Of a stretch of 64,000 nucleotides of DNA, positions 1 to 64,000 are shown in pieces. A model generated the notes under the pieces. It had not been told where the DNA came from. It made no database searches and worked only from the letters and a program-made list of their open reading frames with translations. The number at the start of each line of letters is the position of its first letter. Positions within the stretch are counted from its first letter, which is position 1. The translations under genes were made by a program, and so were the position numbers. The stretch is from Ancylostoma caninum (taxonomy: Eukaryota > Nematoda > Chromadorea > Rhabditida > Ancylostomatidae), in contig JBAJFG010000446.1 in NCBI GenBank assembly GCA_037903475.1, positions 682,001 through 746,000 of the forward strand. The letters are read 5' to 3'.

Positions 1-232
1 AAAAGGTAACTACGGTAGTTAATACATTTGCAATCTGGGGAGGATCACGTTATTCACAGAAGATCCCGTTAGAGTGAGTTAGCGAGGGAGGAAGGAGGAG
101 AAGAACAGTGTGTGGCGAATGTGAAACACAAGCTGCCTAAATATCACGCAAAACATCAGTCTGCCAACGGCGCCAATGTGGAGCTGGGGATCATCGTCTA
201 ACTAAAACAGTGACAATTGTGGTGTAGCCTTT

Positions 233-274
233 GCTTTTGTCAACTTGAAAAAGGCCTTCCGCAGGAATGCTTGA
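233..274 (+). pseudogene. possible non-LTR reverse transcriptase remnant
   Basis: A short open stretch reads AFVNLKKAFRRNA and then a stop. This resembles motif A of LINE reverse transcriptases (AF-x-D-L-x-KAFD-x-V), with Asn in place of the catalytic Asp and no downstream YxDD box that I could find. The frame that follows to about position 490 stays open and ends near a GTAAAT donor-like site, but I recognise no domain in it. The call rests on about ten residues, so chance resemblance is quite possible. Confidence 0.2.
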
Positions 275-3200
275 TGCTCTTACCATGGCACGTCACATTT
301 TCATGGAAATTATATATAAGTTCACCCCACATTTCTGTGGAACCTTGTTTTTTTGAGAACTTTGAGGAAAGCAGGGCATGGCATATTTGGAACAATGATG
401 AGGATCAGCGAAATTGCGACGGTAAATGGCGGTTGGACGTCAATTTCGGCGCTAGCTATGAACTCGTATACATTGCGCACCGAAACAGGTAAATACCCCG
501 TCTCCCTCCATAACTTTCCGAGATTTTTCCGTTTCTCCAGCTAAAACCACGTAAAACGTAGAACGGAAGGCCAAAAATGGGCGGAAAACGGGACGCGTAG
601 GACGGAAAACGGAAAATTCCGCACACCCCTGCTTATGATCCATGCAGCCATTGATGACTGGAAGAAGTACGTTAAAAGTATAAGAAATATGAGCATTTTC
701 GTTTCAAAAGGTAACACTAATAAACTTGTTGTATTTCCAAGTGCCTTCATAACTTTTGGATGCAATTACAGGAAGGAGGACGGCTCACACAACTATTTGT
801 GTCTTCTTAGACACGAAGCAGAGTAATTCCATTAAAAAATGAACAGTTGTTCACAAAATATGTGCTCGAAATATATTACGGAATTAACCTTAATCTTACG
901 GGAAATTCGAAAAAACTGCACAAATTCTCAATCTCCGCAAATTGCTGCAGTTAGAGATCAAGGCAGCGCAAAGTAGCACAAGGCAAGCGATGCGATGGCG
1001 TTGATGTGCGTTCTCAGATCCACGAATCTGACAACTCCTTCGAAGTTCGCTGTACGTATAACTTTCTACAGGTCTACAATGGCGCATACAGCAGTGAGCA
1101 GAGGATTGCAACTTCTGAGCTAAATTCACTCTGCTTTATCAGAACATAATAAAATTTGCTGCACATGAACCAACTGTGAGCGGTGAATTCATGAACTAAA
1201 TACTCTCATGTTCTCCATGACACACACGATACACACGTCTACAATCGAAGACATCGCCATGGAGCCGCCGCGCAAGACAGCGGCGAGCCTCTGTGTGGCG
1301 TCGTGGTGGTATTTTGCCAACCAAATAATGACAACTGACTTAATCTCGTAGGGTATTCTACCGTTTTTCCTCAATTATTCTCAAGTTTCATTTCCTTCCC
1401 AGTTTCCACAATCCTCTCCGTAACCTATGAGAGTGAGGAATGTGGTATTCACGCTTAGAGCTGTAGATGTCTGCCCGCTCCTTTGATGACGGGTTCTATA
1501 CTCTACGAGGAATTTAGTGGCAGCGTACGAGCTTCATCCTGACGCAGACAACGACCCTTTTTGCAAATTTTGCGCTTCGCCGTTCTTTCTCATATGTTCT
1601 ATTCGGATGGGATGTTCTTTCGAAGGATGCATAGTCGCCTACTTTACTTTTTCAATGTCAAATACTATACAGATGAGCACTCCAAGATTTTGAATAGCCT
1701 AATTTCTGGGCATTTCTGCTGATAAAATTCAATAAACGTCTGACAAAAAAAAAAACGACGAAAAAAACTGAATCTACCAAATATAAATGTACTCGAACCA
1801 CTTCAATGTCGGGTTGTCGTGGTCTTGCCAGAATCGTGTGCAGAAGGAATCTCATTTCATGCATTTCAACTTTTGCGGAGCAATTTTCAATGAGTAGGAT
1901 GTGGTGAATATTTCTAAGGTATTACAGTTTTTAGGGCAACAATGGCATTGTATAATGCAACGGTTCTAGCTCGTCAGAATCAAGAAAAAGAAAAGATTGC
2001 GGAAACTTTTGATCTGTCGCTCCTGTGGAGCATAAGAAGGTACCGTGGCTGACAACGAGGCGAACAGTGCCTGCCCACGTGCGACTTCTCAACTTTATGT
2101 ACGCCACCACCCTTACCTCCTTTACCACTAGCTAAGCTTCGAGAAAAAATAATGGTCAACCTTAAAAAAAATAAAGAAGTAAAAGAGTGCGACTCTATTT
2201 TCACGCGATTAACACATATCGAATATGGTAACTCGGAATTTCTTGGCACAAGGCTGGAAGTGCTTGAAATAAGAGCCGCAGTTTAAACCTGTACTCCTGT
2301 CCGGTAGAGACTTGGCTACCAACACCTCGGAGTGCTGGATCGGCAGTTAATATCTACAGATGTCGCCTTTCGCGGTTGTATGAACGTTTCCATTGTCCAA
2401 TTGTCATTCCAATTTCGTCAACAGTCAAAAACAAGGATTCGGCTTGAGCTGACATTAGTGTAAAACCGTACCTTCTGTGTCGAAAATTCAACACGAACAG
2501 AATTTTTCTACAACATTCGAAAGATAGATAAAATTTATCAATAAGTTAGTGGAATTAAAGTCAATCAGTAGATGACTGGCACGCTGAGGCGCTCCATCTT
2601 CCTGTCGGCGAGGCCTCGATGGTATCCGATTTTCATTTGCGCAAGTATGAATAGTATCATTCGACTCCATGCCTGCAAAAAAAGGCTCTGCATTAGCTGA
2701 AAACCAATACTCAGCGTTTGGATGGCACTAGTGAGAGCAATATTTTTGGATTTTCATGTGAGAAACAAAGAAAATAAACGAAAATAAAGATACCAGATTG
2801 ACTATTCATGAATTTTTTTCCACTCCTACCATTCAATTTATCTTGTCTCAAAGAGATTAAGATGTTGCCATTTATTGCTTCTAGAAAAACATTCAAGAAA
2901 TTCTGGTAGAAAAATCGTAGTCAGCTATTTGAATCGTGGTTTCTTTATAATTCCAGTCTTCCTTTGGCAATGTTTTTATCGCAAGTGCATGGACATGAAA
3001 CAGTGCCTACCTCCTTATCAGCTTCCTTTCGAAACGACGGAGGCCGATTTCGCTCGAAACAGTCGGTGAAAATATCCCAGTATATCGTTTGGAACCCGTG
3101 ATCCCTCAGCGAGACATGTTGATATCCAAGCGTCTAAAACCATGCCGTCAGTTTGATTCAGCTTCACTTCAACTTTCAGTTTTACTCCGTGATAAAACCC

Positions 3201-3632
3201 ATAAAAGAGGAAGAAGCACCAGATGCGGCGTTCATACTTTTTGCTTACTCCGTATTTAGTTTAAAAAGTGATTCAATAGCTCACCTGAAGAGCTTCACAT
3301 GTTTGCTCGAAGTTGTCATTAATACTTGTGACGACTAGGTTTAGCACTATTGAGAAATTAGCTGCGTGTGCTCTGAAGTACTCGTTTTCCCGTAATCGAT
3401 TTGAAGGTGCTGACTCCTGAAAAGATGACGATTGACCAATTCATTCTCTCCTCTCCAAGTGGTCTTTCTGCGTCATTCATCAGCTGGTTCTCGTTGTTGA
3501 GTTTCTTGCTCCTCTTGGAATTCCTTATTCCTTGGTTACTTCGAGAATGTCCTGACATGAACAATACACATGTTTTTTTATAATTATAGAGTAATAACAA
3601 TTGATCATTTAATTAAGTAACTAACGAAAATA
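275..3632. other. gene-poor stretch, no supportable gene
   Basis: Both strands carry only short, mutually overlapping open frames with no recognisable domain. A few splice-like sites occur, for example the acceptor-like CAACTTTCAG ending near 3178, followed by about 50 open codons. No chain of exons could be joined in phase with introns of plausible length. The tract near 540-635 (repeated GGACGGAAAACG-like words) looks like an old dispersed repeat. Confidence 0.4.
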
Positions 3633-4330
3633 TTAGGTTGGTGCAAAAATAATGCGCGTTTTAATGCCTTCAATTTCGCACCTCATAACTCATTTCAAAA
3701 TCAGTCTTATCGAAAAAGATTAGAACTGTTATAATCCGCAAATCTTCGAATCTTCGACAATAAGGCAGATCTTCTCCCATTACCACACAATTCGAACAGG
3801 TCCTCTTAGCGTCGATGAACTTCTGGAAGGCAATTTTGGTATCCCTTTAGTCTTCAAAAAAAATTCTTCCGGAAGAAGTCGTGCAAATCCTCTAGGAAGT
3901 GGTAGTCGGTGTGCGAGAGGTTTGCTGATTATGATATATGGGGCAGAACTTCCTAACCTAATTGCTTCAGCCTGTAGGATCCTGGGGTGCGAGATATTGA
4001 CGGACGGTGCTGTGTAGGAGTGTAGAATCCATTTTATTGAGCAGCTGTGGGCTCAAACAGTGAAGTTTCCTCTTTATTTCATTTACTTATTAGAAGTTCT
4101 AGCTCGCTGAAGTGAGTTTGGCAAAAAATTTGTTTTGGCGCCCTTCGTTCCAGAACTAAAATTCACCGAAATCTTGAATTTGGATGAACACGTATAAGAT
4201 ATTTGAAAAGGCTATAAAATTTGCTATAGCACCATATACAAGTTCTCATAGCGGTCATAAGAAATACCAAAGGTTTTCTTCACCGAAGATGAAGCAACGA
4301 AAAACGCGCACTATTTTTGCACCAACCTAA
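3633..4330 (-). mobile_element. mariner-type deletion derivative with transposase relic
   Basis: The element starts TTAGGTTGGTGCAAAAATAA and ends with the inverted copy. The roughly 30-bp terminal inverted repeats differ at about one site, and TA flanks both ends (3631-3632 and 4331-4332), as expected for Tc1/mariner insertion. The minus strand still encodes degenerate mariner transposase C-terminal sequence: a stretch like LG-x-EVLPH, then SANLSHTDYHFLEDL at about 3895-3945, which matches the family motif around the third catalytic Asp (YSPDLxPTDYHF). Stops and frameshifts are frequent. At 698 bp it is roughly half the usual 1.3 kb, so it is an internally deleted, non-autonomous copy. Confidence 0.88.
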
Positions 4331-5087
4331 TAGTTCATTCTTTTTTGGAGCCAGTGTGTCACCTCGTCTTTGTGTTTGGATTTTCAGCGGATTCTGAATG
4401 TCCTGATGAGCTGAATGCAGCAGTGTACAAAAAATTTTACAAAGCGGCATATAAACCCGTCTTTTGAACGTTTTTCGGGTGGGATTTGGAGCAGTTTGTT
4501 GAGCCGAGTGAACCCGTGAAGCCGCTGATCTTATCGACCGGACACGTCAACACATGCTGGCCAAAGCTGCAGCCGTAGCAGGCAGCCAGCGTTCACGCAG
4601 ACCGCTCCGCGCAAGTGGTCCGTGAACGGCACTTTGGGACCCTTCCAAAAACAGGGTTTTTGTCAATTGCCGTACATCATTGGGATCAGCGTGATAACGA
4701 GATCTAGAGTTTGTCGATAACTACAAGCCACGAAACGTGGTGACACAGCGCCTTTAAGGGATACTACAATAATTTGATAGCAAATAGCATTGCGTAATTC
4801 TCTTCTCTTTCTCTTCGCCGATGTTAGTTTTACCAAAATAACTGCTGCGTAAATGAACACATAAATGAATGAGTGAACAAATACATAGGTAGGAAGTGGA
4901 TAAGTAATATATCATTCTTCTTTCTCTCGTTGAAGTAACATTGTTTCTCAGTTTCAAGGGAAAGCTGACCTGTGAGAAACTGACAGGCATAACAGAATCC
5001 CAAAACGTCTACAACATAGTGCTTTTAATGTATGGGCGGCGTGCCCGGAGCTAGATATCCCATATCCATTGAAAAAAGGTAACTCAC
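4331..5087. other. intergenic or intronic stretch downstream of the globin-like exons
   Basis: The later globin exons (E to H helices) should lie on the minus strand here or further on, but I found no convincing exon. A plus-strand segment after the acceptor-like TGGATTTTCAG near 4387 reads about 25 open codons ending KKFYKAAYKPVF and a stop; it could be a terminal exon of an unknown gene. The tract at 4690-4760 looks like a dispersed repeat. Confidence 0.3.
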
Positions 5088-5695
5088 CAAAGAGAATAAC
5101 TTCAATAATGATTCATCGGTGTGTAGGATGTCGCTGAAAATGTCCTCGGCACATTTTTTCAGCTGCTTCTGTGTGCATTTGAACCAGCACACCTCAATCA
5201 GACGTTTTTCGTCCTGAGTCAGCCCTGATATTGAGCCATTCACTAAAAAAACAGATTTCATGCTCATTTGCGCTTAACCAACTTTGAAAAACTTCGGGAA
5301 CTTCGAAGCAGTTTATAAATAATCTATATCCCACATTTCTCGAATGAAAGGTGGAAATGTCATGCGAATATCCTTGTCACGAATTCAGGTTCATAAGGCA
5401 CAGATCATCTTCTGTTTAAAACTAGAAATATCTTTGGGCATCACTCACCACCATCTTCAAGCAATTTGCACTTTGTTCTAGGATAGCGCGCACTATGACT
5501 GCCCCCTACTGGTCGTGCTGGCCGATCATTACGACAGTCCAGACTTCGGCTTCGACTTGATCGTATATTTTGCCGGAACAGTCGTTCTACCTGCAATTAG
5601 CCGTTGGTTTTTGGTGGTTCACATTCAGTGCTGCTTATGAAAACCGTACCTTTTCCTTTTTTTGCTCGCTCGTGGCCGAATGGGACACTCCCATG
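5088..5695 (-). CDS. globin-like gene, first three exons (partial)
   Basis: Three minus-strand exons join in phase: 5651-5695, 5449-5590 and 5088-5242. The introns (60 and 206 bp) begin GTACGG and GTGAGT and end TTGCAG and TTTTAG. The 114 residues start MGVSHS, a plausible N-myristoylation start. A basic Ser/Arg-rich leader of about 65 residues follows, then a globin A/B-helix region at 69-114: GLTQDEKRLIEVCW with the conserved A-helix Trp at 82, an IF near 97-98 and LLKLF near 108-112. Several C. elegans globins have such N-terminal extensions and myristoylation signals (family knowledge). The donor after LFSL is good, but the haem-binding exons were not found. The gene is either carried on by a long intron or truncated. 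The globin assignment rests on the A/B-helix pattern only. Confidence 0.6.
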
Positions 5696-7189
5696 GTAAT
5701 TGCGGTGAAATGGAGTTGTGTGTTCACTTAACCAGATTACTGAAATTGCGATGGGTCAAAAAGCAGCAACAGCGCTCATTGCTCTTCAGAAAATTAGTCG
5801 CGACACAGAGCTGAAATGAACCTTGACAGACGAAGTCATTTGTACTTGTTATACTAGTACTTTCATGAGGACATGTTGGAGACGGGCGTCTGCTGTAGTC
5901 TAGATGCAGATTGCAGAAATATCTGCACTGAAGAAAAACAATGGAAAGGACACTTTTCCAGGCTGACAAGGTGGAATTAGGTAGATGCACACACGATTGT
6001 TCACTCTGAACAAGGGAAATTTATACTAGATACGAGCGTGTGCCACTGGTGACAGCCACTTGCATGATGACCGGTCAACGCATCGGGGTAATCTACTCCA
6101 GACCTGAATATCTACGTTGATGACAAGTTCATATCTAAGATTTTTGAAGACCTTCAGCATTTTTGTAGGACTAAGATTTCGATTAATTAATTGGGCAGAC
6201 AAAATGATAGAGATCCAGAAGTAATCTATAAATTCAAAATATCAAGGAGGAGTCAAAGGTATGACGCACATGCAGGACGAAGCATAAATGCATACCTGGT
6301 GTTCAAGCCAAATAGAGCCGTCCATTAAGAAAAGTAAGAAGATGGTTGAATCCAAACGAGGGTGTGATTTCATCAACGTGAAATAGGGAGCAGATTCAGG
6401 AAGAACAATTGATCACATCGATTAAAAAAACTGAAATAAGAGTAGAAGGACGATTTCGAGGACTAGACTCATGCTAGGGATGACTGATAGTCCCAGTAAT
6501 GGGTTTCAAAACGGGTGATCGAGGCTTTCCTCCAAAGGGGTGGATTGTGATGTTGGTAGGAATTTTTCAGAGCCTTGCCCTCACTTCACGGAACGAGTGC
6601 CGGCTAGTTCTTCTCTATTCACAGTCCAGCTCTTTCAGCATCTTCAAAAATGAGAAGTTGAGAAAGTTCAAAGTGGATAACAGTCCGGACCATTTGGAGA
6701 TAGAGATGAAGTCAGGCAGGAAGGCAGTGCTCTAGTCTTTGGCGGTTTTGGTTTTGATGAGCAGGCGCTTCATAAGGCTGAAGATTTCAGTGGCTGCTTT
6801 TGTAGCTGTTGACAGCAACTGTAAAGAGCTGCTGATTCTTCAGAGTATTATTAAGCACGTTCATGCTGTTTTTCACCTCTATTTAGAAAAAGATAAGTGA
6901 ATTTCTTCTTGTCTCCGAAACTCCAGCAAAAATTATGACGATTCCTTAAAAAGGTTCTGCTGGGCGATCCGACTGGCAGCTTGAGCTTCTTCATAGCTTC
7001 CACGGTGTTCTTATAATTGTCAAGATTTTAGAACTGCTCGATGCTGGAAGTGTGCTACAGCTTCAGTCTTCATTTTTATTACGTGTCCATTGGGAACCGT
7101 CAGTCGATGATGTCCGACCACCCACAATCAGTTTGTGTCAAAGAGGGGGCCGCATGGCCCTAACTAGGAAAGGATACTTTGTCTGGCAT
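5696..7189. other. upstream region of the globin-like gene, no other gene seen
   Basis: Only short overlapping frames are present. The words GACCGGTCAACGC near 6070 recur in the MITE family at 35301-35565 and at 12728-12955, so an old fragment of that family may lie around 6050-6090. Confidence 0.35.
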
Positions 7190-7220
7190 TTCGTAAAGAG
7201 ATGTGTACTGTCAAGTACAG

Positions 7221-7330
7221 TTTTTGACGCAGATCTCAAATCCGTTTGGCTTATTTGCTGCGGAGCACTCTATGAAGAGTTACACAGCATAATTCGAGTT
7301 TGCGCAAGACAGCCTAGTTTTGGCTTCTAA
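7221..7330 (+). other. coding-like segment, member 1 of an inverted related pair
   Basis: After an acceptor-like AAGTACAG the frame reads FDADLKSVWLICCGALYEEL and continues to a stop at 7330. The minus strand 7394-7554 encodes a clearly related segment. Several differences between the two fall at third codon positions (GCA/GCT, TCC/TCT, CTT/CTC), which suggests past selection on protein. I do not recognise the family. It could be a terminal exon or a pseudogene. Confidence 0.35.
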
Positions 7331-7393
7331 GAGGATTTTCGCTAAAAGATAGCTAGAAATCACCCGAATTTAATCACATGAATCAGTTTCAAT

Positions 7394-7554
7394 TCATCTA
7401 AATGTATGAGGTGGTTTTAGAGCATATTCTGAGTAGAATATAACTCCGAAGTCAAATTTAGCCGGTTTAGATAGGCCGCAATTATGCCACCGTAACTCTT
7501 CATTGAAGACTCCGCAGCAGACGAGGTAAACAGATTTGAGATCAGCGTCACAAA
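7394..7554 (-). other. coding-like segment, member 2 of an inverted related pair
   Basis: The minus strand, after acceptor-like TATGCAG, reads FCDADLKSVYLVCCGVFNEEL and remains open to a stop near 7394. It aligns with the plus-strand segment at 7221-7330 at roughly 70 percent of bases by eye, extending some way upstream of the acceptor. The two lie tail to tail about 60 bp apart. The function is unknown. The extra GTGGCA after GAAGAGTTACG could be a splice donor, absent in the other copy. Confidence 0.35.
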
Positions 7555-8233
7555 CTGCATACGACAGTAAACATTTTGTGACGAGTCGTCTGACCCCTCT
7601 AGTATCCTTCCCTGGCAAGTGCAATACTTCTCGAGATATAAAGGGCCGACTTATTCGATTCTTCTCAAAGAGTTTTCTGGAGACAGTGCGTTTATATGTA
7701 TTACGTTCTCTTACGGATTTCTTTATTCGGGACATGAATCTGTCCTATATAATTTCAAACCTAATAAGACTCTTGCACTTTCGTAGCTGCACAATGACAA
7801 ATAAGAATCCGCCCGGAATGTCTAAATGTCCATATACGTGCAGAAGTGTTGCGTACGTGTTGAACTAGGTATGCAGATAGAAATGAAATTTAATTTCACT
7901 TGCAACAAGTGACGTTTTTGTCCTTGCGAGAGTCGAGGAAGCCTCGTAGACGCTGTGCAAATGCAAATAACTTCCGTTTGGATGCAGAAATTCCAAGCTA
8001 CGTTGCAACCGTTCAGTTATTCATAGCTAAGGACACCTATCGTCATGCACTGTCAAGGTGTATAAAGTTGCAAAATACATGGTACAAACTAGAGCGGAGT
8101 AGAGTTAAATTCGAAATTTATGAAGAAAAGTCGTGCATTGTGACTTGCCCTGCACCTGTATGTGAACGTAATCTTCTGAAAATTCCTGTTGACCACATTT
8201 AAAGCTCACAACTTAGAGCTTTACACTCCATGG

Positions 8234-8503
8234 CGAAGAAGAACTACTACGCCATCATGGAGAGCTTCGCGAAAGTAACGTTGACATAACTTTTGCTTAC
8301 ACGTGAAGCGTTAAGAATTGTTTACGGGATCAAGGGATCTCGTAATGATTCTTTTCTGTGAGAAATTCCTCGGAGTGAAAGATAAGTGGAAGTACTCGGG
8401 AGATGATATGCTCGGGTACGTTCAATATTGTTCCTTGAGCAGCTGTGGAATGCTAGTCTCAGACTGTACGAAGAAGAACTGCTACGCTATCATGGAGAGC
8501 TTC
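8234..8503. repeat. direct duplication of a 35-bp coding-like segment
   Basis: Positions 8234-8268 and 8469-8503 match at 33 of 35 bases (core CGAAGAAGAACT, then TACGC, CATCATGGAGAGCTTC). In one frame the copies read KKNYYAIMESF and KKNCYAIMESF. Flanks differ, so this is a short local duplication, possibly of an exon. The second copy lies in a 90-codon open frame (8318-8587) with no recognised domain. Confidence 0.45.
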
Positions 8504-8515
8504 AATGAAAGCGTC

Positions 8516-9822
8516 AGGTACGAACGTTCGACGGACGGGACATGCTGTGACATTGCGGTATGGAAGGAGATCTTGGATAAATCGTAGCTATTATACATAT
8601 AAACATATGACCGCTTGATTCCCGCTACACATTTCATTGCTGTATATGAATGAAGAATTTAGAAATAATGGCTATATTTTGCGTGTGAATATCGGGAAGA
8701 TGGAAAATTGACAATGCGCATGTGCAAATGACTACCCACACACGGTTAACTCATTGCATTCACATGCAGTTTTAAAATTTCTTCCTATCTCCAAGAAATC
8801 TCCAAGAATTCTCAGGAGAAAAAGGAATAATGAGACTTTACTCAATTTATATAGTATCGCAATGTTCGTCCAATGTACAAAATCTTCTGTACTTCACGTT
8901 TAATATGTGCTACGGAAATTTCACAAATTACGTACGCAGATATTTCAAGAAAAACAATAATTGAAGGAAAATCTTTAAGTAATCTCCATGTATGACGATT
9001 GTAATATAATCATAATTATATTATCATTATAATGTAATTATAATAATGCAGAAGTACAAGATTAATAATTGAAGGATAAGAGGAGGCATGCCTGAACCAC
9101 TTAATAAAGAAGTGCGGAGCATAACACAGGGGAGGGTGATTTGTTACGGACGAAAAGTGACGACTTATTAGAGGAAATACTTCAGTTACAATTGCTCATC
9201 TAGCAGCCTTACTTGCACTCACGCCCTCCGACGCGTCAACTTACTCAGGCTTACTCAAGAGCACGGCGTCTGTCATGTTCCTTCCTGCTGGGACCCATAA
9301 AGGTTCGAGGAGAACACTTGTACAAATTCAAACCTATGGAGAACAGCAAGAGAATTCCTAGATATCTTCGTATGCTTCGTGCATTCTGAGTCCACAAGAA
9401 TCCCAGAATACGGAAAAAAAACTTCAAACACGATAGTCTTCACACATGTATTCCTTTCGGGAGTGTTGGCTGGAGCGCGAAATATCTCAACCTTCAGGAA
9501 GATAACTTTTTGCGTTTTCCTCAACACTAAAATTACGATTTGTACGAGCATAGATCCCCCTCTTCCTAGATTTCCTAGATCTGGCTCTCCGACATTGCTA
9601 CTGTGCACTTTTACGTGCTGGCATGTGTAACAGTCATATTTTCAGCATATCGAAGTAGCACCGAATGAACAGCTGAGATAACGAAAACTATTATTGCAAC
9701 AATATTGGCTGGCTGCCAGTGAATGAATTTGTGCGAAATCAGAAGAAGGTCATCTGCTTGCACACTGGAAAAAATATAGCACACATATGCATAGCGGCAC
9801 AAATAAGTGACGCAGGCAAAAA
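8516..9822. other. AT-rich gene-poor stretch
   Basis: No supportable gene. Positions 9000-9055 form an AT-rich imperfect palindrome (repeats of ATAATTATA words). The segment 9279-9640 shares scattered words with 23640-24150 (for example AAACAC.A.AGTCTT), suggesting an old diverged dispersed repeat. Confidence 0.3.
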
Positions 9823-10005
9823 GTGAAGGGGGGAGTGGGGTAGGGGAGCGGCGCGGAAAAAGGGTCTCCGCCACTTTGTGGCTCGGACGGAAAATCAAAA
9901 TAGTGAAAATAGTAATTTGAATATTAAATAACTAGCAATTATGAGTTGGAAATGATAATAAGGTGAACAGCTGAAAATGTACCATACAAAGTTTTTATTT
10001 ATGAG
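9823..10005 (-). mobile_element. hAT-type MITE relative, partial and diverged
   Basis: The segment has a G-rich start, then TCTCCGCCACTT, a GGACGGAAAAT word, an AT-rich middle and a TTTTTATTTATG end. It resembles the MITEs at 17593, 35016 and 42724 and more closely the one at 13344. Intact termini and a target duplication are not visible. Confidence 0.4.
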
Positions 10006-10262
10006 GATGTACATGCTGACCGGTCTTCCTGGGAATTCCTCGGCACATGGATGCGGGCTTCTGACTAGTATGAATCACCCCTTCGCCTCGGATGCTCGCG
10101 TAATTTGACCTGATCCAAAACAAGTCATCACATCTAATTAGTGCATCGGATCAAATTATTGTTTTCATCGCCTAGTTGTCCCTATATTTAGAATATAACG
10201 AATGTTCAAAATGCTCGCATGTTATGCTCCGGTGGAGTATCAAATTTGTTAGGTACTAAGTA

Positions 10263-11160
10263 TTAGGTTGGTGCAAAAGAAATGGCGCGTTTCTGTGTTG
10301 ACTTTATTTTTTCACATAACCTTAATGAACGAAAGCCTTGGGAACGACATAATTCCTTTGATTAGCAGGAATTATTGTTCATGGTATGAGTAGGTCTCCG
10401 AGGTCATGCGTAGAGAACTCGGAAAACTGAGAAACGAAGAACAAGAAAATTTTCGGTCTCAGGTCATCAAGTTTGGCAAATCATTTCTTATGGGACAGAG
10501 AGTTTGGGAACTGGTAAAAGTGACAGAAAAACTGCAAGTTTTCTGGAGAATACGATGGCTGCTTGAACGTTTCCTAGCAAAGTTATCACAATTTAAGGCA
10601 GCTCTCGGAAGCAAATTTAGGCCGAATGTTAGGGTGCAGAAAACTACATAGCTTTTGAGCCTCTCGAGTGCTTTTCCAGCGACCGCTCGCGACTTTTTGG
10701 AACAAAGAACAGTAAAAGGTATCGTTGTATGTGCTCTTTCCAAAAAGCCGCTTTAAAACGATCACCCTCCTGGAATCCTAGAAATAACAAGGAAAATGCA
10801 ACGAAGAGTTCCCATCCACATTTCCCCAATAGCAAAGCCGCTGCATCAGAGCTGAGGTATGGAGTAAGTGCTGACATCCTGACCAAATACAAAGATGGTG
10901 CTTTATGCTCTATTGCCGTTGGTATTGCAGAGAACGAGAAAAGTTCGAAAATTGAAGGCAAGGTTTTTGGATATTTTCTTTTGTTTTATGACTCCTAACT
11001 CCACCCGACCACCCGACATCTCTTATACGTACAGTACAAAAAAATTTCCATTGCTCTCTAAGCGTGTAACCATATCTGGATGTCATACCACGTCCAAAGA
11101 AAATTACATGGTTCTAAAAAATCGCGCCATTTCTAGATATAAAATATTGGATAAACAAGC
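10263..11160 (+). mobile_element. mariner-type element, one good end
   Basis: The left end is TTAGGTTGGTGCAAAAGAAA preceded by TA, closely related to the terminus at 3633. A likely decayed right end lies near 11119-11150, where CGCGCCATTTCT matches the inverted left end for 12 bases and then diverges. No transposase motif was recognised inside. The right boundary is uncertain. Confidence 0.5.
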
Positions 11161-11261
11161 GTGAAATGTTAAAATAAGTACATTAGTTCAAGTACAAATA
11201 TTGAATTTTTTTCAAGAATAGCTCTCCTTTGATGGAGTTTCTACATCGAAGGCTCCTTGAA

Positions 11262-11823
11262 TTAGGTTGAGCAATAAGTTCGTGCGGTTTTTCTGGACAT
11301 TCAGTGTATTTTCACGAAGCGGACCAGTTGAACCTAGGTTATTCTGAAAGTTAATTTCTGTAGTACTTCTTCTTAACATCTAGAGCATACGAAAAATCGT
11401 CTCATAACTTTAGGAACTGTGCGTTCAGGACAAGTTGCATCCTGCAGCTCAAAATCGTCCTCTCTGAAACAAGTATCCACTTCTGTGCTGTTCGCTTCCT
11501 CAGTACTGCTGTGCTGTCGCTTCATCAGTACTGGTTTCCAGCTAGATGCTGTTAACGTCTCCAGCAGCTTAAGCTGCATTTGTTCCACTATTGTAGAGAA
11601 ACAGTTGGAGGTGTCGAAGATGTGCGGTTTTGTGGAACTGGAGCGCCACATTTCATGCGATAGAAAATGAGAAGTGGCGGAAATTGGGGAAATTAGTTAC
11701 AATGTCCGTAAAGAGCAAAACAAGAGCTACAAAATGACCTATGATAGGCTGTCGGAGTCAGTTGAATCCTCGTGAAAAAATTGAGTTGAAAAAAAACCTG
11801 CACGAACCTATCGCCCAACCCAA
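11262..11823. mobile_element. non-autonomous mariner-type element
   Basis: The left end, TTAGGTTGAGCAATAAGTTC, is matched by an inverted right end, AACCTATCGCCCAACCCAA, followed by TA at 11824-11825. The terminal repeats run about 30 bp with several mismatches. The left flank is AA rather than TA, probably a later mutation. The 562-bp interior shows no transposase. Confidence 0.7.
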
Positions 11824-11825
11824 TA

Positions 11826-12727
11826 CATACTTTGAGAGTCCCTGCAGAAGTCTTTCATGAGTTCACAATAACATCTTTTTGCAAGTGAAGTACTCAACAA
11901 ATACTTCAAAGACCCCCTGCTCAACGTTCTCGAAATTCCTTGCACTCCAAACCAACCCAAACGTGAGCGGATCTTTAGAAGTGAGTTGGTGAGAAATCCA
12001 TAAGCAGAGACAGCGCAAATATTATGAACTCAATTGGTAATATCGGAAGCTTACGTAGCAACTATTTTTATCCCGGTCAATAAACGTTGCAGTGGAGAGC
12101 ACTCAGACATTCAGAAACTTTGAGATTTTCTTCAAGTTTAGGCATGAGTACCTAGAATTTTCCCCGCTCATGTAGTTACATGAATCGGAAAATCGAAGCA
12201 TCAGAGTAAAAGTGAGTATGTAGGTAAAACAGGGTCAGCTCCAAGCGATGTTATATATTTAGAAACATTCTTCGCTCTATTATCTCTCATACTTTCTAAA
12301 ATTAGTTCCAGACTATGTATCAGTTTTGGAGATTGTTTCTATGGACTCTCGTCTTAGAAAGCAAGTTGAATTTTCACTTATTTTTGCTAAAAAGTTCATC
12401 TTTTGTGTATCGCCAACGCACGGTTGACTGCAATCGAATAGACGGAATAACTAAAACGGAATAAACATCTCATATGCTTTTAAATTTTAGAAGAAACTGG
12501 CATACGAACAAGAATCGGCATGGGATGCCCCAAAAATAAGCGTGAGCTGCTACATGGAATGGCAAGGGGCGTGGCTGGCGAGAAGGTCGGATTGTGCAGA
12601 GTAAATAATTAACGGAGAAGCCTTAGAAACATCTCGCCTTTCCTGAAAAGAACTTTGGTCATGGTCTTTTGATTTTTAAGGGTTTCGATCTCTTATACGG
12701 TATTTATTGAAACCCACTGGTGAGCGT
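11826..12727. other. no supportable gene
   Basis: Only short frames without domains are present; nothing repeat-like with clear ends was seen. Confidence 0.35.
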
Positions 12728-12955
12728 AGGACAATTTATACGAGCTGCGTGTGTCAATTTCGCAAGTATATGCACGCATCTACTTGCGAAGGGTTTTCCA
12801 TGAAGACCGGTAAACGCGGCATGCACATTCTCAGTGAAGCGAACACGCGGTAACCGTGAAGCTGCAAACGCGTCCGTCTGAGCTGCGACTGAACCCTATC
12901 CTTCATCATATAGACGCAAGTGCGTCAGTCACATGCATCCAGTATAAACTGCCCT
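12728..12955 (+). mobile_element. MITE of the GGGCAATTTATAC family
   Basis: The termini AGGACAATTTATAC and GTATAAACTGCCCT form imperfect inverted repeats. Internal words GAAGACCGGT, CGCGGCATG and GTCTGAGCTGCGACTG are shared with the copy at 35301-35565 and a weaker one near 44630-44860. No target duplication is obvious here. A plus-strand frame just downstream (about 12967-13126) stays open after a CTTGCAG but has no recognised domain. Confidence 0.6.
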
Positions 12956-13343
12956 TGTAACCTTGCAGTGATTAGCCTTAGGCCCCACATGCGGCAAATC
13001 TCATTCGGAAAAATGGAGGTCCCTGTTGAAAATGCAGTCCCACTAGCGGACTCTGTTACTCTCGAGATTTCCACAGCAGCAGTTCACTTGGGAGAATTGA
13101 AAGCGGTCGGGAATCCTATTCTATGATGGCTTTTTTCCGAGAGTTATGGGATTCTCCACATTTGTGGAAGATGACCAGTGCATCATCACAAATGAGCCAC
13201 GGTTACAGCGCGATTTTCGACGTTACGAGACGTGTTCGCTATGTGCAAAGTATGGGTCCAAACCATAATCGGTTCGACCCTCGTAGAAAGATTATAGAAC
13301 GTGGCAACATATCAGAATAGGACAATGTGGCAAAGAAGTGCTT

Positions 13344-13607
13344 AGCCACTGGGGAGGGGTGTGGGAAAATAGTGGAACTCCGCCACTTCGCGGTTTAGGA
13401 TGGAAGAATAAAAATAGTAAAAGTACCAACTTTAATATTAAATAATCAATAATAAACATTTGAGAAGTGATGGTAAAAATGGAAGATTAACAATAAATTG
13501 GAACAAAGCTTTTACTTATTCTACGGAGTATTTTAAAAAAATCGGCGACCCATTCGCGAAAGGAGGGAGTGCGTCCTTTCCCTGCGACTGCCACTAGGAT
13601 CTTATGA
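13344..13607 (-). mobile_element. hAT-type MITE, older subfamily
   Basis: The segment begins CCACTGGGGAGGGG, contains TCCGCCACTTCGCGG, an AT-rich middle and GGCGACCCATTCGCGAAAGG, and ends GACTGCCACT. The order matches the hAT MITE at 42724-42990 (same orientation), but the termini have lost the CAGTGGCGGACGC consensus. Confidence 0.5.
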
Positions 13608-16600
13608 TTTCTTATGATATTTATATCCCAGAATCAAAAGAAAGTAACCCCATACTTTTAGAGCATTCCGATCCTTTGTACTGCTTTTAATACATGTATG
13701 TTCTCTAAAAGTGTAGTCTTACAACTCTTAGCTTTAGTCCATTACGTGCAGCAAAAACATCTTATTTTAAAGAGCTTAACCCTCAGAATGGAAGGAGAAG
13801 GAAATTGAAGAGCGGAAGATGTAAAAGGAACAAGGAAGAGGATAGAGCGGAAGGTATTTGATTTCGTTTCCATTAGCCAGCTGAGCGTAAAAAGTTGTGT
13901 TGAGCAAGGAGTACAAAAACAGTCAATTCAAAAGGCGGAAGTTCAAATAAGAAAATGTACAGAAAAGAGGAAGTGGAAAGGGGTGAAAAAGGAACGTAGT
14001 GGTGGTGACCGAAGTGGTTTCTCACTAGTTTACGTGACTTTATGTGGGTTAACGTCTGTTGCCTTCTTGCCGCCACTTTAATAATTATCCTATAGTATCT
14101 AGATGTATTTTAAATAGGTTGTGTGTTTTGTGTGGACAGTCCCTTCATCATCTCCATAATGTATCACACAACGTTGTAAAAAGTTTCGAAGAACGCCACA
14201 CTCGAGCTCGGACACTTGCAATCCAGGTTCACTATGGAATCTTCATTGTACAGTTTTGCACAGTATTGTCGATGGCGCTTTCAGAGCCAGACAGTCTTCC
14301 ACCCGCCATGATTATTAATCCTCAGAGCCCTGTTCTCTGATGCTTGAGGAAATGTAAAGCTTGTCAATCCACCTGTTTAATTTTGTGTTTTAATGACTGT
14401 TTTTTGTTGTTTTGCGATGCTTAATCTGTTACGCAGCTGGCGTGATATGTATGAAGACGAGAAAAACATACGGGATTCTTCTGTGAAAATGAGATACATG
14501 GACAACTAGCACAATAGGCAACGATAAATGAGCTTGAATTGGAGAGAAAATTAATTATATGTAGTGTTGGGAAGAGTTGTGGGAATTAAAGCCAAGACTG
14601 TTTCACTAGTTTTAGAAATTTTTGCAAGGATGATAAGCATTTTGTTTAAATAGATGACACGTACATAGATGTTATCTGAAAAAGAACCAGCATGATCGTT
14701 GTTATTCAGCGTATATATGGCATGTAGTTTGAACTGTTGGAATGGATCCGTCCGCCTCCAAGGTGAATCGCCTGTATCTATGCATAGCCGAGGCAGATAC
14801 TGTCATAATCATGGAATGTGCTCTTCTACAGCACAACCGGGGCAGCCATTTCGCATCTGGAACGGCTCCGTACCTGGTCCTCCCCAAAAGGGCACACCAA
14901 CAACGTTTTTGGCCTTCGCGGTTCTTCAGCCACATATTTCAACTGGGTTTGCTTGAGACATATGAACAGGAAAGATTGCAATTTACAGGTACGAATGTTC
15001 AAGGAGATTTTTTAAAAATTTTCTAGGATTAAACTCGATTTGTACATATACGAATTATTGGGACAGTCTCAAAGATCTTTTCTTCGATAGAATTGCGCAT
15101 GTCATTTTGTTGTCTAGTCTGATTAAATACTTGTGCTATGGAATGACCAGAAAACTGAGAAATGTCCTGATAATTTTGGATCACCCTAATATTTTAGGAC
15201 CAATCGAGAAAATTCGGTCATGGCGTCCTACGAAAACTGTGCTTAGCTAACTTCTCTTACTGTAGACCGTCGGAGTTTGCGCTATATTTCTTAGTCCAGA
15301 ATTCAGGCAGGGACAAAAATTCACTCATTTATTTACTCATTTTTCATTTGTATTCAACGATTTAAAGGCAGACCGGAGCCGACGTTCTATTTTCTACCAA
15401 AAATCCTCAAGTTCTATCTTGTTGCGCATACCCTCGAACTTCTTTCTCAGACAGACTTGCAGAAGGACCAGCATTGTTGATATTGTGGAACACAGAAGGA
15501 CCGCAGAAGAATATTTTTCTATTGATATTAATCTTTGACCTAAATTTATTCGTGATTATATCATGTCTGTATTTTATATCATCCTTAATGAAACATGGCT
15601 GTTTCTCTGCCACATGTAGGACCTACTCACAGACTAAAAGTTCGTTGATTCGCTTCTAGTATCAACATATGAGATGTGATCTATGAATAAATGAGATAAT
15701 GCTGGTGCACAAAGCCGAGCGGTGACTCAATATGTTATGGCCTAAGGATCGCTACTGTGCCTAACCCTGGGCTAAACAAAATATAAAGTGCCATATATGA
15801 ACGTAGGAAAATTCTTGCCAAGCATCTAAAGTTCCAAAATGAATAAGCAACAAGCATAACTCTTACAGCAGTATAGATATTCACGTCGAGCCTCAGCGAT
15901 TCACCAGGATCAATGTTTTATGGGGTGAAAGAGAGGGCAGCAGTTCAACGGTGAAAATAGGGAACTTGAGATGTGTACGCGAGCATCAACAGAAAAAACA
16001 CATCAATTAGGGTTTTTAGAGTTCACTGGTCCATAGTAGTGCGTTGGCTTAGCTAAGCAGTGCAGAGGCTCACATTTACTTAGTTTACGGAAACAGGAAG
16101 CGGCAAGATGAAAGGTGAAGGATGGAAGGAAGATTACCTTTGAGGCAAAAAAAAAAACTCAAAAATGAGATAGAGATGCTTTTAAAGGAGACGAGAAGCT
16201 CCATCAGCTTGTTGCTTTTGAAATCCTTCTTGAACTGAAGCTAAGGTGCTACTGTTCCTTCTCTGCTGATCACGAAAATCTTACTATGTAGCCATAATAG
16301 GGGATCCATAGATACGAATAACGGTGTCAAAATTCACATAAAATCATGTGTTGAACCATAGCCGAGATTGATACACTTCTTCCTTCCTTTTCGACAAACG
16401 TTTCGGCTTAATCGCCTTCTTCAGGGCCTGAAAGGCTTATACAATTCGTGGACAACCAAACCAAGTGCATCACTAGAACTACCAAATTAAGTGCATCATT
16501 AGATCAAGTCAAAAGCCCAACTCGTTGTTTTTCAACCGTTAAACACAAGATTTTAAACGAATCCGGAACACGCCGAATTAATGGACAATCGTATATGGTA

Positions 16601-17592
16601 TTAAAGTTGTTTTCTTTGGGCGTATTTTCCGAAATTTCAGTTCCCTTTTGTTGTTGGTAACTCCACCTTTTCCTTCCTTTCCTCCACTCTAGTTTACTCC
16701 CATCATACCGCTTGAGTGTTTTTATAATTGAGAGATTCGGAAAAGAGAGTTATTGTTCCTAACACAGCGAGTAACAATCGTGATATGAAGATTGCTGCAT
16801 GAGAGTTGCTTCCTAAAGTGCGCCTGTGGCAACAATTAAAATGCTTTCCACTAGTCATAACCTTGGCGAACGCTCAAAAGAATGGAGGAGTCCAATTCTC
16901 AAAACGAGATAATTCAATTCGTGTATGAACGTGCGGTACATGTTGTGCTTTGCAGTGTCCAGAAAACATCCGTCTAGCTCTTGAAATTTTCCCAAACAAC
17001 CAAATACTAGTGGTAGTGGCTTCCGGGAGAATCTAACAGAGAAACTATAGAAACTCCGAACTGTCTAAATTTAGACCGAAGTCGTGGAGCTCGACGCCTC
17101 TCCAGAAGCATTATATAGTGAAACAGGACTCATAAGAAACCCTAATGTGGATATAGAAGGCGTGAAAGAAGAGGCATTAGAAGCCATCATAAAGTTGCCG
17201 TGAAACTGATAAACGATGGTAACATGTGTTGAAGCCGTTGGCAGTGTTTTTAATTCTACTAATGCTCGTTGACCAGGCGGTGATTGCTGATTGGCAAACA
17301 CCTAGGAAAGAAAAGAGCATTGAGCCAATCAACTGGGAATAATATGTCCAATTTCCTTAGGTCTCAAAAATTGGGATTGCCTTGGGAAAAGCATGAGCGG
17401 AAATTCCGAATCTGTTGTGCCGTATGAAATGAAGGGAAGCGGTGTTGCGTACCACTAATTAAAGGCTGACGATTTAGCATACGTACGTTCCCAAATAAGA
17501 TCCACAGCAGCTCGACCCAACCATTTTCTGGAATCGCGACATTGCGTTGCCGTTGTGGCAATTTATTTTTGGATTTCCGTCATAGCAGCTTC
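13608..17592. other. gene-poor stretch
   Basis: No gene could be joined. A 94-codon plus-strand frame at 14059-14340 and three overlapping frames at 14699-15026 have no domain I can name. One of them contains SLNCWNGSVRLQ, vaguely like the start of a nematode Cys-rich secreted protein. At 16393-16420 the words AAACGTTTCGGC and CCTTCTTCAGG resemble a motif common at ends of retroelements, but nothing else supports one. Confidence 0.3.
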
Positions 17593-17871
17593 CATTGGCG
17601 GACGCGGGACGGGAGGGCGGGGGGGGGGCTCGAGAATGGGTCGACAAATTTTTGAAATTACTTTACAATACACACAAAAATCTTGTATTAGTTTACTTTT
17701 ACTTGCTCATTTTTAATATTATTTTCAATATTATTTTTATTAATTATTAATTATTATAATTAATATTTTTATTAATTTTATTTTCCGTGTGGGTCCTAAA
17801 TGGCGAAGACCCCACTTTTTTTCTCCCGCTGCCCCCCCCCCCCTCTCCCTCACTTTCTGCGTCCGCCACTG
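17593..17871 (+). mobile_element. hAT-type MITE, 279 bp
   Basis: The termini are CATTGGCGGACGC (one change from CAGTGGCGGACGC) and GCGTCCGCCACTG. The flanks GCAGCTTC (17585-17592) and ACAGCTTC (17872-17879) form an 8-bp target duplication with one difference, the length expected of hAT insertion. The interior is a poly-G tract, GAGAATGGGTCG, a long AT-rich core and TTTTCCGTGTGGGTCC. No coding capacity. Confidence 0.85.
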
Positions 17872-17879
17872 ACAGCTTC

Positions 17880-20800
17880 TTCAATGGACAAAATGCTTAT
17901 ACAATGAAAAAAAAAAACAAAACATTGTCGAAATATCTGTACCAGGGCGCGGAGTGATCGCGCTGCTACTTGCCTCAAGGCCGCAAATTCGTCAGCTCCA
18001 TGGACACTCAATTTTTGCACTTATGTTTTTCACCTCGGTAATTCATGAGAGGGTAACAGGGAAGGGGGTGAATAATTGAGAGCATTGGAATATAGACGTA
18101 GATGGTCGGGGTCACTCGTCCATTCTGTGTGAACTTCGCCTGTTGCAGCCAAGGCTCCCCCACACCACTTCAGCATTGTCACCTGGGGTAGCATACATGA
18201 AATGAAGCAAGTGTCTAGAATGGCCGCATGGATTTTTTTATTTCTAATGCTTGCAGATTAGATGGAATTAGGTTGACAAGAAAACTTGAGAACTACTCTG
18301 TGCAATTCTTCAGAAAGAGAATAGGAAGCGAGAAAAAAACCAGATAAATTTCAAAAAGGATTCCACCAGTCCAATATTTCCACTAGAAACTTAGAGGATA
18401 CTTGTTGAGGGACTGAGACTTGAGGATAAATATCTTCTTTTTCTTCTTTTCCCTAAGACTTTGGACCCCAAAACACCAGAGTGGAGTGCAGAAGTGACGC
18501 ACTTACTATGTGGGATAGTTGCTCGAGAGCATTAATAAAGCCGAAGCTCCATGGAATGAAGTGTGGCAGGTGAATTATGAAGGTCTTGCAGCAAAACGTG
18601 TGTTATTGGGCGCATCTCGTAATGATGCAGCTGGGAATAACTACGCTGATTCTTTCCAAATCCAGACAGAATGGGCGTGACCACTATCCGTGGATTCCAT
18701 GTTCCATAAATGCGTCAACACCACGACTTCTAGCAGTAACCACAGATGATTCGTTTATGGCCAAAATCTGATGTGGATTGGCCCAACAACGCAAAAAATG
18801 TCTCTCCGTCTTCATAGCGAGGATTTTTATGCTAATATGTGTGCAGTTTCCCCTGGAAAGGAAACGTGTACTCTTCTAATACATACTCGAGTCACCTTAA
18901 TTGTCTGCTTGGGAAATTACGCTAACCTCATTCAGAGGCGATGTCTGACTACAAATAGGGTCTAGTACATTTTTGAACGTGTTCATCCTCCCCTCGTTCA
19001 GAGTACCTCTCATTCTTGGTCAATGAATTCTCCAACTAAAATTAGGCCCGCAAAGTGTCCTCGGCCCAGACTAATGGATACGATTAGCTGCATAAGGTAT
19101 GCCCGCGGTAATTGTGATGAGCTAGCCGATGAGATGGCCTGGCTCTCCTTGCAGGGGAAGAAAATGCTCGGACAAAAGTTAACAAATGGAATGGATTGTT
19201 GAGCAATGACCAACAGGATAAAAGCAAGTTTTATGACTAGATAGCTAGACATAAGCAGAGTGATAAATTCGGAGAGATACCATTATTCAAAGCATTCAAG
19301 AGAGATTTCAGCCATCCGCGGATCGGCTTCACTGGTTCTTTGAATTTTAAGCAAATGATAGAGTTCCACGTTTCCGCTGACATCATTGAAATAGGAGTCA
19401 TTAAACTAAATGGGAAATATGCGTCCATTGCGAGATTCATTAAGAAATGCGCTATTGTCCACGGAGTTTAGTTGTGTGTGAAAAGTGAGAATGCGCCTGC
19501 CATCAAAGAATCAAAAATTCCACCACGTGGCATGGCATGTGGAGAAATCTGAATGCGTGTGTGAGAATTTCTGGGTATTCCAATCGAATATTGTTATAAA
19601 GGAAGTCATTCTGAGGGGGGGGGATTTTTTTGTGGAGAATAAACAAAAAGAATTTATTGTGAAAGTTTGGAACTTTTTTCCTCTGCAAATCATGGCGCAT
19701 TTTTTGACGTGTTGTTTACAAGGTATTGATTCGCTTTTCAGAGAACTTTATAAGAAGAGCAACTGAAATTTCAGAATTTCCATTCCACCTGTTTCATGTC
19801 GTTAGAGAAGGTAAAACTGCAACCGAACACTACCGCTGGTCATGCATAGTATTGAGAGATTTTTTGCCGCCTCTGCTGACTACATCCGTGCTGCGATCGA
19901 AAACTCGAAAAAGGCTCTGAACTTGGGTAACTGAACCGAAGCTGTGGCTCCAATCGATCTAGCGACTACCGTGCCCCTCATACCTGGAATCAAAAGTACA
20001 GAAGGCAGAAGCTTGCCTCCGTTCTCAAAGCTTTGTTTGACAGAGAAAAGGTCCAAAAACATTGGCGAATTCAAAGTTGGGGTGGCCGCTGTTTCAGGTT
20101 ACAGTGCTGCACATTCCTTGGGAAAGTAGTCTCTCTTTGTGGGGGATCTCGAAGGTTTAAAAATACTGAGTCCTTAGCATCTTAAGAGGAGGTGTCGTAG
20201 CTTCCTTCTAAAAGAATATTTTGTTCCTTGCAAAAACGCGAATTCTCGATTTATCACCCTAGTACTGCGTATCACTAAGCAATTCCTATTGGACAAAGTG
20301 TTAATATGAGCTCTGGGGATTCTTTTCGGAGGCCACATAAACAGTAATTAGTTGGTCTATTTGTAGCTATGCAAAGAACACATCCTATCACGGGATGTGT
20401 TGAAGGGTAATATCGCAAGTTGGAATTTTACCTATCTTGTTTGAAGACATATTAGCCAAAGCTATGTACTAGTGTGGGCGGACAGGCAGCACAGATAGAA
20501 GCGATTCGCTAACTCGCTCCTAGAAATGAGTAGCTTAACCCTTTCAAAAACGGGGTTTTTGCCACTATTGTGACTTTTATGTTCATTACCATGTTATGAG
20601 AACACCAGGATCTGTCAATATTTCTAAGAGGCGTGGTGGTCCGGGACCGAAAATCAGTCCCTCTCCCGCTTATGGAATTTTACGAGATATCTGCCTGCAA
20701 GATCGAGCACATTTTGAGCAATCTGCAAATAGACTGACCCATACTCGAGTTCAAAATGAACTCTAGTTGAATTCCTCACTTTTTGTAGTCTTGATTAGCA

Positions 20801-22112
20801 AGGTGAGGCCATCAAGATGATATGGGCTAGTATGAATGCGTACGTTTTAGCAGAAACGTGCAAAGTATGGAAAAAAAAGAAGAGAGGCATCTCGATATTT
20901 TGTCACTATTCGTGGTGACAACATCAATCAGCTGGGACGAAAATATTGCGAAGTTATCACAAAGCAGACAAGCAGCGTGGGTTAGGATGAGTGAGTCGTT
21001 GAACAGAGGCACGTCGTTCCCTTAAACGACGTCTGCTTTATGTGATAAACACATCCGACGAAGAGCAGAGATCGCTGGACGCGAGAGCAGGGAAAAGTGC
21101 GGAAATGAAAGTGACGCGCTGGTGCTTGCGATATGGAGCTGTTGGGCAACGGAGGACGATGGTTGTTTTTCCGCTCAGCTTATGAGAAGTCAGCTGGTCG
21201 AACTCTCTCTGAGAGTTCTAAAGTCGTACACCTGCTGAGACGAAGCAAAATGTAGAGCAAAATGGATTTCCACCAATTTGAAGTGAACTCGAATTTAATG
21301 TTCTGGTTGATGTCAAATGTTTTCTAAGAACTATGTGAATCTTCCGGAAAAACATGAGGGGGGGGGGGGGGGGCCGCGAGGTCGAAGCCAAACAGCGAGA
21401 AGGCACTAGTGAGCAATGGTGCTACACCTTCAATCACCGTTGGATTTTCAATGTTAATGGCGGGTATTCCATGCACTTCTATTCTTAGAAGCTTTTATGG
21501 TATCCCACAAGGACTCCCCTACCAATGACGTTGTGAACTACTTTTTGAGTATTCATTTCTAACTATTATAATTCAAATAAATATTTTTATACTAGCCTTT
21601 AAACGCCTCTCCACCAATCTACGCCGAACACTGACCTACGTATGTATGTGTTTGGTACATGTAAGTACACGGAATGTAAAATACTTAGAAACAACTGCGA
21701 CGGAACAATTTTCCTTCCTTCGATATCACAACTAAATTCAAAACCGGTTTTTTCTTGTTCATTTTCCAAGCAGCATGTTACAAGAACCACATTCTGGGAT
21801 GTTCGCGTATTTTTGCATTGGGAATAAGTCGGAAGCTGGGAGGACTGCGTAATGCTAAAAATTGTGATGGCAAGGGCGGTAAATATGGCCTGGCCATGCT
21901 TACGTAGTTGTTCAAAAATCTGGCAAAAAGAGTTAAATGCTTGAAACATTGTGGAATTCGAAACTTCTAAGTTAGGCACTGGGAATTTCCATTATGGAGT
22001 TGCATAAATCTAGTGCACCATCTCTTAAAAATGAGGGTGCACTTCATGCGGACCACGATGAACAGCAAGTTCTTCTTCAAATACTATTGGGCGGAGGAGG
22101 GGGGGGGGGGGG
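17880..22112. other. gene-poor stretch with poly-G tracts
   Basis: No supportable gene. On the plus strand 19246-19470 reads about 70 open codons (IPLFKAFKRDF, later IEIGVIKLNGKYASIARF) with natural-looking composition, but the minus strand is open there too and I recognise no family. Homopolymer G runs lie at about 19614-19622, 21359-21374 and 22099-22112. Confidence 0.3.
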
Positions 22113-22336
22113 AGGCATAAAGCAGTGGTAAGAGGCGTGCTGTTCGGTCGCAGTGCTGGTTCGAACCAGCTCGAGGCCAACCAAGCCCTTCATCCCCCCG
22201 CCCCTGAGGGGGAGAGGAGGCTTGTTGATAATGATCCCAGCAATTCGTGTATTAGGCACATACGCATTCAATACCTCTACGATGTTCAGATGAAGTCAAA
22301 TGCGTGATGAAGTCCACAGCCGGGATTGATTAACAC
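22113..22336 (+). mobile_element. tRNA-derived SINE
   Basis: An A-box-like AGCAGTGGTAAGAGGC near 22121 and a B-box GGTTCGAACC at 22158-22167 mark a tRNA-type internal promoter. The body (AGGCCAACCAAGCCCTTC, then ACATACGCATTCAA.ACCTCTACGA, then GGGATTGATTAAC) matches the SINE at 42629-43188. The head does not fold as a full tRNA. Confidence 0.75.
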
Positions 22337-25190
22337 AGAATACTCTCCCCTTTCATGATTAGAGGAGCTGGAGGGGGGGGGGGGATTCAGAAATTCAAAC
22401 GCGAGGAGATCCTACTCCAGGTTTATCCAGTTTCTTAGCCATTTCCCCAAAGCATGAAGTAAACCATTCTCGTTTCATCTATCGCTCTATTTCCCCATTC
22501 ATTGTTCTATACGACGGCAAGAAAAAAACCTTATGGGCATTCGTTACCCCAGAACAAGGGACACTCCAGAAATTTCGATCTACCTTTTATGTCATCTAAA
22601 CAGACAAATGTTCAAAACTGAGACTCAATGTGAGAAAGTTTGCTTTCTTACATAATTGTGCCATGATTTCAGATATTTCATTCCAGTATTTTCGCATGGG
22701 GAGGCTGCGCCAGTTGCAAGCTCATGTAATGAATAGCCAGTGGAGCAGATTACGAGGAATAAGGAGAACTAATAAACTTAAGTGGAACAAAATCAGCAGG
22801 AGTTACAAACATCTTTGATATTTGAGCTAGGCTAATCTTATTTCCACCTCTGAATCCGCAGGAAAGCTATTAGAAGATAAGGATTACTGTAAACAACACC
22901 AGAGTTAAACTAGAAACTGGGAAGTAACACCATGGGCGGCCATCCGATACGCATCTCATTAGTTGCTAATTATATGCATCGCAACTCCTCAGCTTGCCAC
23001 GTAAGCGGCGAGTAAATAAATAAAAACAACGCCTTAGCGGTTATTCGCACGAGAAGCAGCGAAGAATGTTCTCATATCCTTATATAGATTTACCGGGTTA
23101 TCGCCACTAAATCTCAAATTTTTTCTTTTCTATTGATTGCTCTGGAAAAGGAAGTGGATGGCCACGCAAAAGACTTGCATGAGACCGTATTGAAACAAAA
23201 AATTAGGAGTCACAGTTGCAATTTGTGTGACTATGCGAAGGAAACTTTTAGTTACCCTCGACTGAATTGGAAAGGTGCTTTCGCTGTTAAAATATAAACA
23301 CTTTGTGTAAATAGCGGGCCTGTTTGAAGAATAAAAGTGGCAAAAGCGAACATTGTTGCTCCACTTCGTGCGCTTACTGTTGTGAACCAGAGGTGATAGT
23401 AAACCCACTGGAATTGTGAAATGACGATAGCCGTTAACCGGCAACTGGCTCCCTGAGTAAGGAGAGCTCTCGAAAAGGAAATGTGACCTTTAATGACCTA
23501 AATAAGCAGATCTAAGTGTAGTTGTTGAATACCAGGAAGAAACCGGAAGCATAGTTCCAGATGAAATCACAGTTCAAAGTCGAACAGTGAGCTTACCGTT
23601 TGAACTTCCTGCCAGTTTGAAACGACGATGAGAAGGGGAGGAAAATGTTTTGCGGCGCGCAGACGCAGACAGTGACCTCGTCTTTTCGCAAAAAAGTCAT
23701 ACAGAGGAATCTCCATGTACTCTGGTTTTTGAACCTTGGCATTTTTGTAGAAGTTAGAGGCTGGCCCTGTCGAAATCCTCGACCCCGAATTGAACCACTA
23801 ACAGTGGAACAGACTCTTAGCACATCACAAAAGTTCAAGAACACAAAGAATTGTGACTTAGCTGGGAGGAAATCCAAATCGAAGTCGAGAACACTACAAA
23901 CACAACAGTCTTGCATGCGCCAGCGCATACAGACGGCGGTCGCTTGGTACAAGCGTGTATGACCTTCCTGTGGCGGGACCCATGAGTGTGAGACGGAGTG
24001 CGCTCACTCGCACTGGATACAGCACAAGATTTCGTGGATTTCCCGTTGTTTCGCGCTGTTTCACTGTTGGATATGAGTTCCAGGTCCCTCAAAACCCCAA
24101 AATCCACCAAAATCTCGAACACGAAGATTTGAGCGAGAGCTGCATTCAATGTTGTACTTCTGCGCTAAACTAAGTTGGTAGACATACAGAGGACTTTTTG
24201 CTCATAGTACGAGTTAACAGTTATAGCCAGTCGAGCATGCACTGACGCCTTTTCGGTGATGACGCCATTCCGGCTATACCCAGCTGATCGATGTTACCAC
24301 TACTTGCATCATCATGACCTTCTGCCGGAGATCGTTAACGATCCCGATTTCGGCACGGAAGTATATTTTTGAGGGTAACACATCAGAGTGAGGTCATGCG
24401 GAAAGAGATTCACCGGCCGCTTGATTATAATGCTCACACGAACGCCGTTACGCGTGGCGTCTATGGTTCAGAGGTACGTCAGCATACTCTCATAGAATTT
24501 TCTCTATTTTTTCCGGAAAAGAAAAAAAACTAGAAACTCTGTGCATAGATACAAATGCTGCTGAATAGTCACACTCGCAGAAAAAATAGGCTTCTGTTCT
24601 GAAATTAGTTCAATTGTCGCCAACAGTGTGTGAAATAAACTTCCATATGATTGGTAAAAGCAGATTTTAGGTACCATACTTTAGGAAGACTACATTACGA
24701 TACAACATGGACGTGATTTTTGTGTTTCGTATGTCAGATGACCACCGTGTACAAATTTTCAGGAAATCTCGCAAGATTTACACCAGAATATGCAGATTCG
24801 GTCCATGGATTCGTTGCCTGCCGGGCGCGTATCTGCAGGTGATTACGGCAATCCTTTGAACCCTTCCGTATCGTCGCCCCAAAAAAAGATGCATAGTGAC
24901 CGTTTTGTGTTCTTTCGCTCACTGCCGTTTGAAATTTCCTGTCTACCATATTGTAGAATTTGTTTCATGCCCTGCAAGGCACTAACTTGCTCCAAGGACC
25001 AATGGCTTCTTTGAGTTCTCCACAGAGAGGTGCTATGTGGTTTGAGAACAAACCCATCTAAAAGTAATCTTTAAGACATGTTACATCAGGAATGGTCATC
25101 AAAAGCAGGTTCGACTGACTGAGTAGTCATTTGGCTCTTTCTGAGCATAAAGGTTACTTAACAGCAAGTGTGCCTTTATTTTCAATACAG
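22337..25190. other. no supportable gene
   Basis: A poly-G run lies near 22373-22383. Overlapping frames at 23593-24173 on both strands look like a diverged dispersed repeat (words shared with 9279-9640) rather than a gene. Nothing else was recognised. Confidence 0.3.
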
Positions 25191-25418
25191 GTTTCAAAAA
25201 AGGAGTTTTCTTTTTTTCCAAGAATAGAAAAATTCTGCGGGATGATCATACCGATTGAAATTGAGTGTCCTAGCGTCAATAAATCTACTGACGACTGGAT
25301 GAAAAATCAACCAATTGTTAAAACTAGTGATTTTGAATATACAATTACTTTTGGTGCACAACATTGGAGCAAAACCTACTCGCTTTTCATGGGCAGCGGA
25401 TATCTAACCTCATGTTAA
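25191..25418 (+). CDS. possible terminal exon, unknown protein
   Basis: A strong acceptor, TTATTTTCAATACAG, is followed by 75 open codons and TAA. The frame begins VSKKEFSFFPRIEKFCG and contains EIECPSVNKSTDDWM and FEYTITFGAQHWSKTYSLFM. The composition looks protein-like, but I could not find the preceding exon, and I recognise no domain. It could be a chance open frame in AT-rich DNA. Confidence 0.3.
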   Translation, partial: VSKKEFSFFPRIEKFCGMIIPIEIECPSVNKSTDDWMKNQPIVKTSDFEYTITFGAQHWSKTYSLFMGSGYLTSC

Positions 25419-26763
25419 GTTACAACGCCCCAACTCTCTTAGAGAAAGTTCGATGGCTTAGCTTTCCATCGAGGAAAGATGGTCATAGCCAGTCGCATTT
25501 CCAGCCATCACCCGCTGAAGTGCTCAGCTCTCGTCTTCACAGAGCAGTAGAGTAATGCGTCTGATGTGGATCCTCATGAACCGTTACGGTGAGAAATATG
25601 TATAACAGCTCTAACGATGAGATGTGTCATCATGAAACTCATGAGGCTCACGGCAAAGTGGATTGCGTAATGTGAATCTGATCACATTTCCTCGTTTGAG
25701 TCACGCATTAGTATTAATATAACCCGCGAGAACAAGGAAAGAGTGAGCGTCATCGTCAGCGTCAGCGTCACGCTCTGATCCCCAAATATCACGTGGGGGA
25801 AAACTGCGTGAGAGGGCTTATTAGGTATATGCTTATGCGACTACATCTGCATGTACGAAATGAGGGTTGAAATGAGCAGCTATAGTGTAAAATCCACAGT
25901 GAATAGATGATAACGATTAAGATGAATTCCTAAGGAGTAAAGACAACGGCTATGCATTATTGCCGCATGAGTACTTTTTTAGGTCCTTCAAACAGGAAAA
26001 ATTTGGCGAAGGCAAACGAAAGGGAATCTAAATTCTATTGAAAAGTTCTTTGGGTGCTTCACAGGCAAGTGCGTTGCTTCTTGGGAATGCCTCAAGGAAC
26101 GAATGCGAAAATGGGCAGAATACGTAAAACATTTGTACTTTGCGGCCACTCAACTGGAATTCTTCTCGCGACGTCTCGTCCCCCCCCCCTCCCCCACCCA
26201 AGCGAGTTTTTGTCCAATTTTTGTTTCGAGGCACTTTCCAAAACAGAAACCCTGTTTAATTTTGTGGCACAACTATCACTACGTTCTGTTTCACGCAACT
26301 TACAGAATACTGTCCTAATGCTAAAAAATAGGAACAAGTGTTATGAGGGTATGGAAGCAGCAGCGAAGTCCAAGTCAAGACGAATGTGTCCACCTCAAAA
26401 ATGAGGTCGTGTATTTATAGGATTGTTGGTGCGAAATGAGGTGAGCTTGTGTTGTCCGCAAGATTTGCGCATTGGAGAAACGAAGCCACTTAGGTGACCA
26501 GTATCCCATTCTGAGAAGAGTAGAAAATAGTACGGATGGGTATTCTTTTAAGAGGGTGGGATGGACGACCTTACCGTTGAGCGCTTAAGGCCACTAGTCA
26601 TCAGGTCGCATGAGGAAGACGTTTTGTGAAATTTCAAATTTCGAGCAAAACAAATGGAACAAAAGGGGAGATCACGAACATTATGCAAGCCCAGCAGTAC
26701 ATTCGAAAACAGGACAGATTCGACAGATTCATTTTTGTTATGTGGCTATGACGGCTGTGTGTA
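25419..26763. other. no supportable gene
   Basis: Short overlapping frames only. A C-rich run lies near 26180-26200. Confidence 0.3.
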
Positions 26764-26827
26764 TTTCATTTCATTTCATTTCATTCATTCATTCATTCAT
26801 TCATTCATTCATTCATTCATTCATTCA
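26764..26827 (+). repeat. microsatellite (TTCA)n/(TTTCA)n
   Basis: A few TTTCA units pass into about ten uninterrupted ATTC units. It is a simple repeat, and the open frames reading SFIHSFIH here are artefacts. Confidence 0.95.
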
Positions 26828-27504
26828 CCAATACACTAACATGGTGCACTAATACATATAACATGCACCACGTACATGGGTAACATCCCAGAAGGTCTTA
26901 AGTGACAACGACGTTCAAAAATGTAGAGGGATGTGAGGATGACCATGGCAGGGAGGTCGAGGACCGATTGGTCGTCGATTTGCTCGTTTGATCTGCGCTT
27001 TGTCATTTTCTGCGACTTTGTAACGGGACTAGAAAGTTCTAGGAATAGTATACGTGAGGATAAGCAAATTGGATCAATGGAGCTTTAAAATTGACTAATT
27101 AACAGATGAGTAGTTTCCCAGTCACAAGGAAACTTTTCACAATGTCCGATCACAAGGATCGATCAAATCAAAGGACCGGAGTAAATCGGTAAAAGAGAGA
27201 AATCAGATTGATGGATCTTTGACGGTTGGCACAAAGGTGAGCTGGTGCTTGTACTGTTCCACAGAGGTACTCACGTTCGCCCAGACAGGCTCAGTTGGTT
27301 GAACAAGAGTGGCACCAATAGTGGTTGAAGCGAAACTTAAAATTTCATATCAAATCAAGCCATCATAAGGCCGCAATGCCTTCGAGAGGCGGTAGCTTCA
27401 TTAAACATAGATACAAAACTCCCGCAACAGATTTTATCACCGAGCAAACACTGAGTTAACTTGGGCTGTCTTCGTTGAGTCGAAAAATTTGGATGGATCG
27501 TCAT

Positions 27505-27727
27505 CTATTCTTTCCACTTTTGATTCTCTTGAGATTTTACACTAGAAAACAGACCAGTCATCCACTTGAACATCCTCACATTGCCTCCTCTTGCTTCTGT
27601 TACACCTGGCGTCATTCCATGGATGTCATTCACATAAAGATCACAAACTGCAGGGATGAGGAACCGGCAATATTCAAGCACTGCCTCTTGCAACTCTTCT
27701 TGAGTGTGCACGTTCTTTTTCTTGAAA
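27505..27727 (-). pseudogene. possible Tc1/mariner-type transposase C-terminal remnant
   Basis: The minus strand, after acceptor-like TTTTCAAG, stays open for about 70 codons: TQEELQEAVLEYCRFLIPAV, then CDLYVNDIHGMTPGVTEARG and GNVRMFKWM. The pattern V-x-x-M-x-x-(R/G)-V-x-x-ARGG resembles the C-terminal end of Tc1/maT transposases (MPxRxxAVIxARGG). No terminal repeats were found around it. It could instead be an exon of an unknown gene. Confidence 0.3.
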
Positions 27728-28058
27728 ATTTTTCGTCAAAGAAATTCTGGACTATATGAACATGGAATGACTGAACACACAGAGAAGTTTTTCGTAACAG
27801 CGTTAAGATGTGGTGACTTGAGAGGCCTCTCAAGCATGTGTAAAATTCAAGATTTCACTATTAAGTGGTGTAGCAACTCCCACGAACAAGGGAGTTCTCC
27901 CGTACAAGGTTTACACTTTCAATATACCTGAAGAGGGCGAAATTAGTGACTCTTGAAGGGAAGATCCACAAACTACTTGTCGTGATAAACGTTCTTACTA
28001 AGATATAGGTTAAGTTTTTTCTAGAATCCCACAATATTTTCTGCATAGCACTTATTTC

Positions 28059-28269
28059 TAGTGCAATACTTCCAGACTGTGGGCTGAATCGCTCCCCGGG
28101 GGAAGTGCACCCCAAACATGTAGCTCCACTGGATGTCCTGCTCGTTTCAGCAATCGGATCAGCAGCAACATCGTAGCAGACGCAAAAATAATCTCCGGCG
28201 CCAGAATAGCGGATACCACGATCCGAACAACGACCGGCACAAAAACTGCGATCAACAGTACTCGCCATC
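28059..28269 (-). CDS. possible exon of a cysteine-containing protein
   Basis: After the acceptor-like TTTGTTTTAG the minus strand reads MASTVDRSFCAGRCSDRG, later GAGDYFCVCYDVAADP. The C-x3-C and C-x-C spacing is the kind seen in small Cys-rich secreted proteins, and third positions favour T and C. However, a second frame is open over the same DNA and is very hydrophobic, and no partner exons were found. I do not assign a function. Confidence 0.25.
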
Positions 28270-29404
28270 TAAAACAAAGTAGTATTAAGTATGCAAGCAT
28301 CAGGACTAAACAAGCAAAACTTCGACGAAAACAATAACATAGCAAAAAACAAAATTTACGTCTAATATATCAACATTATTGCGAAATCTTATGAAATCTT
28401 CATTCAAATCACAAATAACTTGCGATCGAAAACGACAAATCGATCGCAATAGTAGTTAGCTGTAGCAAATAGGATAGAAAAATCATAAAAAAAGCGAAGA
28501 AATTAGGAGAACAAGTCAGTGTCACCATTCAATGTATTCGAACGTCAGTCTTCAAAACTACAATTTTTGCCCTAAGAAGTACCTTACGAGAAACTTTCAG
28601 CATTACCTCTACGGATGCCAAAATTCTCAGCCACACCTGCCAAAGCCAGTCTTCAGTCAACTTCGCTTCGATTCAGCCGCAAAAGATGCCATCGGTTATC
28701 GTCATTGTCATCTAACCGCGTTCATTCGTTTTCAAGCATGCATTCCTTTTCTCTTCAGTTATATCTATGCTTAACAAAATGAAATTGCTAGCCAAATCTT
28801 CTCTTCGTTCTCGCCGTTATTCTGACTCAATTACTCGTTCAACACCTCCTCTTTGTCGCGAATAGCACTCACCAACTGTGCTTTCTCCTCCTCCACCACC
28901 ATTACACAACAAAACACAAAAAACCAACGCGCTTACGGACGAATAAGATTCCGATGAGAATAAGATTCTTTGTGTACCAACCTCCATCATGCCCTCAGTG
29001 TTCGCAAACCATCCACCACATTTATGCACAAAACCACTACCCTTCTGTGTGAAAGCTTACATGCTACTCAACAACAATACTCTTTACGCAAAATGCGCTA
29101 AACCTCACCACATCTCTGTTTGCCAAGACACCACACCATGTCATAAGTGTGTACAACATCTCACCGTTCTCTGCACCAGTAAACCCAGCCTCTTTTTTAG
29201 TTCCCGAGACCGGAACATCCCAAGCGGTATGATGTGAGAAAAGCAAAACCGTACACAGTTTGTATTATAGCAGTAACTATCGTGGTCAAGCAGTTACCGC
29301 CCTCCGTAACCATTACTTACTTTGATACATTGATGGTCCTTTTAAGCTGGCGATCTTCTCAGTGAGGACCACAACTTTTCCACATGGTACGATTTCTGGC
29401 GACC
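28270..29404. other. no supportable gene
   Basis: The plus-strand frame at 28532-28774 is open but has no domain. The rest is CT/CA-rich sequence without recognised features. Confidence 0.3.
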
Positions 29405-29419
29405 TGCATCCATTGTGGT

Positions 29420-29494
29420 AGACCTTGTTTATGAATGACCGAGAGTCCGCTGCTTTATCCACTAGACCATCCTGCTGCTGATCTCTTCCATCCC
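29420..29494 (-). repeat. tRNA-like head, minus orientation
   Basis: Reading the minus strand: GATGGAAGAGATCAGCAGCA, then GGTCTAGTGGATAAAGC (A-box-like) and AGCGGACTCTC. The same head occurs in plus orientation at about 29860-29910 and at 62580-62660, and it resembles the D-arm of tRNA-Arg. Here it abuts the left end of the element starting at 29495. Confidence 0.55.
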
Positions 29495-29929
29495 CTCAGA
29501 CAATTCCGGGGGGCAAATCCCGTTCTTACCACCGGCAAATCCCCGACGAAACGTTTGAACGAGGACCAATAGCGGACAAACAGCGGGCGGAACCAAGCAT
29601 GTTGCGGGCCAAACGCGCTGTCGGGCGAATCGCGGGCTGAACGCAGAATCATTCGGGCTTATGCACCACCGTCGGGGTTCGGCCCGTTATGTGAAGAGTG
29701 TCGGGCATCGGCTCGCTTTCCGCGGCCACTGACCGCCGGCAAATACCTCCAAAAACGGCCTGAACGACTACATATTTCGTCTCAATACAGAAATGGCTCG
29801 GTCGGAATAGTTGGTAGGTGGTAGTACGCACTTGATAAAGGAGAAGGCAGCACCGGTATGGAAGAGATCAGCAGCATGGATGGCCTAGTGGACAAAGCAG
29901 CGCACTCTCACTCTGAAGTTTTTTCCCAA

Positions 29930-30213
29930 GTTACATGCAATTTTATTCCTAGCTTACATGAAGGCTTCACGCAAGTTAGCGATAAAACCGCATGTAAGTT
30001 GTTTCTGTTTCCAAAAGATTACATGTAAGCTTACGAAAAGATTACGTGTAAGCTTACAAAAAGCTTACATACAAGCTTACAAAAAGCTTACATACAAGCT
30101 TACAAAAAGATTACATACAAACTTACAAAAAGCTTGCATACAAGCTTACAAAAAGCTTACATGTAAGCTTGCAAAAAGGTTACATACAAACTTACAAAAA
30201 GCTTACATGTAAG
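29930..30213 (+). repeat. left subterminal tandem array
   Basis: About a dozen units of roughly 21-22 bp built on AAGCTTACAAAAAGCTTACA, with variants TACATGTAAGCTTAC and TACATACAAGCTTAC. The palindromic core TTACATGTAA also occurs beside the terminal repeat. Confidence 0.9.
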
Positions 30214-30344
30214 CAAGAGGAATAGCGAAAATTAAATCTATCCAGAGCAAATTTTGCCCTACGAAGACCAGCAGAGCTTATAGGTTGCTTTGTATTTCAG
30301 AAAAAATATTGGCGTAGTCATATAAATTATATAGAACTAGACGG

Positions 30345-31010
30345 CATACCCGGCTTAGCTCGGGTGTTTTACAACCCTGGCCCTCTCACACTGAAGAGGA
30401 TAATTGATATTGCTGATGAAATCATTGCAAGTACCCGTAATTTCGGTGGTGTGCACATTAGCCATGCCCAAGTTATCCTGCCCCCAAGTAACCGCGTAAG
30501 CGAAAATGAAGTTATTTCGATGGGAAATTCGTGGAAAACAGTTGCCATATTCGTACTTAGGTGTTTAGCGTGTTCGATTGATCCAGTAAGCACATTTTGC
30601 CCCTTTTCAGAAGCAGGAAAAGAACATTATTGAATCGATATATTCATGCAAAACAATTGTCGTATTTGTGTTCGGCATACTGAAAAATCCCTGTAGACAC
30701 GTCTCCACCAACCCATGGGCGAAAACAGCAAAAAGTCAATAAAACCGAGGAATCAACAATTCGTGCAGAATGGTTGTCATTTTCGTGTTCAGCGTATTGA
30801 CGAACCCCAGTAGACATGTGTCTACCGCCCCATGGGCAAGAACAGCAAAAAATCAATAAAGTCAATAAATCGATATTTTTGTGCAGAACGGTTATCATAT
30901 TCGTGTTCAGGGCATCAAGAAACCCCAGTAGGCATATCCTCATCGACCCCTGGAGAAAATCAGCGAAAAATCAATAAATCAACAAATTCATGGAAAAATG
31001 AAAACATGTC
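30345..31010 (-). repeat. roughly 115-bp tandem array with hairpin motif
   Basis: Starts with ACCCGGCTTAGCTCGGGTG, a short imperfect hairpin. From about 30520 to 31000 it carries one partial and three fuller units of about 115 bp with the order TTCGTGCAGAA, GTCATTTTCGTGTTCA, CCCCAGTAGACATG, CAGCAAAAAATCAATAAA. The same module lies in the opposite orientation at 51690-52345. Confidence 0.8.
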
Positions 31011-32275
31011 CGTTAGGCCTAGGGCATACTATACAGCGACGCTGTCGCGGTGAAGAAAATGAATGGAATTGATGAGAACCAAATGTTACGAACTCTCATA
31101 TCTTATCACACAGTTTGCATGGAATACTGTGCTGGCATAGGAGCCACCGTAAGAAAACTTGTGGTGGTGAAAGGTCGCAGCGACAGCGTCGCTGTGTAGT
31201 ATACGTAAGGCCTTAAAAGTGATATGAGGTGATCATCGTCCTCGGATCTAGAGTTAGGCGAACGATAGACTAGCACAATTCGATGGCGATTCATTGATTC
31301 AGAGTAGATGTCAAAAACGATGTGGTCAAAGGAAGCATTAGAAGTTGTTTCAATCTTTCAAAGGTGATGTCGTCGCGAATCAGTACACAAGTTCCCCCTC
31401 CTCTTTTGCCCAAGCGGTCTTTCCGGAGGAGGGAATATGGCAGATCACCAGTTATTTCAGAGTCAGAGAATTTGGGACAAAGCCATGGCTCGGTTACGAA
31501 AACAAAAACGGGCTTGTGTAAAGAGATCAAGTAGTGAAGTTCAGGTAGTTTGTTGGTAAGGCTTCTGTTGTTCAAAAGTAAGCAGGATAGACCTTGCAAG
31601 CCTAATGGTTTTTTGAGCCAGAAGCTTTGATCTTAAGGATGTCAGAAACTTTCACAACTTGTTCCCCATAAACTACATAAACTTTGCTACCATTATGTTC
31701 TTTCATATTTAGATCGCGTGCTTGCCTTCTGAGTTCCTTCTCCTTATCACGCTCCTCACGGGTTATGACCGCCGCACATAGATGTGGTCAAACCCGTGTT
31801 TATGGCGCAAAGTTGGTGCATTGCTTAGCGCTTTGCGGACAAAGCTCTTAGAAGGTAGTACACATTTGATACGTCTTACCCTCGGTGAAGTCGCCCATCC
31901 TGTATACTTCGGTCGGACGGGCTTCTACACCGAGCGCGCTCAGTACTTTGCAGGTCTCTGCTTCAGTATGAGCAAGCCGTTAAAACGAATCAAAAATTCC
32001 TTTGGCTTCATCAATACCAGCTATGGCAAGGGACCTTCCTCTCTTCTCGGACTCAATTATTACCCTAGGATCGAGCTGGAGTAGTTGTATTAATTGGTCC
32101 AACAAGGGAAGAGCTTCCGGAGCCTTATCAGCTAGTATTAACTGAAGCCTTATAATTACCTCATTCTTATCGGATCCTGTAGTGAAGGTGTTGGCAGTAG
32201 GTGGAACAGCGGGTTGGGAATCCGTCTTAGAGAATTCAGCATTAGCAGCAGATTTGCGGGTAAAGGCCATGATCA
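30985..32275 (-). pseudogene. CR1-like LINE fragment (ORF1-like region and endonuclease)
   Basis: Minus strand. The frame from 32270 reads MAFTRKSAANAEF, then LLQLDPRVIIESEKRGRSLA, and after a frameshift VLSALGVEARPTEVYRMGDF and ITREERDKEKELRRQARDLN with KVYVVYGEQVV, typical of CR1/T1-type nematode LINEs. A second frame (31599 down) is the apurinic endonuclease start: LLLNNRSLTNKLPELHYLI, TEPWL, PYSLLRKDRLGKRGGG. After another frameshift it reads RIVLVYRSPNSRSEDD. It is broken by a 197-bp MITE and lost into the 115-bp array; the reverse transcriptase is absent. Confidence 0.85.
31016..31212 (+). mobile_element. PIF/Harbinger-like MITE, 197 bp
   Basis: The termini GGCCTAGGGCATACTATACA and the inverted GGCCTTACGTATACTACACA share CAGCGACGCTGTCGC just inside. 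TTA flanks both ends (31013-31015 and 31213-31215), matching the TWA duplication of Harbinger elements. It interrupts the LINE endonuclease frame after the codons for LISLL. A second copy of identical length lies at 40471-40667. Confidence 0.8.
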
Positions 32276-32324
32276 GAGGGAACGGATTATCGACCGCTCA
32301 GGGGCGCAGATGAGACGAGAATGA

Positions 32325-32672
32325 AACATGTAAGTTGTTTTGATTCCAAAAAGATTACATGTAAGTTGTGGCGGCTCCATAAGATTACATGTAACTTGTT
32401 TTCACTCCAAAAAGGATACATGTAAGTTGCAAATCTGCGAAAACTTACATGTAGGTTGTTTTGACCTTGAATTGATTGCATGTAAGTTGTTTTGACTCGG
32501 AAAACCCTACAAGTAAGTTGTTTTGACTCGAATAATATCACATGTAAGTTATTTCGACTCGAAAATATCGCATGTAAGTTGTTTTGGCTCGAAAAAGATC
32601 GCATGTAGGTTGGAATGGAGAAGAAATGTTACATGTAAGTTGTTTCCGCCCTCAAAGCTTACATGTAACTTG
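32325..32672 (+). repeat. right subterminal tandem array
   Basis: About nine or ten units of roughly 30-38 bp built on ACATGTAAGTTGTTTTGACT and CGAAAAAGAT. It shares TTACATGTAA with the left array at 29930-30213 and with the terminal repeat of the enclosing element. Confidence 0.9.
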
Positions 32673-33186
32673 GGAAAAAACTTCAGAGTCAGTCATTCAT
32701 AAAGAATGGTCAGGTTGGTTGGAATCCTCTCAGTAATAGAAGAAGGCTGGCACTACGAAACCATGGATACGGCTTGCAAACAGCCATCTTTTCGTAATTC
32801 TGAAAAAATTTGCATATTTTATACACCGGTGGATCACGTTGGATCCACAATAGCTTCGAACCCGGAGCTCTTCCGTGCGAGACTGTGCCCTAGCAGTGAC
32901 CAAGGTGGCAGAGGTTATCACGGTGCCGGCGTCCAGCTGACCGGTAATTGTGAAGAATAACGCCTTGTGCGCTGGATTAGGAGCAGTAGCACCTGGTGGT
33001 TTGCGAGCTCATGGCGGCCTCAACGCGGATAGTACTCGCGCGGATAGGAATGCAAGCCTCGTTTTCAGCGGCCCTACAGCGGTCTGAATGCGACTACTTC
33101 TCGGGCGAAAACACCCAAACGCTCGTTCCCACCCTCGCCCCTCCCTCGTTCGGAACGGGATTTACTCCCGAAATTGTCTGAGCCGG

Positions 33187-33303
33187 TGTTGTTTTCATCC
33201 TCTATCACGTCCCTACTTTCACCAACCAATCATTCCCAACGTGCCAGTTCCTTATTGAGCCGAAATGTGTAGTCGTTAAGGCCGCTTTTCGGAGATACCG
33301 ACC
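33187..33303 (-). repeat. inverted fragment of the CTCAGACAATT-family element
   Basis: The minus strand matches positions about 62460-62575 (CGGCCTTAACGACTACACAT, then ATTGGTTGGTGAAAGTAGGG). It directly follows the right end of copy 1 but in the opposite orientation. Confidence 0.65.
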
Positions 33304-33970
33304 TGATCGTCCGGCTGACGCCGGACTCTCAGGCTTGTTTTCGTGATCGCTTCGCTCGCATATTTTCATTGTCCTCAGATAAGATTAGGGCAGGTGGATG
33401 AACATCCGCAGAGAAGTATTCTTTACCGCAGTTCATGAAACCATTGACCTCCTATGGATAGCTCCTTTCCAACAACGCATTTCGGTTCGCTGTGGTGGAC
33501 GTAAACAGTAAAAATTGACCAAGTATGTGCAAACTGGGATTGGACCTGAACAACGGTACACCCTTATCTCACCGTTGGGGCCTATCTCCAGAGGTTTCTC
33601 CACTTTTGAACGCCTACACCCTTATCATGCCATTAGACCCGACTCCACGCGTTACCCTGCTTTTGGATCCCGGCGCACCCATATCACGCCGTTGGACTCG
33701 GTGCCAGGCGTTTCCCCGCTCTTGGACGCCGGCGCACCTTTTCATAGCGCCATTGCACAGCTGTGAAACCGTCGGGTGGCGCCTTTCCTCTATGTGTGAG
33801 AGCCGGCGCACGTCACTTCCATCTGTGGACCACTTCTTGAGCATCGATCTCACTACCGAATGCCGTCGCCATCAGCAAACCCGATTCTCTACATTTTCCC
33901 CACTATGGAGTGTCGGCGCATCCCCAGCCCATAAGTGGGCCAGATTTTTAGCAACTTCGTCAGACGCTTA
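33304..33970 (+). repeat. terminal-hairpin element with GCGCACCC minisatellite, copy 1
   Basis: Begins with CCTGATCGTCCGGCTGACGC and CGGACTCTCAGGCTT, a hairpin with stems TCCGGC/GCCGGA and CCTGA/TCAGG. Then come CGCTTCGCTCGCATATTTTC, a unique stretch, and from about 33550 diverged units of about 50-55 bp containing CCGGCGCACCC.TATCAC and TGGACCCG. Positions 35575-36113 hold the inverted counterpart. The right boundary is uncertain. Confidence 0.6.
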
Positions 33971-34433
33971 GTCTAGCACACTTATCACATCGCTGCGGAC
34001 CCATCTGATGACATCTTTCCCACTACTGACTGCGTGCGCATCCTCACGCAGCTGTGCCTCCGTTTCTAGAACCCTCCTGCGAACTCCGCCGCCGATATCT
34101 TCTCCTCCTTGCTGTTCCCCTTCTATCTGGCTAGACCATTTCTCTCTAAAACATACTCACAGCATGTTGTTCTTTTCACGACTTGATAAACACCTGCAAA
34201 TAAACACCCAGACTCATTCATTTTGACTGTGATGTGAACAACTATAGGTTTTCCATGCGAAACAGAGTGAACCAAATTACCTGGCAATCAAAGTAAAAAG
34301 GAGAATTTGCACACTTTTTATATGTAACTTGACACGCTGAAATCATGGTGTAATCAGATTTTTCCGGTAGGGGCTGGTTCTCTTGTACATACACACAATG
34401 ACTTAAAATGCCAATTAGTATTAACTATGATTG

Positions 34434-34585
34434 GCCGGCGGTCAGTGGCCGCGAAAAGCGGGCTAGCGCGTTTGGCCCGCAACATGCGTGGTTTCGCCCG
34501 CTGTTTGCCCGTCCTCGTTCAAACGTTTCGTCAGGGATCTGCTGACGGTTGAAACGAGATTTGCCCCCGGAATTGTCTCAGTAGG
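34434..34585 (-). repeat. CTCAGACAATT-family element, left-arm fragment
   Basis: The minus strand reads CTGAGACAATTCCGGGGGCA, then ACGAAACGTTTGAACGAGGA, GCGGGCCAAACGCGCT and GGCCACTGACCGCCGG, matching the left arm of copies at 29495 and 62214. The overlapping 155-codon frame starting at 34488 is an artefact of this repeat. Confidence 0.7.
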
Positions 34586-35015
34586 CTGTAGAGCTATTTA
34601 CGCTAGTCAGACTTGCGTATACATTTGCAAGGAATTGTTCGTGAAGACCGGTCAACGCTGCATGAACTTCTTAGAACCTCAGCAACAACTATCTAACCAG
34701 CTTTTGAAAAACTGGTTTCAGATCGCATCTAAATCTTACTTCTTGTTAATTGGCAGTTCATGTGTGTGTATGTGCACGAGAACCAGCCATCAAAAATTGA
34801 GAATACCTATACCATCGTGTTCAGCGCGTCGAGTTATGTACGAAAATGTGGTAAATTTCGATTTTTACCTTGATTTACAGGTGTTTCGGACCCTTTTGTC
34901 ATTTTCAGACATGTTAATGGCTGACAGTTGTTTTGATCACTGTCGGAATGAATGAGATAAGCTTTTGATTACAGGACCGTATAAAAGGAAAGTGAAGGGT
35001 AGGACACCTGTATAG

Positions 35016-35294
35016 CAGTGGCGGACGCAGGGGGGGGGGGGGGGGGGGCGCGCCCCCCCCGAGAATGGGTCGCCAAATTTTCGAAATTACTTTACAATAC
35101 AAATAAAAATCTTGTGTTAGTTTATTTTTAATTGTTTATTTTTATTATTATTTTTAATATATTTTTTATTTATTGTTTATTATTATAATTAATATTATTA
35201 TTAATTTTATTTTCCGTCTGGGTCCCCAAAACGGCGGAGACCCCACTTTTCTTCCCACGCCCCCCCTCCCGCCCACTTTCTGCGTCCGCCACTG
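35016..35294 (+). mobile_element. hAT-type MITE, 279 bp, perfect 8-bp duplication
   Basis: The termini CAGTGGCGGACGCAG and CTTTCTGCGTCCGCCACTG are flanked by CTGTATAG on both sides (35008-35015 and 35295-35302). The structure matches the copy at 17593-17871 to the same total length: poly-G, GAGAATGGGTCGCC, AT-rich core, TTTTCCGTCTGGGTCC. It inserted at the left edge of the MITE that begins at 35301. Confidence 0.93.
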
Positions 35295-35300
35295 CTGTAT

Positions 35301-35565
35301 AGGGCAATTTATACTAGCTGCGTGCGTTAGTCGCGCATCAGTCGCACGCATCCATTTGAAAGGGATTTTCCATGAAGACCGGTCAACGCGGCATGTACAC
35401 CCTCAATGAAAAGAACGTGCGGCCGTCGCGAGGTAGTAAACGCGTGCGTCTGAGCTGCGACTGCGATGCGACTGCTATGCGACTGGGCCCTATTCTTCAT
35501 CATATAGTCGGCAATTTATACTGGGTGCGCGCGTCAGTCGCACGCACCCAGTATAAATTGCCCTT
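35301..35565 (+). mobile_element. MITE of the GGGCAATTTATAC family
   Basis: The ends AGGGCAATTTATACTAGCTG and the inverted AGGGCAATTTATACTGGGTG are clear terminal repeats. The internal words TTTTCCATGAAGACCGGTCA and GTGCGTCTGAGCTGCGACTG are shared with 12728-12955. A 3-bp TAT duplication is possible (35298-35300 before the hAT insertion, 35566-35568 after) but not certain. Confidence 0.7.
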
Positions 35566-35574
35566 ATAACGAAT

Positions 35575-36113
35575 AGGAGGAACCAGGCGAACGATGGATG
35601 ACACGGAGGAGGGTTATGCCTTAGTGGAGTGCTAGAGGTGGGCTGACGGTGTGATAAGGGTACGCTGGCGTCCAAAAGTGGGGAAACGCCTAGAGTCGGG
35701 TCCAACGGCGTGATATGGGTGCGCCGACGCTCAAAAGCGGAGAAACGCCTGGAGTCGGGTCCAACGAAGTGATAACAGTGTACAGAGGTTCCAAAGTGGA
35801 GGAACCTCTGGAGATAGATCCCAACGGTGATAAGGGTGCACCATTGTTCAGGTCCAATCCCAGTTTGCACTTACTCGGTCAATTTTCAATATTCACGTCC
35901 ACCATAGCGAACCGAAATGCGTTGTTGGAAAGGAGCTGTCCATAGTGGGTCAGCGGCTCCATGAACTGCGGTGAAGAATACTTCTCTGGATAGTGTCTGT
36001 TCATCCGACTGCATCAATCTTATCTAAGGACAATGAAAATATGCGAGCGAAGCGAACAAGAAAAGAAGCCTGAGATTCCGGCGTCAGCCGGACGATCAGG
36101 CTGGTAGTTGTAA
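35575..36113 (-). repeat. terminal-hairpin element with minisatellite, copy 2
   Basis: The minus strand repeats the order seen at 33304 onward: hairpin AGCCTGATCGTCCGGCTGAC at the 36113 end, CGCTTCGCTCGCATATTTTC, CTCCTTTCCAACAACGCATT, then units with GGCGCACCCATATCACGCCG. A truncated start of the same family lies at about 40453-40468. Confidence 0.65.
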
Positions 36114-36510
36114 ATGAAAAGCTTATAGAATAGTTGTTATGACCTTTTCCTTGCTAAAAAGATGAAAACCTAGCGAAATCGTTGTCCCCCGAAATCAACC
36201 CGTTAGAACAGGAACATTTTGTGGATTACATTCATTCAAAATACAACATTTTTATTGGTGGCATTCACAAGCGTTTCCAAGCTGTTCGACACGACATAGC
36301 AAAAAAACCCAATGCTATTCTCTGATTTTCATAGTTTACTGTGATTGGACGATCTTCAGCTATCGCTCACATCAGTTTTTCACGCTCCACAGTCGTACTT
36401 CACTCACTGAAGGTGCGAAATTGTCTAAAAAGACCTCAAATTCGAAAGGAAATAGTTTCTTTATCAAATGCCCGAACAGGAACTCTGATAACTGTGCAGT
36501 ACGAATTCCG

Positions 36511-36681
36511 CCCAACAGTGTAATGCGTCGAGCAAAGACCCCAACAGCATTTTTCCCGCCATCCTTCCCTCAACTGCTGCTCAAGCTTCACTCCTCCTCA
36601 TAGCAGCAATCGAGGGCAGGATGGCAGCACCTGGGAGGAGATGCTACTGAGGTCTTTACTTGATGCATTACACTGTTCGGG
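36511..36681. mobile_element. small MITE, about 171 bp
   Basis: The ends CCCAACAGTGTAATGCGTCG and the inverted CCCGAACAGTGTAATGCATC continue to AGCAAAGACC and AGTAAAGACC, giving terminal repeats of about 30 bp. No target duplication was identified and there is no coding capacity. Confidence 0.6.
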
Positions 36682-37314
36682 CTGCGTTCGAGCTGTCCAG
36701 TTATTAGAGGAGTTCTAATCTAATGTAGTTTAATTTAGATTAATTCTATTGATTTAAATAGTTTTTCATTAGTGCACTTGCCTGCAATGCTTCGAAATGA
36801 ATGTTGAGAAGATAAATCAAGCTTTTTGGTAGTACATAAATAGTCATCTTCAACCGATCTATAGTTATTTATAATCGCAAAGCTCCCTCAAAACAGAGCA
36901 ATACTGTCGGTAACTTGAAACACCTGAGTAGACAGGAGTAAGTAAAATCTGAAAACTCAACTCTCTATCGCTATCTTCTCATGAGTTCTAGCTCAGGAAT
37001 CCTAGAAACCGTGTTTTGCATGAGATTGAAAGGTGCGAGTTTTAGAAATTTGAGAGGAAGATTTGAAACTCACACATGCTGTGAGTAAGTAATGTAACTG
37101 CCGCTCTTCGTTACATGGGACCGCTAAAGTGCTTTACCACCTGCGAAGGATTCTTTCATTTCTGCGTGATAGCTGGAGAATAGCAGCGCAAAGCTAGTAA
37201 AATAGTTCTGTTTGGAGAAAGCTGGTGAAATACTTGATTTGACTCCCTAGTCAAATGGTTGCGAAATGAAAAACTAGTCGGCAACTATTTTTCCACGCTG
37301 ATGATGACGTCATA

Positions 37315-37354
37315 CTAGTTTGCAAGCTGTTTCGCGCAAAAGCTTGTAAACTAG
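37315..37354. repeat. hairpin sequence
   Basis: CTAGTTTGCAAGCT and AGCTTGTAAACTAG can pair at 13 of 14 positions around a loop of about 12 bases. The role is unknown; it could be a remnant of a foldback element. Confidence 0.5.
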
Positions 37355-37436
37355 TTCATTTCGGCTTGTTTGCAACTTGCTTTTGAGAAATCCTTGTTTT
37401 CAACTTGCTCTAGGGGTTCTGAGTTCCTGCGGGTAT

Positions 37437-37615
37437 ACTCGAGGGCTATACCAATTAGCATTGCCGTCGCCGACTTCATTTTTTATAGGCATCGTGGGCG
37501 GTCTGAAATTGGCGGCTGGCCGTCGCGGCCCGCCCACAATCATTACGTATCAAAAATGAAGTCGCCAATTTTTGACGATGCTAGGTGCTATAATCCTCGA
37601 GGAGTATACCCGCAG
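37437..37615. mobile_element. foldback-type MITE, 179 bp
   Basis: The ends CTGCGGGTATACTCGAGG and the inverted CTGCGGGTATACTCCTCGAG continue with mismatches through GCGACTTCATTTTT to a centre rich in GGGCGG/CCGCCC, so most of the element is inverted repeat. No target duplication was seen. Confidence 0.65.
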
Positions 37616-38947
37616 CATAAGTGAAAAGAATGCACAGCCGCCGCGAGGCCATGAACGAGTGCATTTCACCTGCGTCGGAGATGCTCCCAGGAATGCCCCT
37701 GTCTTTCTTCTCATAGACGCACACGCGTACAATGCACGGATCTAGCATAAGTTCTTCTTGCGGTAGCCAAAGTTCACGCCATCTCTTTCTTCCGAAATAT
37801 TGTTCGCTGAACTCAGATGTTCACAAACTGAGATTTTCATGTGTGTTTAAATAGGTTTGGTTATGGAAAACTTGAAGAATAGGCGATCAATCTCTGCAGT
37901 TCGAAGCAGAGGTAATGACAGCTGTATGCGCAGCTCGTATTTGCGAAAATTACTCAGTCTTCCTCCGTTTGTGTCTCTTGATAACCAATATTCGTCTGCA
38001 GCATTTAGCAAAGCTCTGCTCCGGCAGAAGCAAGCGACTCCAGCCTCGTAGCAACTCCAGCCGCGTTCCGTAGACCGTACCTTTTCTTTCCTCTCCGAGC
38101 AAGGCGAAGCTCTTAGTCTCGCTTTAAACGGAAACTCTAACCAGGTGTACGAGAAAGCATCTTAAAGGCAAGAGCCGGGCAAAATTCCATCTCCAGAATT
38201 TCTATTGGATTTGTAGCCCACGGCGACGCCTTGGACGAAATCTATAGAAAAATCCCTGAAAAAGCCCCACAACGAACGCTCCCCATCGACAAGTTTCGGT
38301 ACAGCGTTTGCGGGTTTGCGGCGTCTGTGCTTTCAAATGACGTTATGCGGCGTGCCCTACATGCAGTCTGTTGTGGTGTCGTAGGAAAAAATTCATATTC
38401 AAACGATCGGTGGTCCGTCTGACGGAGTGGGGAAGGTTTCACGAAGTGTTCATTAGGCTGTGTGCATCTGAGCGTCCATTGTTGTTCAGCATGCACGCGC
38501 GCAGCTTTTGTCAGTTGGAGCGCGTTTCCCCACGGCCACCGTAGTTCTCGGACGTTTTGTCCCATATCTAGCGATAGAGCTTATAATGAGGTCTCAAACT
38601 TTAGATGCATGCTACAAATATGTTCTGGATTCCGGAGAGCAAGAAATCTGTATAGGCGAGATTTTGACCGTACCTTGCCTTTAAGGGACATTCATGGCAG
38701 AAGCATGAGTTCGCCGTTCATTATGATTAACGATGAACCTGGTCGCAGTTTTGACGCAGGTAGGGCGCATGGATTTGTGACCGCTTGTTATTTTGGCTCG
38801 AATTCTGTTTTCGCGTTAAATCTCCCTCTCCCTAGAAATCTCCCTAGAAAATCCTTTGCAAATGAATGCGTGTACTTTTCGCGCGACTGAATTATGAATC
38901 TTGAGAAAAATCGTCCTCAGAGGCGGCACCCCCGGAAGTTTTTGTAC
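37616..38947. other. no supportable gene
   Basis: Plus-strand frames at 37857-38051, 38231-38422 and 38462-38890 are open but have no recognised domain and are overlapped by open minus frames. Words at 37620-37745 (CCGCCGCGAGG, AGACGCACACGCGTACAATG) suggest another decayed member of the GGGCAATTTATAC MITE family. Confidence 0.3.
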
Positions 38948-39110
38948 CTGAGTTTCTGAAAGTTTTGGATAGTTAGCAATTGTCCTAACAATTCGCCAAT
39001 AGCTGCATCGCCGTAGACAACAGCATTCTCAAGATAAAGAGAGATTAGACGTGCTCCAACTTTCAACAAAAGGAGTTGTTTGAATGAATGGGTGTTTTCG
39101 TCCACAATCA
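38948..39110 (-). CDS. possible internal exon, unknown protein
   Basis: Minus strand, between acceptor-like AAAGAAACATAG and donor CTCAG-GTACAA, 53 open codons read IVDENTHSFKQLLLLKVGAR, LISLYLENAVVYGDAAIGEL and LGQLLTIQNFQKL. The helix-forming, natural composition and flanking splice signals favour a real exon. A further open minus-strand frame upstream (to 39341) ends in a stop just before it, so no in-phase partner was secured. Confidence 0.35.
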
Positions 39111-39718
39111 CTATGTTTCTTTACAATAGAGCCTACTTCTATCCACAGAATTAAGAGTTCGGTCCGGTTGGCGGATGGTGTCCCCGTAATTTACGGCGTA
39201 AGATGTGAAATTTGGTTCGCTCATGACTATATTAATAACAGTCACCTCTCGGCTGCCAGTGGAGAGTCTATCCAACGTTGAATATATGTTCCGATTTTCA
39301 GTCCAAGAAGGTAGTTTGGACCCATCATGCTTAGAAATCAAAGTACCTGCCTGCTCATCGGATTGAACTTTTCGTCTTGACGTTCATTTCTACACACTTC
39401 CTTCCATATCAAGCCTAAGCAGCTCTTGCGTCTTTTGCAAACGGCCCAAACAGGAAAGAAAATCGCCTTTTTCATAGGTTTTAACAGAAGTGATCACTGC
39501 ATTCGATTTCACTGTATTTTTAAATCTTGCATAATTGCAAAATCTGTGGAAGCAGAACTACAGTGACTGTTGCCTTTAGGTTGTGCACGGGGAATAGAAA
39601 CACAATGGAATGGACAGAGGTGTTTGGAAAACACAAACAAGTGATAAGTGCAAGAAAGAGCAACTGTGAATAAACAAGAACTCATCGTACATACGCAGTC
39701 GGGTGATCCCATGATTCT

Positions 39719-40256
39719 ATGCGGCCGTTTCTGCTAATGATCGGCTATACCTTATTGGAAAGCTTCGTGAAAATTTCTGGCAATGCAGTTCTAGCACGGA
39801 GTCCACCGAAGTGCAAATTCTTGCAGTCTCACACGGTGAGCAATTAAAATTCCATTCATTGTGCTACGGCGAAACTGTCAAGCAGCATTACAATCATACT
39901 ATCAAAGTCTTAATGAAGATAATCCTAACATTACAGGTAGACATGACGAGCATGAAAATATGCGTCCAGGCGAGTAGGCAGTCCACCACTTACGAGAACT
40001 GTCCAGAATATCAGTTCGAGATAGGGTATATCGAAGAGAATGTAGGTAGTTTGATTCAATGCACAACATCTTTGAAGCCTCCAGAAACCAAGTTCAGGCT
40101 CATGGATGCTTTTATGGAGAAGGGATTACCACTTGCACATGCACCAACCCTTCCACCTGCTTCGCTGATGGAGAAACCCTATTGGTGGGAGTGCTGCTGT
40201 TGTTCTTTGTGATGCAGTGTGAAGGTTGTGTTAGGAGCTTTGAGCGAAAACTTTGA
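39719..40256 (+). CDS. small Cys-rich secreted/membrane protein, Ly6-like spacing
   Basis: Three exons join in phase: 39719-39835, 39937-40041 and 40098-40256, with introns of 101 bp (GTGAGC to TTACAG) and 56 bp (GTAGGT to TTCAG). The 126-residue product starts MRPFLLMIGYTLLESF, a hydrophobic leader-like start. Cysteines follow at 32, 48, 61, 78, 87, 89 and 95, including GCFYGEGITTCTCTNPSTC at 77-95. A hydrophobic segment (LLVGVLLLFFVM, about 102-113) lies near the C-terminus. The C-x8-C-x-C end and the membrane anchor recall nematode uPAR/Ly6-type small proteins, but the terminal C-N pair is not seen, so the family is tentative. The upstream start could be an internal Met if another exon exists. 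Confidence 0.5.
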
Positions 40257-40470
40257 ACTCTAACTCGCCGTCTCAGCTTTATTCAGCTGATTGGTTGTAG
40301 CTTCACAGAGACATTGGTTGTAGCCTCACACAGACACTGGTAGAGATAACCCGTCCAAAAACTTTTGACACCACCGAGTGTTATAACGACGTGTTGGGAT
40401 GTAAGTTGTCCCACTCCCCTCCCGACCATTTTCTTCCTATTTGTCGAAACCAGCCTGATCGTCTGGCTAA

Positions 40471-40667
40471 GGCTCATAGCATACTTCACAGCGACACCGT
40501 CGTGGTGAAGAAAATGAATGGAAATGATGAGAACAAAATGCTACGAGTTCTAATATCTTACCACACAGTTTGCATGGAATACCGTGCTGGCATAGGAGCC
40601 ACTGTGAGTAAACTTGTGGTGGTGAACGGTCGCAGCGACAGCGTCGCTGCAAAGCATGCTCCAGGCC
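40471..40667 (+). mobile_element. PIF/Harbinger-like MITE, second 197-bp copy
   Basis: Same length and layout as 31016-31212: CACAGCGACACCGTCG near the left end, AGTTTGCATGGAATACCGTG in the middle, CGCAGCGACAGCGTCGCTG at the right. The flanks are TAA on the left and TTA on the right, so the duplication is imperfect. It begins within the truncated hairpin element (CAGCCTGATCGTCTGGCT). Confidence 0.75.
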
Positions 40668-40721
40668 TTAGAAATTCTTGTTTCTTATCACACTGTTTGC
40701 TTAGAATAGCGCGCTGGCATA

Positions 40722-41492
40722 CTCAGGCACTTCTAGGGGACCAGCCGCTGACCTAGATTTGACGGGCCGCGCAAGGGATGAAAACTGGTCAGCAATTGGG
40801 TACGCGGGCGGTCAGCTTCTGATCGAAAGCGGAGCAGCCGCGCACCCAATTGCTGACGGGCCGCGCTACATTTCCCGACGAGACGAGAACCCTTGCTCTC
40901 CCTTTTTGAATTCAGCCTTCATTGCATGTTCTCCGCTCCTATATATCCTTGTCGTGCATCTGACATCGTCAGTCATATGTATATCATCATTGTAGGCTAT
41001 AAGCAGGCTCACACTTGTGCGCAGCGTACACCGGGGTGCGCGGCGAGACCACCAGGCACCACGAGTAAGCACCATTGCATTTCGCTGCAATACTGGTTCG
41101 ATTCTCGGTATTGTAAAAATTTTTTTTAAAGGGCGGAATCTCTTCGGAATTAATTGTGGAGCAAAGAGGGTGACACACTACTGACAAGGGTGGACAGCCG
41201 AATGAACTGTATTTACACTGTTGGGTGAAGATAGGTGATGCTGCATATCACATGAAAGAACTTATTTACAATTGGGGTGCGCTGCTGGTCAGCTGAGATA
41301 AAGAAGGGTGCGCGGCCGGTCCGTTAGATAAGCATGGGTGCGCGGCTGGTCAGTTATGATAAAGAGGGGTGCGCGGCTGGTCCGCTAAGATAAAAAGGGG
41401 TGCGCGGCTGGTCCGCTAAGATAATAAGGGATGCGCGGGCGGTCCTCTACAATAAGGAAGGGTGCGCGGGCGGTCCCCTAAAAGTGCCTGAG
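40722..41492. mobile_element. TA-flanked inverted-repeat element with internal array
   Basis: The ends CTCAGGCACTTCTAGGGGAC and the inverted CTCAGGCACTTTTAGGGGAC are flanked by TA (40720-40721 and 41493-41494). The empty site is visible in other copies of the interrupted MITE (CTGGCATAGGAGCC), proving insertion with a TA duplication, as Tc1/mariner-type elements make. The 771-bp interior has a short palindrome (GGTCAGCAATTGGGT and CCCAATTGCTGAC, 40785-40860) and a one-sided array at 41274-41484. There is no transposase. Confidence 0.82.
41274..41484 (+). repeat. 31-bp tandem array, seven units
   Basis: Units follow GGGTGCGCGGCTGGTCCGCT plus AAGATAAAAAG. The last unit runs into the terminal repeat (GGTCCCCTAAAAGTGCCTGAG), so the array motif GGTCC.CTAA is a variant of the terminus itself. 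Confidence 0.92.
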
Positions 41493-42019
41493 TAGGAGCC
41501 ACTGTGAGAAAACTTGTGGTGGTGAACGGTTGCAGCGACAGCGTCGCTGTGTAGTATGTCATGGGCCTAAAAAACTTGTGGTGGTGAACGGTCACAGCGT
41601 CGCTATGTACTATGCTACAGACCTAAGAGTATGCCCAGACTTCGCCAGTTCAAAATGAATAAAATTGAACCGGCGATATGAGAGATAAGGAAATGACACG
41701 TATTGATTGCCACTTTAAATCGCCACGGATCGCCCGTACTCTTGAAGATGTGTCCAAAATGAACTGGCGACATGAGTGATAGCGATAGTGGGAACGATGC
41801 TTATCGATCGCCACACCCCATTTATTATCATCCCTCTTACGTCTGAGGTATTCTCACTCACTTTATCTATGTGGCGATCGCTGACGGTCGTGGCGATCGC
41901 GACGACAGCTGCAGTGGCGATCGCCACGATTGCTGGCAAAGTCTGGGGTTACTCTATTGTCGGAATATCAAGCTTCTTCTGTGCTCTCTTCGGTAGCCTC
42001 AATTCGTGTGTGTTCCACC

Positions 42020-42181
42020 ACTGAGGGCTCGGCGCAATATTTTCGCAGCTATGGACCCGTTCATGACACCTTCCTCACCACTGGACGCTGGTGCACCACT
42101 CTTGCAGCAATGGAACCGTCCAGTAACATTTTCTCCAGTACGGCAAACCAGCGTACCACTCTCGCAGCTGTGGATCCATCT
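42020..42181 (+). repeat. degenerate minisatellite
   Basis: About three units of roughly 55 bp (GCAGCTATGGACCCGTTCAT, CTGGTGCACCACTCTTGCAG, GCAAACCAGCGTACCACTCT) related to the GCGCACCC/TGGACCCG minisatellite at 33550 and 47830. Just upstream (41700-41940) GGCGATCGC words recur several times. Confidence 0.5.
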
Positions 42182-42628
42182 AATGACGATTTCGGGGACA
42201 AATCCCGTTCCAACCTGCGGGAAATCCCCGACGAAACGTTTGAAAGAGGACCAATAGCGGGCAAACAGCCGGTGAAATCACGCATGCTGCTGGCCAAACG
42301 CGCTGTTGAGCGAATAGCGGTTGAACCAGAATCATTCGGGTTGGTGCACGACCGTCAGGGTTCGGCCAGCTACTCTGATGTTCATTGGCGATACATTTGG
42401 CGAGGTTTGTTTGGCAACCTCGCAGACGAGCGTACCAACCGTGTAGGCAAACGAAGCCCGTCAAATGTATTGCCAAACAATAAGCCCCGCAAAATGTATT
42501 GCCAAACAAAACTCGTCGAATGTATCGCCACGCAAAGCTTGCCATTTTTATCGCCAAACAAACCTTGCCAATTGCATCGTCAAACAAAAGGGTTATCAAC
42601 CGCGCAAAGATTTTGATATCCTTAGGAT

Positions 42629-43188
42629 GAGGGCGCGTGTGGCGCAGTGGTAAGAGGCTCGCTGCGCACGCACACGATCGATGGTTCGATCCCAAAGGCC
42701 AACCAAGTCTTCCATCCCTCCGGCAGTGGCGGACGCAGAAAGTGGGCGGGAGGGGGGCGTGGGAAGAAAAGTGGGGTCTCCGCCGTTTTGGGGACCCAGA
42801 CGGAAAATAAAATTAATAATAATATTAATTATAATAATAAACAATAAATAAAAAATATATTAAAAATAATAATAAAAATAAACAATTAAAAATAAACTAA
42901 CACAAGATTTTTATTTGTATTGTAAAGTAATTTCGAAAATTTGGCGACCCATTCTCGGGGGGGGGCGCCCCCCTCCTGCGTCCGCCACTGCCCTCCGGGG
43001 TCGGTAAATTGGTACCAGAGGAGTCTGGGAGGATGAAGCACTGACTTGGTACATCGGTGCCCCCCGCAAGTCATTGTACAGGGCACATACGCATTCAACG
43101 CCTCTACGAAGCCCAGATGAAGTCGAATGCGTGGCGCATCCCTCGTGACGGGATTGATTAACGCCGGCCACTTTATCCTTTTATCCTT
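42629..43188 (+). mobile_element. tRNA-derived SINE interrupted by a hAT MITE
   Basis: The A box TGGCGCAGTGGTAAGAGGC (about 42640-42658) and B box GGTTCGATCC (42683-42692) give a tRNA-type promoter. The body resumes after the MITE (ACATACGCATTCAACGCC, GATGAAGTCGAATGCGTG, GGGATTGATTAACGCC) and ends in TTATCC repeats. TATCCTTAGGAT flanks it at 42617-42628 and 43189-43200, a 12-bp target duplication. Without the MITE and its duplicated 8 bp the SINE is about 285 bp. It matches 22113-22336. Confidence 0.88.
42724..42990 (-). mobile_element. hAT-type MITE, 267 bp, perfect 8-bp duplication
   Basis: The termini CAGTGGCGGACGCAG and GCGTCCGCCACTG are flanked by CCCTCCGG at 42716-42723 and 42991-42998. 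It is in the opposite orientation to the copies at 17593 and 35016, to which it is otherwise nearly identical in order. It lies inside the SINE body. Confidence 0.94.
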
Positions 43189-43205
43189 TATCCTTAGGAT
43201 ATCGT

Positions 43206-43270
43206 GCCATGATACCAATCCTCGGAGTCCTCTGCCTTACCAACTGAGCCATCAGCCAGCCGACAACACC
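43206..43270 (-). repeat. tRNA-like sequence, degraded
   Basis: The minus strand reads GGCTGATGGCTCAGTTGGTA and AGGCAGAGGACTCCGAGG, a good A-box and D-arm-like region. The expected GGTTCGAATCC B box is degraded (CACGATATCC). It is probably the head of another SINE, not a functional tRNA. Confidence 0.5.
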
Positions 43271-44056
43271 GATGGTTAAGCCTCCAACTAAGAATGAAAT
43301 GAACGCCTTATCAGAACACCCGTGAAATGTATTGCCATACAAACCTTGCCATTTGTATCGCCAAGCAAACCTCGTCAAATGTATTGCCAACAGATTCTCT
43401 TGCCTTTTATATCGCCAAACACCCGTAAAATGTATCGTCAACAGATTGTCTTGCCAAATGTATCGCCAAACAGGCTCTTCACTCATTCTCCCGTAAATCA
43501 TATTGCCAAGCAAAATTTTATCCCGTGCAATGTATTGCCAAACACATTCTCTTGCCAAATGTATCGCCAAATGTACCGGGATGGAAGCTATCAGCAGCAG
43601 TAGTGGATAAAGCAGCGGACTCTCAATCATTCATGAATAAGCCCGGGTTAGTTCGGATCCACTCAGTAATAGAAGAAAGCTAGTACTACGAAAACATGGA
43701 TGGACCTTGCAAACAGTCATTTTCTCGTATTTCTAATGAGAATTTGCCTATTTGTGTTAGATTTATGCTCCTGTGGATCAATTCCTATCCACAGTGGCTT
43801 CGAACCCGAGGCTCTTCCATGCAAGACTGACTGTGCGCAAGCAGTGACCAGGCTGAGGTTGTCACGGTGCAGGCGTCCAGTTGACAAGTAATTGTGGAAT
43901 GCTGCCTTGTGCGTTCGATCAGGAGTAGTGGCATTTGATGGTTTGTTGCGGGCTCATGGCGATCTGAACGCGGACAGTACTCGGGCAAAAACACCCAAAC
44001 GCTCGTTCCGACCCTCGCACCCCGCTCGTTCGGGATTTGCCCCCGAAAAAGGCTGA

Positions 44057-45166
44057 GTTGTAGCTGAGCTCCAGCTCACTCGCACAACGTTCTGGTCCTG
44101 TCACGTGACGAGTTTCTCACTAATGGGTGTTGGCGTACCTCTTCCATAGCTGCCGACACATTCTTCCTGCTTACATCTGTGCCGACGCACCCTTGTGCCG
44201 TGTGATTGGTTGCCCGTCACACGGGCCCGTCCTGAATGTTGTACCAGGAAGTATACTCGTTTCGTACCTCAGAGCTGGCTTCAAAACTGGGTGCTTGCTC
44301 AGCATACCCACTTCCTTTAATTGCCTTGACCATGAAGTCCAGTGTTTCTGGAAGCTATGTAGGGTTTACGTCATGACTGCCTCCCTGCGGACATCCTTTC
44401 AACGGCATATAGGAGGAAAGTTCAGACGACGCACAAATGTCCAGAAGCAACTCCGTTTTGGAATGTTTTCGATCCTGCTGCACCAGAGGGAAATGGGCTT
44501 CTGAGATCCGAATAAAGCAATTTTGTTGGCAGTGGTCCTGCTAAGTCAGTCCCTTAATTTAACCACCACTTGTTCTCATTTAGAGTTTTCACACCACGCG
44601 AACCTCGGCCAAAAATCTTTGGGTCACCCTGTAGATGCATGTGTCTGTCGCAGACATTTGTTTGCAGAGGATTTCCTATGAAGACCGGTCAGTGCCGCAT
44701 GTACCATACATTCTGGATGAGAATAATGCACAACCGCCATGAATAGAAGCAACACTGCAAACACGTGCGTCTGACTTGCGTCTGAGCTGCGTTGAGAATG
44801 CGACTGGATCTAGCGTTCGTCTACGCACGCTCATCAAAAGCATGCACCTGGTATTACAAATAGCACTAAAGGGTGTTGCCAGTTTAGGAATTGCATAATT
44901 TCTTATTTACAGTTTAGGAGTTGCATAATTTCTTATCCTTATTTCTATGTGTGTTTCGCTCCCAGTATTAAATTGTCCATCATCAGAATCGGATTAATTT
45001 TTCAAGCTTTGCGCCAAACTTTTTACGAGGGTTTTGTATTGGACCTGACACAACTCTACTAATATCTCTTCAGAAATGAACCATTCGAACCCGACTCACC
45101 TTCTCAATAACGACGGGATCTCCATGTGCTTTTCCCTGCAATTTTCTGTAAAGCCTAATTATTTAG
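44057..45166. other. repeat-rich stretch, no supportable gene
   Basis: Positions 44120-44200 hold decayed GCCGACGCACCC minisatellite units. Positions 44630-44860 (CCTATGAAGACCGGTCAGTG, GTCTGAGCTGCGTTGAGAAT) are a diverged GGGCAATTTATAC-family MITE. The 125-codon frame at 44127-44504 starts in the repeat and has no domain. AGTTTAGGAATTGCATAATT is locally duplicated at about 44880-44930. Confidence 0.4.
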
Positions 45167-45829
45167 GGCAAAAATGGTTCGACAAGTATGAACAGGAATG
45201 AGCTGCCTTGCTTGCGATTGCGGTGGAATAAGAAGCGCAACGACATTCAAGCCCAGGCATTAGGACATTCATCGGAGAAAAGCGTTGCTGTAAATGTCAG
45301 TAAAGAAGAAGCGATGCAACAACGCGGCAATGTTGCACTCCAGAAAAGGGACATCAACATGGATTATGACGATAAAACCACCACCACATCAAAGGAAGAG
45401 ATAACTGGGACTACAATCCTTGATACAACTGAAATTTCGGCGGAAAAGTCAACTGAAGCTATGACCCATCCAGGAATGGACGATGTGGTCCCAGTAAAAA
45501 CAGAAGATATGATCCCAGCAACAACTGCAGTTAAGACCACTGAAACAACTGAAACATCGACCACTGGAACAACTGAAGGTACCAGCACGTCCACTACTGA
45601 AGCGCCAACTACCACCACAATAACAACCTCAACACCTACTACTACTACGGCCACTACTACGACGTCGATATCTACCGAAACCACACACACAACAACTTCC
45701 ACATCAACTACTCCCACAACTACTACAATAACAAGTACTACACCCATTCTTCCTATAAAACCGAAAGTCGTTAGCACACTGGCTCCGAGCGTGACTTCTA
45801 GTGTTATCTCTGCGACAGAGATTGACGAC
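45167..45829 (+). CDS. Thr-rich mucin-like exon
   Basis: The frame opens after the acceptor-like ATTATTTAG and runs 221 codons to a GTACGA donor, ending in phase after TEIDD. The first part is mixed and charged (NRNELPCLRLRWNKKRND, KEEAMQQRGNVALQKRD). From about residue 65 it becomes Thr/Ser/Glu-rich, with long TTTT, TTTTTS and TTET runs, typical of heavily O-glycosylated mucin-like or cuticular surface proteins. No signal peptide is present in this exon, so an upstream exon is expected. A weak acceptor (AACGAAAAG, near 45904) would continue in phase into FVFQLAMLAVNKDL, but this is unproven. The reverse-strand Val-rich frame is an artefact. Confidence 0.55.
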
Positions 45830-47217
45830 GTACGAATTTTTTTCTCGTTTTTTGCTTTAAATTCTTTTTCAACATTTTTTGAATTGCCACTGGCTCAACG
45901 AAAAGTTTGTCTTCCAACTGGCCATGTTAGCAGTAAATAAGGACTTGAATGATTCGAAAATACTTTTAAGCTCCTCAATCTCCACGGGTAGGTTTCAGAT
46001 GACAGCAACTGATCTACTCCTTTCTTACTGCTCTGATACATTTTATTGTCAGAAATGTGGCCATTCACTTTTGTCAAAGGCAACGCTCGTGCTCCAGAAT
46101 TTTGGCTCAGTATCTAAAATACTAAGAAAAGGTCCGTGTTTGACATGGATCAGGGGAAATTTAGATTATTTATTATTTAGCTGCTATTATTATTTATTAT
46201 TTATTATTTAACGGCTCAGACTCCTATTTCCTTTTCACTTCAAAGAGATGTAGATGAGAAGCTCCTGTAGCGTGACAGCCCTAAGGTTTCTCTACCAGCA
46301 CGCTAGTATCACGAATTCTCTCCAATCAGCTACAGGAGGAGCTTGTCATTTACTTCTCCTAATGAGCCGGATTGTGGTCTGTCTCAAGTCCAAGCCACCG
46401 TCTTTTAACTTGCGAAGCCAAATGTTCACCGTGCCTAAGAGATAGAGGAGAGATCTTTCCTACGACATATGGTTTTTGCAGCATCGCTTTCGTTGCTGAA
46501 TCTCCTGAGCTCGCAGAGCTGACATAGTAGAACATTGTGTTGTGATCGATGAGGATTTTTGGTTATAATCGGTAGGAGAAATAGGTATAGGTATATGACC
46601 AACTGATCTCTATATAAGTTCTGAATAGAAGGTTCGGAGCAACCCCGAAAAAATCGGCAATACACGAAAGTGAGTGGATGGAAAGTTTAGCGGGTTTCGT
46701 AGTTGCGTAGCTCCGCGCCGCGCCATATGACGAAGGATAGGGCGCGGAAACACAGAGTGAGCTCGCGCAGCAAATGCCGCAAAGAGGGGGGGGGGCTTTC
46801 AAGGATTTTGCCTCACGCGAGCCCTCCGCGGCAATTTGCTAGCTCGCTCTGCGAGTCGCTGGGTCGAATAGTCTGGCGTATTCGTTGCCGAGCGGAAACC
46901 CAGCGCAACTTCCAGAGCGAGAAGCTTACCGCGCGCGGGTCACCTCTACCGCCGCACTTCCAGACTTCTTCTAATGCTCGCTTCGCTCGCATTAACTCAT
47001 CTTGTAACCACACCAATATAACTTATTTCTCTAATTGAAAAAGGATGGAAAATGCAGCATTGCACTGCTTTCTCTTTTACTCTTTCCTCTGCGCTAAGAA
47101 ACCCGCTACAGAGCAGTAACCTAGCCGACGACGCTAACCTCCCGTCCTAGTTCACATGCAGCTTTCCGTTGATTGCAACCATTAAGAGCAGCTCCAGTGG
47201 ACGGCTATGGCGGTGGT
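45830..47217. other. region downstream of the mucin-like exon
   Basis: Further exons of the mucin-like gene may lie here but were not identified with confidence. TTATTATTTA simple sequence lies at 46160-46210 and a GC-rich segment with CGCTTCGCTCGCAT at 46700-46995, a word also found in the terminal-hairpin family. Confidence 0.3.
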
Positions 47218-47432
47218 CCATCTGCGGCCTCGAGAAGGACGCCGCGCAACCGCACCGCGCGCAATGGGATCGGTGTCGTCTGCCACCGGAGTGCTATTTC
47301 TAAGCTTTTTTTTCTTCCCGATTTAGTCAAAAACCCTTGAAATCGCGTCTAGAAATAGCATAAAAGCAGCAGAAAACATCGGTTACTGCACGCGAGGCGC
47401 GGTTTCGCGACGTCCTCGAGGCCGCAGATGGG
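47218..47432. repeat. foldback sequence, about 215 bp
   Basis: CCATCTGCGGCCTCGAGAAG at the left and the inverted CCATCTGCGGCCTCGAGGAC at the right pair almost perfectly for 17 bases and further with mismatches. Inside, GTGCTATTTCTAAGC and CTAGAAATAGCAT form a second inverted pair. It may be a MITE; no target duplication was seen. Confidence 0.6.
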
Positions 47433-47828
47433 CCAACGCCACTGACGTCCATTGTACAATCGACCGATTTACCATAGGATGATGACAGGAAATAGTTGCC
47501 AGTTCTTGCATGTTATAGTTGGAAAAATGATAAGAGTTAACTTGAATATGAAAGGCGGTGGGGTATAGTTAGGTACAAATGAGAGGGAATCAACCGTGGA
47601 GATGGTGTGAGATGGAGCAAAGGATACAAATGCACATTATACATCTATTACATCAATGCCATCGCTTGGCACTTACCAATATTGCGTTCTGTTACGGCCC
47701 TCACTTGCAGGAGAACTCGTCATGTACTGCTTTTTTTTCTAACTGGTGTAGGCGCACTCCTCCAATAACTTTGGACACTGATAGGTGCCTTTGACGCTAT
47801 AATGACTGCTATGCGCTGTATCGGATAG

Positions 47829-48050
47829 AGGTGCGCCGGCGTACAGAAGTGGATATTCGCCGGCTGATGGGTTCAGCGGTATCACAGTAGTGGACCCGTC
47901 TCCCCTACTTCTGTGCGCCGGCGCACCTTTATCACAGCAGTGGACCCGTCTCCCCACTTCTAGGCGCCGGCGCACCCTTATCATAGCAGTGGACCCGCCG
48001 CCCCCACTTCTGGGCGCCGGCGCACCCTTATCACAGCAGTGGACCCATAG
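47829..48050 (+). repeat. 48-50-bp minisatellite, four to five units
   Basis: Units follow GGCGCCGGCGCACCCTTATC, then ACAGCAGTGGACCCG and TCTCCCCACTTCT. Adjacent units are nearly identical, so amplification is recent. The same unit, more diverged, lies in the hairpin family at 33550 and 35650. Confidence 0.9.
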
Positions 48051-48142
48051 TGAGTCTTCAAACAACCTAGAGATATGATTAGAGTAGGATAACCGCCCTA
48101 CTATTCATTCAAAGCAGGATGAATGAATTTCGTGGCACACAG

Positions 48143-48178
48143 ACGCACACACACACACACACACACTTACACACAGAC
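48143..48178 (+). repeat. (AC)n microsatellite
   Basis: About thirteen CA units followed by one break and a few more. Confidence 0.9.
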
Positions 48179-50299
48179 TAAGCCCATTATTATAAGTGAA
48201 ACTAAGTCATAGGCCTTTAATACGGCAAAGTCTTAGAACAAGGAATAAGACTGTTCCGAAAGTGAAGAATATTCATGCATATAACCTGCTTTCCTTCCAG
48301 CACTCCGCAGTTTTTCCGCACTTTCGCTTGCTAATTTTCCAGCTCGTGTCATTCCAACTATCTTTCCCGCTGAAAAACTATGGCAAGTGTCAGTGTAGGA
48401 TTCTCATAGTGTTGAGTAAGCATCCGCTCCATTTTTTCCCGTCAGGAAAGATGTGTTCTGCGTGGAGAGTAGTTAGGGCACCACCACCGCCCTCAGATGA
48501 ACAGCGAGTCTACAAATGGGTTTACCTATTTTGGAACTCGTCCGCATTTCGGTGCAAATGCTTAGTATTCTGAACTCCCTATCGTAGCTTACCTGCCTGC
48601 GAGGACGTAGAACCCAGGATAGTGAGCACGAACCAAGAGCGTGCTGTAGGCTATGATGGGGAAAGGGTCAAAGGCAGCCCTCACGGGAATTTCGCTATCA
48701 CGGGTTTTGCTATATTCCTAGGTTTAGCATTATACTGGAAACGGATGCTGTGTTCAATGTTGTCCAATCCTACAGAAAAGGTTTTTCTCATTGTCAAGAG
48801 TTAGCCCGTTTGCACAGAATGGCAGAGTTGTCCGGACTTAGAATGGAAGGAAGTGAGACTAGGAGCAAATGTTATGAAAATGAATGAGAGTGATTGTAAA
48901 CGAAAATAACCGTTCATTTTACGCTTCATTTATCCCGGCTGGAACGCCGGAACAAATCTAATCCTATCTTGAGGATGCTGATAGCTACGGCGCTGCAACT
49001 TTCGTAGAATCTTTGCGTCCACTGGTGTGTATCCAAAACTATCAAAATCTCTGACACGAATATTTCCGTGGGTGCCGCCTTTAAGAAACTGAGTGAAGGT
49101 GCAGTATATTTGTTGATCCTTCCTCGAAATGGCTCATTATGTATATTGACAATGTTGTGCATGTTTTTAGTTCAATGTTGAGTAGGCTAATCATATTGGG
49201 CAAAATGAATCCTTTAATCGCAACTTCTCCGAAAGGAATGATTTTTGTGATCATTTCATGAATGGTGGGGTATTCTGAGATCTTTCATACAGAATAGACT
49301 TTAAATCACGATCCGAAGCGAAAAATGCGACAGTGTTGGCTCGCACCGCCTTCATTCAAGCACATACCTCCTAACTCGAGTAATTTTGAGCCGACTTGAA
49401 TTTTTTATGGTGAAGCTACATGCTTAACCTTATCATTAGAATTTTTGGACTGAAGAAGCCTTCTTTCGTAAGCCTTCGGTGGCTAAGAGTTGCAAATTAT
49501 AAATTATTCCACAGTGGTTTTATTTTCCTTCCTTACATGTCCATACATGCTTCAGGAACGAGAAATTGCACTGGGCATGAAGAAGAAGAGGATTTACAAG
49601 TAAGCCAGAACCATAAATTAAGTGTTCTTATTCAATAATGTTTAATTTTGCCCAATCGCACGTCAAGATCAAGAATTCTTTCTATCCAGTATGGACCGTG
49701 ATCCATTGGCTGACGGATTTATTGGATAAAGAAGACGATCTTCATGTGTGATGGGCAGGGACCTCATGATTTCTGATGCACCTCGGATACAAATAAGGTT
49801 GCGCTTTTATGCTCACACTCCAACCACCAACCCTCTACCCTTTCTCGCTTCGTCAGCTTCCCACTCGTCCCTTCAAAGCATTTCTCAAGGACGCACTGGA
49901 ACGGCACGAGCGCACAGGAAACGATGCCCCTCCCCTGCTTCTTTCGCTTATACTAGGCCTCTTTGCCGAAAAGTGATGAAACTTGTGTGGAAAATGGTGG
50001 GACATTGCAGAGTTTTCTGCCTTTCCCGTTTTTCTCCCACCGTTCTCACCAGATTCCAAACCTGGCTACTCAGGTAGAATCCATGACTGTCTCACCCCGC
50101 GATCATATTTCGAATCGCAGCATTCACGGTCTTGTGGTGTGAGATCATCTTTGGTCACTATGATAAGTCGCAGACCCTCCCCCTTCCCATGACGTGGGTG
50201 GGTGGACCGAGAGACTGTGATTGGCTACCCCTCCACTTTGCCTACCGCCACTGGGTGATTTGGAGTAAACAAGGCGCATCAAAGGGAAGCCGATGATTA
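48179..50299. other. no supportable gene
   Basis: Several 60-125-codon frames without domains; none could be joined across splice signals. Confidence 0.3.
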
Positions 50300-51001
50300 C
50301 TCAGACAAACCCTCGCTGGGCGCGCGCGACAATCTCGCTGGGCGCGCAGGTAAGGCCCCGGCAGAAGCGAGATTGGGGCGCGCGCCCAGCGAGTTTGTCG
50401 CGCGCGCCGAGCGACCGAGATACAAGCGCGCGCCCAGCGAACTTGGAGCGCGCGCCTTGCGAGTTTGTCAAGCGCGCCTTGCGAAATTGGCGCGCGCGCC
50501 CAGCGACGATGTCACAACCGGTCAATACAGGATGGTGGCCAGGTGTTTAACGTTGAGCGACAAGGGTCCAACACATAGATGTATTGATGGTGCATGACCA
50601 CCTTTACAAAAATGGCCGCTACGACCTTCCCTTCAATGGATCAGGCTAGCGGTTAAAAAAATATTCCCTTCACGCCATCTAAAACTGGAACAGCCGGCCG
50701 CTCTGACCGGCGGACTCCCACAGATGTTGCTTCGTATTTCTTGCTGGTGAAGATGTGTTCTCGCGCGCGCCCAGCGATGTTGTCGCGCGCGCCCAGCGAG
50801 CGGCTTTCGTCGTCTGCGTCCTTCGAAAATCGTCCCTCGTCTGCTCCGCACCCAGCGAAGTTGTGCTCCGGCAGAAGCGAGCGACTTTACCGACCTGCGT
50901 CTTCGAAACTGTACTATTTTCTTCTGCTCCGAAGCGAAGCAAGGGTCGCTTCTCGCGGAGACCTCAAACAGGTGCGCGCGACCAGCGAGGGTTTGTCTGA
51001 G
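50300..51001. mobile_element. GC-rich inverted-repeat element with internal arrays, TA-flanked
   Basis: The ends CTCAGACAAACCCTCGCTGG are identical on both strands and flanked by TA (50298-50299 and 51002-51003). Just inside, both arms carry repeats of GCGCGCGCCCAGCGAG, the inverse of the terminal CTCGCTGGGCGCGCGC, spaced about 29-32 bp with short unique spacers (TTTGTC, ACTTGGA). The centre (about 50515-50740) is ordinary sequence. The CpG-dense composition is quite unlike the AT-rich surroundings. The 187-codon reverse frame is an array artefact. Confidence 0.8.
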
Positions 51002-51003
51002 TA

Positions 51004-51590
<587 letters not shown>

Positions 51591-51689
51591 CCGAATAGAA
51601 ATCGCGGAGGATGAACCGATCGGGACCAAATTTTGCAGGTAGACTCTCCACTGGCCGGCGGAGGTTATAGGCTACTTTGCACCTGGGAC

Positions 51690-52345
51690 TATCGATTGGT
51701 TTATCGATTATATCGATTTTATTGATTTTTCGCTCTTCTTGACCAGGGACTAGCGAGAACATGCCTACTGGGGTATCTCAATGCGCTGAACACGAATACG
51801 ACAACCATTTTGCGCCAATTTATCGATTTATTGATTTTTCGCTATTCCTGATCATGGCATGGCAAGAACACGTCTACTGGGGTTCCTCAATACGCTGAAT
51901 AAGAATGACAACCATTTCGCACGAAATATTGATTTATTGATTTTATCGATTTTTCCCCATTTTCGCTCGGGGACGGACAAAGACATGTCTTCTTGGGTTT
52001 CTCAATACGCTGAATAGGAATATGACAAACATTTTGTATGAAATATCGGTTTTTCGATTTTATTGATTTTTATCTCTTCTGCCCAATGGAGCGGTGAAGA
52101 TATCTCTCCTGGGGTTCCTCGATATGCTGATTATGAAAATGACAACCATTTTGTACGAATACGTCGATTCAATGTCACCGAAATAGGTTTGCTAACTTTT
52201 CGCCCACAAGTTGATGGGAAACGTCACCTGGGTTTCGCTAACATGCTGATCACCAAAATTATGGAGATTTTAATGAATTTGTCGATGATAGTAATTGGCC
52301 TCAGCAGTATGATGTAGCCTAGGTAATAAAACACCCGAGCGAAGC
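51690..52345 (+). repeat. roughly 115-bp tandem array with hairpin motif, second copy
   Basis: Four to five units with the order TTTATCGATTTATTGATTTT, CGCT, GAACACGTCTACTGGGGTTC, CTCAATACGCTGAATA, GACAACCATTTCGCACGAAA. It ends with ACACCCGAGCGAAGCCGGGT at about 52331-52350. This is the reverse orientation of the array at 30345-31010. Confidence 0.85.
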
Positions 52346-52682
52346 CGGGTACTGCATCATATAATATCAATCGCACCGCATCAAAGCTACAACACTTTGA
52401 AGTCTGAACAAAAATCGGGACTGTTTGAAAAGCTCGCATCGACAAACTGCCACTGGAAATGCATTTCATTCCTATCTAACATTTACAGAAAACCTACTCA
52501 AAGCTCCCCGTTTTCCTCACAGAAAAAGTTTTGCACAGTTATCGCAGAAAACCATTGCGGCGAAGCTGCGCTTCGTGGGGATGACAATGATTTTCTCACG
52601 TTCAGATGGCCCAAAATTAACATGGCACACGAGTTCTAGTGAGAAAGCGCCGCTTCGCTCGTACATATACATATTTCATCAC

Positions 52683-53243
52683 ATGGACGCATCAAATGTG
52701 AATTGCTCCAATTTCAAACGATTTTTAAGGAACTCAACTGCTCTACTATTGTCGGTTGTGGGTGCTTATGCCTCAACACTGGAATTCATCATCATAATCA
52801 CAGTTCTCATGTGGTCAGTGACCTGTTCCACACTATTCTAGTCCCAAAGGCAAATTCCTGACACCTAGAATCAAGCTTTTCTCTGTAGGAATAAGATACA
52901 GCGGCGAATAGACGTTCGCGAAATAAAGTCCATGGCTGGAAAGCAGATAATAAAGAAGAAAAAGAAGCTGTCCAAGGAAGGAAAGTCCAAAGAAGGTAGC
53001 GCTGAAGGAACAAAGTCAGCCGAAGGCGAAGACAAAGCCGGGAAGCAAAAGGCCACCATCGGAAGCGCTGGAACAGGTCGCACTAAACAATCAGGCTCTA
53101 AGGAAAATAAACTCCCAGGCTCCGGAGAGAAAGGCCACGATGGAGGAGATGGTGGGACTCCAGGTCTGGAACCATCGCAGGAGCCAGTGTTCACTGGTGG
53201 CGGAACGGGGGTTGATCCTTATACAGGAGCAGCAGTTATTTAA
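52683..53243 (+). CDS. single-pass membrane protein with Lys/Gly-rich tail
   Basis: Two exons, 52683-52813 and 52889-53243, are split within a Trp codon (TG-G) by a 75-bp intron from GTCAGT to TTCTCTGTAG. The 161-residue product starts MDASNVNCSNFKRFLRNST, with two N-glycosylation sequons (N7 and N17). A membrane segment follows at about 20-44 (LLLSVVGAYAS, LEFIIIITVLMW), then a basic stop-transfer stretch NKIQRR. The tail is hydrophilic: KQIIKKKKKLSKEGK, Ser/Glu/Gly-rich repeats (KEGS, AEGTKSAEG), and a Gly-rich end FTGGGTGVDPYTGAAVI. The topology suggests an outside N-terminus and cytosolic tail. No known domain was recognised. Joining in phase at exactly the acceptor strongly favours a real gene, although the donor GTCAGT is not the commonest form. 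Confidence 0.65.
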
Positions 53244-56200
53244 GCTTTGGAAATTCATTCCCTGTAATGCAATTATATTTTGTGCATTTTTCTCAGATGT
53301 ATTAGACAGCCGACCGATATTGAATGTAAACATAGTCATGTCAAATCATTTACGTTATAATTACGATGTCGCAAGTCTCGTAATTAGTAATGAATTTTAT
53401 GAATAGCTCAAAATGTTACTATGTGCATTTAAAAAATCAGAGAGGAAAAGGCAGAAAGGAAGGCTTCCGATTTCCCACGGAGGACTGATATTACATAATT
53501 CTCGACTTAACGTATTATACATTGTGGAGCCAACCTGAATAGAGCCAACAACCAATTTTTGATAAAAATGAGGAAGGACATAATTGTAACCAGAACCTGT
53601 ATGTGATAACGTAATGAAAAACAGTTCAGAACCAGTATAGTGTTGGGCTTCAGCTAAACTATACACGAAGGTTGATGTTCACGTTTATTCGGCCAACGTT
53701 CTACGCATCGTCGCCTCCTGGAAAGTCGTGAAAATATGCAATCTACCCCCTCAAATGCCTTATCACGCTACTTGATACGATTTGACAGAGAAAATATACC
53801 AGGAAAATTATAAAGAGAGCAGGAACCACAAGCGCTGACCTGTTTAGCCGTTGCGCCAGAGTAGCGCTGCTACTAGTAGTGAGACGGTGCCCCCCCCCCC
53901 CCACATCTGAGCCTGCGGATCAACACTCGCGGGTGACGGTCAAGAGGTGCGCTCGAGAATTTCTCGCACCTCTCTCGCACATCGCTCGCACCTGTAATTG
54001 CGGGTGTCGTGTAAGAGCTGCTCATATCGGCATCAGCTGCTACCAGCTAAAGAAGACGGTCTCCCCGACCGAGCCTTGCCGTCAGAAACGTCGTGCGCGG
54101 CAGAACGGCGTTAAAGCGCTACAGAATATGCGGACACCGCAGTGCGGATCTGGGAAAGCGCTGTTATTTAGAAGCTGCTGGGAACTTCTGATGCTGGGAT
54201 GCCGAAACCTTTTTCACCCTGCAACCATAGAATCTACTATTAACAGTAAATACGCACTACCAATGCCTAAATATACAAACATTCAAGAAAACGGTTGAAA
54301 TTTGTCGACTAGTAATATTGCTGAAAACTTCTTCTAGTAATATTAGTAGGTAGAAGCTGCGGTGTGGTTTTGCCTGTTGAACATGCAGAATTATCTCAGC
54401 AGCCATGTAGACATGATCGACGACCTGGACTTTAACATTCCAAAAGTTTTTTTTTAACCAGGGATGTTTAACATCATTCATTTTTTCTTCAACTATGTAA
54501 GTCTGTGTCGAAAATTGACAGGTTAGTGCCCATTTCAAGTAGTCCTGTTAAAAATTGACATATTTGTGCCCATTTTGAGTAGGAGATCGTTATTATTACG
54601 GTACGAAGCCTGTAAGTAATAAGTTGTAAGTCATGATCATATCGTCGAACGAAACTCGGAGAACACGTCTATGACTAGTTGATTTGTCTTGAGGTGTTGT
54701 CACATGATCCCCCACGCCCTGGTTCTCAACTTGCAGGAATTCTTCCTCCCTACGGATATGCTGCAGGCAAAGTTATTTTCTTTTTCCTCTAGTGCTAGTT
54801 CAATTTCGCAAGCACCACTCAATGATTGATGAACTCAAGCTCGACCAGAGAAAAATTCCAAAGAAGTACAAAACGAATAAGAAAGATTAGTTTTGACAGC
54901 AGTGCTTGTGAAGTCAGCTATCCGAAACGCCCTTTTTTTATTTTCTATGCAATGTTCCAGGTTACATTGACGGTTCTTGAAGTCCTAAGCATGGAGTAGT
55001 GGATAAAGTCAGGCAGATCTCCAAGAATAACGATCAAGTTAGAAACAAAGTTGGAAAAGGCATTTCAGCGAACGAAATCATTTAAAAAATCAAAAAGCGC
55101 CTAGGTCCGTTATTTCTGTTCACGTGATGAAAATCCCCATAAAACTTATTGAATCAAGATGAAAAGTGCCTTGAACTTCAGGGAATTTATGCTCATTTAC
55201 ATTAAAATTTCAGTGTAATGCCTATGTACTCTGTAAGTGATCTAAGCCGGAATCTTTTCGATACCCTGTGACTCAAAAAATCAAGTCAATGATTGAGAGC
55301 TTAATTTTGAATTTCATACTCACCCACCTGTGTTAAGATATTAGAAAAAACGTTATGCATAATTCCTTTCTATGTTGTCAAGTATTATCGCCGCAACGAC
55401 GGTCCCTCGCGCGCGACGATATGTACGAGTTGTCTCACTGGCTGTCTTCCTTAGCTACGAAGGGTTCATGACAGATGGATACTGTAGCCATGCCTGCCTC
55501 TGCCTATGGGAAGGTGCGGTCGAGGTGCGACATGACCCAGCTAACGAGCGAGCGCACCTCTTGACTCGGACCCACACTCGCAGATGTCTTGGTAATGGGC
55601 TAGTTCGTTGTTCACAGTGATGATCCAAAACGCCTCTGATGTTTTGCGTGCTAGCGTTTTGGGTTCGTGCAACAGGGTCGTGACTAAGAAGCACACAAGA
55701 AGAGATTGGGGTATGGTCCCGCAGAGCACACATTCTACCCCTCTACTGAACTGAACAGCGTGTAATATTTGGATTGTGAGACTTTAAAATTATTTCTCAT
55801 GAATAGAGCGAAAAAATGAGAGGGAAAGGATTTTTAAGGCTATACTTAGGAAAATGAAAGAGTACAAAAGGCAGTGAAGTCCGTAGTGTTTTTTCTCTCT
55901 CAAAATAACCTCGTAATACAGTATTGATGTCTTTTTTAACAGAGCGAAATTATGCTGGAGTAACGGATGCTCCCCTTGTAACAACGGTAGCAACGTGACC
56001 ATTGAGTCATTCTAATTTCGGAGGCAATTTCTAGGCACTGGAGAATGAGGAATTTTGTACTGAAGTGACACATTTGAGGCGACAAAGCACCCTTTAGGCG
56101 TTTTCTGGTTTTTGACGACCCTTTATCAGAAAATACCTTTGAACATCTACGTTCGCGTAGGCTACCACAAGGTCAACGAGCCTCCTCGAAAGGTTGGCAA

Positions 56201-56998
56201 GTGAAAGTAGGAGGTCCCAATTGATGGTGTTCGGGGCTCTGTCTATTGAACATCCATTCCTTTGCGTACAAAGAAGGATCTGGCACTGAGGAAATAATGG
56301 CACAATGCAGTTCCAAACTTTAGTACACCTATTGATGTTATCAAGAGCCTGCGACTTCAATGGGTAAGCATAGCTAGATGAGCAGATAACAAGATTATAA
56401 TATTAATAGCCACGCTTTTTGTGGAAATCGCGTGAGAGCATTTTGAAGCACGCGGCTGTCCTAAAAACATTCGTCGAGTAGGCGAGATATTTGATGTCGA
56501 ACTGGAACACTCCATGTGAAAGTATTTCCTAGTAGTCGGACTAACCTTAGAAAAACTTTGCCAGAGAAATTAAGAGGATCAGAGCTTGGGACCTCTGTGA
56601 AAGATGCTGCAGTCATAAATAATGCTGACCATAACTTTAATGTAACCGTTCTAAGATGCCTGAAGAATTGTGAAAATCGAATGCCGAAGAACGAAGAGTG
56701 AAGCGGTGATATGATGGATCATGTTTGTACAACCGTTTTGAACTGGGTTTATCTATTCTTTATCTTTCTGGTTCATGGTTCCGATAAATCCTACTGACTG
56801 TGAAAATGTAATGGCATAGGTCAACATATAACTTATGACTGAAAGTTTAGAAATACGATACGAACATTATGGATAATCCCATTACTTTGGCATTTCATTA
56901 ACAATTTTTTTCTTTTTTTAAGAGAAAGCCAATACTGAATGTTTGTTCACTGATTAACAGTGCTCCAGTCAGAACTCTACAACAAAAACAACGTGTTC
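53244..56998. other. no supportable gene
   Basis: Poly-C at 53890-53903. On the minus strand near 56094-56325 two frames are open after the acceptor-like TTATTTCCTCAG. One reads PDPSLYAKEWMFNRQSPEHH and ends in a stop, the other SLANLSRRLVDLVVAYANVD. A 43-bp intron is possible upstream, but neither frame could be chosen. Confidence 0.3.
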
Positions 56999-57095
56999 GG
57001 TACTTCACACTTACATAACAAAGTAGGCCGAGCAAATATTGGTAGCTTTTCAGTGGTTAGCAGTTTGTTCAAATCCTCTGCTATGAGTATATAAG
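56999..57095 (+). promoter_or_regulatory. promoter of Gly-rich peptide gene 1
   Basis: GGTACTTCACAC (56999-57010), CAAATATTGGTAGCTTTTCA and GTGG, then the TATA box TATATAAG (57088-57095), 53 bp upstream of the ATG. The same blocks in the same order precede gene 2 on the minus strand (61765-61868), in otherwise diverged DNA, which points to conserved regulatory elements. Confidence 0.65.
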
Positions 57096-57147
57096 GAGGC
57101 TGATTCTTATCCTGCAGCTGAACTCGGCTGCTGCAACTTCTAGCGAC

Positions 57148-57573
57148 ATGTATCCTTCCCGTCTGTAAGTGAAGTATGCATTCAAATGTTGTAGAGGTGA
57201 AAATAATTGAACAGATATTCCTGTGAAAGCCTTATTTGTGAATTTGAAGAAGAGACTCCGTCGAATTCCCGTGCTACTCAATTTCGAGATAATTTCAGAA
57301 TCTTCCTGGCTACAATCCTCCTCCTGAGCACGTTCACAATAGAGACTGCTGCGCAACTTCTACTTGTGAGGCTTTCCAGTGACGCCCAATTACAAGAATG
57401 CGGTTGAGGATTTTTTTTTCTAGGGCGGATTGGGCGGAATGGGTGCAATGTACGGAGCCGGATTTGGTGGAGGATTGACGAACTGCGCTTACGGTGGCTT
57501 TGGAATGGGATACATGGGAATGTATGGTGGTGTCGGATGTGGTTTGGGATATGGCGGTTTCATTGGGAAATGA
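57148..57573 (+). CDS. Gly/Met/Tyr-rich secreted peptide, paralogue 1
   Basis: Three exons, 57148-57164, 57299-57365 and 57424-57573, with introns of 133 and 58 bp (GTAAGT to TTTCAG, GTGAGG to TTCTAG). The 77-residue product has a signal peptide (MYPSRLIFLATILLLSTFTI, then ETAA). The mature part starts QLLL and continues GGLGGMGAMYGAGFGGG, TNCAYGGFGMGYMGMYGG, VGCGLGYGGFIGK. There are two cysteines, enough for one disulfide. AATAAA lies at 57618-57623. Small Gly/Tyr-rich secreted peptides of nematodes include antimicrobial (NLP/CNC-type) and cuticle-associated ones; which applies here is unknown. The paralogue at 61334-61711 has identical intron positions and phases. Confidence 0.85.
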
Positions 57574-57623
57574 AACATTATCTGTTTTGCTGCGACTATA
57601 TATTTTCTTAGCAAGAGAATAAA

Positions 57624-59368
57624 CCATCAGTGGCACGTTTTTCCTCCTGTTGGTAAAGTTGTTGCAAAAGCGTCCACTGACAATGTCTTACTCTTCATAC
57701 AGACCGGGAACCTATTCCGTTCCTCACACATCATCACAAATGTTAACAGCAGGAAAATGGACTCGTTTGCTCAGAATGTGAGCATGGCTTGCACACGATC
57801 TTTTCAGGAAATCCATTTATTTACTTGGGTATAACAATTCAAATAATCTGATGTATCGTGAAGACTTCACCATACACGAAAGCAGGTTTATCTGATTAAT
57901 TATCTAATTATTCATTCACTCACTTATTCATTTATTCAAATACCACCTCAAAATACATAACCTCGCCCAATATTCGCCCAAGTGGAAAATGAGTCTTTTA
58001 ATTGTTCCAAAATTTTTTTCTACAATGACCCCTCCAAAGGGCGCTAGCATTAGCTTCGCGTATGTTACATGGCCCATATCGCTACATGCATCGAACAAGA
58101 AATGGGAAAAGTACGCTCAGGGCCAATCCAATTTCATTCATCATTTTTTCTCCAAGCTCATTCTCCTGGCAAGCTCATAAAAGAGCACCCAAGTAAAGGA
58201 GCGAAAACGTTGAAGGCAACACTCACACTGAAAATAAGTTTCCTAGCATTTGTGCTGATTTCAAGGATGTCATTAACTGCACTGTAACTAAAAAGATATC
58301 ACTTCGAATTCTGCAGTTACTCGAGTATTGAAACTAAAACGCATGCATGAATGCATCCACCATGCCCAATTTCGATCCATTCTCCGCCTTCTTTCTGGTC
58401 GTGTGCAGTTGTGTTTATCAGCTCATACGGGATCAACAGGGATTTTCCGACAACGCTGAGCCATTCCGCGGCCACATCCATTTCAGGCGCTAGACTTCGT
58501 ACGCATGGTCATGTAATTGGCAATCTACAACATAGTATTTTCTCGAACATTGTATTTATGGATGGGTTTTTCTCTGTTATGGACACGAAATGAGCCCCCG
58601 GAAAAGAATTTGATGAAAAAAAAATTGACATTTTTTTTATCGTGAGTGCTACCTTTAACAGTTTCGCGAACACTCTATTTCATGTCACTTCTTGGTGAAA
58701 CATTCATAGTTAGCGAATTCTTACGTGGCAATGTACTAGCAAACATACTATACCCACATTGGGCAAAGCACACCTTCTTCGCAATTGCTTTATAAGGTAT
58801 TTTGAACTGGGACAATCAAGGTAACTATGAAATCTTTGGAAATCCCCTAATAATGGAGGCACTACAAGCATGAGAGAAACCTTCAGAAATCGCGCGCTGA
58901 ACAATAGTTCTTATGCAAAGCTAGCATTTGATGTTGAAAGGAAGAATAGTCACGTGGGATCACATGCCCGACCAGTCAGGTGAAAGCGCGCATGTCCCAA
59001 GTGAAAATCGGTTGCGTGAATGTGTTAACGATGCGAATTGTCTTTTTGTTTCCGCATCGACTTGAACGAAAGTGTCTTCATTGTGGCCAACAACATCATC
59101 TTTTGCGCCGTTCTTGACACCCAGCGAGCGCCTTCATTCCAGTGATTAAAACCTCTCAAAAAGCGAAGAACCTTTTCATGTAGTCCAAACCACGAATGTC
59201 CGTAACACTGATTTTCATTAATCGTTAATCATAGGTTTCCAATCCGCAGTAAACCGTGAATCGTAAGTGAAGAGATACGGTCCACAAAACATCAGCCCAT
59301 GCTCAGCAAATCCATCTCAGGACCTGAACCACATGCACCCCATGAGTGGAGCCTCGCATTGACAATTA
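57624..59368. other. intergenic between the peptide gene and the mariner
   Basis: AT-rich, with short frames only and no recognised feature. Confidence 0.35.
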
Positions 59369-60651
59369 TTAGGTACGTGCAAAAGTTCCGGGGCAGTTGC
59401 ACCTAATTTTTCAAAACGCCATAACTTGACTCACAGTCAGCACTTTTGTTCAAAGCAAAAAGCATTGGCATCTCCGTAATGTTACCAATGTGGCACAAAA
59501 AATATTTTTCGGGAAGCTGAAAATTTGACAGGTCTACACCTGTAATAGTGGCACACGTCGTTTTCCAGTAGGGTCTGTTCATTAAAAGTTTTACAGCGGA
59601 GGTAAAGCCATAGAAGGTTGAAATGGGGGTAGTCTGTTGGAGGCAGATGTAAGGAGTAATACAGGTTAGGCTAGAGTTTAGGAGCACGAATGACCAATTC
59701 TTTATACGGTTGACAGTGTAACATGGTGGTGTGCGTCAACGTACAGCCGGTTCAGACCACATATTTCCGCCTGTGTTGACCCTGTGCTTAAGAGTTTCCC
59801 CGTGATTACTTCAGGGAAAAGAAACTACTATAGGGCGATTATTGTGCATTCATTTGGGAAAAATTCATAGTAGATGAGTCACGTTACTGACCATGGAATG
59901 TCAAAAAGTTTTTAAAAGAAGGTAGTGATGGTTCAACTACTTTTTAGGTGGGTGGCAGGAGCCCAGACCTAGGGCTATCTTCCTCCTATTGTCGCACCTG
60001 ACCAGTTTTCAATCAACAATAACAATTCTTCCATGAAACGAATTGTTAGAAATTCTGAAAGGCGAATATCTGCAGACTTGCCAGTGTGGACGTTGGTGCT
60101 CTTCGCTCAACTCACGCAAAATCCATCTACTCATCTTCCCCTTCTTACCGATTTTCTTCAAGTGACGAGACATTGTTGAGTAAATTTCCCATAATGACTT
60201 GCACACTTTGCATAGGGTTTGGTTCGACCTGCTCTTTCCTGCCGCCTTTGCGATGACCAGATCTTTGACCAACTTGTGAAGCATTTCCCAGGCTCTCATC
60301 TCCGCTCGGAAGTCCTAGGAACCTTCGAGCACCTGGCGTTCCAGAGAACATGCTCCCCACAAACGCATTATTGATGCTATGGGTAGCTTCTCTCGTTGAT
60401 AGTCTAGATTTGATTTCATAAAGCGAAATTCCCCAAATTATTGCACAGCTCATAGCATTGATTTTGCACCCAAAACAGAGCAACGATGTGACGTAGACCC
60501 GAGCCAAAAGTGATATAGGTAGCGGATGTTTCAGGCTACCAGGCTGCCAGCATACATGAAAACCGTTGCAGGATATCGTAAGCGCAAAGAGCAAAACGAC
60601 TTTGAACGGTGAAATACCATGAACTGCCCCGGAACTTTTGCACGCACCTAA
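59369..60651 (-). mobile_element. degenerate full-size mariner element
   Basis: The ends TTAGGTACGTGCAAAAGTTC and the inverted TTAGGTGCGTGCAAAAGTTC are flanked by TA (59367-59368 and 60652-60653), with about 30-bp terminal repeats. At 1283 bp it has the usual mariner length. The minus strand keeps transposase pieces in order across frameshifts: IIWGISLYEIKSR and EATHSINNAF with GDESL (N-terminal helix-turn-helix), then TMSRHLKKIGKKGKMSRWIL and RELSEEHQR, and near the far end LPPTDYPHFNLLWLYLRCKT, matching the PTDYHFF region of the third catalytic Asp. Multiple frameshifts and stops mean it is inactive. Confidence 0.92.
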
Positions 60652-61286
60652 TAAATAGAAAGGCTTGAACTCACTAAGTCAACCTATAAGAATATCTATG
60701 CGTGTCCAATGCTGAGAAAGGTTTAGTATGTCGAAAAAGCTTTGCTGATCTGTACCTGTTCAATTAACCATTCGAGCCAAACAAAAAAATTAACTCAGAA
60801 GCTCTTCTCTAGTGATAAAGACCAAGAAAGCCAGAGTTTAAAAGAGAACGAGAAGGAAATTACGTGAAGGAGACGTAATCCTACGAGAACAAAGAAGGAA
60901 AAAAAGTACCGCATGCAGGACCGAACGACACGACTTCATCACGAAAACTGGCTCCACCGTAAATTCAGGAGGGAATATAAAGATTTTACGAAGTGAGGTT
61001 GCCGCTCCACTAGCTACACACCCTTGGAGATAACAGCTACTGAGGTCAATCGAGCACATGTAACTCTGACTTATGTGGTGATAAAATAGTTGCAGCATTC
61101 TTTCAGTGTATACAATTCACATTTGACCAGATTTTCGCTGGAACTACTGGTTTTGATGGGAGTGAAATCTGCTTCAGAATTCGACAACAAGAACCAAATA
61201 TGGTAATGCATCCATGTCTTTCCGGTCGTTTTCGAGTAAAAATCATAAAGACTCAATTAGGTCAGAAAGCAGGTGTATGAAACTTC
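60652..61286. other. 3' flank of peptide gene 2
   Basis: Short frames only; no feature recognised. Confidence 0.35.
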
Positions 61287-61333
61287 TTTATTGTTTCATT
61301 GTAAAAAATAGCATCAATATAATAGACAGTGTT

Positions 61334-61711
61334 TCACTTTCCAATGAAACCTCCATATCCAAGGCCACAGCCAAGGCCACCATACATTCCCATGTATCCC
61401 ATTCCCCAACCACCGTATGCGCAGTTCATCATTCCTCCGCCAAATCCGCCACCAAACATTCCGGGCTGAAATATGAATCCATGTTCTGGCTTTAGCTATG
61501 CCAATGTTACAAAACAGTACAAAGAGTAGTTGTGCCGTTGACTCCATGGCGAATGTGCTTAGGAGAATGAACACGGCGAAGAAGATTCTGAAACAGGATG
61601 ACAGTGCATGAAACACAAAATTAGCGAAATCTCGTCTCAAAATCCATATTTAGATTTTTTGAAATAGAAAAATCCAATGCTAAAATTTACTCACGGATAG
61701 GAAGAGGGCAT
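61334..61711 (-). CDS. Gly/Met/Tyr-rich secreted peptide, paralogue 2
   Basis: Minus strand, three exons: 61695-61711, 61521-61587 and 61334-61465, with introns of 107 bp (GTGAGT to TGTTTCAG) and 55 bp (GTACTG to ATTTCAG). Exons 1 and 2 are 17 and 67 nt, exactly as in paralogue 1. The 71 residues have a signal peptide (MPSSYPIFFAVFILLSTFAM, then ESTA), then QLLFPGMFGGGFGGGMM, NCAYGGWGMGYMGMYGG and LGCGLGYGGFIGK. The C-terminal 33 residues differ from paralogue 1 at only two positions, while the exon-3 start is shorter. A polyadenylation signal (AATAAA on the minus strand) lies at 61287-61292. Function is unknown; an antimicrobial or cuticle-associated role is inference. Confidence 0.87.
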
Positions 61712-61764
61712 CGCACTGATTACTGAGGCAGGTGGGTGCACTGTGTGTGTTCCAGATGCGTCCA

Positions 61765-61868
61765 CTTTTATAGCTCCTCACAAGTACTCGCCAACACTGT
61801 TTTCAAACAGACTCCACCGGAAAGCTTGCAGTATTTGCCTTAGCACATGCTATTATGTGTGAAGTACC
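61765..61868 (-). promoter_or_regulatory. promoter of Gly-rich peptide gene 2
   Basis: On the minus strand GGTACTTCACAC (61857-61868), then GGCAAATACTGCAAGCTTTC and CGGTGG, and the TATA box TATAAAAG (61765-61772) about 54 bp upstream of the ATG. It parallels the block order before paralogue 1. Confidence 0.65.
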
Positions 61869-62213
61869 AAACATTCGTTGTAAACTTGATATCGTAGAAG
61901 ACCCTTTATAAAAAACTAGGCAAACATTCCAACCCTGCCGTTCTAGTACTGGAAAGAAAGACTACGTGTTCTTTCTAAACAAGCAATTCGTAATGACGCA
62001 CACAGCTCTACAGCGTAATGTCTTCAACAATATCATCAATTTTGGCATCTTCAATAGTCCATCTCCTACGGCCTCTTCGAAAACTTTCTCCACCAACATC
62101 TCATGAATTCTTTCAATGTTTAAAAGAATGTTCATGCCTACTTTGACAAGCAAAATTCTAGTTATCTTGCAGAACCAATAGTTAATTCTATGCTTGATCT
62201 CATTCTTTATAAT
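61869..62213. other. no feature recognised
   Basis: The minus-strand frame 61962-62333 runs into the repeat at 62214 and has no domain. Confidence 0.3.
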
Positions 62214-63090
62214 CTCAGACAATTTCGATCCCGTTCCAAGCGCCGGCAAAACCCCGACGAAACCTTTGAACGAAAGAGTAGGGACGTGAGGACCAATAGC
62301 GGACAAACCAATAGCCCACATGTTGCGGGCCAAACGCGCTGTCGGGCGAATCGCGGGCTGAACGCAGATTCATTCGGGCTGATGTACGACCGTCGGGATT
62401 TGGCCCACTATGTGAAGAGTGTCGGGTATCGGCCCTTTTCGTGGCCACTGACCGCCGGCAAATATCTCCAAAAAGCGGCCTGAACGACTACATATTTCGG
62501 CTCAATAAAGACCTGGCTCGGTCGGAATGGTTGGTTGGTGATAGTAGGGACGTGATAAAGAATGGAGGCAACACCGAGATGGAAGAGATCGGCAGCATGA
62601 ACGGCCTAGTGGATAAAGCAGCGGACTCTCAGTCATTCATAAAGATGGTTTGTTCGAATCCTCTCAGTAATAGAAGAAGGCTAGCACTACGAAACCATGA
62701 ATGGACCTTGCAAACAGCCATCTTTTCGTATTTCTGATGTGGAATTGCGTATTTATGTTGTTTTTATGCTCCGGTGGCTCACTGTGGATCCATAATGACG
62801 TCGAACCCGGCACTCATCCGTCCGACACTGTGCGCGAGGTGTGAAAGATCCCCCGGGGTACTGGCGTCCAATCGACACGTAATTGTGAAGAATGCTGCCT
62901 TGTGCACTGGATTAAGAGCAGTAGCACCTGATGGTTTGCGGAAAGAACTCGGGCGGATAGGAATGCAAGCCCCGTTCTCAGCGGCCCTACAGCGGCCTGA
63001 ACGCGCAGCCAAAACACCCAAGCGCTCGCTCCGACCCGCGCCCCCCCCCCCTCTCGTTCTGAACGGGATTTGCCCCGGAAATTGTTTGAA
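62214..63090 (+). mobile_element. CTCAGACAATT-family element, copy 3, uninterrupted
   Basis: 877 bp, the reference copy for the family in this window. The left terminus is CTCAGACAATTTCGATCCCG, and the right terminus ends GGGATTTGCCCCGGAAATTG, an inverted match. Order: GC-rich arm, CGGCCTGAACGACTACATAT, GGTTGGTTGGTGATAGTAGG, tRNA-Arg-like head with A box CCTAGTGGATAAAGC (about 62605) and B-box-like GTTCGAATCC (about 62652), then a tail. No coding capacity. No clear target duplication. Confidence 0.78.
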
Positions 63091-64000
63091 ATGTTGGTGG
63101 TGAAACTAACATGCAGTAATCCGGCAGTACCTAACACACTCTTTTTAACTCTGAATCAAAAGAACCACGCAACACCAAAATTCGTGCAATCTCCTGATAG
63201 ATATTTCTTTTCGAGACGTAGTAGAGACTGTAGAATCTCGGACCACGTCATCACAAATAGGCTACACCCATAAGGACCCGTTTTTGATACCTTCTTCTGG
63301 CAGTTTAACGAAACCAGCCGTGGTACTGGATGTGAAGATATCAACGAACCAGGGATTGTCACCTCACTTGTCACTGACTCCACTCTTTAGCACTGCCAAA
63401 AATTTTTTCACATGGTATATGATAAAGCCAATATTACGAAAATGCGTGGTGAAGAGAGCAGCTTCTAAAACTTTCTCTGCACGCCGACAAAACCCAAGGA
63501 AACTTCAAAAACCATGTCTCATAAAGGCTAAGAGTTTCACACTACGAGCGGGCGCGGCATACCTCTCTCTGAGTAAGCAGGCATTTACTATAAACTCTCT
63601 TGCTACCTTCAGAAGATTCGCCATCCCTAGCGTAACTACCTATTAACAAAGCAATGGTGCAGTTCCAGCTTTAACTCGTTATGATTTGGATGGAAATACT
63701 GATTTCTACTCACGTGTAATAATAATTATTTTTTAACGTCTGTCCCAAACAGTGTAATAAATGTATCTGGAGAAAAAAATGTATGCCTATACATTGTATG
63801 TGCAGGCATGAGGTCGCCCGGGAAGGGAAAAACTACACAAACATCAACTCGCTTATCTATCTGAGAAGGTCTCTCGGATGACAACAGCCGAGCAAACTCT
63901 CCAAGAAGAATGCATTCTGTCGTATGTGTTATTACTCCAGAGAACATTACTGCACTGCGCCTTCTTGCTTGATGTCCGATGAAATGTCCCCGAACGAAGA
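63091..64000. other. no supportable gene
   Basis: A 120-codon plus-strand frame at 63284-63646 is open but overlapped by other frames and has no recognised domain. Confidence 0.3.

Follow-up and report, generated by a model that had tools for sequence, protein, structure and literature searches.

Four inverted-repeat elements of the hookworm Ancylostoma caninum, found within one 64,000-nt stretch of genomic DNA (hereafter the window), carry internal arrays that look like copies of their own ends. A preliminary description considered their termini unrelated and proposed that amplification of the terminal motif is a general process in this genome. This raises the question of whether such arrays arise across unrelated elements or belong to a single kind of transposon.

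Elements and internal arrays in the window

Window scans found the elements, their inverted ends and their internal arrays at or near the places originally given. These elements, E1–E4, had been picked without regard to tip sequence. They are listed below with a further element, E5, and their target-site duplications (TSDs).

29495..33182, unstranded: E5, with CTCAGACAATTYCGGG ends and TSD CC; E1 is nested inside
29911..32688, unstranded: E1, 2778 bp, with CTCTGAAGTTTTTTCCCAAGTTACATG terminal inverted repeats, first 22/22 bases identical
29908-29910 / 32689-32691: E1 TSD TCA, 3 bp; the host of the E1 insertion is E5
30013..30208, unstranded: E1 left subterminal array, 23-bp period (tandem-repeat scan), with palindromic TTACATGTAA sites
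32326..32672, unstranded: E1 right subterminal array, period about 31 bp
40722..41492, unstranded: E2, 771 bp, with CTCAGGCACTTYTAGGGGACC ends and TSD TA (40720-40721 / 41493-41494)
41275..41481, plus strand: E2 right array of 7 units, the terminal one included, with a 31-bp period
42373..43577, unstranded: E3, with left end CTCTGATGTTCATTGGCGATACATTTGGC; right limit approximate
42448..42589, plus strand: E3 left subterminal array, period about 26 bp
43315..43472, plus strand: E3 right subterminal array (tandem-repeat scan)
50300..51001, unstranded: E4, 702 bp, with CTCAGACAAACCCTCGCTGG ends and TSD TA (50298-50299 / 51002-51003)
50366..50514, minus strand: E4 left subterminal array, with a 22-bp period and an orientation opposite to that of the left tip
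50756..50799, minus strand: E4 right subterminal units (tandem-repeat scan and copy comparison)

Paralogues of the empty site were found for E1 within the window at 29431 (minus strand), 43617 and 62623, and for E2 at 31131 and 40586. E3 exists as described, but its true start lies 7 bases outside the limit first proposed, and 14 bases outside the motif that had been called its end; a search for a right-hand tip of the window copy found none. For E2, the first half of the unit originally quoted, GGTCCGCTAAGATAA, matches the end but the remainder mostly does not, and the core common to end and array is GGGTGCGCGG..GGTCC.CTA.

That the internal arrays copy the terminal motif was borne out. The outer 45 bp of each element supplied a best 14-mer, whose internal copies at up to 2 mismatches number 19, 6, 8 and 8 in E1, E2, E3 (cut at 42385-43570) and E4, against maxima of 2, 1, 2 and 1 in 60 dinucleotide shuffles of each interior; with its true left tip, E3 yields 10 copies against 1 in 60 letter shuffles. 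The array unit copies the inner portion of the terminal repeat and is set in an asymmetric layout, and the outermost bases are confined to the ends (12 in E2 and E4, 14 in E3 and about 20 in E1). The longest arrays encountered comprise about 9 units (E1).

The termini do share sequence: each of the four elements starts with 5'-CTC[A/T]G (CTCWG), and their ends differ beyond these first letters. A general process acting across unrelated elements is at odds with tips common to all four, and with E5, a CTCAG element in which an array of its own end motif was looked for and is absent. Because the CTCWG tips are common to E1–E4, the array design is more likely the property of one transposon class. 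With a probability of roughly two in three, E1–E4 are non-autonomous and represent four families within a single cut-and-paste class that has CTC[A/T]G tips, TSDs of 2 bp (once 3 bp) and family-specific arrays of predicted binding sites. E1 is known from the window copy alone, which counts against this explanation.

Target duplications, layout and unit number among copies

The counts for E2 use 13 of 21 loci (the window and L009-L028), with both ends matched at no more than 4 mismatches. A 2-bp TSD flanks 16 of 17 distinct E2 insertion sites, comprising 12/13 of the first set together with L083, L084, L085 and the E2-ended element C632 (L086 repeats the insertion of L085 and was counted once). 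The duplicated sequences include TA as well as TT, AT, AC, AA, AG, GA, TG and CA, with AT in 1/16. For E4, 21 loci were sampled (L046 lacks an end pair, and the alignment omits L047), and 19/20 paired copies have a 2-bp TSD, which is TA in 16/19 and AT in 0/19. Among 16 hand-chosen E3 pairs (the window copy lacks a right end, and L063 was omitted as a duplicate of L056), 8 have a 2-bp TSD, and the half without duplication counts against the one-class explanation.

The positions of the units are largely held among copies. Left sites of E2 occur at +13 in 13/13 copies and at +77 and +106 in 11/13, and its right units are spaced mostly 30-31 bp apart (13 copies). In E3, a forward site at 15 is present in 16/16 and the remaining sites are nearly all inverted, while E4 has two forward sites, at 13 and 35, and then inverted sites, mostly at 22-bp steps. 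This layout suits a reading of the units as predicted transposase-binding sites, and the rows of end-motif copies most likely serve the mobilizing enzyme as putative docking sites. The conservation of E4 counts against docking sites: its motif columns show no higher conservation than the remainder, with mean majority shares outside CpG across 19 copies of 0.948 for motifs, 0.951 for array spacers, 0.944 for the middle and 0.960 for all other columns. In the same 19 copies, the outermost 12 bp of both ends have a mean majority share of 0.993.

Unit number differs between copies of E2 and of E4 and the ends stay fixed, the pattern that the preliminary description had proposed to look for. E2 copies carry 2 to 7 units, with recognisable unit types lost or gained, and 6 of the 8 E4 length differences of at least 10 bp measure 22-26 bp and are located in arrays. 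Unit number therefore changes largely by whole units, with tips unchanged. One E2 copy (L018) has 2 units in its last 330 bp and further units beyond an insertion, and a single loss may account for both L041 and L042 among the E4 copies.

Such variation among amplified copies, like the unremarkable conservation of the E4 motifs, would also be expected if the arrays were neutral, built by slippage or unequal exchange beside the tip and carried along by hitch-hiking, with unit number irrelevant to movement. E5 has spread without arrays, and the authors of a study on Hermes consider that auxiliary transposase binding inside the ends is unlikely to support transposition in cells (PMC10368747); both points weigh against the one-class explanation as well. 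However, the same kind of tip-adjacent array occurs in several families, the inverted left sites are not a product of simple tandem expansion, and the E2 sites at +77 and +106 are held, as are the right units of the C632 element at 33 to 187. Taken together, we regard neutral arrays as unlikely.

Variable unit number would likewise suit the proposal that element ends seed satellites by starting long tandem arrays, for which Tetris of Drosophila virilis is a published precedent (PMC4079207). This foldback element is likewise non-autonomous and its terminal repeats contain internal tandem repeats, but it has units of about 220 bp and kb-size satellite-like arrays, in contrast to the 22-31 bp units and absence of visible satellites here. 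A partial look at 28 loci drawn from 415 E3-motif places (several overlap, and many were picked for a paired look), together with the window, found no long array of units, and we consider satellite seeding very improbable. The 29-base E3 end at up to 6 mismatches has at least one match in each of the 28 loci, a test that is partly circular because the E3 motif is half of the E3 end. At L003 the E3 tip is degenerate.

A transposase remnant and further CTCAG elements

A search for coding capacity gave no Pfam match in nine window ORFs or in six read-through frames of the E2 copy L016, and the substitutions of L016 relative to eight copies follow no steady codon pattern. A transposase between such ends turned up once, in decayed form: the C632 element is 15.2 kb long, E2-ended, keeps the E2 array positions and holds a broken remnant of a DDE-type transposase. 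The remnant reaches only E 0.2 with the PF20700 'Mutator-like' profile, short of the cut-off, and its relatives P0001 and P0002 score E 5.4e-13 and 1.7e-14. It matches 10/16 invariant columns of its relatives and has DPWH after TDR, the D..H being invariant in alignment A1. DPWH fits the C/DxxH motif that follows the second D in one group of DDE transposases, comprising hAT, P, MuDR, Kolobok and Dada (PMC9587614). Pristionchus Mutator-like (PF20700) proteins, some of them THAP-bearing, also contain DG.YDSRGYSA, TDR and DPWH, at about 29% identity in a comparison by protein alone. A structure model of a further relative, P0009, is of low confidence (mean pLDDT 49), and its best Foldseek match, the ISCth4 transposase (E 5.8e-5, rmsd 19.6), is a hint of fold only. 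Profile A1 against PDB sequences gave one match, to an unrelated-looking protein (E 0.31). A possible nested element has its left tip 1.9 kb upstream of the transposase, which may belong to this CTCAG element and not to the E2-ended one. This possibility, and the occurrence of the broken transposase in a single element and below the profile cut-off, weigh against the one-class explanation.

The interior of the C632 element, fetched for reasons unrelated to the tip search, contains a pair of CTCAGACAA tips 301 bp apart that have TT as duplication and come with 22-bp arrays of CCGTGCGAGCGGG, their own motif. It also contains a lone CTCAGACAA tip whose inner motif is present in four copies, beginning at +15. 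CTCAGACAA is common to the tips of E4, of E5 and of C632 at 5785, 11136-13334 and 11184-11484. That four separate superfamilies came by CTCWG tips through coincidence would accommodate ends that differ past the first letters and the 3-bp TSD of E1, but with 4/4 tips in agreement and CTCAGACAA recurring in this way, it is a most improbable explanation.

Outside the known families, 3 of 4 CTCWG pairs have equal 2-bp flanks, against 8 of 46 pairs for six control prefixes, a weak control. The inverted repeat runs on outward in the L052 and L028 pairs, so that only those at L018 and L066 look like true tips. E5 offers no independent support because it was found by scanning for the prefix. The known-end filter removed a window pair at 33328-36074, which lacks equal flanks and lies within foldback arms.

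Relation to known transposons and proposed mechanism

CACTA/CMC transposons carry arrays of subterminal repeats to which a transposon protein binds, and their tips read CACWR, unlike the CTC[A/T]G tips of E1–E4. Tc1/mariner transposons duplicate TA only, and the eight other dinucleotides duplicated by E2 place it outside this group. The plant-type CACTA transposase domain Transposase_21 (PF02992) had no match, with the control equally silent. DDE_Tnp_4, the transposase domain tested for PHIS/ISL2EU, has 112 matches in the genome, and at 12 of these loci no CTCWG end pair was found within about 1.5 kb on each side.

The TSD length of CACTA/CMC, 2-4 bp as cited in PMC4482050, resembles that of E1–E4. 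The 5-8 bp cited in the same article for hAT differs from the 2 bp of E2, E3 and E4 and the 3 bp of E1, and its account of PHIS/ISL2EU, with an AT duplication within A|AT|T, disagrees with the rarity of AT among E2 and E4 duplications. Kolobok, characterised by TTAA duplications and 5'-RR tips (PMC9587614), contrasts with the 2-bp duplications and 5'-CT tips found here. A resemblance in layout is to the hAT elements Hermes and Herves, which similarly have short binding-motif repeats inside both ends (PMC10368747, PMC3143072). The Hermes left-end repeats STR2-7 are antisense, STR1 being the exception, and right-end STR1-5 are sense (PMC10368747), an orientation also seen in E3 and E4, whose units, like those of E1 and E2, differ from the Hermes repeats in being long, tandem and fairly evenly spaced behind CTCWG tips.

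In the one-class explanation, the outermost 12-20 bp, with first letters common between families, would form the cleavage end. Further in, the family-specific portion of the terminal repeat and its subterminal copies would be docking sites, recognised by the DNA-binding domain of the transposase of that family in a layout that differs between left and right, as it does in Hermes. The activity would have come from an enzyme resembling the decayed one of the 15.2-kb element, and unequal recombination or slippage between units would alter unit number and leave the tips untouched.

No description of CTCWG tips with 2-bp duplications was found among the listed titles and abstract openings, under partial literature coverage. 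It is possible, and we suggest it tentatively, that these elements represent an undescribed lineage of eukaryotic DNA transposons, with CTC[A/T]G tips (commonly CTCAGACAA) kept across families, a 2-bp TSD that can have nearly any sequence, a transposase distantly related to the Mutator-like ones and, in each family, a phased directional array of its own inner motif. The shared cleavage end and the binding address, replaced and re-amplified family by family, would then be separate modules. If this is true, one genome would allow tips, binding motifs and motif copy numbers to be compared as a natural series across families and copies of one transposon class, and would give a direct route to asking how specificity changes in transposons and what purpose several subterminal sites serve. 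Ultimately, the shared tips make four curiosities one testable class.

Shared tips and target duplications

All four inverted-repeat elements named in the preliminary description of the window (C41:682001-746000, in an assembly of 348 Mb in 638 contigs) are borne out by the analysis. The feature is real and orderly, and the elements are best read as one transposon class with common tips and family-specific arrays that change by units. The earlier statement that their termini are unrelated fails, and the limit first drawn for E3 lay 7 bases inside its true tip, as seen from copies in the genome. A scan of the window for pairs of CTC[A/T]G added a fifth element, E5. In forward-strand window coordinates the elements are:

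29911-32688, E1, 5' tip CTCTGAAG
40722-41492, E2, 5' tip CTCAGGCAC
42373-43577 (right limit approximate), E3, tip CTCTGATGTTCATTGGCGATACATTTGGC (from genome copies)
50300-51001, E4, 5' tip CTCAGACAAAC
29495-33182, E5, tip CTCAGACAATTYCGGG, with E1 inside

Other inverted-repeat elements of the window start differently, including the mariner-like pair at 3631-4332, with inverted repeats TATTAGGTTGGTGCAAAAATA that we take to resemble mariner ends.

Agreement of 2-bp flanks is expected by chance in about 1 of 16 cases. E2 carries a 2-bp duplication, of many different sequences, in 12 of 13 complete copies and at all four further sites; some of these sites (locus L083 and contig C632) have mutated tips. 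E4 is duplicated at its target in 19 of 20 paired copies (TA 16, GA 2, AC 1), with 14 of the 19 in T-TA-A context, and E3 in 8 of 16 pairs, one being an element nested within another at locus L062. The E1 duplication is TCA, and window paralogues of its empty site lie at 62623, which matches exactly, and at 43617 and 29431(-), each with a single mismatch; those for E2 lie at 31131 and 40586. Comparison with related DNA near 62567 gives CC for E5. The tips and target duplication match no family among those tested.

At 29441-33184 the window holds a nest of E1 in E5 in an inverted E5-like stretch, with separate duplications for E1 and E5, and E3 likewise sits in E5-like DNA. A perfect GT repeat of 198 bp (51392-51589) lies near E4. 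The locus pairs L085/L086 and L056/L063 share element and flanks across different contigs and represent either haplotypes or segmental duplications; at L086 the element exceeds its L085 counterpart by about 3.4 kb.

Array anatomy and change between copies

The arrays repeat the inner portion of the terminal repeat. When the best 14-mer of the outer 45 bp was counted internally with at most 2 mismatches, E1, E2, E3 and E4 held 19, 6, 8 and 8 copies vs maxima of 2, 1, 2 and 1 in 60 dinucleotide shuffles, so the proposal that the arrays copy the terminal motif held. On the left, E2 has sites at +13 (inverted) in 13/13 copies and at +77 (forward) and +106 (inverted) in 11/13; measured from the end, its right units lie at about 33, 64, 95, 126, 156 and 187 bp, and some copies have fewer. 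E4 has forward sites at 13 and 35, left inverted sites mostly in 22-bp steps and inverted right sites. E3 has a single forward site at 15 (16/16), and its inverted sites occupy both sides at spacings of mostly 23-29 bp; one copy, L049, has no left-side inverted sites. Thus nearly all other sites of E3 and E4 point the opposite way from the left tip of the element.

This array anatomy belongs to a known kind. In the Hermes account, subterminal repeats (STR) 2-7 of the left end are antisense, STR1 is not, and STR1-5 of the right end are sense, a layout like that of E3 and E4 in that the left tip is opposed to nearly all other sites (PMC10368747). The same study states that about 220 bp of each end is required, yet considers it unlikely that binding of auxiliary transposases within the ends would help cellular transposition (PMC10368747). 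This counts against a simple docking role.

Unit number varies between copies, as had been predicted. E2 right arrays hold 2-7 units (7, 4, 6, 6, 6, 6, 4, 6, 2, 5, 4, 6 and 5 in 13 copies), with recognisable unit types gained or lost. Among 19 aligned E4 copies, six of the eight length differences of at least 10 bp are 22-26 bp and within arrays, and the other two are 17 and 10 bp. Amplification is better described as a property of this transposon class than as the genome-wide process first suggested. A functional reading of the arrays is opposed by E5, which lacks an array of its own end motif, and by E4 column conservation, where motifs (0.948) resemble spacers (0.951), the middle (0.944) and all other columns (0.960), and only tips are higher (0.993).

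Two further elements were noted. Between the inner and outer units of the E2 right array at locus L018 sits a CTCAGAACCCC element of 274 bp (L018 2820-3093), flanked by a CT duplication. A foldback-like element at window 33302-36100 has inverted arms of about 450 bp, a 59-bp internal minisatellite and an end motif that differs from its array unit; related DNA lies within the C632 stretch.

A transposase remnant and further CTCAG ends

On contig C632, two distant E2-type ends with E2 array positions and a CA duplication bound a 15.2-kb stretch holding a decayed DDE-type transposase in broken frames (DGAYDSRGYSA, TDRNSAF and HFYDPWHLTKSL). Searching with the frames read through brought up two proteins of Pristionchus mayeri (E 2.0e-8 and 6.5e-7), each carrying PF20700. 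With P0002, a PF20700-bearing Pristionchus relative, as the query, the search listed at least 22 Pristionchus proteins (P0002 included; 5 of the 22 with a THAP name or type) and one fish protein among the best 7987 candidates scored. The remnant agrees at 10 of 16 columns invariant among 13 aligned sequences, including D384, D455 and the D and H of DxxH. Among the collected genome loci, the C632 element was the only one to match. The link between the enzyme and these transposons is loose.

Further CTCAG ends in this stretch, counted on the reverse complement of L081+L082, are:

5785 (L082 near 1916), lone tip CTCAGACAATCA, 1.9 kb upstream of the remnant, followed by four GCGTGCGACCCGCGT copies (5799, 5828, 5869, 5898); no right partner found in the stretch
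11184-11484 (L081 4218-4518), 301-bp element, CTCAGACAAAAGT ends, TT duplication, 22-bp arrays of CCGTGCGAGCGGG
11136-13334 (L081 2368-4566), 2.2-kb element enclosing the last, ends CTCAGACAAAAA (16/30 bases match, ungapped), CT duplication

Six tip pairings were tried, and the duplications come from two. Given these ends, the enzyme may be that of the nested element at 5785 or that of E2, or it may be cargo. The ends also bear on whether the CTC[A/T]G tips of the four families merely coincide, which was already improbable and, with these ends, becomes very improbable. The new tips were chosen without regard to arrays, and of the three elements both of those examined for own-motif arrays (5785 and 11184-11484) carry them. 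CTCAGACAA is common to the new tips, E4 and E5, and the inner motifs differ. The tip is shared across families, and the putative address would be specific to each.
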